Origin: Desulfuromonadales bacterium
GTDB lineage: Bacteria > Desulfobacterota > Desulfuromonadia > Desulfuromonadales > BM103
NCBI GenBank assembly: GCA_023701265.1
Contig: JAMPXI010000005.1
Span: forward strand, 1-47,670
Direction of reading: 5' to 3'
DNA length: 47,670 bases
Shown here: positions 1 through 47,670 of the stretch, one piece after another
Layout of the letters: every line of letters begins with the position of its first letter
How positions within the stretch are numbered: the first letter of the stretch is position 1
Made by a program: the position numbers and the translations under genes
The notes under the pieces: generated by a model
What the model saw: only the letters and a program-made list of their open reading frames with translations
What the model was told of the DNA's origin: nothing
Databases searched by the model: none

Positions 1-96
1 CGCACTTTGCAACGTCGCCCCGAGTTGTTGGAGAGGGCGGAGTTGGGCAAGGCCGATCTGAAAATGCTGGAGGAATTGCGGCGGGAACAGAAGTGA
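1..96 (+). CDS. trmD: tRNA (guanine-N1)-methyltransferase TrmD, C-terminal fragment (5' end outside window)
   Basis: Open frame from base 1 to TGA at 94-96 (RTLQRRPELLERAELGKADLKMLEELRREQK); TrmD-like C-terminus immediately upstream of rplS. Confidence 0.75.
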   Translation, partial: RTLQRRPELLERAELGKADLKMLEELRREQK

Positions 97-106
97 TGAG
101 TCTGGG

Positions 107-199
107 GTGTCAGGCAGCGGGCCCGTCGATTTGGCGGACAAAAACTCACTGCGCTCAGACAGTTTGTCCGCTTGCATCGCCGCACCCGCTACCTGACAC
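107..199. repeat. Nested inverted-repeat element (REP/MITE-like) in the trmD-rplS intergenic region
   Basis: Outer arms tgtcaggcagcggg (108-121) / cccgctacctgaca (185-198), 1 mismatch; inner perfect arms gcggacaaa (134-142) / tttgtccgc (163-171). Confidence 0.7.
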
Positions 200-268
200 A
201 AAGTTGGTCAGGGTCAAGTCCCCCGAACTTTTCTTTCAACGGCAGACACCGCCCGCTTCTATTTTTTC

Positions 269-297
269 TTGACTTGCGCCGCATACTGTTGTAATTA
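269..297 (+). promoter_or_regulatory. Candidate sigma70 promoter for rplS
   Basis: TTGACT-N17-TAATTA, 32 bp upstream of the rplS ATG. Confidence 0.55.
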
Positions 298-328
298 GGC
301 AATTCGCCGAAATTGAGGAGGAACTACG

Positions 329-676
329 ATGAACATCGTCGATCGTATTGGTATGGAGCAGATGCGCAAGGATATTCCTGTGTTCAAGGCAGGGGATACC
401 CTGAAGGTCCATGTGCGCATCACTGAAGGTGACAAGCAGCGCATCCAGCTGTTCCAGGGAGTCTGCATCGCCCGCCACAACAAGGGCGTCGGCTCTTCGT
501 TCATGGTCCGCAAGGTCTCCAACGGCGTCGGTGTCGAGCGCGTTTTCCCGCTGCATGCCCCGACCGTCGAGAAGATCGAAGTGCTGACCATTGGCCGCGT
601 GCGCCGCGCCAAGCTTTACTACCTGCGCAACCTGCAGGGAAAAGCCGCCCGTATCCGCGAGCTGCGCAAGAAGTAA
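329..676 (+). CDS. rplS: 50S ribosomal protein L19
   Basis: 115 aa [31 protein letters not shown]...[12 protein letters not shown] gaggagg upstream. Confidence 0.97.
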
Positions 677-700
677 TTTTTCTCGACAGCAGAAGAATTC

Positions 701-729
701 AAAGCCCCGGCCTGTGCCGGGGCTTTTTT
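701..729 (+). terminator. Rho-independent terminator after rplS
   Basis: aaagccccggcctgtgccggggctttttta stem-loop plus T-run. Confidence 0.9.
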
Positions 730-792
730 ATTGGCGGCATCTATCGGCAGGCTGGTCAATCCCGCTTGGCGTGACTTCGAACCAGTGGCATA

Positions 793-1443
793 ATGCCCGC
801 CATGACTGCCCAATCCGAACTCTTTGCCGCGATCCCCCTTTCCACCCTGCACTTCGAACGCCAGGCGCAGGCCCGGGGTTTCCGGGCCGTGGCCGGGATT
901 GACGAAGCCGGTCGCGGGCCGTTGGCCGGTCCGGTGGTCGCTGCCGCAGTCATCCTCCCTGAAGTTTTCGATCTTCCCGGCCTGACCGACTCCAAGCAGC
1001 TCAGTGAAAAGGCCCGTGAACGGCTCTACCCATTGATTCGCGCCCAGGCGCTGGCGGTTGGCATCGGCGTGGCCCGCGCCGAGGAGATCGACCGGATCAA
1101 CATCCTCCAGGCCACCCTGCTCGGCATGCAGCGGGCGGTCGGACGGCTCAACCTTCCCCCCGATTTCCTGCTGATCGACGGCAACGTGCCGGTGCCGCTT
1201 GCCCTGCCGCAGCAGACGCTGGTCAAGGGCGATTCCCGTTCCCTCTCGATTGCCGCCGCCTCGGTGGTTGCCAAGGTGGTGCGCGACCGGATCATGTGTT
1301 CCCTCGACCGTCTGCATCCCGGCTACGGTTTTGCCGGTCACAAGGGGTATGGCAGCGCCGCCCACCGCGCCGCGATCGCCGCCCTTGGTCCGTCCCCCTG
1401 TCACCGCCGTACCTTCGGCGGGGTGCGCGAGCACTGCCCGTGA
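793..1443 (+). CDS. rnhB: Ribonuclease HII
   Basis: AGIDEAGRGPLAGPVVAAAVIL signature, 216 aa. Confidence 0.96.
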   Translation: MPAMTAQSELFAAIPLSTLHFERQAQARGFRAVAGIDEAGRGPLAGPVVAAAVILPEVFDLPGLTDSKQLSEKARERLYPLIRAQALAVGIGVARAEEIDRINILQATLLGMQRAVGRLNLPPDFLLIDGNVPVPLALPQQTLVKGDSRSLSIAAASVVAKVVRDRIMCSLDRLHPGYGFAGHKGYGSAAHRAAIAALGPSPCHRRTFGGVREHCP

Positions 1444-1802
1444 CCCAGGCACGGCTGAGCCTCGGCAAACAAGGGGAGGAACTGGCCGCCCGCTATCTCG
1501 AGCAGCGCGGTTTCACGATTCTCGCGCGCAATCACCGCACCCCGGTCGGAGAGCTTGACATCATCGCCCGTGACCGCCGGCACCTGCTCATTGTCGAGGT
1601 CAAAACCAGGCGCAGCATGGCTTTCGGTGCCCCGGCCGAGGCGGTCGGTGCGCACAAGCAGCGCCAGATCCTGCGGGCCGCACAATGGTATCTGGCAACC
1701 GCCCGTTACCCCGATCTGCAGCCGCGCTTCGATGTGATTTCGGTCCTCGCCGGCAAAGGTGAGCCGGTCATCTCTCATATTGCCAATGCCTTCGGTGTCT
1801 AA
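1440..1802 (+). CDS. YraN/UPF0102 family nuclease-like protein
   Basis: GTG start at 1440 overlapping the rnhB stop; LGKQGEELAARYLEQRGFTILARNHRTPVGELDIIARD typical of UPF0102. Confidence 0.9.
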   Translation: MTQARLSLGKQGEELAARYLEQRGFTILARNHRTPVGELDIIARDRRHLLIVEVKTRRSMAFGAPAEAVGAHKQRQILRAAQWYLATARYPDLQPRFDVISVLAGKGEPVISHIANAFGV

Positions 1803-1878
1803 GCCTTTGCGTTTGTTTGCCTTTTCGTGATTAACACCGTACAATCAATCATCTGATTTGTGGTCCGAGGAGGTCAGG

Positions 1879-3825
1879 GTGTCCGTCTCATTGCGGAGTT
1901 TGGGGCTGTTGCGGGTTGCCGCCGTCACCCCTGAACTGAAGGTCGCCGACGTCGGTTTCAATGTCATCGCCATCGAAGCGGCCGCGGCGCAAGCCGCGGC
2001 GCAAGGCGTGCGTCTGGCGGTCTTCCCTGAACTGGCCGTCACCGGCTACAGCTGCGGCGACCTGTTCGGCCAGCAGTTGCTGTTGGCGCAGACCGAAGTC
2101 GGGTTGTTGCGTCTGGCCGCGGTCAGTGCGCGACTCGGCATTGCCCTGGTGGTCGGCGCACCACTGCGCCAGGGGGGGCGCCTGTTCAACGCGGCCGTGG
2201 TGCTGAGCGGCGGCCAGGTGTGCGGCATCGTCCCTAAGACCTTCCTTCCCAACAGCCAGGAATTCTACGAGCAGCGCTGGTTTGCCACCGCCGCCGAGAC
2301 GACTGCCGATCACCTCCTGCTTGGTGGCTTGAACGTGCCGTTCGGCACCGACCTGCTCTTCCCCGCCGTCGACTTTCCGGAATGCGTCCTCGGTATCGAG
2401 GTCTGCGAGGATGCCTGGGTGGCCAGCCCGCCGAGCGGCGACCTGGCCGTGGCCGGGGCGACGCTCTTGGCCAACCTCTCGGCCAGTCCGGAGATCCTCG
2501 GCAAATGTGCTTACCGCCGTGCCCTGGTCGAGGCGCAGTCGGCCCGCTGCCTGGCCGCCTATCTCTATGCCTCGGCCGGCCCCGGCGAATCGAGTACCGA
2601 TCTGGTCTTCTCCGGCCACTCCCTGGTTGCCGAATACGGCCAAGTGCTCGCCGAAACGGAGCGTTTCTGCTTCGATGCGACCCTGGCCATCGCCGATATC
2701 GATCTCGAGCGGCTGGCCGGCGAGCGCCTGCGCCAGAGCAGCTTCACGGCCAGTCGGCCGCAGCGCCGCTATCGGCAGGTGCCGATTGCCGTGGGCGACA
2801 CCCCTGCGGCGAGGTTCCAGCGTCCGGTGCCGCGCACACCGTTCGTGCCGGCCCAGGCCGGGGAGCGTGATGCCCGCTGCCGGGAGATCTTCGCCATTCA
2901 GACCACCGGGCTGATGACCCGGTTGCGCCACACTGGCAGCCGCCAGGTGGTGCTCGGCATCTCCGGCGGGCTCGATTCGACCCTGGCTCTGCTGGTTGCG
3001 GTCAAGGCGTTTGACCGGTTGGGATTGCCGCGTTCCGGGATCAATGCGGTGACCATGCCCGGTTTCGGCACGACCGCCCGTACCCGCGGCAATGCCGAGG
3101 TGCTGGCCGGGGACCTCGGTGTCACCTTGCGCACCATCGCCATCGATGCGGCGGTCATTCAGCATTTTCGCGACATCGACCACGACCCGATGCAGCATGA
3201 CATCACCTTCGAGAACGCCCAGGCGCGCGAGCGCACCCAGATCCTGATGGATGTTGCCAACCAGGTGGGCGGGTTGGTGATCGGCACCGGCGACCTCTCC
3301 GAACTGGCCCTTGGCTGGTGCACCTACAACGGCGATCATATGTCGATGTATGCGGTCAACGCGGCCGTGCCGAAAACGTTGGTGCGCTACCTGATCAACT
3401 GGTGCGCCGAAGCCGAATTCCAGGACAAGACGGCGGCGGTGCTGCACGACATCTGCGCCACCCCGGTCTCCCCCGAACTGCTCCCGCCACGCCCTGACGG
3501 CACCATCAGCCAGGAGACCGAGGCACAGGTCGGCCCCTATGAGCTGCATGACTTTTTCCTCTATCATGTGGTGCGCTGCCACTTCGCCCCGCGCAAGGTG
3601 CTGCAGCTGGCTGCGCAGGCCTTCGGCGACGACTATTCCCGAGAGGAGCTGCGGCGCTGGCTGAAGCTGTTCCTGCAGCGGTTTTTCACCCAGCAGTTCA
3701 AGCGCTCCTGTCTGCCGGACGGACCGAAGGTCGGCAGCGTGGCGCTCTCGCCGCGCGGCGACTGGCGCATGCCGAGCGATGCCAGCGTCGCGATGTGGCT
3801 GGCGGATCTTGACGGGGATTCGTAG
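1879..3825 (+). CDS. nadE: Glutamine-dependent NAD+ synthetase (nitrilase domain plus NAD synthase)
   Basis: N-terminal carbon-nitrogen hydrolase, C-terminal [20 protein letters not shown]-loop. The ORF track begins at TTG 1858; GTG 1879 is a more likely start. Confidence 0.93.
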
Positions 3826-3868
3826 GGGCGGACGGCGTCCGCCCTGGGCGCATGCCATGCGCCCCTAC
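3822..3868. repeat. REP/MITE-like double palindrome overlapping the nadE stop codon
   Basis: GTAGGGGCGGACGGCGTCCGCCCTGGGCGCATGCCATGCGCCCCTAC: terminal arms GTAGGGGCG/CGCCCCTAC enclosing two hairpins (GGGCGGAC-GGC-GTCCGCCC and GGGCGCAT-GCC-ATGCGCCC). Confidence 0.8.
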
Positions 3869-3901
3869 AAAACCTAACTACAACTGTTTCTTGTGAAAAA
3901 T

Positions 3902-4753
3902 ATGCCCGGTATCCTTTACGTCGTCGCCACGCCGATCGGCAATCTCGAGGACATCACCGCCCGTGCTTTGCGCATCCTGCGCGAGGTTGCCCTGATCGCC
4001 GCCGAGGATACCCGGCACAGTCGCAAGCTGCTCAATCACTTCGGCATCCACACGCCGCTGATCTCCTGTCACGAACACAACGAGCAGCAGCGTCAGGATA
4101 CGTTGATCAGCCGCCTGCTGGCGGGAGAGAGCATTGCCCTGATCAGTGATGCCGGTACGCCGGCGATCGCCGATCCGGGCTACCGCCTGGTGCGGGCCTG
4201 CCACCTGGCGGGGGTGACGGTGACGCCGATACCGGGGGCATCGGCCCTGCTGGCGGCCCTCAGCGCCGCCGGCGAACCGACTGACCGCTTCGTTTTCGAA
4301 GGATTCCTGCCGACCCGGGCGGCCGCGCGCGAAGCGGCTCTGCGCGCAATATGCAACGAGCCGCGTACCGTGGTTTGCTACGAAACCCCGCATCGGCTGC
4401 TGGCGGCCCTTGCCGCGATTGCCGCCGTCTGGGGAGCGGAGCGGCCGCTGGTGGTGGCGCGCGAGCTAACCAAGCTGCACGAGGAACTGTTCCGTGGTAC
4501 GGTAAATCAGGCGCTGGAGCATTTCGGTGCGGCACGGGTGCGCGGCGAGTTGGTGCTGATCCTGCCGCCGTATGCTGCCGCGGCGCCGCCGCGCGATCTG
4601 GCGGTGGTGTTACGCGACCTGCTGGTCACCCAGCGGCTGTCGCGCAAGGAAGCGGTCAAACTGGTGGCCAAGGATTTCGGGGTGCCGCGCAGTGATGTTT
4701 ACCGGATCAGTCTGGAGATCGATCAGAGCAAGGGGGAGAAGGAGTCGGCATGA
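3902..4753 (+). CDS. rsmI: 16S rRNA (cytidine-2'-O)-methyltransferase RsmI
   Basis: MPGILYVVATPIGNLEDITARALRIL...AEDTRHSRKLLNHF. ATG 3902; GTG 3893 is an alternative start. Confidence 0.95.
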   Translation: MPGILYVVATPIGNLEDITARALRILREVALIAAEDTRHSRKLLNHFGIHTPLISCHEHNEQQRQDTLISRLLAGESIALISDAGTPAIADPGYRLVRACHLAGVTVTPIPGASALLAALSAAGEPTDRFVFEGFLPTRAAAREAALRAICNEPRTVVCYETPHRLLAALAAIAAVWGAERPLVVARELTKLHEELFRGTVNQALEHFGAARVRGELVLILPPYAAAAPPRDLAVVLRDLLVTQRLSRKEAVKLVAKDFGVPRSDVYRISLEIDQSKGEKESA

Positions 4754-5136
4754 CGGCGAAGGCGAAAATCCTGCTGATTGATGATCATCGCACGGTATTG
4801 CGGCTGTTGGAGGCGATCCTCAAGCTGAAGGGGTATGAACTGCTCTATGCTGAGAACGGTCAGCAGGGGATGGCCATGGCGCGCCAGGAACAGCCCGATC
4901 TGATCCTGCTCGATGTGATGATGCCGGAAATCGACGGCTTCAAGGTCTGCCAATATCTTAAGGGACAAGCGGAGACTGCTGATATCCCCGTGGTCTTTCT
5001 CACTGCCCGCGGCGCCGAAGGCGATCTGGCGACCGGCCAACGGGTCGGGGCGCAGGGTTTTCTGACCAAGCCGTTTCTGGCGCGGGAAGTGCTTGATACG
5101 ATCGAGCGGCTGCTGGCACGTTCCCGCGAAGGTTAG
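4750..5136 (+). CDS. Single-domain (CheY-like) response regulator
   Basis: ILLIDDHRTVLRLLEAIL...DLILLDVMMPEIDGFKVCQYL...KPF receiver domain; ATGA overlap with rsmI. Confidence 0.93.
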   Translation: MTAKAKILLIDDHRTVLRLLEAILKLKGYELLYAENGQQGMAMARQEQPDLILLDVMMPEIDGFKVCQYLKGQAETADIPVVFLTARGAEGDLATGQRVGAQGFLTKPFLAREVLDTIERLLARSREG

Positions 5137-5408
5137 TGGCGGGTCGCAAAGTCGGAACACTCCATCGGCCCGTCCAGCCACTCGACCGTTACCTCATCGA
5201 CCGCTGCTCGCGGCGGTCCCTGCCGGCACCAAGCGATGGCCTGATCAACCGCCGTCTTCTCCCCTTCGAACAACGCCTCGACGCTGCCGTCCGGCAGGTT
5301 GCGCACCCAGCCATCAAGTCCGAGCTGTCTCGCCATTTCCACGGTCGATTGACGGTAGAAGACCCCCTGGACCCGGCCGGTTACCCGCACCCGTGCACGC
5401 GCTATCAT
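5133..5408 (-). CDS. acyP: Acylphosphatase
   Basis: RVRVTGRVQGVFYRQSTVEMARQLGLDGWVRNLPDGSVEALFEG signature. Confidence 0.95.
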   Translation of the reverse strand: MIARARVRVTGRVQGVFYRQSTVEMARQLGLDGWVRNLPDGSVEALFEGEKTAVDQAIAWCRQGPPRAAVDEVTVEWLDGPMECSDFATRH

Positions 5409-5412
5409 AAAG

Positions 5413-7470
<2,058 letters not shown>

Positions 7471-7583
7471 TTATAGCACAGCGAAGGAGGGGGTGCAATT
7501 GCCGGCAAGTCGATTGCCAAGGCGGCGACTCTCCGGTACAATCCCTATTGTTTCAAGGATTTCTGAAATTTCAAGGGACAATA

Positions 7584-8846
7584 ATGCAGCTTGGCGCGGA
7601 ACATTGGTGGCACATCGCAGGGCTTGTGCTGCTGTTCATGGTGGCGGCATTCTTCTCCGCCGCCGAAACGGCGCTGATGTCCATCGACCGGCTGCGGGTC
7701 CGATATCTGGCGGTGAAAGGGAAACCCGCCGCGCTGCAGCTGCAGGCGTTGCTGGCCCATCCGGAACGGCTGCTCAGCGCCATCCTGCTCGGCAACAACC
7801 TGGCCAATATCGCCGCCTCGGTGTTCACCACGGCGCTGTTTTTCTCTGTATTCGGCCCGCGCGGCGAACTGCTCATCGTGCTGATCCTGACGCCGCTGCT
7901 GGTGGTGTTCACCGAGGCCTGGCCGAAGACCTATGCCGCCCGCTACCCGGAAAAGATGTCCTTTCTGCTCCTGCACCCGATGCGCCTGATCTTGTGGCTG
8001 CTGCAGCCGTTCACCTGGGCGCTGGCAGGGACATCCTCCCTGCTGAACCGCTGTCTGCGAGGCGAGGAGCAGCGTCCGCTGATCTCCGAGGACGAACTGC
8101 GCTCGTTCATCGAATTCGGCGAACATGCCGGGGTGGTGGCCAAGGGGACGCGCAAGATGCTGCACGGTGTCTTCGATCTCGGCGAGATCAGGGTGCGCGA
8201 TGTCATGGTGCCGCGCAACGAGGTGGTTGGCATCGAGGCCGATACTTCCTTTGCCGAAGTGTTGAAGGTTGTTGCCGTAACCCACCACTCGCGCTTCCCG
8301 GTTTATGAGGGTGACCTCGATCGGGTGGTGGGGGTCATCCATACCAAGGAAATCCTTGACTGCCTTGATTCTCCAGGCGAGTTCTCGCTGCGCCGGTTGG
8401 CCCGGCCGCCGCTGTTCGTTCCCGAGGCCAAGCCGATCGAGGCCCTGTTGCAAACCTTTCGCCGACGGCATCTGCATCTGGCCATGGTGGTCGACGAATA
8501 TGGCGGAGTGGCGGGGATTGTCACGCTGGAAGACATCTTCGAGGTGATCGTCGGTGAAATCCAGGATGAGTACGATGAGGAGGAGGCCTTGATCCGGCCG
8601 TTGGGGCCTAACCGCTTCCTGGTCGACGGCAGCGCCACTCTGCGGGCCGTCAATCTCCGCTTCGCTCTCGGGCTTTCCGAGGAACATGTCACGACCTTGG
8701 CCGGCTTCCTGATGAATGCCCTGGGGAGAATCCCGGTCGAGGGCGATGTCTGCGAGGCTGAAGGGGTGCGTTTTATCGTGCGCAGCATGGCTGATCGGCG
8801 TATCGACGAGATCGAGGTGGAGTTGCCGGAAGTTCCCGTGAAGTAG
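7584..8846 (+). CDS. Hemolysin/CorC (HlyC/CorC) family CBS-domain membrane protein
   Basis: CNNM-type N-terminal membrane region (AAFFSAAETALMSIDRLR), CBS pair, CorC/HlyC C-terminal domain. ATG at 7584 inside the longer ORF. Confidence 0.92.
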   Translation: MQLGAEHWWHIAGLVLLFMVAAFFSAAETALMSIDRLRVRYLAVKGKPAALQLQALLAHPERLLSAILLGNNLANIAASVFTTALFFSVFGPRGELLIVLILTPLLVVFTEAWPKTYAARYPEKMSFLLLHPMRLILWLLQPFTWALAGTSSLLNRCLRGEEQRPLISEDELRSFIEFGEHAGVVAKGTRKMLHGVFDLGEIRVRDVMVPRNEVVGIEADTSFAEVLKVVAVTHHSRFPVYEGDLDRVVGVIHTKEILDCLDSPGEFSLRRLARPPLFVPEAKPIEALLQTFRRRHLHLAMVVDEYGGVAGIVTLEDIFEVIVGEIQDEYDEEEALIRPLGPNRFLVDGSATLRAVNLRFALGLSEEHVTTLAGFLMNALGRIPVEGDVCEAEGVRFIVRSMADRRIDEIEVELPEVPVK

Positions 8847-8909
8847 TCGGCTGCCTGTTGGCGGTCTCCCTGTCTTTTCTCTTTAACCCCCGAAAAATAA
8901 GAATTTTTC

Positions 8910-8938
8910 TTGACACCCCGGTGGCTCGCCGCTATATT
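8910..8938 (+). promoter_or_regulatory. Candidate sigma70 promoter for the mraZ/dcw operon
   Basis: TTGACA-N17-TATATT, 49 bp upstream of the mraZ ATG. Confidence 0.8.
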
Positions 8939-8987
8939 TTGCCCAAGTGGTGGTGAATAGTGTATTTTGCGGCCAAAGAGGGCCAAA

Positions 8988-9437
8988 ATGGGTTTCCAGG
9001 GTGTCTATTACAACTCGATCGACGCCAAGGGGCGAGCCAGTATCCCGGCGCGTTTCCGTGAACTGCTTAACGGTGACGATGCCCTGGTGGTAACCCAGGA
9101 CCGGGGCGGCATCGTTGCCTACCCGGTCGCCGAGTGGGCAAGGTTCATGCAGAATTTTGCCGCTCTCCCCTACGACGATGAGTTCCGCGAAGCCCTCTAT
9201 TTTGCCACGGTCACGCCCGCGACCCACTGCCCGTTCGACAAGCAGGGGCGCATCCAGATTCCTCAATCCCTGCGGGAAAATTGCCAGCTTGATACCGATG
9301 GCGAACGTGACGTGGTCATCGTCGGCACCGACCGTTCAATCCAGATCTGGAACAAGGCCAAGTACGCGGCGATTCTGGCCGAGGCCGAGCAGCGCCTGGC
9401 CCAGACCCGTCAGCGTCGCCTCGAGCTGGGGCTCTGA
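8988..9437 (+). CDS. mraZ: Transcriptional regulator MraZ
   Basis: MGFQGVYYNSIDAKGRASIPARFRE; first gene of the dcw cluster; ATG 8988. Confidence 0.96.
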   Translation: MGFQGVYYNSIDAKGRASIPARFRELLNGDDALVVTQDRGGIVAYPVAEWARFMQNFAALPYDDEFREALYFATVTPATHCPFDKQGRIQIPQSLRENCQLDTDGERDVVIVGTDRSIQIWNKAKYAAILAEAEQRLAQTRQRRLELGL

Positions 9438-9440
9438 GCC

Positions 9441-10391
9441 TTGGCGGCGGAGGCCTTCCGGCACCTTTCGGTGATGCCCGGGGAGGTGCTCGAGCTGCTC
9501 GCTCCGCAACCGGGCGGCATCTATCTTGACGGCACGGTCGGCGGCGGCGGGCATGCCCGCCTGATTCTGGAGGCAAGCGCTCCGGATGGGCGACTGATCG
9601 GTTTCGATCGCGACCCGGCCGCCTTGGCCGCGGCCGCCGCGATGTTGGCAAACTTCGGCGAGCGGGTGACTCTCTGCCACGGCAGCTTCGCCGAGCTTGA
9701 TCGTCAACTCGCAACCATGGGCGTCGATCTCGTTGATGGGATTTTGCTTGATCTCGGCGTTTCCTCCCATCAGCTGGATACTCCGGAGCGGGGTTTCTCT
9801 TTTCGGGAGGACGGGCCGCTGGACATGCGCATGGACCCCGCCCAGCCGGCAAGCGCCGCCGACCTTCTTGCCCGTGCCGATGCCGAGGAGTTGAAGCGGA
9901 TTTTTCGCGAGTACGGCGAAGAGCGCTGGGCCGGCCGAATCGCCCGCGAAATCGTGCGCGTCCGGGGCGGGGCGCCGCTGCTTACCACCCGCCAGTTGGC
10001 CGAACTGGTCTGTCGTGCGGTCCCGGGAGGGTATGTGCCGCAGCGAATCCATCCGGCGACCCGCGTATTCCAGGCGCTGCGCATCGCCGTCAATGGCGAG
10101 CTCGAGGCACTGGAGACAGGTCTGGCGGCGGCCTTGCGCAGTTTGCGTCCCGGCGGCCGCCTGGCGGTCATCAGTTTTCATTCACTGGAAGACCGACTGG
10201 TCAAGCAGGGGTTTCGGACAGCCGCCAACCCGTGCAGTTGCCCCCCGCGTCTGCCGGTCTGTGTCTGCGGCCGGAAGGCGGAAATCAAAATCCTGACCCC
10301 GCGCGGGGTACGCCCCGCCGAGGCTGAAACCATTGCCAACCCTCGTGCCCGCAGCGCTGTGCTGCGGGCAGTCGAGAAGCTGGCTGTTTAG
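9441..10391 (+). CDS. rsmH: 16S rRNA (cytosine1402-N4)-methyltransferase RsmH
   Basis: [52 protein letters not shown]. Confidence 0.97.
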
Positions 10392-10400
10392 GAGGCGAGC

Positions 10401-10718
10401 ATGACCGAAACAACCATTGGCGCATTGCCGAAAATCAACGGATTCGCCCTGAGCCGGCCGCGCCTGCTGCCGACGTTCGGGTTCATCGCGCTGCTGAGTG
10501 TCCTGTCGGTGCTCTTCGTGTGGTGCCGGGTCCAGGCCACCGGTATGGAATACGAGATCTCCAGCCTGGAAGGCGCGGTGCGCAAAGCCAGCCAGGAGAC
10601 CGTGGAACTGCGCTTGGAGGTGGCAACGCTCGGCACGCCGCAGCGGCTTGAGCAGGTGGCGCTCAAGGATCTTGGACTGCGTTTCCCGACCGCCGCACAG
10701 GTGAACACGGTCGATTAG
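10401..10718 (+). CDS. ftsL: Cell division protein FtsL
   Basis: Small bitopic protein with a TM segment and coiled coil, between rsmH and ftsI. Confidence 0.8.
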   Translation: MTETTIGALPKINGFALSRPRLLPTFGFIALLSVLSVLFVWCRVQATGMEYEISSLEGAVRKASQETVELRLEVATLGTPQRLEQVALKDLGLRFPTAAQVNTVD

Positions 10719-10722
10719 GACA

Positions 10723-12828
10723 ATGGCAAACCTGGAGCGCGGCGTCACCCTCCGCATCCGCCTGCTGGGGCTGGCCTTCATCGTAGCCTTTGCCCTGGTC
10801 GGCTGGCGGGCCTTCAGCCTCCAGGTTCTGCAGGAACGCGATTGGGTCGAGCGCGCGGAGCGTCAACATCAGAAAAGCATTCCGCTGATCCCTCAGCGGG
10901 GGACGATTTTCGACCGGACCGGTGAAGCGCTGGCCCTCAGCATGGAGGTCGACTCGATCTATGCCGAGCCGCGCAAGCTTGAAAACCGCGACCACGCTGC
11001 ACGCCTGCTGGCGCCGGTCCTCGACTTGCCGCTGGCCACGGTGCGCGCCAAGCTGAACGGCGAAAAAGGGTTCGTCTGGCTCAAGCGGCAGGTCCCGCCG
11101 GCGCTGAGCCAGCGGGTCCGCAATCTCAAACTGGATGCCGTCGGCACCATCAAGGAACATCAGCGGTTTTATCCGAATTCGACGATCGGGGCGCAGGTGA
11201 TCGGCTTTACCGGGCTCGACCCCAAGGGTCTGGCGGGGATCGAGGCGGTCTACGACAAGAAGCTGTTGGGCCGTGGCGGTTATCTGGTCATGGAGCGCGA
11301 CGCGCTCGGCCGCGGCATCGGTTCTGGCGCGCCGGTGGTTGAAGGGGCGACGCGCGGGCACGACCTGCACTTGACCATCGACGAAAATCTGCAATATATC
11401 GCCGAGCGGGAACTGGCCGCGGGGGTCAAGGAGTTCAACGCGAGGGCCGGGGCGGTGATCGTCCTCGAGCCGGACAGTGGCCGGATCCTGGCCATGGCCA
11501 ACCAACCCGACTACAACCCGAACGCTTTTTCCCGCTACAAGCCCCAGGATTGGCGCAACCGGGCGATCAGCGATACCTTCGAGCCGGGTTCGACCATGAA
11601 GGTGTTCGTGATGGCCTCGGCGCTCAATGAGGGCGTGGTTACGCCAAATCAGCTGATCCACTGCGAGAATGGTTCCTGGCGGATCGGCGGACGAACTATT
11701 CATGACAGTCATCCGCATGGCATCCTGACCGCCGAGGAAGTTCTCAAGGTCAGTTCCAATATCGGTTCGGCCAAGATCGGCAAGATGCTGGAGCGCAAAC
11801 GGCTGCACAGCTATCTGCGCGATTTCGGCTTCGGCATGAAAAGCGGGCTGGACCTTCCCGGCGAGGAAAACGGCATTCTGCGCGATCCGAGTCGCTGGTT
11901 CGAGATCGACCTGGCCACCATTTCCTTCGGCCAGGGGGTGAGTATCACGCCGCTGCAGCTGGCGACGGCGACTGGTGCAATCGCCAACGGCGGCTACCTG
12001 ATGGAGCCCTATCTGGTCGAGAAGGTGACCGACAGCGAAGGACAGGTGATCGAAGAGCGGCAGCCGAAGGTCGTGCGGCAGGTGGTGAAGCCCGAGGTGG
12101 CTGCCCGGGTGGCGCGGATGATGGAAACCGTGACCGCCGAGGATGGCGGGACGGGGACCAAGGCGCGGGTTCCCGGCTACCGCGTTGCCGGCAAGACCGG
12201 TACCGCCCAGAAGGTCGATCCGGTCACCGGCGGCTACTCTGCGGACAAGCGCATTGCCTCGTTCGTCGGTTTTGTCCCGGCCGAAAATCCACGCATGGTG
12301 GTCGTGGTCATGATCGACGAGCCGCGCGGGCAAGTTTACGGCGGACTGGTGGCCGCGCCGGTCTTCGCGCGCATATCGACACAGGCGCTGCAGTATCTGA
12401 AGGTTGCGCCGACCGAGCCGCTTTCCCCCGGCGAGAGGCTGCCGTCGATGGAAGAAATCCTCGCCCAGGCCAAGAAAGAGCAGGAGGTTGCCGCAAAGGA
12501 TGCCAAGAAGGCTGCGGAGGCCGAATCGGCGGATGCGCCGGCCGAGCGGCCGCATCCCGATAAAATTGAAGATGTGATTGCAACGAGCAGCGATGCGCCT
12601 GTCGTCCCGATGGGCCCGCAGATGCCGGATTTCAAGGGGATGAGCTACCGTCAGGTGATAGAAATCATGCAGTCCCGTGGGATCAATATAAGTCTGCGCG
12701 GCCATGGCCGGGTCATCGACCAATACCCCGCCCCGGGGGCGCCAATCCCCTACGGTGCGTCGGTCTGGGTACGCCTCGCCCCGCCCGGACAGATCGAGAC
12801 CGCCAGTATCAGCGAGTCGAAACAATGA
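10723..12828 (+). CDS. ftsI: Penicillin-binding protein / FtsI with C-terminal PASTA-like domain
   Basis: 701 aa; STMKVF, SSN, KTGTAQK transpeptidase motifs; C-terminal MPDFKGMSYRQVIEIMQSRGINISLRGHGRVIDQYPAPGAPIPYGASVWVRL resembles PASTA. Confidence 0.95.
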   Translation: MANLERGVTLRIRLLGLAFIVAFALVGWRAFSLQVLQERDWVERAERQHQKSIPLIPQRGTIFDRTGEALALSMEVDSIYAEPRKLENRDHAARLLAPVLDLPLATVRAKLNGEKGFVWLKRQVPPALSQRVRNLKLDAVGTIKEHQRFYPNSTIGAQVIGFTGLDPKGLAGIEAVYDKKLLGRGGYLVMERDALGRGIGSGAPVVEGATRGHDLHLTIDENLQYIAERELAAGVKEFNARAGAVIVLEPDSGRILAMANQPDYNPNAFSRYKPQDWRNRAISDTFEPGSTMKVFVMASALNEGVVTPNQLIHCENGSWRIGGRTIHDSHPHGILTAEEVLKVSSNIGSAKIGKMLERKRLHSYLRDFGFGMKSGLDLPGEENGILRDPSRWFEIDLATISFGQGVSITPLQLATATGAIANGGYLMEPYLVEKVTDSEGQVIEERQPKVVRQVVKPEVAARVARMMETVTAEDGGTGTKARVPGYRVAGKTGTAQKVDPVTGGYSADKRIASFVGFVPAENPRMVVVVMIDEPRGQVYGGLVAAPVFARISTQALQYLKVAPTEPLSPGERLPSMEEILAQAKKEQEVAAKDAKKAAEAESADAPAERPHPDKIEDVIATSSDAPVVPMGPQMPDFKGMSYRQVIEIMQSRGINISLRGHGRVIDQYPAPGAPIPYGASVWVRLAPPGQIETASISESKQ

Positions 12829-14339
12829 GCGTGCATCTCGTCGAACTGCTCCAGCATGTACCGGTCCTTCGACAGCTCGGTCCGCTCGACGTCGATGTCA
12901 CCGGATTGCGCTATGACTCCCGCCGGGTACAGCCTGGCGAGGCCTTTTTTGCCTGGCGCGGCCAGGCGCAGGACGGTCACCGTTTCCTTGACGATGCCGT
13001 CGCGCGCGGGGCCGCGGTGCTGGTGGTCGAGGAACTGCCGGAGAAAAAGTTCGACGCAACGGTTATCCAGGTGGACAACTCGCGGCGCGCCATGGCGGCC
13101 ATGGCACAAATCTTCTACGGGGATCCGACCCGGGAGATGGCGGTGATCGGTGTGACCGGCACCAACGGCAAGACCACCACGACCTATCTGCTCGAAGCGA
13201 TCCTGGCCGAGGCCGGCCGTGCGCCGGCGGTGGTCGGCACGGTCAACTATCGTTTCGGTCAATTCAGCCAGGCCGCGCCGCACACCACGCCCGAAGCGCT
13301 TGAACTCCTCGAGCAGGTCGCGCGATTCCGCGCGGCCGGAGCCCGTTCCCTGGTCATGGAAGTCTCCTCGCATGCCCTCGACCAGTATCGTGCCGATGGG
13401 ATCCGTTTCCAGGTGGGGGTGTTCACCAACCTGACCCCGGAACACCTCGACTATCATGGTGACATGGACAACTACTTTGCCAGCAAGCTGCGTCTCTTCA
13501 ATGAGTTGCTGCCGTTGAACGGCGGCCGGGCGGTCGTCAATATCGATGACGCTTGCGGAGCCCGCCTGGCGGCAATGCTGCCGGACGCGCTGACCTGCGG
13601 ACGTGCTTCGCAGGCCATGGTCCGTCCCGAACAACTGGCGGTCACGCTGGATGGCATTCATGGCCGGATCGCCACACCAATCGGGCCGGTCAACCTGGAC
13701 AGCCCGCTGTTGGGCGAGTTCAACGTCGAGAACCTGCTCGGTGCCATCGGCGGCGCGGTCGCTCTCGATCTGCCGACGCCGGCCATCGAACGCGGGCTGG
13801 CCCGGGCCGCGGCCGTGCCGGGACGTCTGGAACGGGTCGACAATCAACGCGGGGCGGTGGCACTGGTCGATTATGCGCATACCGGTGACGCGCTTGACCG
13901 GGTCCTGCAGGCGCTGCAGGCGCTCAATCCCGCGCGGATCATTACCGTGTTCGGCTGCGGCGGCGACCGTGATCCGCGCAAGCGCCCGGTTATGGGCGAG
14001 GTGACGGCGCGTCGCTCCGACGTCGCGGTGGTGACCTCAGACAATCCCCGTACCGAGGATCCGCTGCAGATCATCGCCCAGATCCGCGGCGGGGTTGCCG
14101 CGGTCCATGTACGGGAATGGACGCGGGAGGAAGCGGCGGCCAGCTGCGGCCGCGGTTACGTGGTGATCCCCGACCGGCGCGAAGCGATCCGCTTTGCCGT
14201 GAGTCTGCTGCGCAAGGACGATATCCTGCTGGTGGCCGGCAAGGGTCACGAGGATTACCAGATTCTTGGCACCACGCGCATCCACTTTGATGATCGCGAG
14301 GAGTTGCGCAATGCTTTCGCGGCAGGGGGCGACGCATGA
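12825..14339 (+). CDS. murE: UDP-MurNAc-L-Ala-D-Glu ligase MurE
   Basis: GVTGTNGKTTTTYLLEAIL; SDNPRTEDP motif. Confidence 0.97.
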   Translation: MSVHLVELLQHVPVLRQLGPLDVDVTGLRYDSRRVQPGEAFFAWRGQAQDGHRFLDDAVARGAAVLVVEELPEKKFDATVIQVDNSRRAMAAMAQIFYGDPTREMAVIGVTGTNGKTTTTYLLEAILAEAGRAPAVVGTVNYRFGQFSQAAPHTTPEALELLEQVARFRAAGARSLVMEVSSHALDQYRADGIRFQVGVFTNLTPEHLDYHGDMDNYFASKLRLFNELLPLNGGRAVVNIDDACGARLAAMLPDALTCGRASQAMVRPEQLAVTLDGIHGRIATPIGPVNLDSPLLGEFNVENLLGAIGGAVALDLPTPAIERGLARAAAVPGRLERVDNQRGAVALVDYAHTGDALDRVLQALQALNPARIITVFGCGGDRDPRKRPVMGEVTARRSDVAVVTSDNPRTEDPLQIIAQIRGGVAAVHVREWTREEAAASCGRGYVVIPDRREAIRFAVSLLRKDDILLVAGKGHEDYQILGTTRIHFDDREELRNAFAAGGDA

Positions 14340-15724
14340 TCAGCTTTGACGTGCGCACCGTGGCGGCCGTGACCGGTGGCCAGATTCTGTATAACGGCGT
14401 CGATGTTGCCATTCACGGATTCTCTACCGACAGCCGGACGCTGCAGGCGGGCGACCTGTTCATCCCGCTGCGCGGCGAACGCTTCGATGGCCACGATTAC
14501 CTGGCGCAGGCCGTACGTCACGGTGCAGCGGCCAGCCTCAGCGAAGAGGTGGTGGTCGGCCTGAACATCCCGGTGGTGCAGGTGCGCGACACCCTGCAGG
14601 CCCTCGGTGATCTGGCCCAGGCCGTGCGCCAGCGCTTTGCCGGCCCGGTGGTCGGCATTACCGGGACCTCCGGCAAGACCACGACCAAGGAGATGCTGGC
14701 GGCGATTTTCGCACGAACCGGTCCGGGGCTGAAGTCGGCCGGGAATTTCAACAACCTGGTCGGGGTCCCGCTGACCCTCTTCGGCTTCCAGCCGGAACAT
14801 CAATGGGCGGTCATCGAAATGGGAATGAGCGCTCGCGGCGAAATTGCCCGGCTGGCGCAGATTGCCGCCCCCAAGATCGGCATTATCACCAATGTTGGAG
14901 CCGGTCACCTCCAGCAACTTGGCGGGATTTCCGGCGTGGCGCGGGCCAAGGGGGAACTGTTCATCCATCTGCCGGCCGGCGGCACTGCCGTCATCAATGC
15001 CGACGATCCGCAGATCTGCCAGCTGCCGCTGGCCAATGGCGTCCGTCGTCTGCTGTTCGGCATGGACCCCGAGGCGCAGGTGCGGGCGGCGGATATCGTC
15101 GTGACCGAGGGGGTGGTCGGCTTCACCCTGCACCTGCCCGATGCCCAGGTTCCCGTGCAGTTGCCCCTGCCGGGACGGCACAATGTCCAGAATGCACTGG
15201 CCGCGGCGGCCGCGGCCTGGGTGCTCGAGGTGCCGCCCGCCACCATCGCTGCGGGGCTGGCCGAGTTCAAACCGTGCCCGGGCAGAATGGAACTGGTCGA
15301 ATGCCCCGGCGATCTGCTGATCCTCGAAGACAGTTACAATGCCAACCCGCTGTCGATGAGGGCGGCCCTGGATGCCCTGTACGATCTCGGCCGTCCGGGG
15401 CGGAGGATCGCGGTGCTCGGCGACATGCTCGAACTCGGCCAGGCGGCACACGACCTGCACCATGAGCTCGGCATGCTGGTTGCCGAACGGGCCGACTGGC
15501 TGTTTACCCTCGGCGAACTGGCCAGGGAGATCGCCGTTGGTGCCGCCGAGCATGGTCTTCCCGGCGAACGGATTGTCTCTGCGGACACGGTCGAAGAACT
15601 GCTCGAACGGCTGCGCCCAATCCTGCAGCCGGGCGATCGTCTGTTGATCAAGGGCTCCCGCGGCATGCGCATGGAGCGGGTCAGCGCACGGCTGAGCGGG
15701 GCCGAACCGGCCCGGGCGCACTGA
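14336..15724 (+). CDS. murF: UDP-MurNAc-tripeptide-D-Ala-D-Ala ligase MurF
   Basis: GITGTSGKTTTKEMLAAI; follows murE with ATGA overlap. Confidence 0.97.
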   Translation: MISFDVRTVAAVTGGQILYNGVDVAIHGFSTDSRTLQAGDLFIPLRGERFDGHDYLAQAVRHGAAASLSEEVVVGLNIPVVQVRDTLQALGDLAQAVRQRFAGPVVGITGTSGKTTTKEMLAAIFARTGPGLKSAGNFNNLVGVPLTLFGFQPEHQWAVIEMGMSARGEIARLAQIAAPKIGIITNVGAGHLQQLGGISGVARAKGELFIHLPAGGTAVINADDPQICQLPLANGVRRLLFGMDPEAQVRAADIVVTEGVVGFTLHLPDAQVPVQLPLPGRHNVQNALAAAAAAWVLEVPPATIAAGLAEFKPCPGRMELVECPGDLLILEDSYNANPLSMRAALDALYDLGRPGRRIAVLGDMLELGQAAHDLHHELGMLVAERADWLFTLGELAREIAVGAAEHGLPGERIVSADTVEELLERLRPILQPGDRLLIKGSRGMRMERVSARLSGAEPARAH

Positions 15725-15736
15725 GGACGGACCGAT

Positions 15737-16813
15737 ATGCTCTATCATCTGCTCTACCCTTTACACACCAAGTTCTCGGTGCTGTACGTATTCAAGTACA
15801 TCACCTTCCGCACGATCTATGCGACCATCACCGCCCTGGTGATCAGCTTCCTGCTCGGGCCGTGGATGATCGGCAAGCTGCAGCAGCTGCAGATGGGGCA
15901 AAGCATCCGCAAGCTCGGCCCGGAGTCGCATTTCAAGAAGGAGGGGACGCCGACCATGGGCGGGGCGCTGATCCTGACCGCGATCGTGATCCCCACCCTG
16001 CTCTGGGCCGACCTCACCAACCTTTACGTCTGGCTGACCCTGTTGGTGATCGTCGGCTACGGGATCATCGGCTTCACCGACGATCTTCTCAAGGTCCGCA
16101 AGAAGAACAGCGATGGGCTGTCGGCGCGACAGAAAATGTTCTGGCAACTGCTGATCGCTTTCGGCGTCGGCCTGATCCTGTATAGTTATCCCGGTTTCCA
16201 AACCACCCTGACGGTGCCGTTCTTCAAGGCACTGCGTCCCGATCTTGGCTGGGTCTACGTGCCGTTTGCCATGCTGGTCATCGTCGGCGCGAGCAACGCC
16301 GTCAACCTGACCGACGGCCTCGACGGTCTGGCGATCGGCCCGGTGATCATCGCCGCCGGTACCTATCTGCTCTTTGCCTACCTGGCCGGACATGCCAACC
16401 TGGCCAACTATCTGCAGATCACCGGCATCCCCGGGGCTGGCGAGCTGGCGATCCTGTGCGGGGCGATGGTCGGCGCAGGACTCGGTTTTCTCTGGTTCAA
16501 CAGCTATCCTGCCCAGGTGTTCATGGGCGATGTCGGCAGCCTGGCGCTGGGCGGCGCGATCGGTACCATTGCCGTCATCACCAAGCAGGAAATTGTCCTG
16601 GTGATTGTCGGCGGCATCTTCGTCATGGAAGCGCTCTCGGTGATTGCCCAGGTCACCTCGTTCCGCCTCTACGGCAAGCGGATTTTCCGGATGGCGCCAA
16701 TCCATCATCATTTCGAGTTGAAGGGGTGGCCGGAGCCGAAAATCATCGTGCGCTTCTGGATCATCAGCATCATTCTCGCCCTGATCGGGCTGTCCACCCT
16801 GAAGCTGCGCTAG
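15737..16813 (+). CDS. mraY: Phospho-MurNAc-pentapeptide transferase MraY
   Basis: 358 aa polytopic; [38 protein letters not shown]. Confidence 0.98.
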
Positions 16814-18184
16814 ATGATGACCGGCTATCAACATAAACGGGTGGTCGTGGTGGGGGCGGGACGGTCCGGGATCGGGCTGGCTCGCTACTTCATGGCCCGC
16901 GGCGCATCGGTCGTGCTCTCCGACCGCCGCCCGGCCGATGCGCTTGCGTCATTGGCCCCGCTGGCGGCGAACGGTATCCAACTCGACCTGGGGGGGCATA
17001 CCGAGGCGCTGTTCACCGCGGCCGACCTGATCGCCCTCAGCCCCGGCGTGCCGCCGGAGGTGCCCGTCATTGCCAAGGCTTTCGCCAAGGGGGTGCCGGT
17101 GCTGGGTGAGATCGAAATCGCCTGGCGCGAGTTGCCGCAGCCGCTGGCGGCGATTGCCGGTACCAACGGCAAATCGACGGTCACCACGGTCATGGGCGAG
17201 GCTTTCCGGGCATGGGGGAAGCAGACCTTTGTCGGCGGCAATCTCGGTACCCCGCTGATCGAGGCGGTCGGCGGAACGTGGGATTGGCTGGTGGTCGAAC
17301 TGTCATCGTTCCAGCTCGAAACCATCAAGCAGTTTCGGCCGCACTGGGCGGTGCTGCTAAATATCACCGAGGACCATCTCGACCGCTATCCCGACATGGC
17401 CAGCTACCAGGCCGCCAAGGCCCGGGTCTTCGAAAACCAGACGGCCGACGACTGGGCGGTGCTCAATGCCGATGATGCGCGGGTGCTCGCTGCTGCCCAG
17501 AGCACAGCGGCCCGCCGCATCCTGTTCAGTGGCAATCGCCTGTTGGATGAGGGGATGAGCCTGGGCGGCAACGAACTGATCTGGCGCTGGGCCGGACGGG
17601 AGGAGCGCTTTCCGGCAATGGAGCTGCAAATCCGTGGCCAGCACAATCTGGAGAACGTCCTGGCCGCCCTGATCCCACCGCTGGTCGAAGGGTGCCCGCC
17701 AGCGACCGCCTGGGCGGCGGCGACCGCTTTTCGCGGCCTGCCGCATCGCATGGAACTGGTGGCAACGGTCAAAGACGTGCGCTGGTATGACGATTCGAAG
17801 GGAACCAACGTCGGCAGCGTGGTCAAGAGCCTGGCCGGCCTGGAAGCCCCGGTGACCCTGATTGCCGGCGGCAAGGACAAGCACGGCGACCTGGAGCCTC
17901 TGGTTGAGCCGATCGCCGCCAAGGTCGACAACCTGGTCCTGATCGGCGAGGCAGCGGCGCGCATGGCCGCAGCCTTCAGTGGGCTGACCGCTATCCATCT
18001 TGCCGGCAGCATGGTCGAAGCGGTTGCGATCGCCGCTGAACTGACCCCGGCGGGAGGCACGGTACTGCTGTCGCCCGGCTGTTCGAGCTTCGACATGTTC
18101 AAAAGCTACGAGGAGCGCGGCCGGGTGTTCGCCGGGGCGGTGCGGGCTCTGACCGGAGCGGAGGAGGGGTGCCATGGAAGTTAG
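16814..18184 (+). CDS. murD: UDP-MurNAc-L-Ala:D-Glu ligase MurD
   Basis: AGTNGKSTVTTVMGEAF; LSPGCSSFDMFKSYEERG. Confidence 0.97.
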   Translation: MMTGYQHKRVVVVGAGRSGIGLARYFMARGASVVLSDRRPADALASLAPLAANGIQLDLGGHTEALFTAADLIALSPGVPPEVPVIAKAFAKGVPVLGEIEIAWRELPQPLAAIAGTNGKSTVTTVMGEAFRAWGKQTFVGGNLGTPLIEAVGGTWDWLVVELSSFQLETIKQFRPHWAVLLNITEDHLDRYPDMASYQAAKARVFENQTADDWAVLNADDARVLAAAQSTAARRILFSGNRLLDEGMSLGGNELIWRWAGREERFPAMELQIRGQHNLENVLAALIPPLVEGCPPATAWAAATAFRGLPHRMELVATVKDVRWYDDSKGTNVGSVVKSLAGLEAPVTLIAGGKDKHGDLEPLVEPIAAKVDNLVLIGEAAARMAAAFSGLTAIHLAGSMVEAVAIAAELTPAGGTVLLSPGCSSFDMFKSYEERGRVFAGAVRALTGAEEGCHGS

Positions 18185-19280
18185 GCAGGGGGCCGATCAC
18201 ACGCTGCTGCTGCTGGCCGTGGTGCTGACCTGCCTCGGTGTGGTCATGGTCTTCTCCTCGTCGTCGATCATGGCGGTGCGCGAGCACGGCGACAGCCTCT
18301 ACTTCCTCAAGCGGCAAGGTTTGTATGCCTTGATCGGCTTCACGCTGATGGCCGGGCTGATGCACTTCAACTATCTGTATCTGCGCAAGCTGGCGGTGCC
18401 GATCCTCTTTGCCTGCCTGCTCCTGCTGGTACTGGTGCTGATACCAGGCATCGGTGCCAAGGTCGGCGGCGCCAAACGCTGGATCCGGCTCGCCGGCTTT
18501 TCCGTGCAACCCGCGGAATTTGCCAAGCTCGGGCTGATCGTCTTCATGGCCCACTCCCTGGCGCGCAAGCAGGATAAGATGAAGAGCTTCAAGCTCGGCT
18601 TCCTCCCCTATATGGTCGTGCTCTCCATCCTCCTGCTGCTGATGCTGCTGCAGCCCGATCTGGGGAGCGCCCTGACCCTCTGCGTGGTGGCGATGGCCAT
18701 GATGTTCGTCGCCGGTACCCGCCCGATCTATATCGCCGGTCTGGGGATCCTGGCCCTGCCGTTCCTCTACTTCATGGTGATGAACGTCGACTATCGCCGT
18801 CGCCGAATCCTGGCGTTTCTCAACCCGTGGGAGGACCCGAGCAATACCGGCTTCCAGATCATCCAGAGCTGGATCGCCTTCGGTTCGGGTGGGACGCTGG
18901 GCAACGGCCTCGGCGAAAGCAAGCAGAAGCTCTTTTACCTCCCCGAGGCCCATACCGATTTTATCTTTTCGGTGATCGGTGAGGAACTCGGCTTTGCCGG
19001 GGTGATCGTCATTGCCGCCATGTTCCTGCTCCTGGTGCTGCGGGGCTTCAAGGCGGCCACCAGCGCCCCCGACAACTTCGGCAGCTACCTGGCCTTCGGC
19101 ATGACCCTGCTGATTGGCATTGAGGCTTTCGTCAACATGGCGGTGGTCATGGGCCTGGTGCCGACCAAGGGGCTGGCGCTCCCCTTCCTCTCCTACGGAG
19201 GGTCGAGCCTGATGGCCACCCTGATGGCCGTCGGCATCATTCTCAACGTCTCCAGCAAGAACCCGGGAGAAGTGCGATGA
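18174..19280 (+). CDS. ftsW: Peptidoglycan glycosyltransferase FtsW
   Basis: SEDS family, 368 aa polytopic; overlaps murD by 11 bp. Confidence 0.96.
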   Translation: MEVRQGADHTLLLLAVVLTCLGVVMVFSSSSIMAVREHGDSLYFLKRQGLYALIGFTLMAGLMHFNYLYLRKLAVPILFACLLLLVLVLIPGIGAKVGGAKRWIRLAGFSVQPAEFAKLGLIVFMAHSLARKQDKMKSFKLGFLPYMVVLSILLLLMLLQPDLGSALTLCVVAMAMMFVAGTRPIYIAGLGILALPFLYFMVMNVDYRRRRILAFLNPWEDPSNTGFQIIQSWIAFGSGGTLGNGLGESKQKLFYLPEAHTDFIFSVIGEELGFAGVIVIAAMFLLLVLRGFKAATSAPDNFGSYLAFGMTLLIGIEAFVNMAVVMGLVPTKGLALPFLSYGGSSLMATLMAVGIILNVSSKNPGEVR

Positions 19281-20353
19281 GGATGCTGCTGGCCGGCGGG
19301 GGAACCGGCGGACACCTCTTCCCGGCCGTAGCGCTGGCCGAGCAGCTGCGCAGCGAGGAGCCGATTGCCGAAGTCCTCTTTGTGGGGACCGAACGCGGAC
19401 TGGAATATCGTCTGCTCCCCGAACTCGGCTGGCCGCTGCGCACCATCCCGATGAGCGGCTGGGTCGGGTTAAGCCTCGGCGCTCGGCTCAGGGCTCTGGG
19501 CGGGCTGGTGAAAAGTCTGGTACAGTCACGCAAGATCATCAGGGAATTCCGCCCCGACGTGGTCGTCGGCGTAGGGGGCTACGCGTCGGTGCCGGTGTTG
19601 TTGGCGGCGAAGTTCGTCGGAGTGCCGTACCTGATCCATGAGCAGAACGCCTGGCCGGGGCTGGCCAACCGACTGCTCGGCCGTTGGGCCAGGCGCATCT
19701 GCCTGTCGTTCCCCGAGGCGCGCAGAGAGTTCCGGCATGTGCCCACCGTGCTGACCGGCAACCCGGTGCGGGCGGCAATGGAAAATTGTCCGCCGCTGCC
19801 GGATGGGCCGCCATTGCTGCTGGTATTCGGCGGCAGTCACGGTGCCCGGGCGATCAACCGGGCTATCGTCGCGGCCCTGCCGCAGTTGGAGCGCTGGCGC
19901 GGCCGGCTGCGCATCGTGCATCAGACCGGCACCAACGAGGCCGATACCGTGCGCGAGGGATACCGGGCGGCCGGCTGGGCGGAGGTCGAAGTTGAACCGT
20001 TCATCACCGACATGGCGGCAGTCTATGCCCGCAGCACGCTGGTGGTGTGTCGCGCCGGGGCGACCACTCTGGCGGAGTTGACCGCCTGCGGCCGACCGGC
20101 GGTGCTGATCCCGTACCCGTTTGCCGCCAACAATCACCAGGCGGCAAACGCCGCGGCGCTGGCCTCCAAGGGGGCAGCCATCATGATCGAGGAGCGCGAC
20201 CTGAGAGCCGAGGAGCTTGGCACCCTGATCGACGGCCTGCTCAATGACCGGGGCCGCCTCGAGAGTATGAGCGCGACGGCGCGCAGTCTGGCGCAACGGC
20301 GAGCCGCCGCGCGGCTGCTCGCCGAATGCCGGGCCGTGGCCCAGGCGGCCTGA
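19277..20353 (+). CDS. murG: Undecaprenyl-PP-MurNAc-pentapeptide GlcNAc transferase MurG
   Basis: [46 protein letters not shown]. Confidence 0.98.
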
Positions 20354-20364
20354 GGAGAAGCTCC

Positions 20365-21762
20365 ATGTTTGGAAAGATCCGCAAAATTCACTTCATCGGC
20401 ATCGGCGGCATCGGCATGAGCGGCATCGCCGAGGTACTGCTAAATCTCGGTTACCAGGTGTCCGGCTCCGACCTGAAGGAGAGCGAGATCACCCGGCGCC
20501 TGATCGGTCTTGGTGGTACGATTATCTACGGCCATCGCAAGGAGAATCTCACCGAGGTCGACGTGGTGGTCACCTCGACGGCCGTCCGCGCCGACAACCC
20601 CGAAGTTCTCGAAGCGCACCGCCGGCTGGTCCCGGTCATCCCGCGCGCCGAGATGCTGGCCGAACTGATGCGCATGAAGTACGGGATCGCCATCGCCGGC
20701 ACTCACGGCAAGACCACCACCACCAGCATGGTGGCGACGATCCTGACTCATGGCGGCATCGATCCGACCGTGGTGATCGGCGGCCGGCTTGACCTGTTCG
20801 AGTCCAACGCCAAGCTTGGCCAGGGGAACTACCTGGTGGCCGAGGCCGACGAATCGGACGGTTCGTTCCTTAAATTGTCGCCGACTATCGCCGTGGTCAC
20901 CAATATCGATGCCGACCATCTCGACTACTACCGCGACCTCGATCAGATCCGCGATACCTTCATTGACTTCATCAACAAGGTGCCGTTCTACGGGCTGGCG
21001 GTGCTATGCCTCGACGATCCGAACATCCAGGCGCTCATCCCGCTGGTGCGCAAGCGCATGACCACCTACGGGATCAACAGCCAGGCGGACTTTTCCGCCT
21101 CGGCCATCGAACACACGGCAGACCGCACCAGCTTCGCCGTCCACTACCGCGGCCAGGAACTGGGGCGGCTCGGCTTCCGCATGCCGGGACGGCACAACGT
21201 CCTCAATGCCCTGGCGGCCGTGGCGGTGGGGATGGAACTCGATCTGCCGTTTGCGGCGATTGCCGATGGTTTCAAGGATTTCGGCGGGGTGGGGCGACGC
21301 TTCCAGATCAAGGGAGAAGTCGGCGACGTCATGGTTGTCGATGATTACGGCCATCATCCGGCCGAGGTCAAGGCGACCCTGGCGGCCGCCCGCGCCGGCT
21401 GGCAGAGACGGGTGGTCGCCATCTTCCAGCCGCACCGTTACACCCGGACCCAGGCTTTGTTCGACGAATTCGTCACGGCCTTTTACCAGGCCGATCACCT
21501 GGTGGTGATGGAGGTCTACGCGGCCGGCGAGGATCCGATCCCGGGAGTTTCGGCAGCCGATCTGGCCAAGGGGATCAGCGGCCACGGCCACCGCTCATGC
21601 GTCTATGCCGCCGACCGGCCGGCGGTGTTGGCGCACCTGCGCGAGACGGTGCAGCCGGGAGATATGGTGATCACCCTTGGCGCCGGCAATATCTGGCAGG
21701 TCGGTGAGGAATTCCTTGCCGGTCTGAAGGGGTCTGAAACCGGTGGACCAGGCGTTGCTTGA
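20365..21762 (+). CDS. murC: UDP-MurNAc-L-Ala ligase MurC
   Basis: [52 protein letters not shown] 20365. Confidence 0.98.
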
Positions 21763-22675
21763 CGATCTGATGCATCGTTGCCGGGGTCATCTGCTCCGTG
21801 ACGAGCCGCTCTGGCGGCATACCTCCTGGCAGGTCGGCGGGCCGGCCGCGGCACTGTTCCGGCCGGCCAACCATGTCGACCTGGTCAAGGCGGTCCGGCT
21901 GCTCGACGCGGCCGGCTGTCCGTGGCTGGTTCTGGGCGGCGGCAGCAACCTGCTGGTGCGCGACGGCGGGTTCCAGGGGGTGGTCCTTGACCTGCATGAG
22001 TTCACTACGGTCCGCATCGGCACGGACGGCCGGGTCGAGGCGGAAGCCGGGGTGCGGCTCAACGGTTTGGTCAAGCAGCTGGTGGCCGCCGGCCTGGGCG
22101 GGCTGGAGGAACTGGCCGGAATCCCCGGTACCGTCGGCGGCGCGCTGGTCATGAACGCCGGCGCCGGCAGCCAGGAGTTCGGCAGGGTGGTTGAAGAGGT
22201 GGAAATTCTGAGTGGCGAGACGTTCTCCTGGCGTCCGGCGGCGGCCTTTGCTTTCGGTTATCGGCAGGCGAGCCTGGAACCCGGCGCCATCGTCACCGCC
22301 GTAAGGCTGCACCTGAGCGGCGGCGATCCGGAAATGCTGCAGGCTACCTACGCGGAGCGCATGAGCCATCGCCGTCAGGCTCATGCCGTGGGCGGGCCGA
22401 GTGCCGGGTCGGTGTTCAGGAACCCGCCGGGGCAAAAAGCCTGGGAACTGATTGCCGGCTGCGGCTGGCAAGGGCGCGGCGTCGGCGGGGCCAAGGTCAG
22501 TGAGCGGCACGCCAATTTCATCGTCAATACCGGCCGGGCCATGGCCGCGGACATCGAAACGCTGATTGAGACGATCCGCGCCGATGTCGAGCGCCAAACC
22601 GGGGTTCAGTTGGAAGCCGAAGTCAAAATCGTCGGCGAGCCGGCCGCGGCTCGCCCGGTGAGCGAGGAAGCATGA
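21743..22675 (+). CDS. murB: UDP-N-acetylenolpyruvoylglucosamine reductase MurB
   Basis: [47 protein letters not shown]. Overlaps murC by 20 bp if GTG 21743 is the start. Confidence 0.96.
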
Positions 22676-23601
22676 GTCAAGCGGAACATTGGCAGAGGAA
22701 GCGGATCGTCGTCCTGATGGGCGGACTTTCGGCCGAGCGAGAAATCTCGCTGCGTACCGGCAACGCGGTGCTGCGGGCTCTGCAGGGGCGGGGGTTGGAC
22801 GCCGTCGGCCTCGATGCCGGCCGTGATCTGCCGGCCCGCCTGCTTGAACTCGGTGCGCAGGTGGCTTTCATCGCCCTGCATGGCCGCTACGGGGAAGACG
22901 GTACCGTGCAGGGGCTTTTGGAACTGCTGCAAATCCCGTATACTGGCAGCGGCGTGCTGGCCTCCAGCGTGGCGATGAACAAGCTGGTCACCAAGCAGGT
23001 TTTGCTGCATCATGGGGTGGGCACCCCGGCCTTTGCCGTTTACCGCAACGGCAATGACCGGGAAGCTTTCATCGCCGGGCAGAAGACTTTTCCGCTGGTG
23101 GCCAAGCCGGCCCGGGAAGGCTCAACCATCGGCGTGAGCATCGTCCGCGACGCGCAAGGACTGCGTGCCGGTCTCGACGAGGCCCTGCGCCATGACGACC
23201 TGGTGCTGGTCGAAGAGTTCATCGCCGGCTCCGAAGTGACCGTCGGCGTGCTTGGCGACCAGCCCCTGCCGGTCATCCAGGTGGTGCCGAAGGGGGGCTT
23301 TTACGACTACCAGTCGAAATACACGCCGGGACAGACCGAATACCTGCTGCCGGCGCCGCTGCCGGAAGGGGTCATCTGCAATCTGCAGGTGGCGGCCGTG
23401 ACCGCCTGTCGGGCCCTGGGCTGCCGTGGCGCGGCGCGGGTCGATTTCATGGTGCGCGGCGAGGAGCTGTTCTGTCTTGAAGTCAACACCATCCCTGGGA
23501 TGACCGAGACCAGCCTGCTGCCAAAGGCAGCCGGCGCGGCTGGCATTCCCTTTGACGAACTGGTACTGCGCATCCTCGCGGATGCCGGGCTGGACAAGTA
23601 G
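22672..23601 (+). CDS. ddl: D-alanine--D-alanine ligase
   Basis: VVLMGGLSAEREISLRTG; EVNTIPGMTETSLLPKAA. Confidence 0.97.
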   Translation: MSQAEHWQRKRIVVLMGGLSAEREISLRTGNAVLRALQGRGLDAVGLDAGRDLPARLLELGAQVAFIALHGRYGEDGTVQGLLELLQIPYTGSGVLASSVAMNKLVTKQVLLHHGVGTPAFAVYRNGNDREAFIAGQKTFPLVAKPAREGSTIGVSIVRDAQGLRAGLDEALRHDDLVLVEEFIAGSEVTVGVLGDQPLPVIQVVPKGGFYDYQSKYTPGQTEYLLPAPLPEGVICNLQVAAVTACRALGCRGAARVDFMVRGEELFCLEVNTIPGMTETSLLPKAAGAAGIPFDELVLRILADAGLDK

Positions 23602-23622
23602 GGGAGCGCGGGGGGCGCGGCG

Positions 23623-24504
23623 ATGAACGATTTCAAACACAACCTGAAAGGGCACAAGCCGCCGAAGGTCAAGCTGAACAAGCGCAAGCAGGAGAAGCAA
23701 CCGCGCGACTGGCGCAAGCTGTTGCACCGTTTGCTGCGCGTTTCCCTGTTCGCCGGAAGTGCCACGCTGGTCTTGGCCGGGGCCATGCTCGGCCTCCAGT
23801 TGCTGCGGGAATCGGACTATTTCACGGTTCGCAACGTCCGCGTCATTGCCCAGACAAGGGTTTCCGAGCAGGAGATCGCCGGTGCCTCCGACGTCCGTCT
23901 CGGCGTTGGCATCTTTGATCTCGACCTCAACCTGATCGGGCGGAAAATCGAGGAGAATCCCTGGATCGCCCGGGCCGAGGTGGTGCGCTCGCTCCCCGAC
24001 GAAATTGTCATCAAGGTGACCGAGCACCAGCCGCGCGCGGTGATCCAACTCGATTACCTCTATTACGTCAGCGGCACCGGCGAAGTCTTCAAGCTGCTCG
24101 ACGGCGGCGACAGCCTCGATTACCCGATCATCACCGGGATCGACCGCCAGTACCTGCTCGACCGTCCGGACGAAGGGCAAGCGTGGCTACGCCAGGCACT
24201 GGTGCTGGCCGAGCGGCTGGAGGCGCGTCAGCAGTTCAATCTTGCCGATGTCTCCGAAATCCAGATTGATCTCGAGGACGGGCTGGTGGTACACACCCGT
24301 CAGCACGGTGTGCCGGTTCGGTTCGGGCGAGACGACTTCGACTCCAAGCTTGACCGGCTCGAGCGGATCTACACTGAACTGGAGCCGCGTCTGACCGCGC
24401 TTCACTACATCGATCTGAATGTGGCCGACCGGGTGATCGTCAAGGTCGACCCGAAATACGCAGCCGGTCGCAATGAGAAGCAGGGAAGAAAGGGAGTGTC
24501 ATGA
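23623..24504 (+). CDS. ftsQ: Cell division protein FtsQ
   Basis: Single N-terminal TM segment then POTRA (YFTVRNVRVIAQTRVSEQEIAGAS); between ddl and ftsA. Confidence 0.92.
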   Translation: MNDFKHNLKGHKPPKVKLNKRKQEKQPRDWRKLLHRLLRVSLFAGSATLVLAGAMLGLQLLRESDYFTVRNVRVIAQTRVSEQEIAGASDVRLGVGIFDLDLNLIGRKIEENPWIARAEVVRSLPDEIVIKVTEHQPRAVIQLDYLYYVSGTGEVFKLLDGGDSLDYPIITGIDRQYLLDRPDEGQAWLRQALVLAERLEARQQFNLADVSEIQIDLEDGLVVHTRQHGVPVRFGRDDFDSKLDRLERIYTELEPRLTALHYIDLNVADRVIVKVDPKYAAGRNEKQGRKGVS

Positions 24505-25730
24505 GCAAGAAGGGTGAGAACCTGATCGTCGGTCTTGATATCGGCACCACCAAGATCTGCGCCATCGTCGGGACCATGACCGAAGGCGGTCTCGACATCG
24601 TCGGCATCGGCACCAGCCCGTCGCGCGGCATGCGCAAGGGGGTGGTGATCAACATCGAAGGCACCGTGACGGCGATCCGCAAAGCGATCCAGGAGGCCGA
24701 GCTGATGGCCGGCTGCGAGATCAACTCGGTCTTTGCCGGGATTGCGGGCGGGCACATCAATGGCATCAACTCGCAGGGGGTGATCGCCATCAAGAGCCGC
24801 GAGGTGACCTCCGAGGACATTAGACGGGTTATTGACGCCGCCAAGGCGATCGCCATCCCGATGGACCGCGAGGTGATTCACATCCTGCCGCAGGAGTTCA
24901 TCGTCGACGATCAGGACGGCATCAAGGAGCCGCTTGGCATGAACGGCGTGCGCCTGGAGGTGCGGGTGCACATCGTCACCGGCGCGGTGGCCAGTGCGCA
25001 GAACATCATCAAGAGCTGCAACAAGGCCGGAGTGGCCGTCGGCGACATCGTCCTCGAACAACTGGCCTCGGCGGAGGCGGTGCTGACCCAGGACGAAAAG
25101 GAGCTCGGCGTGGCGCTGGTCGACATCGGTGGCGGCACCACCGATATCGCCATCTTCGTCGACGGTGCCATCAAACATACCTCAGTGCTGTCACTGGGTG
25201 GCAATCACCTGACCAACGACATTGCCGTCGGTCTGCGCACCCCCTCTCAGGAAGCCGAGCGGATCAAGCAGAAGTGGGGATGCTGCCTGACCTCCATGGT
25301 CGGCAAGGACGAAACCATCGAGGTCCCATCGGTCGGCGGCCGCGAGCCGCGCGTGCTGTCTCGCCAGTTGCTGGCCGAGATCCTCGAGCCGCGCGTCGAA
25401 GAGATCTTCACCCTGGTCAATCGCGAGTTGATCAAGAGCGGCTATGAAAACCGCATCAGCTCCGGGCTGGTGCTGACCGGCGGTTCAGCGATCCTCTCGG
25501 GGATGCCGGAGTTGGCCGAGCAGATCTTCAACCTACCGGTGCGGCGCGGTGTGCCGCAGGGGATCGGCGGCCTGGCCGACGTGGTCAATTCACCGGTCTA
25601 CGCGACCGGCGTCGGCCTGGTGAAATATGGCAGTCGCAATCTGCAGAGCAGCAACTTCGCCATTGGCCAGGAGAACATTTTCGACAAGGTGGTCCGGCGC
25701 ATGAAAGAATGGTTTGGAGAATTCTTTTAG
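24501..25730 (+). CDS. ftsA: Cell division protein FtsA
   Basis: NLIVGLDIGTTKICAIVGTMTEGGLDIVGIG; C-terminal amphipathic KEWFGEFF. Confidence 0.98.
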   Translation: MSKKGENLIVGLDIGTTKICAIVGTMTEGGLDIVGIGTSPSRGMRKGVVINIEGTVTAIRKAIQEAELMAGCEINSVFAGIAGGHINGINSQGVIAIKSREVTSEDIRRVIDAAKAIAIPMDREVIHILPQEFIVDDQDGIKEPLGMNGVRLEVRVHIVTGAVASAQNIIKSCNKAGVAVGDIVLEQLASAEAVLTQDEKELGVALVDIGGGTTDIAIFVDGAIKHTSVLSLGGNHLTNDIAVGLRTPSQEAERIKQKWGCCLTSMVGKDETIEVPSVGGREPRVLSRQLLAEILEPRVEEIFTLVNRELIKSGYENRISSGLVLTGGSAILSGMPELAEQIFNLPVRRGVPQGIGGLADVVNSPVYATGVGLVKYGSRNLQSSNFAIGQENIFDKVVRRMKEWFGEFF

Positions 25731-25789
25731 GCATCCGATTGATCTCTCGAGGTTTTTTTACATCACGTGAAATTTGTGCATATAGCGTC

Positions 25790-25818
25790 TTGACGTAAAG
25801 GCGGCCACAAGATATTGT
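25790..25818 (+). promoter_or_regulatory. Candidate sigma70 promoter between ftsA and ftsZ
   Basis: TTGACG-N17-TATTGT in the ftsA-ftsZ gap, 60 bp upstream of the ftsZ ATG. Confidence 0.6.
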
Positions 25819-25878
25819 GTTTCGAGATTTTTTTTCGTGGCGGCCGAGCAGGCAGTGGCAACCCGGTTGGAGGGTGAG

Positions 25879-27048
25879 ATGACGTTCGAATTCGATGACA
25901 GCGTAGAACAAACGGCCAGGATCAAGGTGGTCGGTGTCGGCGGCGGCGGCAGTAATGCGGTCAATACCATGATTCAGGCAGAAGTCGAGGGGGTCGAATT
26001 CATTGTCGCCAACACCGATGCCCAGGCGCTCAAAGCAAGCAAGGCCCCGGTGCGGGTTCAACTCGGCGGCCGGTTGACCAAGGGGCTCGGTGCCGGTGCC
26101 AACCCGGAAGTCGGGCGCGAGGCGGCCGAAGAAGATCGCGGTCGGATCGCCGATCTGCTGCAGGGTGCCGACATGGTGTTTCTCGCCGTCGGTCTGGGCG
26201 GCGGCACCGGTACCGGTGCCGCGCCGGTTATCGCGGACGTGGCCCGTGAACTCGGGGCCCTCACCGTGGCAATCGCGACCAAGCCGTTTGCCTTCGAGGG
26301 AGGAAAACGCCAGAAACAGGCGGAGCAGGGGGTTGAAGAGTTGAAGAAGGTGGTCGACTCGCTGATCCTGATCCCCAACGACAGATTGAGCGGCCTGGCC
26401 GGCAAAAAAACCGGCATCCTCGATGCCTTCAAACCGTCGGACGATGTGCTGCGCCAGGCGGTGCAGGGAATCTCCGACCTGATCACCACCCACGGCATGA
26501 TCAACGTCGACTTCGCCGACGTCAAGGCGGCGATGAGCGAGCGCGGCATGGCGATGATGGGGATCGGCATTGCCGAAGGGGAGAACCGCGCGGTCGAAGC
26601 CGCCCGCCAGGCGATCTGCAGCCCCCTCCTCGAGGATATCGACATCTCCGGCGCCAAGGGGGTGTTGGTCAACGTCACCGGTTCCTCGAGCATGACGATG
26701 GACGACTATCAGGAAGTTGCCAGGATCATCCATGAGAAGGTCCACGAGGACGCCAATATCTTCATCGGCCTGGTGATCGACGAATCGCTCGGCGAGCGGA
26801 TCAAGGTGACCGCGATCGCCACCGGTTTCGGCGACGCCTTCGACAAGCGCCGGCAAGGGCACAGGGAGACCACTCGCCCGACCCTGGCCGCTATTGCCGG
26901 CACCGGCCCCGTCAATCAGGGGGACATGGACGTGCCGGCCTACATCCGCAACCGCGACGGAGCCAAGCCCGCCCGCGCCCAGCGCACCGGCCTGGCCGAA
27001 GGCGAAGAGTACGATATTCCGGCGTTCCTGCGGCGGCGGGTGGACTGA
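25879..27048 (+). CDS. ftsZ: Cell division protein FtsZ
   Basis: [31 protein letters not shown]-terminal peptide [12 protein letters not shown] 25879; the ORF-track start 25837 is GTG. Confidence 0.98.
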
Positions 27049-27093
27049 CCGAAGGCCTGGGAAAACCTTCTCGATCTAAGTAACAAGATGATG

Positions 27094-27128
27094 AAACGCC
27101 TCCAGGGAATGAACCTGGAGGCGTTTTT
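27094..27128. terminator. Bidirectional terminator between convergent ftsZ and the cytochrome locus
   Basis: aaacgcctccagg-gaatgaa-cctggaggcgttttt; perfect 13-bp stem with A-run and T-run flanks. Confidence 0.92.
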
Positions 27129-27157
27129 GTTGTGAAAGAGGTTTCCGGCAGCAGCGG

Positions 27158-30100
27158 CTACGGGCCAGGGTTGGCCCAGGGAGAGGCAAAGCCGTTGTCG
27201 TGACGATGGCAACCGGTGCAGTCCGGAGGGTTATGGCTGCCCGGTTCAGGTTGTATCTTCCGATGCTCCGGGGTTTTAACTTGGTATGGGGGGCCCCCCT
27301 CGGTGAGGGTGTGGCAGACTTCGCAGATCCGGTTGATCGGTGGAGGCTCTGGCCTTGCCACGCTGTCATCACCCAATCCGAAGCCGTAAGTGTTGGCGCC
27401 GTCGAAGCGCACCGGACCGCCGAAGTTGCTGTCGGGGCTGATGGTCTCAGGGAGAGGGTTGAGCGTAATGAACGGTTTGATCCCCGCCGCGTTAGGGGAT
27501 CGCTGCTCGTGGCAGGTCATGCAGGTGAACTCGCCATACTGTCCACCCGTCACCCCCCAGCCGCCGTTTGCCGCCCAGTAACCCTTGTTGTTGGCATTGA
27601 GGCTGTTGTGCATGAGTTTGCTCGCCGGCGTGGCGATCCAGTAAAATTCCTGTATCGCCGTCCCGATGACGCCATCCGGGTCCAGATAGGTCACCCTGAT
27701 ATTGTAGTTGGAAAGCGGCATGAGGCCGCCAACGGTGATCACCCGGGGCGATACGGTCAGTGGAACATCGCTGGCCGCGACCAGCCATTCGGGCCCGTTG
27801 ACGTCCATGTACTCCACCGTAATGGTGCCGTTGCCGTTGACGTCCTTGGCAAAGGGCGCAGTGACCTTGATGGTCGCCGAGTTCATTGGTTCGGCTAAGG
27901 CGATTCCGGCTTCTATCCGGTTGTCCGGCAAGGTTATGCCAATGAACTGCGGATTGACGCCATTGATGCCGTCGCCGTCAACGTAGGTGAGCCGGACATT
28001 GTAGGTGCTCCCCTGCTGCAGGCCGGTGATGGTCAGGCTGGCCGGCGAGGCGGCATGGGTGGCTTCGCTGACCCAGTTGGTCCAGCCGGAGTCGCCGGAA
28101 AGCTGGTAGTCGATCGTATAGGTGTTGTTGGTGTTGTAATCATCGGTATAGGGCATGGTGACGGCAATGGCTGTGGTCCCGTCTGTCGAGGCCGTCGCTG
28201 TGCCGGTGCTGGTGCGGTTGTCCAGCATGACGATGCCGGTGACCGTCTGGGGATTCACTGCTTCGACCGCATCGGTGTCGATGAAGGCACAGCGGATATC
28301 GTAGGTCTCTCCCTGGCTTAGTCCGCTGACGGTGGTGACGAAGGGCGAGGCGGCATGGGGGGCGGCCGTCACCCAGTTGCTCCAGCCGGCTGCACCGGAA
28401 AGCCGGTAATCCACCGTGTAGGTGTTGTTGCCGTTGGCGTCATTGCCGTAGGGCATGGTCACGTCAATAGCGGTCGGACTGGTACAGGCCGCAGCGCAGC
28501 TTTCCGGAGTGGTCTGGTCGCCGAGGATGTGGGGGCCGGAACCGCTGCCGCCTGCCGAATAGTTGCCGTTCGTGTCCCTGGCGAAAATCCGGTAGTAGTA
28601 GCCGGTCCCGTTGGTCAACCCGATATCGGTGCAACTCGTCCCCGGCTTGGCCACCACGCAGACGATCGTGCTGGCGCCGAGGACGCCGCCCGCCACGTAA
28701 CTTGCCCCCTCAACCGGGGTATCGGCAACCGGTGAGGTGCTCCTGAGGACGACGGCCTGGCTGTAATCGGCATCGCCGGGGTTTGTCCAGGTGAGGCTAG
28801 CCTGGCCATTACCGGGGGTAATCATAGCCCAGGCGGGATTGGCGGGAGAAAGATTGTCGATCGTCAGATCCGGGACACCCCACTCGGTGATGGTGATGGG
28901 GTTGCTCGTCGTGTGATCGATGGCGATAACGCCGGCGGGGACCAGTTGGCTCCCTCCTGAGGGCGGCGGCATGTCGGCGTGGGTTTTCGGCGTGATCCGG
29001 ACGTAGTAGAAGCCTGTTGTGGTCGATATGGTGATGGCGGGGGTGAACGACACCACTGGGCTGTCGGAGGATGGACCGGTCACGCTCCCGTAGATCGTGG
29101 TGCCAGCACCGTCGGTGATGTCGATCCGGCTGATTGCTGCGCCTCCCCCCGCACCCAGGTCCAGGGTCACTCCCTGGAAGGTGTCCGTGCCGGTATTGGT
29201 CGAGGGCAGAATCATGTTGCCCAAGGTGGCGCCTGCGCCGGGGGGGATGGTGATATCGGGAGTTCCCTGGCGGTAATTCTGCACCGTGGTGACTGGATAC
29301 AGGAAGGGCGCGCTGAAAGTCGGCACCGGCAGCGAACCGGTTCCGTTGGCCACCTTCGCGGTCAGTCCCATGGGGATCAGCAGGTCGTAGTTCCCGACCT
29401 TGGCTGAAATCGTGATGTATTCCCTGCCTCCATCTAAAAGCCCGTAGAAGTATGAGGCGTTGCCTTTCAGGAAGAAGTAGTAGGTATAACCGCCTGAATA
29501 GTCGTGGTAGCCCTCGACGCTGTAGCCTGCGGGAATACTCCCGGAACTCTGGGTCCAATTGGCAATGCTGAGAACAATTACCCCCGAGGGAGTCGTGGTG
29601 TTCTTGATTTCCCCGAGATAGACCGGGCCACTGGGGCCGTAGAATTTCACCTGGAAGGGGAAGTCGGGCGTACCCATCTTCAGCTCCCCGGTGCCGGCTC
29701 CCATGTACGGCTGGACCTCGACGTATTTGACGTCGGTGGAGCTGTAGGTGCCGTTCTTGACGAAGATGGTGTTGGCCAGCCACTGGTTGTCCGTTGCGGC
29801 GGTACCGGTCACCCGCACCTCGAACTGGCCCACCTCGTTGGTTGCCAGGGCTCCGGGATTCAGGGTTGCTATCCATTCATAAACGCCGTCCCCGAAATCG
29901 GAGAAGGTGCCGATGGTATATTCCGTCCCGGCGGTCCAGGCCGCACCGGTCATGACGTTTTTCGCTGAATGGACGACCAGCTGACTGCTGGTGAGCCCGG
30001 TCACCGGTGCGCCGAGCTGGTCCATGACCTTTGCCTTGAATTTGAAGGTGGTGGGGAACGAGGTGATGTAGTAGAGCGGGCGGTTGTCGAGAGTGCCGAT

Positions 30101-30259
30101 GTCGAGGGAAAGGTTATAGACTTTGCCGGAGGTGCCGGCCTGTGCCGGCCAGGGCAAAAGCGCCGTCACGAGGAGGAGCAGCACCGTTACTGCGCATTTT
30201 GCTCCGAAGTTGCCCATTTTTGCTCCCATCCCACTGAACTTTTCATTGACGGTTGTCAT
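27158..30259 (-). CDS. Exported Fn3-repeat protein with C-terminal tri-haem c module (protein C)
   Basis: Signal peptide (..LLPWPAQA-G); at least three tandem Fn3-like repeats; CMTCH, ICEVCHT, DCTGCHRH at the C-terminus. ATG 30259 with RBS gaggggg; the track start 30283 lies inside the upstream ORF. Confidence 0.85.
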   Translation of the reverse strand: MTTVNEKFSGMGAKMGNFGAKCAVTVLLLLVTALLPWPAQAGTSGKVYNLSLDIGTLDNRPLYYITSFPTTFKFKAKVMDQLGAPVTGLTSSQLVVHSAKNVMTGAAWTAGTEYTIGTFSDFGDGVYEWIATLNPGALATNEVGQFEVRVTGTAATDNQWLANTIFVKNGTYSSTDVKYVEVQPYMGAGTGELKMGTPDFPFQVKFYGPSGPVYLGEIKNTTTPSGVIVLSIANWTQSSGSIPAGYSVEGYHDYSGGYTYYFFLKGNASYFYGLLDGGREYITISAKVGNYDLLIPMGLTAKVANGTGSLPVPTFSAPFLYPVTTVQNYRQGTPDITIPPGAGATLGNMILPSTNTGTDTFQGVTLDLGAGGGAAISRIDITDGAGTTIYGSVTGPSSDSPVVSFTPAITISTTTGFYYVRITPKTHADMPPPSGGSQLVPAGVIAIDHTTSNPITITEWGVPDLTIDNLSPANPAWAMITPGNGQASLTWTNPGDADYSQAVVLRSTSPVADTPVEGASYVAGGVLGASTIVCVVAKPGTSCTDIGLTNGTGYYYRIFARDTNGNYSAGGSGSGPHILGDQTTPESCAAACTSPTAIDVTMPYGNDANGNNTYTVDYRLSGAAGWSNWVTAAPHAASPFVTTVSGLSQGETYDIRCAFIDTDAVEAVNPQTVTGIVMLDNRTSTGTATASTDGTTAIAVTMPYTDDYNTNNTYTIDYQLSGDSGWTNWVSEATHAASPASLTITGLQQGSTYNVRLTYVDGDGINGVNPQFIGITLPDNRIEAGIALAEPMNSATIKVTAPFAKDVNGNGTITVEYMDVNGPEWLVAASDVPLTVSPRVITVGGLMPLSNYNIRVTYLDPDGVIGTAIQEFYWIATPASKLMHNSLNANNKGYWAANGGWGVTGGQYGEFTCMTCHEQRSPNAAGIKPFITLNPLPETISPDSNFGGPVRFDGANTYGFGLGDDSVARPEPPPINRICEVCHTLTEGGPPYQVKTPEHRKIQPEPGSHNPPDCTGCHRHDNGFASPWANPGP
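27640..28500 (-). repeat. Three tandem Fn3-like coding repeats within protein C
   Basis: Recurrent (A/T)(I/T)xVTMPYxxDxNxNNTYTxDYxLSGxxGWxxWVxxAxHAASP...GLxQGxTYxxRxxxxDxDxxxxVNPQ, visible at DNA level (ggcgaggcggcatggg...cccagttg.tccagccgg). Confidence 0.75.
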
Positions 30260-30269
30260 GGCGTCCCCC

Positions 30270-33200
30270 TCACAGATCCGCATGGCAAGCGAAGCAACCC
30301 TTGCTCGTATCGCCCCACGTAGCCGGCTGGCTCAGATGACAAACCGTCGTGCAGCTCTTGGCCGCAGCATTGTAGGTGCCGCTGAACGGAACACTGTCGT
30401 GCGAGTTGTTTGCCGTCTTGTAGCCGTTGTTGCGCGTCCAGCCCAGGGGCTCGATGACGTTCGTGAACGGGCCAGGCTCAGGTTCAGGATCAGGCCAAAC
30501 CGCGAAGTCCGCGGCAGGCTTCAGCTGGGCCCGGGTGCGGAAGGTGCCGGACATGAACGCCACGTCGCGTGTGCCGTTCACGTGGTTCGCCCGGTTCGCG
30601 ATGCTGCCGGCGACGGGGTTGGTGTGGCAGGGCGTACAGGCAAACCCGGTTCCCTGGGCCGAATACTGGCCGGCTACGGTGACCGTCGCGGCATGGCAGG
30701 TCGGGCAGCTGATGGTGGTGGAGGTGGCCGGATCACCGTGACCAGCACCGGATCCGATCCCACCTCCTTTGGAGTAAAGGCCGCCCGGTCCATCGGGCGG
30801 GATCTTTTTGATGTTGTCGAAGTGCAGGCCGACCAGGTGGCCACCTTCCACGGGACGGTCCCAGCTTAGCTGGCTGGCATAGTGACTGTTGGCGCTGGCG
30901 CTGCCGACGCCACCGTTGGCGTAGGCCGGCGGGTCGCCATGGCAGCCGGCGCAGCGGTTGCCGCTAAACGTTCCGCCCCACTGTGGGGTTGAGGCATAGG
31001 TCCTGACAGTGGCGACCTGGCCGGAGCTGTGGCAGTAGATGTTGCTACAGACCGTTGCGGTGCCGGTGCCGGTCCGTCCTGCATCTGCCGGGTTGTTCTG
31101 TTTGAATCCGGTGGCCGCGGCGTTGTACAGCTCTATTTCGACGACACCGTTGCCATGCTTTGAGCCGTCCAGGGCGTGGCAGTTGCCGCAGTTGAACCCT
31201 TGCGACGTCGGCGTGGAAAGATTGCTGTCGCTGCCGTAAGCCGCACCGGTTCCATTCGTATGGGCAAGATGGGCTCCGCTGGCGGGCGGCAGCGCATGGC
31301 AGTCGCCGCAGGCCACCGTGCCGCCCCATTGGGGCGTGCCGGAGCCATGGCAGGAGATGTTGGCACAGGTGCCGTAGCCGTCGCCGGGTGCGGGGGTGCC
31401 GTTATAACTGCTGGAAGAACCGAAAATCGGATCAATATTAATGGTCACCCTGCCATTGACATGGTTGTCGAAGAGAGTCCTGGGCGGAGGGAGAAACACG
31501 GGAGTATGTCCGGGGTGACAGTTTTTGCAGCCGTTTGTAGCGCCACTGAGGGTGCTGTCATAGCGGTGACAGGTCATGCACTTGATCACCCCCGAGGTGT
31601 TGCCCGCCAGGTGAGCAGCGTGGCTGCCGCTACTGATGACCGGCCCTTCATCCCCGTGAATCCCGCTCTGGTGACAAGCGCCGCAGCCGAGACCGGTGCT
31701 GCTGACACCCCAAACCGGTGAGGCATAGTCGTCTGGGTTGCCAACGCCGCCGTCGGGTTGGGCATTCGAATGGCAATAGATGTACGTGCATGAGCTGTAG
31801 GCCCGAGGCGTTGTCCCGTCGGATGGCGGCGCGCTTCCTGTTGCAACATTGTAAATTTCCGCGCCGCCCCTGAGCCTTGAGTCCAAGGTATTGAAGGCCC
31901 AGTCGATTTTGCCATTGGCATGCTTCGCCTGGCCGGTCATGGTGTAGGGGCCGGTACCGGAGACGGTTCCGCTGTGGCAAGCGGCGCAGGCAATGTTGTA
32001 GCCACCTGCGATGGCATGGGTGCGGTGGCTGCCGCTGACCGGGTAGTCGCTATTGGAGCCCCCGTGACAGGAGCCGCAGGCCGCCGTGCCGGCGTCTCCC
32101 CACGAAGGGGTGGCGTTCCTGCCGCTTCCCGGATAGTTGCCATGGCAGTAGGTGGCGGCGCAGGCCCCGTAGCCATCACCGGGAGCTTTTGTCCCATCGT
32201 AGGCTGCAGTTGCGCCGTATAGCGTTGGCGGGAACAAGACATCGATCTCGTGGTTGACGTGCAGGATGTCCCTGTTATGACAGACCGATGCACAGCCGTT
32301 AAGACTATCGGAACCGACATAATTATGACAGACGGCACACTCGCCCATGCCGACCGGGTCCGGGCCTGCCAGCGACTGCAGATGTTTGGCGTGGCTTCCG
32401 GAAGTGATGTAAGGGGCCCAATTCCCGTAACTGCCCCGGTTGGCAAACCAGGCGTGTCCTTGATCGGCATTGTGGCAACTGCCGCAGGTCCCTTCAGCGA
32501 GTGCTCCCCAGGTCGGGGTTTGGTATTCTCCGGGGAGTCCGGTCAATGGGCCGCCGGTACTGGTCTGGGCAATACTGTGGCAATAGAGGTTGGCGCACTG
32601 GCCGTAGACTCCGGGGACGGTCGCCGATACCCCGGCCGAAGAGTCTTTATACGTCGCCCCCGTCAGGCGGGGATCTCCCGACACATTGAATGACCAGTCG
32701 GCCTGGCCGTTCACATGGGCGGCCGCATTCGTGCTGTGGCAGGTGGTGCATGCCAGATTTTGCCCGTAGATATAGGGGTTGGGTGGGTTGCTTCGGGTAT
32801 CATAATACCAGGTGTCACTCATGACATGGGTACGATGGCTGCCCCGCAGCGGTGGGTTGGTAGCTGTCGCGCCATGGCATTTACCGCAGGTGCCGGTGGT
32901 GGGATTATCCCAAGTCGGATTGAGATTGGTTCCGCCGTTGGCGGCCATGGTGCCGCCATGGCAATAGACATTAGTACAGGTCTTGGCGCCGGTGGTCGTG
33001 ACCGTCGTGTTGGCCTGGCTGGCATCGTAGGACACGCCGCTTTGGCCGTTGTAGGTTCCACCCCGGTAGGTGTCGCCAAACAGGGAAAAACCGAGGGTGA
33101 TGCTTTGCGGCTCGCCGTCGTTGTGGGTCGACCCGCTGCCGACACTGTTGGCATGGCAGGAGCCGCAGGGGTACTGCTTGGTGGTCGCGTGCACGGCATG

Positions 33201-34502
33201 CGCTCCGGGGCTGGTCGAGCCGGTTGGCCCCGGAGAGCCGACCAGTCCGCCCGGCCCGGTCGTGCCTGCCACGGGCGGCATCCCATGACAGGCGTTGCAA
33301 CTCGCGGCAAAGGCTCCTCCCGTCTGTCCGTGGCTGTGGCAGTCGGTACAGACGGCCGTGGCCGTGTGATATTCTCCCGCCCCAATTCCGATGGTCTTGG
33401 CGTCGCCATGACATTTTTCACAGTAGCCATCGGCCGAACCGTCGTTGCGGTCGTTCCAGAACGTGTACTTCAGGCCGCCATCAAGGACCGATGGAGAGCT
33501 GTAGTCAAGTCCCTCGGTCGCGCCGTAGGTCGTGGTCACGGCATCCTTGCGCAGCATAAAGTAATTCGGCAGCGCGGAGTCACTGGCATGGCCACCGTGG
33601 CAGACCATGCAGCCGACTTTTTCCCCGGACGCGTCGCCATGTGCCTGATAGGTATGGCAGGTCTTGCATAAACCCGATTTGTCGGCGCGCTTGGGACCGT
33701 TCGCGCGCAGGATGAAACCGTCGCCGCCGTTCGACGACAGGGCGGCGAAGTTCGCCGGGATGTCCGCCGTGTTTGCGTCGGAATCGGCAAAGTGTACCTG
33801 GTGGCAGCTGCCGCAGAGGATCTTGCCGTTGAACAGGCTGATCTGATCAGCATTATGGAGGTCTCCATCGTCCTCGGATGGCGCCGTCGCATATTTGCCG
33901 GGATGGGCCGCTGCCGAGGCGGTGTAGTCGATGTTGACCGGATGGGTCAGATTGGACATGCCGGAGCCTTGATTCCAGGTAACGTGACAGGCCAGGCACA
34001 TCTGTTGGGCAGACCCTGGACCCATGATCAGAAGCTGGGGGTTGGTGCGGTCGGCATGCGGGTTGTGGCAGCGTGAACAGGTGACTTTCCCCTGGGACGA
34101 GCCGAAGCGGCTGTAGAATTGCGGGTAAAGCGTCCGGGAAGGCGCCGACGCGCCGACGCTGGGTTGCGTGTCGGGAGCGCCCCAATTGTGAGAGGTCTGC
34201 CCCTTGCCGGGAATGAAGCCGGGGTTGTAGCCGCTGGCGTTGCTCGCATCGAGCAGGCTGAAGGCGGTATTGGTCGAACCGGTCGAGCTGTCGCCCAGCG
34301 CCAGATTCAGCGTATCGTCATGACAGGAGAGGCAGACGTTGCCTCCGCCGAGCTGTTCGACCGACAGGCTCGGGATGTGGCAATTCTTGCAGTCGAAGGT
34401 GTGAACGGCGGTTTCTGCGATGAGAGAATCGGGGATCAGGCATGCCAGAAGAGTAATAACAATAAGGATCGATCGGACGAGTAAGCCCCAAGGTCTAGCC
34501 AT
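30270..34502 (-). CDS. Giant exported multiheme c-type cytochrome, 34 candidate haem motifs (protein A)
   Basis: 1410 aa; N-terminal signal sequence; by eye 26 CXXCH, 6 CX4CH (CTNVYCH, CANLYCH, CAATYCH, CTYIYCH, CANISCH, CSNIYCH) and 2 CX3CH (CASVCH, CTTVCH). Matches the Geobacter CxxxxCH...CXXCH repeat family. Confidence 0.93.
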   Translation of the reverse strand: MARPWGLLVRSILIVITLLACLIPDSLIAETAVHTFDCKNCHIPSLSVEQLGGGNVCLSCHDDTLNLALGDSSTGSTNTAFSLLDASNASGYNPGFIPGKGQTSHNWGAPDTQPSVGASAPSRTLYPQFYSRFGSSQGKVTCSRCHNPHADRTNPQLLIMGPGSAQQMCLACHVTWNQGSGMSNLTHPVNIDYTASAAAHPGKYATAPSEDDGDLHNADQISLFNGKILCGSCHQVHFADSDANTADIPANFAALSSNGGDGFILRANGPKRADKSGLCKTCHTYQAHGDASGEKVGCMVCHGGHASDSALPNYFMLRKDAVTTTYGATEGLDYSSPSVLDGGLKYTFWNDRNDGSADGYCEKCHGDAKTIGIGAGEYHTATAVCTDCHSHGQTGGAFAASCNACHGMPPVAGTTGPGGLVGSPGPTGSTSPGAHAVHATTKQYPCGSCHANSVGSGSTHNDGEPQSITLGFSLFGDTYRGGTYNGQSGVSYDASQANTTVTTTGAKTCTNVYCHGGTMAANGGTNLNPTWDNPTTGTCGKCHGATATNPPLRGSHRTHVMSDTWYYDTRSNPPNPYIYGQNLACTTCHSTNAAAHVNGQADWSFNVSGDPRLTGATYKDSSAGVSATVPGVYGQCANLYCHSIAQTSTGGPLTGLPGEYQTPTWGALAEGTCGSCHNADQGHAWFANRGSYGNWAPYITSGSHAKHLQSLAGPDPVGMGECAVCHNYVGSDSLNGCASVCHNRDILHVNHEIDVLFPPTLYGATAAYDGTKAPGDGYGACAATYCHGNYPGSGRNATPSWGDAGTAACGSCHGGSNSDYPVSGSHRTHAIAGGYNIACAACHSGTVSGTGPYTMTGQAKHANGKIDWAFNTLDSRLRGGAEIYNVATGSAPPSDGTTPRAYSSCTYIYCHSNAQPDGGVGNPDDYASPVWGVSSTGLGCGACHQSGIHGDEGPVISSGSHAAHLAGNTSGVIKCMTCHRYDSTLSGATNGCKNCHPGHTPVFLPPPRTLFDNHVNGRVTINIDPIFGSSSSYNGTPAPGDGYGTCANISCHGSGTPQWGGTVACGDCHALPPASGAHLAHTNGTGAAYGSDSNLSTPTSQGFNCGNCHALDGSKHGNGVVEIELYNAAATGFKQNNPADAGRTGTGTATVCSNIYCHSSGQVATVRTYASTPQWGGTFSGNRCAGCHGDPPAYANGGVGSASANSHYASQLSWDRPVEGGHLVGLHFDNIKKIPPDGPGGLYSKGGGIGSGAGHGDPATSTTISCPTCHAATVTVAGQYSAQGTGFACTPCHTNPVAGSIANRANHVNGTRDVAFMSGTFRTRAQLKPAADFAVWPDPEPEPGPFTNVIEPLGWTRNNGYKTANNSHDSVPFSGTYNAAAKSCTTVCHLSQPATWGDTSKGCFACHADL

Positions 34503-34592
34503 AATCTCCCCCTGGCCTCAACTTGGAGGCGTAATCACGTTAAATGCTCGGTCATAACGCGGGGCGGATGTGGATAGTGCATAGTATCAAGA

Positions 34593-34647
34593 CATCGGCC
34601 CGACAGTCGCCGAGCCAATGCTAAAGACGGGCTTGCACGCAAACCCG
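34593..34647 (-). other. Potential structured 5' leader RNA of the 34-haem cytochrome gene
   Basis: Two consecutive hairpins on the minus-strand transcript: CGGGTTTG-CGTG-CAAGCCCG (34647-34628) and CATTGGCTCG-GCGACTGT-CGGGCCGATG (34620-34593). Confidence 0.5.
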
Positions 34648-34677
34648 AAAACCCCACCCTCTCGGAAATTAAAGAAA

Positions 34678-34693
34678 TGCAATTTATGAGCCA
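34678..34693 (-). promoter_or_regulatory. Sigma-54 (RpoN) -24/-12 promoter of the 34-haem cytochrome gene
   Basis: Minus strand TTTGGCTCATAAATTGCATTT: GG (34692-34691)-N10-GC (34680-34679). Confidence 0.75.
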
Positions 34694-34750
34694 AATATCT
34701 GTAATCGTTAACTGTTTTTTGTGCCTGTTAGGACTGCCCCATATCAAAAC

Positions 34751-34786
34751 CGATCAACCTCCTCACCAAGGTGAGGAGGTTGATCG
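34751..34786. repeat. Perfect 17-bp inverted repeat (terminator hairpin or regulator site)
   Basis: cgatcaacctcctcacc-aa-ggtgaggaggttgatcg; arms are exact reverse complements. Confidence 0.85.
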
Positions 34787-34845
34787 CTCAGCTTACCTGC
34801 AGCGGCGGGGGGCTGTGCCAGCGTTTTCTTGAGGGTAGATTCAGT

Positions 34846-34882
34846 AAAGCGCCTCCTGGCCATCGGCCGGGAGGCGCTTTCT
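34846..34882. terminator. Stem-loop downstream of the 27-haem cytochrome gene, likely terminator
   Basis: aaagcgcctcctggcc-atc-ggccgggaggcgctttctttt. The minus-strand T-run is short (tttactg). Confidence 0.6.
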
Positions 34883-34913
34883 TTTGGTTGAGCCGTGTCT
34901 GGGCAGATGCCGG

Positions 34914-37900
34914 TTATGGTGAATAAGTGCGGGTGTTGTACTCCTGAAGGTACTGCTGATGGTCCGCATCCTCCGGGTACGACTCGGTCGCCGGGTACGG
35001 GAAGCTGCTCATGCCATGGAATGGCAGCGGTTCAACGGTGTTGGTCACTCGCAGCGACTTGTAATACAGGTCCGACTTGACGAAGAAGCTTCGCGCGAAA
35101 CCTGACTGCGGCTGATCCGGCACAGGGAAGCTCACATCAACCTTGTCCCCTTCCCGCATGATCACGAATTTGTCGTCACTGCTCGACAGGAGCGGGGTCA
35201 CATCACCGTAACGTGTGAACTTCCCGTAGCTCGGATATTCCGGATTGACCGGGAGGGTGGCATCCGTGGCGACAATCCGGCTGCTCAGATTGCTCATCGC
35301 ATGGATGGCGTTGCCGGCGAATTGCAGGTCGGCGGTCATCGCCGGCAACTCCAGTACATTGACATCGACCGGCGCCGATTGATCGAGGCGGATCCGGTCG
35401 ATCAGCCAGCGTGACTTCGGCCGCATCCCGGTATAGATCCGGATACGGTGATCATTGCTTAGGAAGACGTTCGCCAGGTCGACGACCATGGTCTTGAGAT
35501 CGCCGGTCGGGGTGCCGAACGACTTGACCTTGACCCAGTTGCCGGTCTGGTCGACCACATGAATGGCCGGAGCGACCAACTGGGTGGCGGGCAACGATTC
35601 GGAGCCGAACAGTGTCCAGCCGTCGATCAGCAGTTTGGCAAACTCCGGATGCTCGACAGGACCGAAGTCGACCGTATAGTAGAAGCCGGCGTCGAAGGGC
35701 TCCAGATGGGCCGGGGTATTGTCGACGCTGAGCATCGCCGCGAGGGCATCGTTGCCGTTGCGGTCGTAGGCGGAGACGGGGGCAAGGGCGTCCTTGGCCG
35801 TGTAAATCTTGAACGGGTTGACATAGCCGTAGACGTAGGTGGCCTCGCCCCAGGAGGTGTGAACTTCGTAGCCTTCCGGAGCATCGACCGCCAGCAGGGT
35901 TGCCGTGTCGAGATAGGTGATCTCCGGCAGGGACTCGCGGATCTTGACGTGGAACTGACCGTCGCTGCCCGGCACCAGTCCGTTAACGGCGGCGAGTTCG
36001 GGGTGATACTGGGTGACCGCCCTGTCGGCTGCTGTCGGCCGCAAGGCAAGGATCGGCCCTGCAAGGTCGGTCATGTAACTGTAGCTGTCGCCGGTCCAGC
36101 CGAAGACCAGGGGACAACTGCTTGTCCAGCAGCCGGAGCCGACATCGTAGAAGTATTCGGCTGCCGACCAGGTTGAGCTGGCATCCTGGTGCACCGCGTC
36201 ACGTGCCATGACCTGCCAGGTAACACCCCAACCGGCATACATCGTAAAGCTCCAACTGGTGGTTCCCGCCGGCAGCCAGCCGGAGTCGCCGAAGCTGTCG
36301 GTATGGACGTAATATTGGACAGAATCGCCATCCGGGCTGGTGACCGGATTCCAACTCACGGTCACAGGGGTATCGGCGCAGCCGCTGTCGAAGCTGCCGT
36401 GGGAGATGATTGTCGGCGCCGCAGGCGGGGACACTGTCAGGGTCCGGAACGATGCGGTATTCGACCAGGAGGACAGTGCGGCAACATTGCTGATATCGCG
36501 CGCCTGGACCCGCCAGTACCAGGTCTTGCCGACATCGGCAACGCCGAACGCGACTGAGGCTGTTGTCGCGGGATTCCAGGTGAGGACTTTCTTGTTGATA
36601 CTGTTGAATGCCGTGACGGTATCGACTTCCACCTGGTAATCGAACGGTCCGCCGCCGTAGCTCGTGGAGGGGCTCCAGGAGAGGGCGATCGAGCATCCGC
36701 CCGGGCAGACCGTGTCCGCCGGCGCGGCAAGGCCGCTTGGTTTGCTGGGGGTCGGATAGATGAGGTGGAACGATTTGGCCGGCGACCAATCTGATGGCAC
36801 CGCTGTATGCGCCTGGTACCGGGAGCGAACCCTGAAGTACCAGGTCTTGTCGACCGTAGGAAGGCTGACGTTGAGTGTGACGTTCGCGTCGGTAGCGATC
36901 GTCCAGGGAGCATTTGCATCGACGCTGCCGAAGCCGGGGTCGTCGTCGATCTGGAGTTCGTACTCGACCGCACCGTAGTTGGGGTTGTTGACCCCCGGGA
37001 ACCAGGCCAGATTGACCAGGCAGCTTCCCGTGCAGTAAAGGTTCGCTTCGTCCTTTGGTGTTGGGACACCAGGGGTGGTGCTTGCCTCGTAGATAAGGAA
37101 GGAGGCCCTGGATGAATATGCCGATTCCGGAGTGGTCGCGTTGGCATCGCGCGCCTTGACCCGCCAGTACCAGGTCTTGGCAGTGGCCAGGGTGCCGGAC
37201 GGCACGGTTACGGTTGAGCCGGTAACTGTGCCAGAAACCCAAGCAAGGGTTGCGTTGGGAGTGGCAAAGGCCGGGTCGTCATCTATCTGCACATAGTACT
37301 GGAACGGTCCGGGGCCGCCGTTGCTCGAGGCGGTCCAGGAGAGGTCGACCGAACAACTGCCCGTGCAGGTCGGATTCGCCGGCGTCGACAGGTTCGTCGG
37401 CGTGGTGGGCGTGGGTTGCGCGGTTCTGAACCAGTAATACGGGTAAGAAGTAGAGACCACTTCGGGGTGGTTTGTATCCCGCGCCTTGACCCGCCAGTAC
37501 CAGTAGGTATTGGACGCCAACGGGCCGAGGGTGACGCTGGTGGCGGAAATCCAGCCGGACGTTGCATCGATGCTGCCGTAGCTGGAGTCGTTGTCGACTT
37601 CCACCAGGTACTGAATTGGTCCGCCGTCTGGATCCGTGGTGGGATTCCAAGAGAAAGTGAGTGAGCATGCCGTCGGGCAGGCCGGAGATGAATAGGGGGA
37701 TGGTGATATCACCGACGACACCGGGTTCGGCGGCAGATTGAGATATGCCGTTCGGTCGCCCGATGCAACCTGCTGACCCTTGACGCTTGTCGAACGGACC
37801 CGGTAGTTGAAGGTGCTGTGGTTGGGGAGTCCGGTAGGCCAGGATCCCACGGAAACACCCACATTGTGTGTGTTTACCCAGGTGCCGTCAGTAGCGGTCA

Positions 37901-40900
37901 GGCCATAGGCGGCCGTCGGTCCATAATCAACGAAGCTGTTGCTGGCGATGTTGGTGTCCCAAGTCACAAAGGCGCGATTTCCCGACCAATAGTCACTGCT
38001 CTGGCCTGTTGTCGGTCCCGAGGTAATCGCCAGGGTGGCTGTTTCCCCATACCACGGGGTCACCTGATTCCAACGCTGGTTGGTTCCGGCCCCGGTATTT
38101 CCCTCGTGGCAGGCGTTGCTGCCCGGGATCCTGCCGCTCCCCCCGTCGCCGGAGCCGGAGGTGGCAGGGTAGGGGATCCCGCCTGTGCGTCCTTTGTGCG
38201 TGGGATCGAGGCAGTTGGTCACCATCAGGCGCGGCAGCGACGAGCCGATGTGCGGCGTGTGGCACTTCGAGCAGGAGTAGTTGTGCTTGAAGTTGCCGTT
38301 GGCGGTCTTCCATCCCTTGACCGCTTCGTGCACGCGGTCCTTGCTGTTCCAGGCATGAGTGGTCCCGGTAAGGCTGGTTTTGGGATGACAGTTGAGGCAC
38401 AGGCCGGCAAACTGGGTGTCGGTCTGGGTGATGCCGGCGACCAGGGTGTTCAGATCCCAGTAGTTGCCAAAGGTGTTCTGGTCGATATGCAGGAATTCCC
38501 CTACGGATAACCCGGTATTGTTGCTATCGGGGGCGACATCCTCCTTGTAGGGGGAGGTCAGCCAGGTCCCTTTCAGCAAGGGCACCCCGTACTGCTGGCT
38601 GGCGCCGAGGCTCGGGCTGACGCCGTGCGGGTCGTGGCACGGGGTGCATAGGCCGTTGATGCTGGCCATGGCGGGAGATTGCAGGGGCGATGACGCGCCG
38701 AAGTGCCCGCCTTTGTATGCTGGAATGGCCTTGTAGGGATAGCGCTGCTCCGCACCGGCGTTCCCCGGAGCAAGGTCGGGCGTATCGTAGTAGCCGAGGA
38801 TCGGTTGGGCGGCACCGAAGGTCGACTGATATCCCCAGGGCTTCGATTCCGAACTGGCGGCATTCAGATGGCAATCGAAGCAAAGACTGGCCCCGGCATT
38901 CCGGACGTTGCTCGTTCCCACGGTGCCGCCGGCGACCGGCTTGTACGTCGCCGTGTAGCCTCCCTTGCTGGCCTGAGTGTCCTTGAGCAGACCGCCGTTG
39001 ACCGTGGCGCTTGCGTAACTGGTGGTTTTGCCGGCCACATTCGAGCCGTGGGAATTGTGGCAGTCGTAGCAGGCGACGTTGACCGTCCCTATCCGGGTAT
39101 TCGACCAGGTTTCTCCCAGATCCCAGCCGCCCTGATTAGCCGTCGCATTGCCGTGGGCCGAGTAGGCTTTGCTTTGGGCGTTCTTTGGCGTGACGTTGGC
39201 GCCGCCGTATTTCCCCCACGGCGTGGTGCCGGCCTGGCTGTAGCGTCTGGCGACGCTGGTGCCGTCCCAGGCATACTGTTTCGGGGTCTTGCCGTCACCG
39301 AACGGCGTGGCGGCATCGTTTGCATCGCTGTGGCAGCCAAGGCAGTGACTGTTGAGCTTGGTAATCTCGCCGCGGCTGCCGTCGGTCTTGTATTGGATGG
39401 CGGTTGCCCCACCGGTGTAGCTGGTCGGACGCGCAGCTGTTCCATAGACCACCAGGTCGATCAGGGCGGCCGAGGTGCCGCCGTGATAGGTCTGGTTGAC
39501 CGTGCCGTCACCGTTCGCCTCCCAGTGGCATTGATAGCAGTGCTGACCGGTCAGGCTCGTCCCCTGGACGTGGTGGGAGTTGCCGGCAAACTGGCCGGTG
39601 ATGGCCGCCCGGTTTCCCTGGACAACAGTATGGCAGCCGCCGCAGACCTCAGTCACACCCCACACCGGGGCGGCCGCGCCGTGGCAGTTGACGTTGGCGC
39701 AGGTGCCGTAGCCGTCTCCGGGGCCGGGGGTGCCGGAATAGGCGGCGCTGGCGCCGTACTTGGTCGGCGGGAACTTGACGTCGATCTGGTGGTTGACGTG
39801 CAGACTGCCCTGGTTGTGGCATAGCGAAGCACAGCCGGCCAGGTCGTCGGAGCCGGCGTAATTGTGACAGGCCCCGCAACGACTCGGTCCGTTGCTCCCG
39901 CCGCCCACCGCGGTGGTCAGGTAGGTCAAGTGCTTGGGATGGCTCCCCGAACTGATCTCGGTGAAACTCATCCCTCGTCCGGCCCAGAACGAATGACCCT
40001 GGTCGGCGTAATGGCAGGAGCCGCAGTTTCCTTCGAGCCGGGTTCCCCAGGTCGGGGTCTTGTATTCTCCGGCCTGGCCGGTCAGGGCTCCGCCCGTGCT
40101 GGTCTGAACAATGCTGTGACAATAAAGGTTGGAGCACTGGCCATAGATGCCGGGAACCGGGGCTGCTGCGCCGCTCATCCCCCCTTTGTACCGGGCTCCG
40201 GCCAGCCAGGGGCGCACCGTGGTATCGAAGGACCACTCGGTCTTGCCGTCGACATGGGCGGCGGCAGCGTTGTTGTGGCAGGTGAAACACGCCAGGTTGC
40301 GGCCGTAAATATAATTATTGAATGGCGATTCCGTATTGGGCGCATACCACCAGGTGTCGTTCATGACATGGGTCCGGTGACTGCCCGATTGCGGCGGGCT
40401 GGTGGACGTCGCGCCGTGGCATTTGCCGCAGGTGCCGGTGCTGGCATCGTTCCAGACCGGCGTCGTGTCGGTCCCGCCGTTGCTTGCCATGGTCCCGCCG
40501 TGGCAGTAGATGTTCACGCACGTCCTGGTGCCGTCGCGGCTCACCGTGGTGGTGGCCTGGCTGGTGTCGTAGGCGACCGCGGCCTGGCCGTTGTAGGTGC
40601 CCCCGACATACGCCCCGTTGAACAGGGAGAAGCCAAGGGTTACCGTCTGCGGCGCGATGCTGATGTGTTTGGCGCCGCTGCCGACGCTGTTGAGATGGCA
40701 GGTGCTGCACGGGTATGGCTTACCCACCGAATGCGCGTTGTGGGCCCCGGCCATCGACGATCCGGTTGTCCCTGGCATGTTGACCAGGCCGTTCGGGCCA
40801 CCTAGAGTGGCAGTGCCGGGCGGCACGCCGTGGCAGGTCGTGCAGCCTGCGACGAAGGTGCCGTCTCCCTGCGAGTGCAAGTGGCATTCGGTGCAGATCG

Positions 40901-42038
40901 CCGCGGCCACGTGATACCTGCCGGCGCCATCACCGATCGTCCTGGCGTCGCCATGACACTTTTCGCAATATCCGGCAGCCACCCCATCCATCTGATCGTT
41001 CCAGTAAGTGAACTTCTGGTTTGCGTCCAGTACGCCGGCGGAGCTGTAATCGAGTCCGCTCACCGCGCCATAGGTGGTGGTCGTGGCGTTCTTGCGCAGC
41101 ATGTAGTAGTTGGGTGCCACCGGGTCATAGGAGTGCCCGCTGTGGCAGACCATGCAGCCGGCTTTTTCTCCGGATGCGTCGCCGTGTGCCTGATAGGTAT
41201 GGCAGGTTCGACAGAGTGCCGATTTGTCGGCGCGCCCGGCACCATCCACGCGCAGCAGCTTGCCGTCGCCGCCGCCCGAGGACAGGGTGGCAAAATTTTC
41301 CGGAATATCCGCCGTGATTGCGTTGGAATCGGCGAAGTGCGTCTGGTGGCAGCTGCCGCAGAGAAGCTTGCCGCCGAACAGACTGATCCGGCCATCGGTG
41401 CCGAGATCGCCGTCATCCTCCGGCGGGGCCGCCGCATACCTGCCGGGGTGGGCTGCCGCCGCGGCGGTATAGTCGATGTTGACCGGATGGGTCACGTTGG
41501 TCATGCCGGACCCCTGATTCCAGGTGACGTGGCACGCCAGGCACATCTGCTGGGCAGAGCCCGGGCCGGTGACCAGGAGTTGGGGGTTGGTGCGGTCGGC
41601 ATGCGGATTGTGGCAGCGGGAACAGGTGACTTTCCCCTGGGACGACCCGAAACGGCTGTAGAATTGCGGGTGAAGCGTGCGGGACGGCGCCACTGCGCCG
41701 GCGCGGGGCTGCGCATCGGGAGCGCCCCAGTTGTGCGAGGTCTGCCCGCTGCCGGCAAGCGCGCCGGGGTTGTAGCCCATGGCATTGCTCGCATCGATAT
41801 TGTTGAAGGCGGAATTGGTCGAACCGGTCGTGCCGTCACCCAACGCCATGTTCAGCGTGTCGTCATGGCAGGAGAGGCAGACGTTGCCGCCGCCGAGCTG
41901 TTCAACCGACAGGCTCGGAATATGGCAGTTCTTGCAGTCGAAGGTGTGAACAGCGGTTTCTGCCGTGATGGTGTCGGGAATCAGGTATGCCAGAAGTGCG
42001 AAAAGAAGTGCGACGAATAAAACCCGTGTTGTTGCCAT
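34914..42038 (-). CDS. Giant exported multiheme cytochrome with Fn3-like repeats and a haem-free C-terminal domain (protein B)
   Basis: ~2374 aa; by eye 27 haem motifs in residues ~37-1261 (23 CXXCH, 3 CX4CH, 1 CX3CH), then Fn3-like repeats, then a ~400-aa haem-free domain. ATG 42038 with AGGAGG RBS; the track start 42044 is GTG. Confidence 0.93.
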   Translation of the reverse strand: MATTRVLFVALLFALLAYLIPDTITAETAVHTFDCKNCHIPSLSVEQLGGGNVCLSCHDDTLNMALGDGTTGSTNSAFNNIDASNAMGYNPGALAGSGQTSHNWGAPDAQPRAGAVAPSRTLHPQFYSRFGSSQGKVTCSRCHNPHADRTNPQLLVTGPGSAQQMCLACHVTWNQGSGMTNVTHPVNIDYTAAAAAHPGRYAAAPPEDDGDLGTDGRISLFGGKLLCGSCHQTHFADSNAITADIPENFATLSSGGGDGKLLRVDGAGRADKSALCRTCHTYQAHGDASGEKAGCMVCHSGHSYDPVAPNYYMLRKNATTTTYGAVSGLDYSSAGVLDANQKFTYWNDQMDGVAAGYCEKCHGDARTIGDGAGRYHVAAAICTECHLHSQGDGTFVAGCTTCHGVPPGTATLGGPNGLVNMPGTTGSSMAGAHNAHSVGKPYPCSTCHLNSVGSGAKHISIAPQTVTLGFSLFNGAYVGGTYNGQAAVAYDTSQATTTVSRDGTRTCVNIYCHGGTMASNGGTDTTPVWNDASTGTCGKCHGATSTSPPQSGSHRTHVMNDTWWYAPNTESPFNNYIYGRNLACFTCHNNAAAAHVDGKTEWSFDTTVRPWLAGARYKGGMSGAAAPVPGIYGQCSNLYCHSIVQTSTGGALTGQAGEYKTPTWGTRLEGNCGSCHYADQGHSFWAGRGMSFTEISSGSHPKHLTYLTTAVGGGSNGPSRCGACHNYAGSDDLAGCASLCHNQGSLHVNHQIDVKFPPTKYGASAAYSGTPGPGDGYGTCANVNCHGAAAPVWGVTEVCGGCHTVVQGNRAAITGQFAGNSHHVQGTSLTGQHCYQCHWEANGDGTVNQTYHGGTSAALIDLVVYGTAARPTSYTGGATAIQYKTDGSRGEITKLNSHCLGCHSDANDAATPFGDGKTPKQYAWDGTSVARRYSQAGTTPWGKYGGANVTPKNAQSKAYSAHGNATANQGGWDLGETWSNTRIGTVNVACYDCHNSHGSNVAGKTTSYASATVNGGLLKDTQASKGGYTATYKPVAGGTVGTSNVRNAGASLCFDCHLNAASSESKPWGYQSTFGAAQPILGYYDTPDLAPGNAGAEQRYPYKAIPAYKGGHFGASSPLQSPAMASINGLCTPCHDPHGVSPSLGASQQYGVPLLKGTWLTSPYKEDVAPDSNNTGLSVGEFLHIDQNTFGNYWDLNTLVAGITQTDTQFAGLCLNCHPKTSLTGTTHAWNSKDRVHEAVKGWKTANGNFKHNYSCSKCHTPHIGSSLPRLMVTNCLDPTHKGRTGGIPYPATSGSGDGGSGRIPGSNACHEGNTGAGTNQRWNQVTPWYGETATLAITSGPTTGQSSDYWSGNRAFVTWDTNIASNSFVDYGPTAAYGLTATDGTWVNTHNVGVSVGSWPTGLPNHSTFNYRVRSTSVKGQQVASGDRTAYLNLPPNPVSSVISPSPYSSPACPTACSLTFSWNPTTDPDGGPIQYLVEVDNDSSYGSIDATSGWISATSVTLGPLASNTYWYWRVKARDTNHPEVVSTSYPYYWFRTAQPTPTTPTNLSTPANPTCTGSCSVDLSWTASSNGGPGPFQYYVQIDDDPAFATPNATLAWVSGTVTGSTVTVPSGTLATAKTWYWRVKARDANATTPESAYSSRASFLIYEASTTPGVPTPKDEANLYCTGSCLVNLAWFPGVNNPNYGAVEYELQIDDDPGFGSVDANAPWTIATDANVTLNVSLPTVDKTWYFRVRSRYQAHTAVPSDWSPAKSFHLIYPTPSKPSGLAAPADTVCPGGCSIALSWSPSTSYGGGPFDYQVEVDTVTAFNSINKKVLTWNPATTASVAFGVADVGKTWYWRVQARDISNVAALSSWSNTASFRTLTVSPPAAPTIISHGSFDSGCADTPVTVSWNPVTSPDGDSVQYYVHTDSFGDSGWLPAGTTSWSFTMYAGWGVTWQVMARDAVHQDASSTWSAAEYFYDVGSGCWTSSCPLVFGWTGDSYSYMTDLAGPILALRPTAADRAVTQYHPELAAVNGLVPGSDGQFHVKIRESLPEITYLDTATLLAVDAPEGYEVHTSWGEATYVYGYVNPFKIYTAKDALAPVSAYDRNGNDALAAMLSVDNTPAHLEPFDAGFYYTVDFGPVEHPEFAKLLIDGWTLFGSESLPATQLVAPAIHVVDQTGNWVKVKSFGTPTGDLKTMVVDLANVFLSNDHRIRIYTGMRPKSRWLIDRIRLDQSAPVDVNVLELPAMTADLQFAGNAIHAMSNLSSRIVATDATLPVNPEYPSYGKFTRYGDVTPLLSSSDDKFVIMREGDKVDVSFPVPDQPQSGFARSFFVKSDLYYKSLRVTNTVEPLPFHGMSSFPYPATESYPEDADHQQYLQEYNTRTYSP
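36170..37700 (-). repeat. Tandem Fn3-like coding repeats in protein B, four carrying a CX3C pair
   Basis: CPTACSLTFSW, CTGSCSVDLSW, CTGSCLVNLAW, CPGGCSIALSW plus a degenerate fifth (SGCADTPVTVSW); each followed by a TWYWRV(K/Q)ARD or equivalent strand. Confidence 0.8.
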
Positions 42039-42206
42039 TGCCACCTCCTGCTCCCCCCCGGGAAAAGGTGAAATCGCGTACAGGTTTAGTCAAAAAGCGA
42101 AACGCGACCTATGGGCCGGCCATGGAAGAAGAAGTCCATCAGCCATAAGCTTTGTTGGTCCGGCTCGCTGGTCAGAGCAAGAATTTTACGAGTCACCACG
42201 GTAAAG

Positions 42207-42223
42207 TTGCAATATTTGAGCCA
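42207..42223 (-). promoter_or_regulatory. Sigma-54 (RpoN) -24/-12 promoter of the 27-haem cytochrome gene
   Basis: Minus strand TGTTGGCTCAAATATTGCAACTTT: GG (42222-42221)-N10-GC (42210-42209). Confidence 0.75.
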
Positions 42224-42263
42224 ACATTTTGAAATCACTAACAATTATATCTTTGGTAAGAAT

Positions 42264-42280
42264 TTTTTCATCATGAAAAA
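42264..42280. repeat. Small palindrome upstream of the RpoN promoter
   Basis: tttttcat-c-atgaaaaa, perfect 8-bp arms, about 42 bp upstream of the -24 element. Confidence 0.5.
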
Positions 42281-42561
42281 TCAGCTCAACTACTCGGCAA
42301 TGGCAGGGTGGCCGTTACCGACGGGCTTTAACGACAGCACGTTCCTTTTGGCCCACCCGGTGGCACCGTTATTTCACTCATCCGGTAGTGATCGGGATTT
42401 CCTTGGCTATTCTTGCGTTTATGCGTGATTATATAGTGCTTGAGTCCCCTGGTTACGTGCAGGGCTTGCTCTAAACATTTAAAATGGTTAATTGTTTTCT
42501 GTTTGGTATGATCCTGGCCATTGTTTGAAACCAATCATCTTCATGCGAAAACCATAGCTGA

Positions 42562-44289
42562 ATGTCCCATCGCCTGATCGACAAATACCGCCAGCGTCTC
42601 GCCGCCGAAACCGGCCTGGCTGCCAACCCCTGGGGGGGGCGGCTGAGCGTGGCGCTGGTCTATCCCAATACCTACCACCAGGGGATGAGCAACCTCGGGG
42701 TGCAGGCTGTCTACCAACTGCTCAACAGCCGCAGCGACACGCTTTGCGAGCGTTTTTTCCTGCCTGATCCCGAGGATCTCGCCGAACATCAGCGCACCGG
42801 TTTCCCGCTGGTCTCCCTCGAAACCCAGCGCCCGTTGGCTGACTTCGACCTGGTCGCCTTCTCCATCTCCTTCGAGAACGACTATCTCAATCTGCCGACC
42901 CTGTTTGAATTGGGGCAGTTGCCACTTTGGCAAGCGGCGCGTGATGCTCGCCAGCCGCTGGTGCTGTGCGGCGGAGTCTGCGCTTTTCTCAATCCCGAAC
43001 CCCTGGCTGAGATCATGGACCTGTTCGCCGTGGGGGAGGCCGAGGCACTGCTCACCCCTCTGCTTGACGCGATCCATCAGGCCGGCAGCCAGGAGCGGGC
43101 AAGTTTACTGGAGGATCTGGCTGCCCTGCCGGGAATCTATGTCCCGTCCCGGTACCGGGTCAATTATTTCGCTGACGGGGCCTTGCAGGCAATGACGCCT
43201 TTGCGGGGTGCGCCGGAGCGGGTCGAACGGCAGTGGCTGGCAGCGCTGGATGGTTTTCAGGCCCATACCTGCGTGGCCACCCCCGAAACTGAATTTGGCG
43301 GCATGCAGTTGGTCGAGGTGTCGCGCGGCTGTCCGCGCGCCTGTCGCTTCTGCGCCGCGGGGTTCATCTACCGGCCGTTTCGCGAGCATTCGCCGGAACA
43401 TCTGCAGCGGATGCTCTTCGCCGCCGAGGACGGCCCCGGCAGGGTCGGTCTGGTGGCGGCCGCGGTCAGCGACTACGGCGACCTTGCCAAGATCGGTGCC
43501 GCCATCCTCGATGCCGGTGGCGAAATATCGGTTTCCAGTGTGCGCATCGATGCCATTTCACCGCAGCAGATCGCGGTACTGGCACGCTCCGGGCACAAGA
43601 CCCTGGCACTGGCCCCTGAAGCTGGCAGTCAGCGCATGCGCGACGTGGTCAACAAGGGGATCGACCAGGCGCAAATCCTGGCTGCAGTCCGGATGATTGC
43701 TGACGGGGGCGTCCCGAACCTCAAGCTCTACTTCATGGTCGGGCTGCCGGGAGAGACAGATGAAGACGTGGCGGCCATCGGCGAGTTGACCGGAAAGATC
43801 AGGCAGGTCTGGGAAGAGGTCGGGCGGGCACGTGGCCGGCTCGGCCGTCTGGTCCTGTCGGTCAACCCGTTCGTCCCCAAACCGTGGACGCCGCTGCAGT
43901 GGGCGCCGATGGAGCCGGTAAGCCGGCTCGAAAAGAAGTATCGCCTGCTGCAGAAGATGATCAGACCGCTGGCCAATGTCGATCTGCAGTGCGAGTCGCT
44001 GCGCAGCGCCGAGTTGCAGGGGCTGTTGGCCCGGGGCGATCGCCGTTGCGGACAGCTCCTGCCGCTGCTCGCTGCCGGCAGGAGTCTCAAGGCGGCCTGC
44101 CGCGAGGTCGGCCTCGACGCGACTTTTTATCTCCACCGTGAACGTGGGGCGGACGAACTGTTCCCTTGGGAGATCATCGCCCAGGGGGTGCGGCGGGACT
44201 ATCTTCGGCGCGAGTACCAGGATGCCCTGACCGCAACGCCAGGAGCGGTCTGCAGCCCCGGCTGCCGCCGCTGCGGGATGGTCTGCTGA
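42562..44289 (+). CDS. B12-binding/radical SAM family protein
   Basis: N-terminal cobalamin-binding-like region (SVALVYPNTYHQGMSNLGVQAVY), radical SAM CPRACRFC (CX3CX2C), Cys-rich C-terminus CSPGCRRCGMVC. Confidence 0.88.
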   Translation: MSHRLIDKYRQRLAAETGLAANPWGGRLSVALVYPNTYHQGMSNLGVQAVYQLLNSRSDTLCERFFLPDPEDLAEHQRTGFPLVSLETQRPLADFDLVAFSISFENDYLNLPTLFELGQLPLWQAARDARQPLVLCGGVCAFLNPEPLAEIMDLFAVGEAEALLTPLLDAIHQAGSQERASLLEDLAALPGIYVPSRYRVNYFADGALQAMTPLRGAPERVERQWLAALDGFQAHTCVATPETEFGGMQLVEVSRGCPRACRFCAAGFIYRPFREHSPEHLQRMLFAAEDGPGRVGLVAAAVSDYGDLAKIGAAILDAGGEISVSSVRIDAISPQQIAVLARSGHKTLALAPEAGSQRMRDVVNKGIDQAQILAAVRMIADGGVPNLKLYFMVGLPGETDEDVAAIGELTGKIRQVWEEVGRARGRLGRLVLSVNPFVPKPWTPLQWAPMEPVSRLEKKYRLLQKMIRPLANVDLQCESLRSAELQGLLARGDRRCGQLLPLLAAGRSLKAACREVGLDATFYLHRERGADELFPWEIIAQGVRRDYLRREYQDALTATPGAVCSPGCRRCGMVC

Positions 44290-44412
44290 TCTCTCGAAAA
44301 GATAACCGGATCTCTTGACAACCCCGGTCGCCGTGATTGACTAGAGCAAGGCCGTTACAGCGCGAAAAAGAGCGTCCCCGGTCGCTCAATCACCCCCCTT
44401 GGAGAAGATCTC

Positions 44413-44931
44413 ATGAGCCAGGAAAGACAAGGTGCCGTCACGTTCAAAGGAAATCCGATGACCCTGGTGGGACTGCCGGTCAAGCCCGGTGAGGCCGCCC
44501 CCGATTTCCGCGTGGTCGACAACACCCTCCAGCCGGTAACGCTGGCCAGCAGCGCCGGCAAGATCCGGTTGATCACCACGGTTCCGTCCCTCGATACCCC
44601 GGTTTGCGACACCATGACCCGTACCTTCAACCAGGATGCGGCGAAGCTGCCGGACAACGTGCTGGTCTACACCATCAGCCTCGATCTGCCGTTTGCCCAG
44701 AAGCGCTGGTGCGGCAATGCCGGCATCGACCGGGTGCAGACTCTCTCCGACTACCAGGAGCGCTCCTTTGCCCTCAATTACGGGCTGCTGATCAAGGAGC
44801 TGAAGCTGATGGCCCGCGCTGTGCTCGTCATCGATGTCAAGGATCGAGTCAGCTATCTGCAGCTTGTCCCGGAAGTGACCAACGAGCCGGACTATGCGGC
44901 GGCGCTGGCGGCGGTCAGAGCCCTGCTCTGA
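44413..44931 (+). CDS. tpx: Thiol peroxidase
   Basis: VTFKGNPMTLVG...GEAAPDFRVVD...TVPSLDTPVCDTMTRTFN; resolving Cys in KRWCGNAGI. Confidence 0.95.
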   Translation: MSQERQGAVTFKGNPMTLVGLPVKPGEAAPDFRVVDNTLQPVTLASSAGKIRLITTVPSLDTPVCDTMTRTFNQDAAKLPDNVLVYTISLDLPFAQKRWCGNAGIDRVQTLSDYQERSFALNYGLLIKELKLMARAVLVIDVKDRVSYLQLVPEVTNEPDYAAALAAVRALL

Positions 44932-44957
44932 CGTTTTTCCGACAACAGCATCATTCG

Positions 44958-44994
44958 ACGGCCTGTCCCTTTTCGGGGCCGGCCGTTTTTCTTG
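44958..44994 (+). terminator. Terminator after tpx
   Basis: acggcctgtcccttttcggggccggccgtttttctt. Confidence 0.75.
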
Positions 44995-45068
44995 ACAGTT
45001 GAATGATGTCCCTGATAAAAATAACTGATTTCTAAGAGTCGTTTCATCCCCGCTCCGTCGAGGCCATC

Positions 45069-46988
45069 ATGGATGATTGCAAAACCATCACTTGTCGTCT
45101 GATTCGCCTGATCACCTTCATCGACCTGCCGATCAAAAAGAAGTTCCATCTGTTTGGCATCGGTGTGCTCTTCTGGTTCATGGTGATGGCCGGGTTGACG
45201 GTGATCGGAATGTGGGGGATCAGCACCCGTTACAATCAGATCGTCAACCATGCCGTCCCCCAGGACAAGGTGGTGCAGAAGATCATCCGCAACCTGCAGG
45301 CGATGACCATCGATGCCTCCAACATCGTCAAGGCCAACGAAAAGGTGACGGTAACGCTCCTGCAGGATCTTTCGACCAAGCGACTGCGCGATGTGCGCGA
45401 ATTCAGCACGGCGCTTGCCGTGGGCGGAGAAGTCAACGACTATTCGCACGATTCCGGCACGCTGCTGGAAACCCTGCATACCACCTCGCTGACCGGCAAT
45501 CCGGAAGGGGTCGCCTATGTGCGTGAACTGAACACCCTGATCGACCAGATCGACCAGTCGTACAGCGCTTTTTCCCAGCACAAGTTGCAGGTTCTGGATG
45601 GGACTGCGGAAAACGGCGTAGTTCTCGCGGGAAAGTTTGACGACCTGGAAACGAAAATCCACGGTGCCAGTCAGCTCTCCAGCAACTTCTCTTCAAAACT
45701 TTCGGACCTCTACCATAAGTCGGCGGACACGATCTCGGAGATTATCCGGACGACCGTTCTGACCATTATCGCCGTACTGCTGGTGGCGGTGATCCTGCTG
45801 GGAATCTTCACGCGCTGGATCTCTCAGGCCCTGGCCAAGCCGATCGGGGAGATCATCGAGCAGATTCATTCGGTGGGGACCGGGGACGTCGATCTGACCA
45901 ACAAGATTCAGATCACTTCGCGTGATGAGATCGGTCAGCTCTCGCAGGAATTCAACGGCCTGATGGACACGGTCTACTCAATGACCATGTTCAAAAAGGT
46001 GATCGAGGAGGATACGAACCTCGAGGATGTTTATGCCCGCCTTGGCGAGGTGTTCCGCGGTGAACTGGGGCTCGAGGATTTTGTGATCTACGAGATCAGT
46101 GAGAACCAACGCGACATGGTGCCGGTCTATCCGCTGGCGCTTGATGCCAAGGCGTTGGCCTGTAGTGCCGATATCCTGACTAATTGCGAACTGTGCCGAG
46201 CCAAGAAGACCGGGCACGAGATCTCCTCGCTGGCCTATCTCCAGGTCTGCAAGCAGTTCAAGCAGGAAACCGGCAAGGTGCACATCTGCATCCCGATGAT
46301 GATCGCTGGCCGCGCCGGCGGCGTGGTGCAGTTCCTGTTTGACGACCCGCAAGGGGATCAGGCGCGGATCGAGATGATCCATGAGAAGATCTTCAAGGCC
46401 GAGGCCTACCTGAAGCAATCGCTGTCGGTCATCGAGGCCAAGCGCCTGATGAACACGTTGCGCGAATCAGCCCTCAAGGATCCGTTGACCGGCCTGTACA
46501 ACCGCCGTTTCCTGCAGGATCATGCCAACCATATCATTTCCGGGACGTTGCGGCGGAAGAAGTGCCTTGGCATGATCATGTGCGATCTCGACTATTTCAA
46601 GCAGGTCAACGATCAGCACGGTCACGATGTCGGCGATGTCGTCCTCAAGGATACCGCGCAGCTGATCCTCAAGGGGGTGCGTGACGCCGATATCGTCCTG
46701 CGTTTCGGCGGCGAGGAGTTCTTCATCCTGCTCACCGATATCAATCCGGGCGATGCCATTATCGTCGCTGAAAAAATTCGCGCAAGCTTCGATGAGAACA
46801 AGTTCAAAATTCCGAGCGGCGTCCTGAAAAAGACCCTGAGCCTCGGAGTGAGCGAATTCCCGAACGACAGCGAAGGGTTCTGGCAGTGCATCAAATATGC
46901 GGACGTGGCTCTCTACAAGGCCAAGGAGACCGGCCGCAACAAGGCCATCCAGTTCGACCCCAAGATGTGGGAAGGGGAGCAATTTTAA
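45069..46988 (+). CDS. Membrane diguanylate cyclase: periplasmic sensor, HAMP, Cys-rich GAF-like region, GGDEF
   Basis: Two TM segments; HAMP (ISQALAKPIGEIIEQIHSVGTGDVDLTNKI); DPLTGLYNRR...CDLDYFKQVNDQHGHDVGD...RDADIVLRFGGEEF. Confidence 0.92.
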   Translation: MDDCKTITCRLIRLITFIDLPIKKKFHLFGIGVLFWFMVMAGLTVIGMWGISTRYNQIVNHAVPQDKVVQKIIRNLQAMTIDASNIVKANEKVTVTLLQDLSTKRLRDVREFSTALAVGGEVNDYSHDSGTLLETLHTTSLTGNPEGVAYVRELNTLIDQIDQSYSAFSQHKLQVLDGTAENGVVLAGKFDDLETKIHGASQLSSNFSSKLSDLYHKSADTISEIIRTTVLTIIAVLLVAVILLGIFTRWISQALAKPIGEIIEQIHSVGTGDVDLTNKIQITSRDEIGQLSQEFNGLMDTVYSMTMFKKVIEEDTNLEDVYARLGEVFRGELGLEDFVIYEISENQRDMVPVYPLALDAKALACSADILTNCELCRAKKTGHEISSLAYLQVCKQFKQETGKVHICIPMMIAGRAGGVVQFLFDDPQGDQARIEMIHEKIFKAEAYLKQSLSVIEAKRLMNTLRESALKDPLTGLYNRRFLQDHANHIISGTLRRKKCLGMIMCDLDYFKQVNDQHGHDVGDVVLKDTAQLILKGVRDADIVLRFGGEEFFILLTDINPGDAIIVAEKIRASFDENKFKIPSGVLKKTLSLGVSEFPNDSEGFWQCIKYADVALYKAKETGRNKAIQFDPKMWEGEQF

Positions 46989-47042
46989 AGGGCGCCTTGC
47001 ACCTGGGCATTTTTGATCGGCCTTGATGTAAAAGTTTTTCTA

Positions 47043-47071
47043 CCCCTGCTATTTTTGCGGGGGTTTTTTAA
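47043..47071 (+). terminator. Terminator after the diguanylate cyclase gene
   Basis: cccctgctatttttgcgggggtttttta. Confidence 0.8.
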
Positions 47072-47138
47072 TGCAAACGGTCGCCCTCAGGGGCGGAGTG
47101 CGGTATGCTGAAACACCAATTCAGAGAAGGAGGAGGTC

Positions 47139-47670
47139 ATGTCTGAAGGAACCCTGCTGCTGGAAAAAGGCGACGGCATCGCCCTGATCACGATCAATAA
47201 CCCCCAGGCGCTCAACGCCCTGACCGTGGCGACCTTCCAGGCGCTCGAGCAGATGCTGGCCGGTCTTGAGACCGACGAAGCCGTGCGCGTGGTGCTCCTG
47301 ACCGGCGCCGGGGAGAAAGCCTTCGTCGCCGGCGGCGACATTCGCTATCTCGACAGTCTGACAGTGGAAGGGGCACGTGCCTTTGCCCTCCAGGCTCAGC
47401 GGCTCTACGAACGGATCGAAACCTTCCCCAAACCGGTCATTGCCGTCATCAACGGCTACGCTCTGGGTGGTGGCTGTGAACTGGCCATGGCCTGCGACTT
47501 GCGGATTGCTGCAGAGACCGCCAGGCTCGGTCAGCCTGAGGTCAAGTTGGGAATCATCCCCGGCTTCGCCGGAACTCAGCGGTTGGCACGCCTGGTTGGC
47601 AAGGGGCGGGCCAAGGAACTGGTCTTCACCGGCGAGATGATCGATGCCCGCGAGGCGTGGCGGATCGGTC
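47139..47670 (+). CDS. Enoyl-CoA hydratase/isomerase (crotonase) family, truncated by window end
   Basis: RBS ggaggt, ATG 47139; MSEGTLLLEKGDGIALITINNPQALNALT...AFVAGGDI...NGYALGGGCELAMACDLRIA. Confidence 0.93.
   Translation, partial: MSEGTLLLEKGDGIALITINNPQALNALTVATFQALEQMLAGLETDEAVRVVLLTGAGEKAFVAGGDIRYLDSLTVEGARAFALQAQRLYERIETFPKPVIAVINGYALGGGCELAMACDLRIAAETARLGQPEVKLGIIPGFAGTQRLARLVGKGRAKELVFTGEMIDAREAWRIG

Follow-up and report, generated by a model that had tools for sequence, protein, structure and literature searches.

Large exported cytochromes of more than 1000 residues with mixed CxxxxCH and CxxCH repeats form a class typified by Geobacter and captured by the TIGR01904 and PF09698 (GSu_C4xC__C2xCH) models. 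Porin-cytochrome conduits, such as MtrCAB and those of the GSU2203/GSU2204 type, are part of the same physiology, and in G. sulfurreducens RpoN has been linked to extracellular cytochrome genes (PMC2725144). Haem motifs of the general form CXnCH with long spacers have been described in two settings: the haem 1 motif of OmcZ encloses a loop of 14 residues located at the subunit interface (PMC9473688), the removal of which is stated to impair the reduction of soluble acceptors (PMC11208441), while the octahaem enzyme MccA, of the MccA/SirA sulfite reductases, has a CX15CH site that needs a dedicated haem attachment apparatus (PMC7096707). The Desulfuromonadales locus analyzed here is itself an ordinary example of Geobacter-type giant cytochrome equipment; it includes, as a new part within this known class, a nonahaem module with a candidate split haem site, and this module is the part of the locus worth following.

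In the window, i.e. the whole 47.7-kb stretch of DNA under analysis, three consecutive minus-strand ORFs with exported products occupy the gap between ftsZ, which ends at 27048, and a radical SAM gene, which starts at 42562, as described in the initial annotation:

34914..42044, minus strand: gene A, exported 2376-aa giant cytochrome with 27 standard haem motifs and one split motif (candidate)
30270..34502, minus strand: gene B, exported 1410-aa cytochrome with 34 haem motifs
27158..30283, minus strand: gene C, exported 1041-aa protein with an Fn3-type body and a tri-haem tail

All three open with a signal-peptide-like segment, as judged by eye. Counted directly on the translated genes, A contains 23 CxxCH, one CxxxCH and three CxxxxCH motifs, B contains 26, two and six of these respectively, and C has three CxxCH; the hand counts of 27, 34 and 3 given earlier were thus exact, and since residue shuffling yields just 0.07, 0.17 and 0.002 CxxCH motifs for A, B and C, the counts are far above chance. 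They likely overlooked one further haem site in A (C1278...C1312-H1313), with which the three proteins would total about 65 haem-binding sites. The ORFs placed by the annotation in 27158-42230 are real, but the upper limit is too far out: the longest ORF of gene A ends at 42044, and 42230 falls in its leader, closely followed downstream by a sigma-54-like site (42208-42223). The likelier start of A is an ATG at 42038, two codons further in and 5 nt after an AGGAGG.

To place these proteins we compared them with curated models and solved structures. A and B match TIGR01904/PF09698 with 77.8 and 150.5 bits, respectively, against a curated cut-off of 27, and also match the cytochrome c7 and doubled-CXXCH models; on these matches both belong to the Geobacter CxxxxCH/CxxCH giant cytochromes, with which they share the mixed repeats, export and a length of over 1000 residues. 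A differs from this class in adding the nonahaem module with its split site, for which no dedicated Pfam or NCBIfam model was found. C, which comprises only Fn3 domains and the tri-haem tail, does not match TIGR01904/PF09698 and has no cytochrome model above cut-off in NCBIfam. A sequence search of the PDB recovered no solved structure related to A, B, C or the profile of the nonahaem module, and none of the four showed a sequence relation to the filament-forming cytochromes OmcE, OmcS and OmcZ. Giant cytochromes of the A/B type are widespread in the order, with matches to A in 32 of 58 related genomes and to the TIGR01904 model in 20 of 26. A and B are 68% identical over their first ~805 aligned residues and divergent beyond, suggesting that they arose through duplication of a haem array of ~800 residues. 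The duplication would not be recent, because the shared part has 72% nucleotide identity and its longest identical run is 26 nt; that A and B underwent gene conversion in recent times was rejected on the same figures. It is doubtful that B is a lipoprotein, as might be suggested by LLAC at residue 21: A has a tyrosine at the aligned place, both share a later AETA cleavage-like site, and no lipobox consistent between A and B was found.

A is composed of distinct parts, of which the array shared with B is the first:

39660..42044, minus strand: A residues 1-795, signal peptide and N-terminal array with 19 haem motifs, ~68% identical to its counterpart in B
38106..39644, minus strand: A residues 801-1313, nonahaem module with eight CxxCH and the split site
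38106..38213, minus strand: split haem-site candidate, Cys1278, 33 residues, Cys1312-His1313
36135..37997, minus strand: A residues ~1350-1970, Fn3/Ig-like repeats with CxxxC pairs
34917..36134, minus strand: A residues ~1971-2376, C-terminal domain with no Pfam match, common to several relatives

The nonahaem module, whose boundaries and homology can be established directly by comparison, occurs at 144 places in the named genome collection, in records titled as Geobacterales, Desulfuromonadales and Nitrospirota; our comparison set was made up of the best 80 of these 144 places, representing 79 distinct loci. Within the class it is present in 51 of 279 genomes (38 of 189 when restricted to those of good quality), and some class members encode stand-alone proteins of ~600 aa consisting of a signal peptide followed by the module. 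A search of viral contigs with the module gave no match. Its eight CxxCH motifs are fully conserved, and ten non-motif histidines are conserved in both A-type and stand-alone modules (two of them with one or two exceptions), which would supply enough distal ligands for nine haems. An AlphaFold model of A 778-1345, built with 64 sequences, has a mean pLDDT of 70 and a pTM of 0.74, and a Foldseek comparison of this model with the PDB returned no match with E <= 0.001. In one relative (locus L119) a four-haem gene overlapping a giant looked OmcE-like; its best PDB matches were weak and to other proteins.

The split site emerged from examination of the last part of the module. The eighth CxxCH (1258) lies in a doublet context of the form CxKCHxxH...RLMxTN, after which comes Cys1278; where the second CxxCH is expected, A reads C-L-D, then a Gly-rich insert, and then a lone C1312-H1313. 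The split site hence stands at the place of the second member of a CxxCH..H...CxxCH doublet. A comparison across the module family showed that: 1) Cys1278 is kept in 80 of 80 aligned members and the Cys-His pair in 76 of 76, the four exceptions being cut-off sequences. 2) The C-X(n)-CH pattern is kept in 112 of 112 complete sequences over all loci, with n ranging from 25 to 105 (median 56). 3) In none of these 112 does a cysteine occur at -3 to -5 of the split-site CH, such that every one combines two conserved cysteines and a histidine after the second with the lack of any nearer canonical upstream cysteine. 4) In the stand-alone proteins the insert differs (CF..GP.GLR..., with no His at +5), but both the Cys and the Cys-His are retained. 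5) Other than the split-site pair, no non-motif cysteine is conserved in the module. This conservation, which can be read directly from the alignment, is not circular, as the peptide patterns used to find the homologues fall elsewhere in the module. These features suggest that C1278-X33-C1312-H1313 is a split c-type haem motif with a hypervariable loop. As the AlphaFold pLDDT is below 50 at this site, we infer haem attachment from the sequence pattern rather than from the model.

The main rival to this reading is that the site binds no haem and that C1278 and C1312 instead form a conserved disulfide closing a variable loop, leaving A with 27 haems. Both cysteines would be conserved for a disulfide too, and the split region is not confidently modelled; but a disulfide fails to explain the histidine that follows the second cysteine in all 112 complete sequences, and it sits poorly with the location of the site at the expected second member of the doublet and with a module in which ten non-motif histidines and no further non-motif cysteines are conserved. 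Moreover, the CXnCH sites of OmcZ and MccA, with n of 14-15, carry haem. We consequently regard the disulfide as an unlikely explanation. The parallel with OmcZ has its limits: both proteins have one non-canonical long-spacer motif, and in OmcZ it carries haem with the extra residues forming an exposed loop, whereas in A the haem is a prediction, the spacer is 33 residues (25-105 in the relatives) as opposed to 14, and the PDB search indicated no sequence relation. The site of MccA is of the same long-spacer kind, but belongs to an octahaem enzyme, in contrast to the nine-haem electron-transfer-type module of A with its longer and variable spacer. No CXnCH spacer above 15 was found in the open-access text that we searched; MccA is reportedly CX17CH. 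On balance, and with moderate confidence, we propose that the widespread nonahaem module holds a c-type haem on a CXnCH motif with a hypervariable insert of 25-105 residues, the longest and most variable known to us, and that this insert is a tolerated, fast-evolving surface loop beside the haem, serving differing acceptors or partners or escape from phages. If so, counting restricted to n = 2 to 5, as in a recent study (PMC12545173), would miss sites like that of A, and with them a haem in every member of the family.

It had been proposed that A, B and C form a special three-protein assembly, for which conserved synteny of the trio was the suggested check. Our comparisons do not support this: the module of A is found in 79 named loci that lack B and C as neighbors, and the trio was not found elsewhere. 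The full architecture of A, i.e. N-module, repeats, nonahaem module and Fn3, recurs without B and C in 8 of the 79 named loci (from the best 80 of 144 places), including those of Geomobilimonas luticola, Geobacter sp. AOG1 and Pelotalea chapellei, by which the idea of A as a unique chimera was also rejected. The nearest approach to conservation of the trio is a genome of the same genus, G002, in which a C orthologue lies near ftsZ on a broken contig; its tail, equivalent to C residues 900-1038, is 72% identical and sits at the contig end, separated from ftsZ/ftsA by multicopper-oxidase genes. Since A/B-like pieces occur on other short contigs of G002, the trio may exist there. Scanning the named genome collection with C alone gave no match.

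In relatives the C-like Fn3/tri-haem segment typically forms the N-terminal part of one giant chain and runs on into haem repeats (genomes G001, G045, G056, G006, G015 and several named loci), and C is thus best viewed as a probable free-standing counterpart of a head module that in these relatives is joined to giant cytochromes. The fused arrangement, together with the presence of ftsZ on the other strand within ~110 bp of the C stop codon, would also be expected if C were a mere remnant, a head that has lost its haem array and has no function of its own. Such decay appears improbable, given that the C ORF is undamaged, encodes an exported product and shares 14 nt with B, and that the G002 protein ends where C ends with no haem array following.

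The source genome (2.72 Mb in 180 contigs, 87% complete) offers further context. Contig C155 has a locus encoding an FG-GAP/PEGA/Fn3 protein, a 268-aa tetrahaem protein and a 2318-aa protein with 59 haems, the last of these a paralogue 41-49% identical to the N-terminal array of A and B; a sigma-54-type response regulator and a histidine kinase adjoin it. The best PDB match of the tetrahaem protein is 7tfs (E 1e-22), which we take to be the OmcE filament. Contig C154 ends in an MtrB/PioB-like porin fragment, and contig C103 encodes a pair of 26-haem and 16-haem cytochromes with a prolyl isomerase. The initial annotation noted no conduit, NHL protein or filament cytochrome; this holds within the window but not for the genome, other contigs of which carry an OmcE homologue accompanied by an FG-GAP propeller protein, as well as an MtrB-like porin fragment. 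The locus itself, where A, B and C fill 27158-42044, encodes no porin. It differs from the OmcE-type operon of C155, with whose giant A and B are paralogous, in lacking both a tetrahaem filament protein and a propeller protein in the window, and from the porin-cytochrome conduits (this genome does have the MtrB-like porin fragment) in that it has no porin gene and that neither A nor B is a decahaem conduit cytochrome. The C155, C154 and C103 genes support extracellular electron transfer as a lifestyle of this bacterium, but do not point to any specific role of A-C. The earlier assignment to an extracellular electron-transfer family is supported by homology, namely the TIGR01904/PF09698 matches, the C155 paralogy and the spread of the module in Geobacterales and Nitrospirota, and such a role is plausible for A and B as they are paralogous to the 59-haem protein encoded next to the OmcE homologue.

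An outer-surface location of A and B is suggested by their relatives. Alternatively, they might be periplasmic electron stores (capacitors) or periplasm-spanning wires: they have ordinary signal peptides only, their haem content is high for their size, and the locus has no outer-membrane anchor, secretion gene or conduit gene. However, the size (2376 aa) and Fn3/Ig-like repeats of A are reminiscent of exported surface proteins, the gene for its paralogue neighbors the OmcE-type filament gene, and relatives adjoin giant Fn3/laminin-G proteins, making a periplasmic location rather unlikely in our estimate and the outer surface the preferred one.

The regions upstream of A and B, and the gap between these genes, include the following elements:

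42208..42223, minus strand: sigma-54 (-24/-12)-like site TGGCTCAAATATTGCA upstream of A
34846..34880, no strand assigned: hairpin between A and B, 16 pairs, terminator-like, T tail on the plus strand
34678..34693, minus strand: sigma-54 (-24/-12)-like site TGGCTCATAAATTGCA upstream of B

The strong hairpin and a gap of ~410 bp lie between A and B, whereas C overlaps B, so that we read the genes as two probable transcription units (A alone, and B with C) rather than one. The sigma-54-like sites lie 160-190 bp before each of A and B and are the only two matches to TGGCNYN5TTGCW in the 47.7-kb window, where 0.5 are expected and at least two arise in 7 of 100 shuffles. Among 56 genes of relatives, only 4 have such a site upstream, against 0.3 expected. 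The two promoter-like sites before A and B fit the link between RpoN and extracellular cytochrome genes in G. sulfurreducens (PMC2725144). GEMM-type (c-di-GMP/cGAMP) riboswitches were suspected by eye before A and B; Rfam gave no match at any threshold used.

Taken together, the explanation that we favor, as somewhat the better bet, is that A and B are secreted giant cytochromes of the Geobacter class, most likely relaying and storing electrons at the outer membrane or beyond it. They would receive these from conduits whose genes lie elsewhere in the genome, and their expression would be driven by sigma-54 promoters, with C, made together with B, probably serving as an accessory or docking protein. 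In A the ninth haem of the nonahaem module would be held by the split motif CX33CH, the insert projecting from the haem core as a variable loop at the surface, facing a partner or acceptor, much like the 14-residue loop of OmcZ. If the split site indeed binds haem, cytochrome c maturation must join cysteines 26 to 106 positions apart, a distance well above that of the CX14-15CH cases in the literature searched, and the haem counts of more than 100 cytochromes are one too low. The stand-alone members of ~600 aa bring this question within reach of small proteins. A hypervariable loop fixed next to a haem would further represent a concrete site of contact with minerals, electrodes, partners or phages and might in part account for the fast divergence of surface cytochromes.

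Between the two giant cytochrome genes A and B lies a second hairpin (window 34751-34786), a perfect stem of 16 pairs located upstream of B's sigma-54-like site. The features considered here, within the window and at other loci, are as follows.

Features of the window and of other loci
Window 45069-46988, + strand: HAMP-GGDEF diguanylate cyclase
L057 (G008:C150) 7910-19867: a tandem run of three or more giant cytochromes, all with the A/B N-terminal array
L044 (G000:C155, window's genome) 464-14627: FG-GAP protein, homologue of OmcE and giant cytochrome with 59 haems, encoded in an operon-like set
L144 (G000:C103, window's genome) 1658-6824: PPIase gene, then 26-haem and 16-haem doubled-CXXCH cytochromes
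L039 (G002:C35, same-genus genome) 518-5551: multicopper-oxidase genes separating the C orthologue from ftsZ

At L057 a large exported non-haem protein precedes the tandem cytochromes, and at L049, L050 and L052 the 3' end of the gene for the nonahaem-module cytochrome is overlapped by that for a giant haem-free protein, which contains Fn3/laminin-G at L049 and L052. The giant cytochromes of L121, L126, L127, L135 and L137 hold additional lone Cys-His sites in other parts of the chain, where the spacer is shorter (roughly CX7CH to CX11CH).

The operon-like set of L044 is adjoined by a sigma-54 response regulator and a histidine kinase. The two doubled-CXXCH cytochrome ORFs of L144 overlap by 25 nt. 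At L039 one intervening ORF contains a run of undetermined bases.

The diguanylate cyclase gene of the window is situated slightly past the radical SAM and tpx-like genes, and its product possibly provides a link to the control of biofilm or surface growth.
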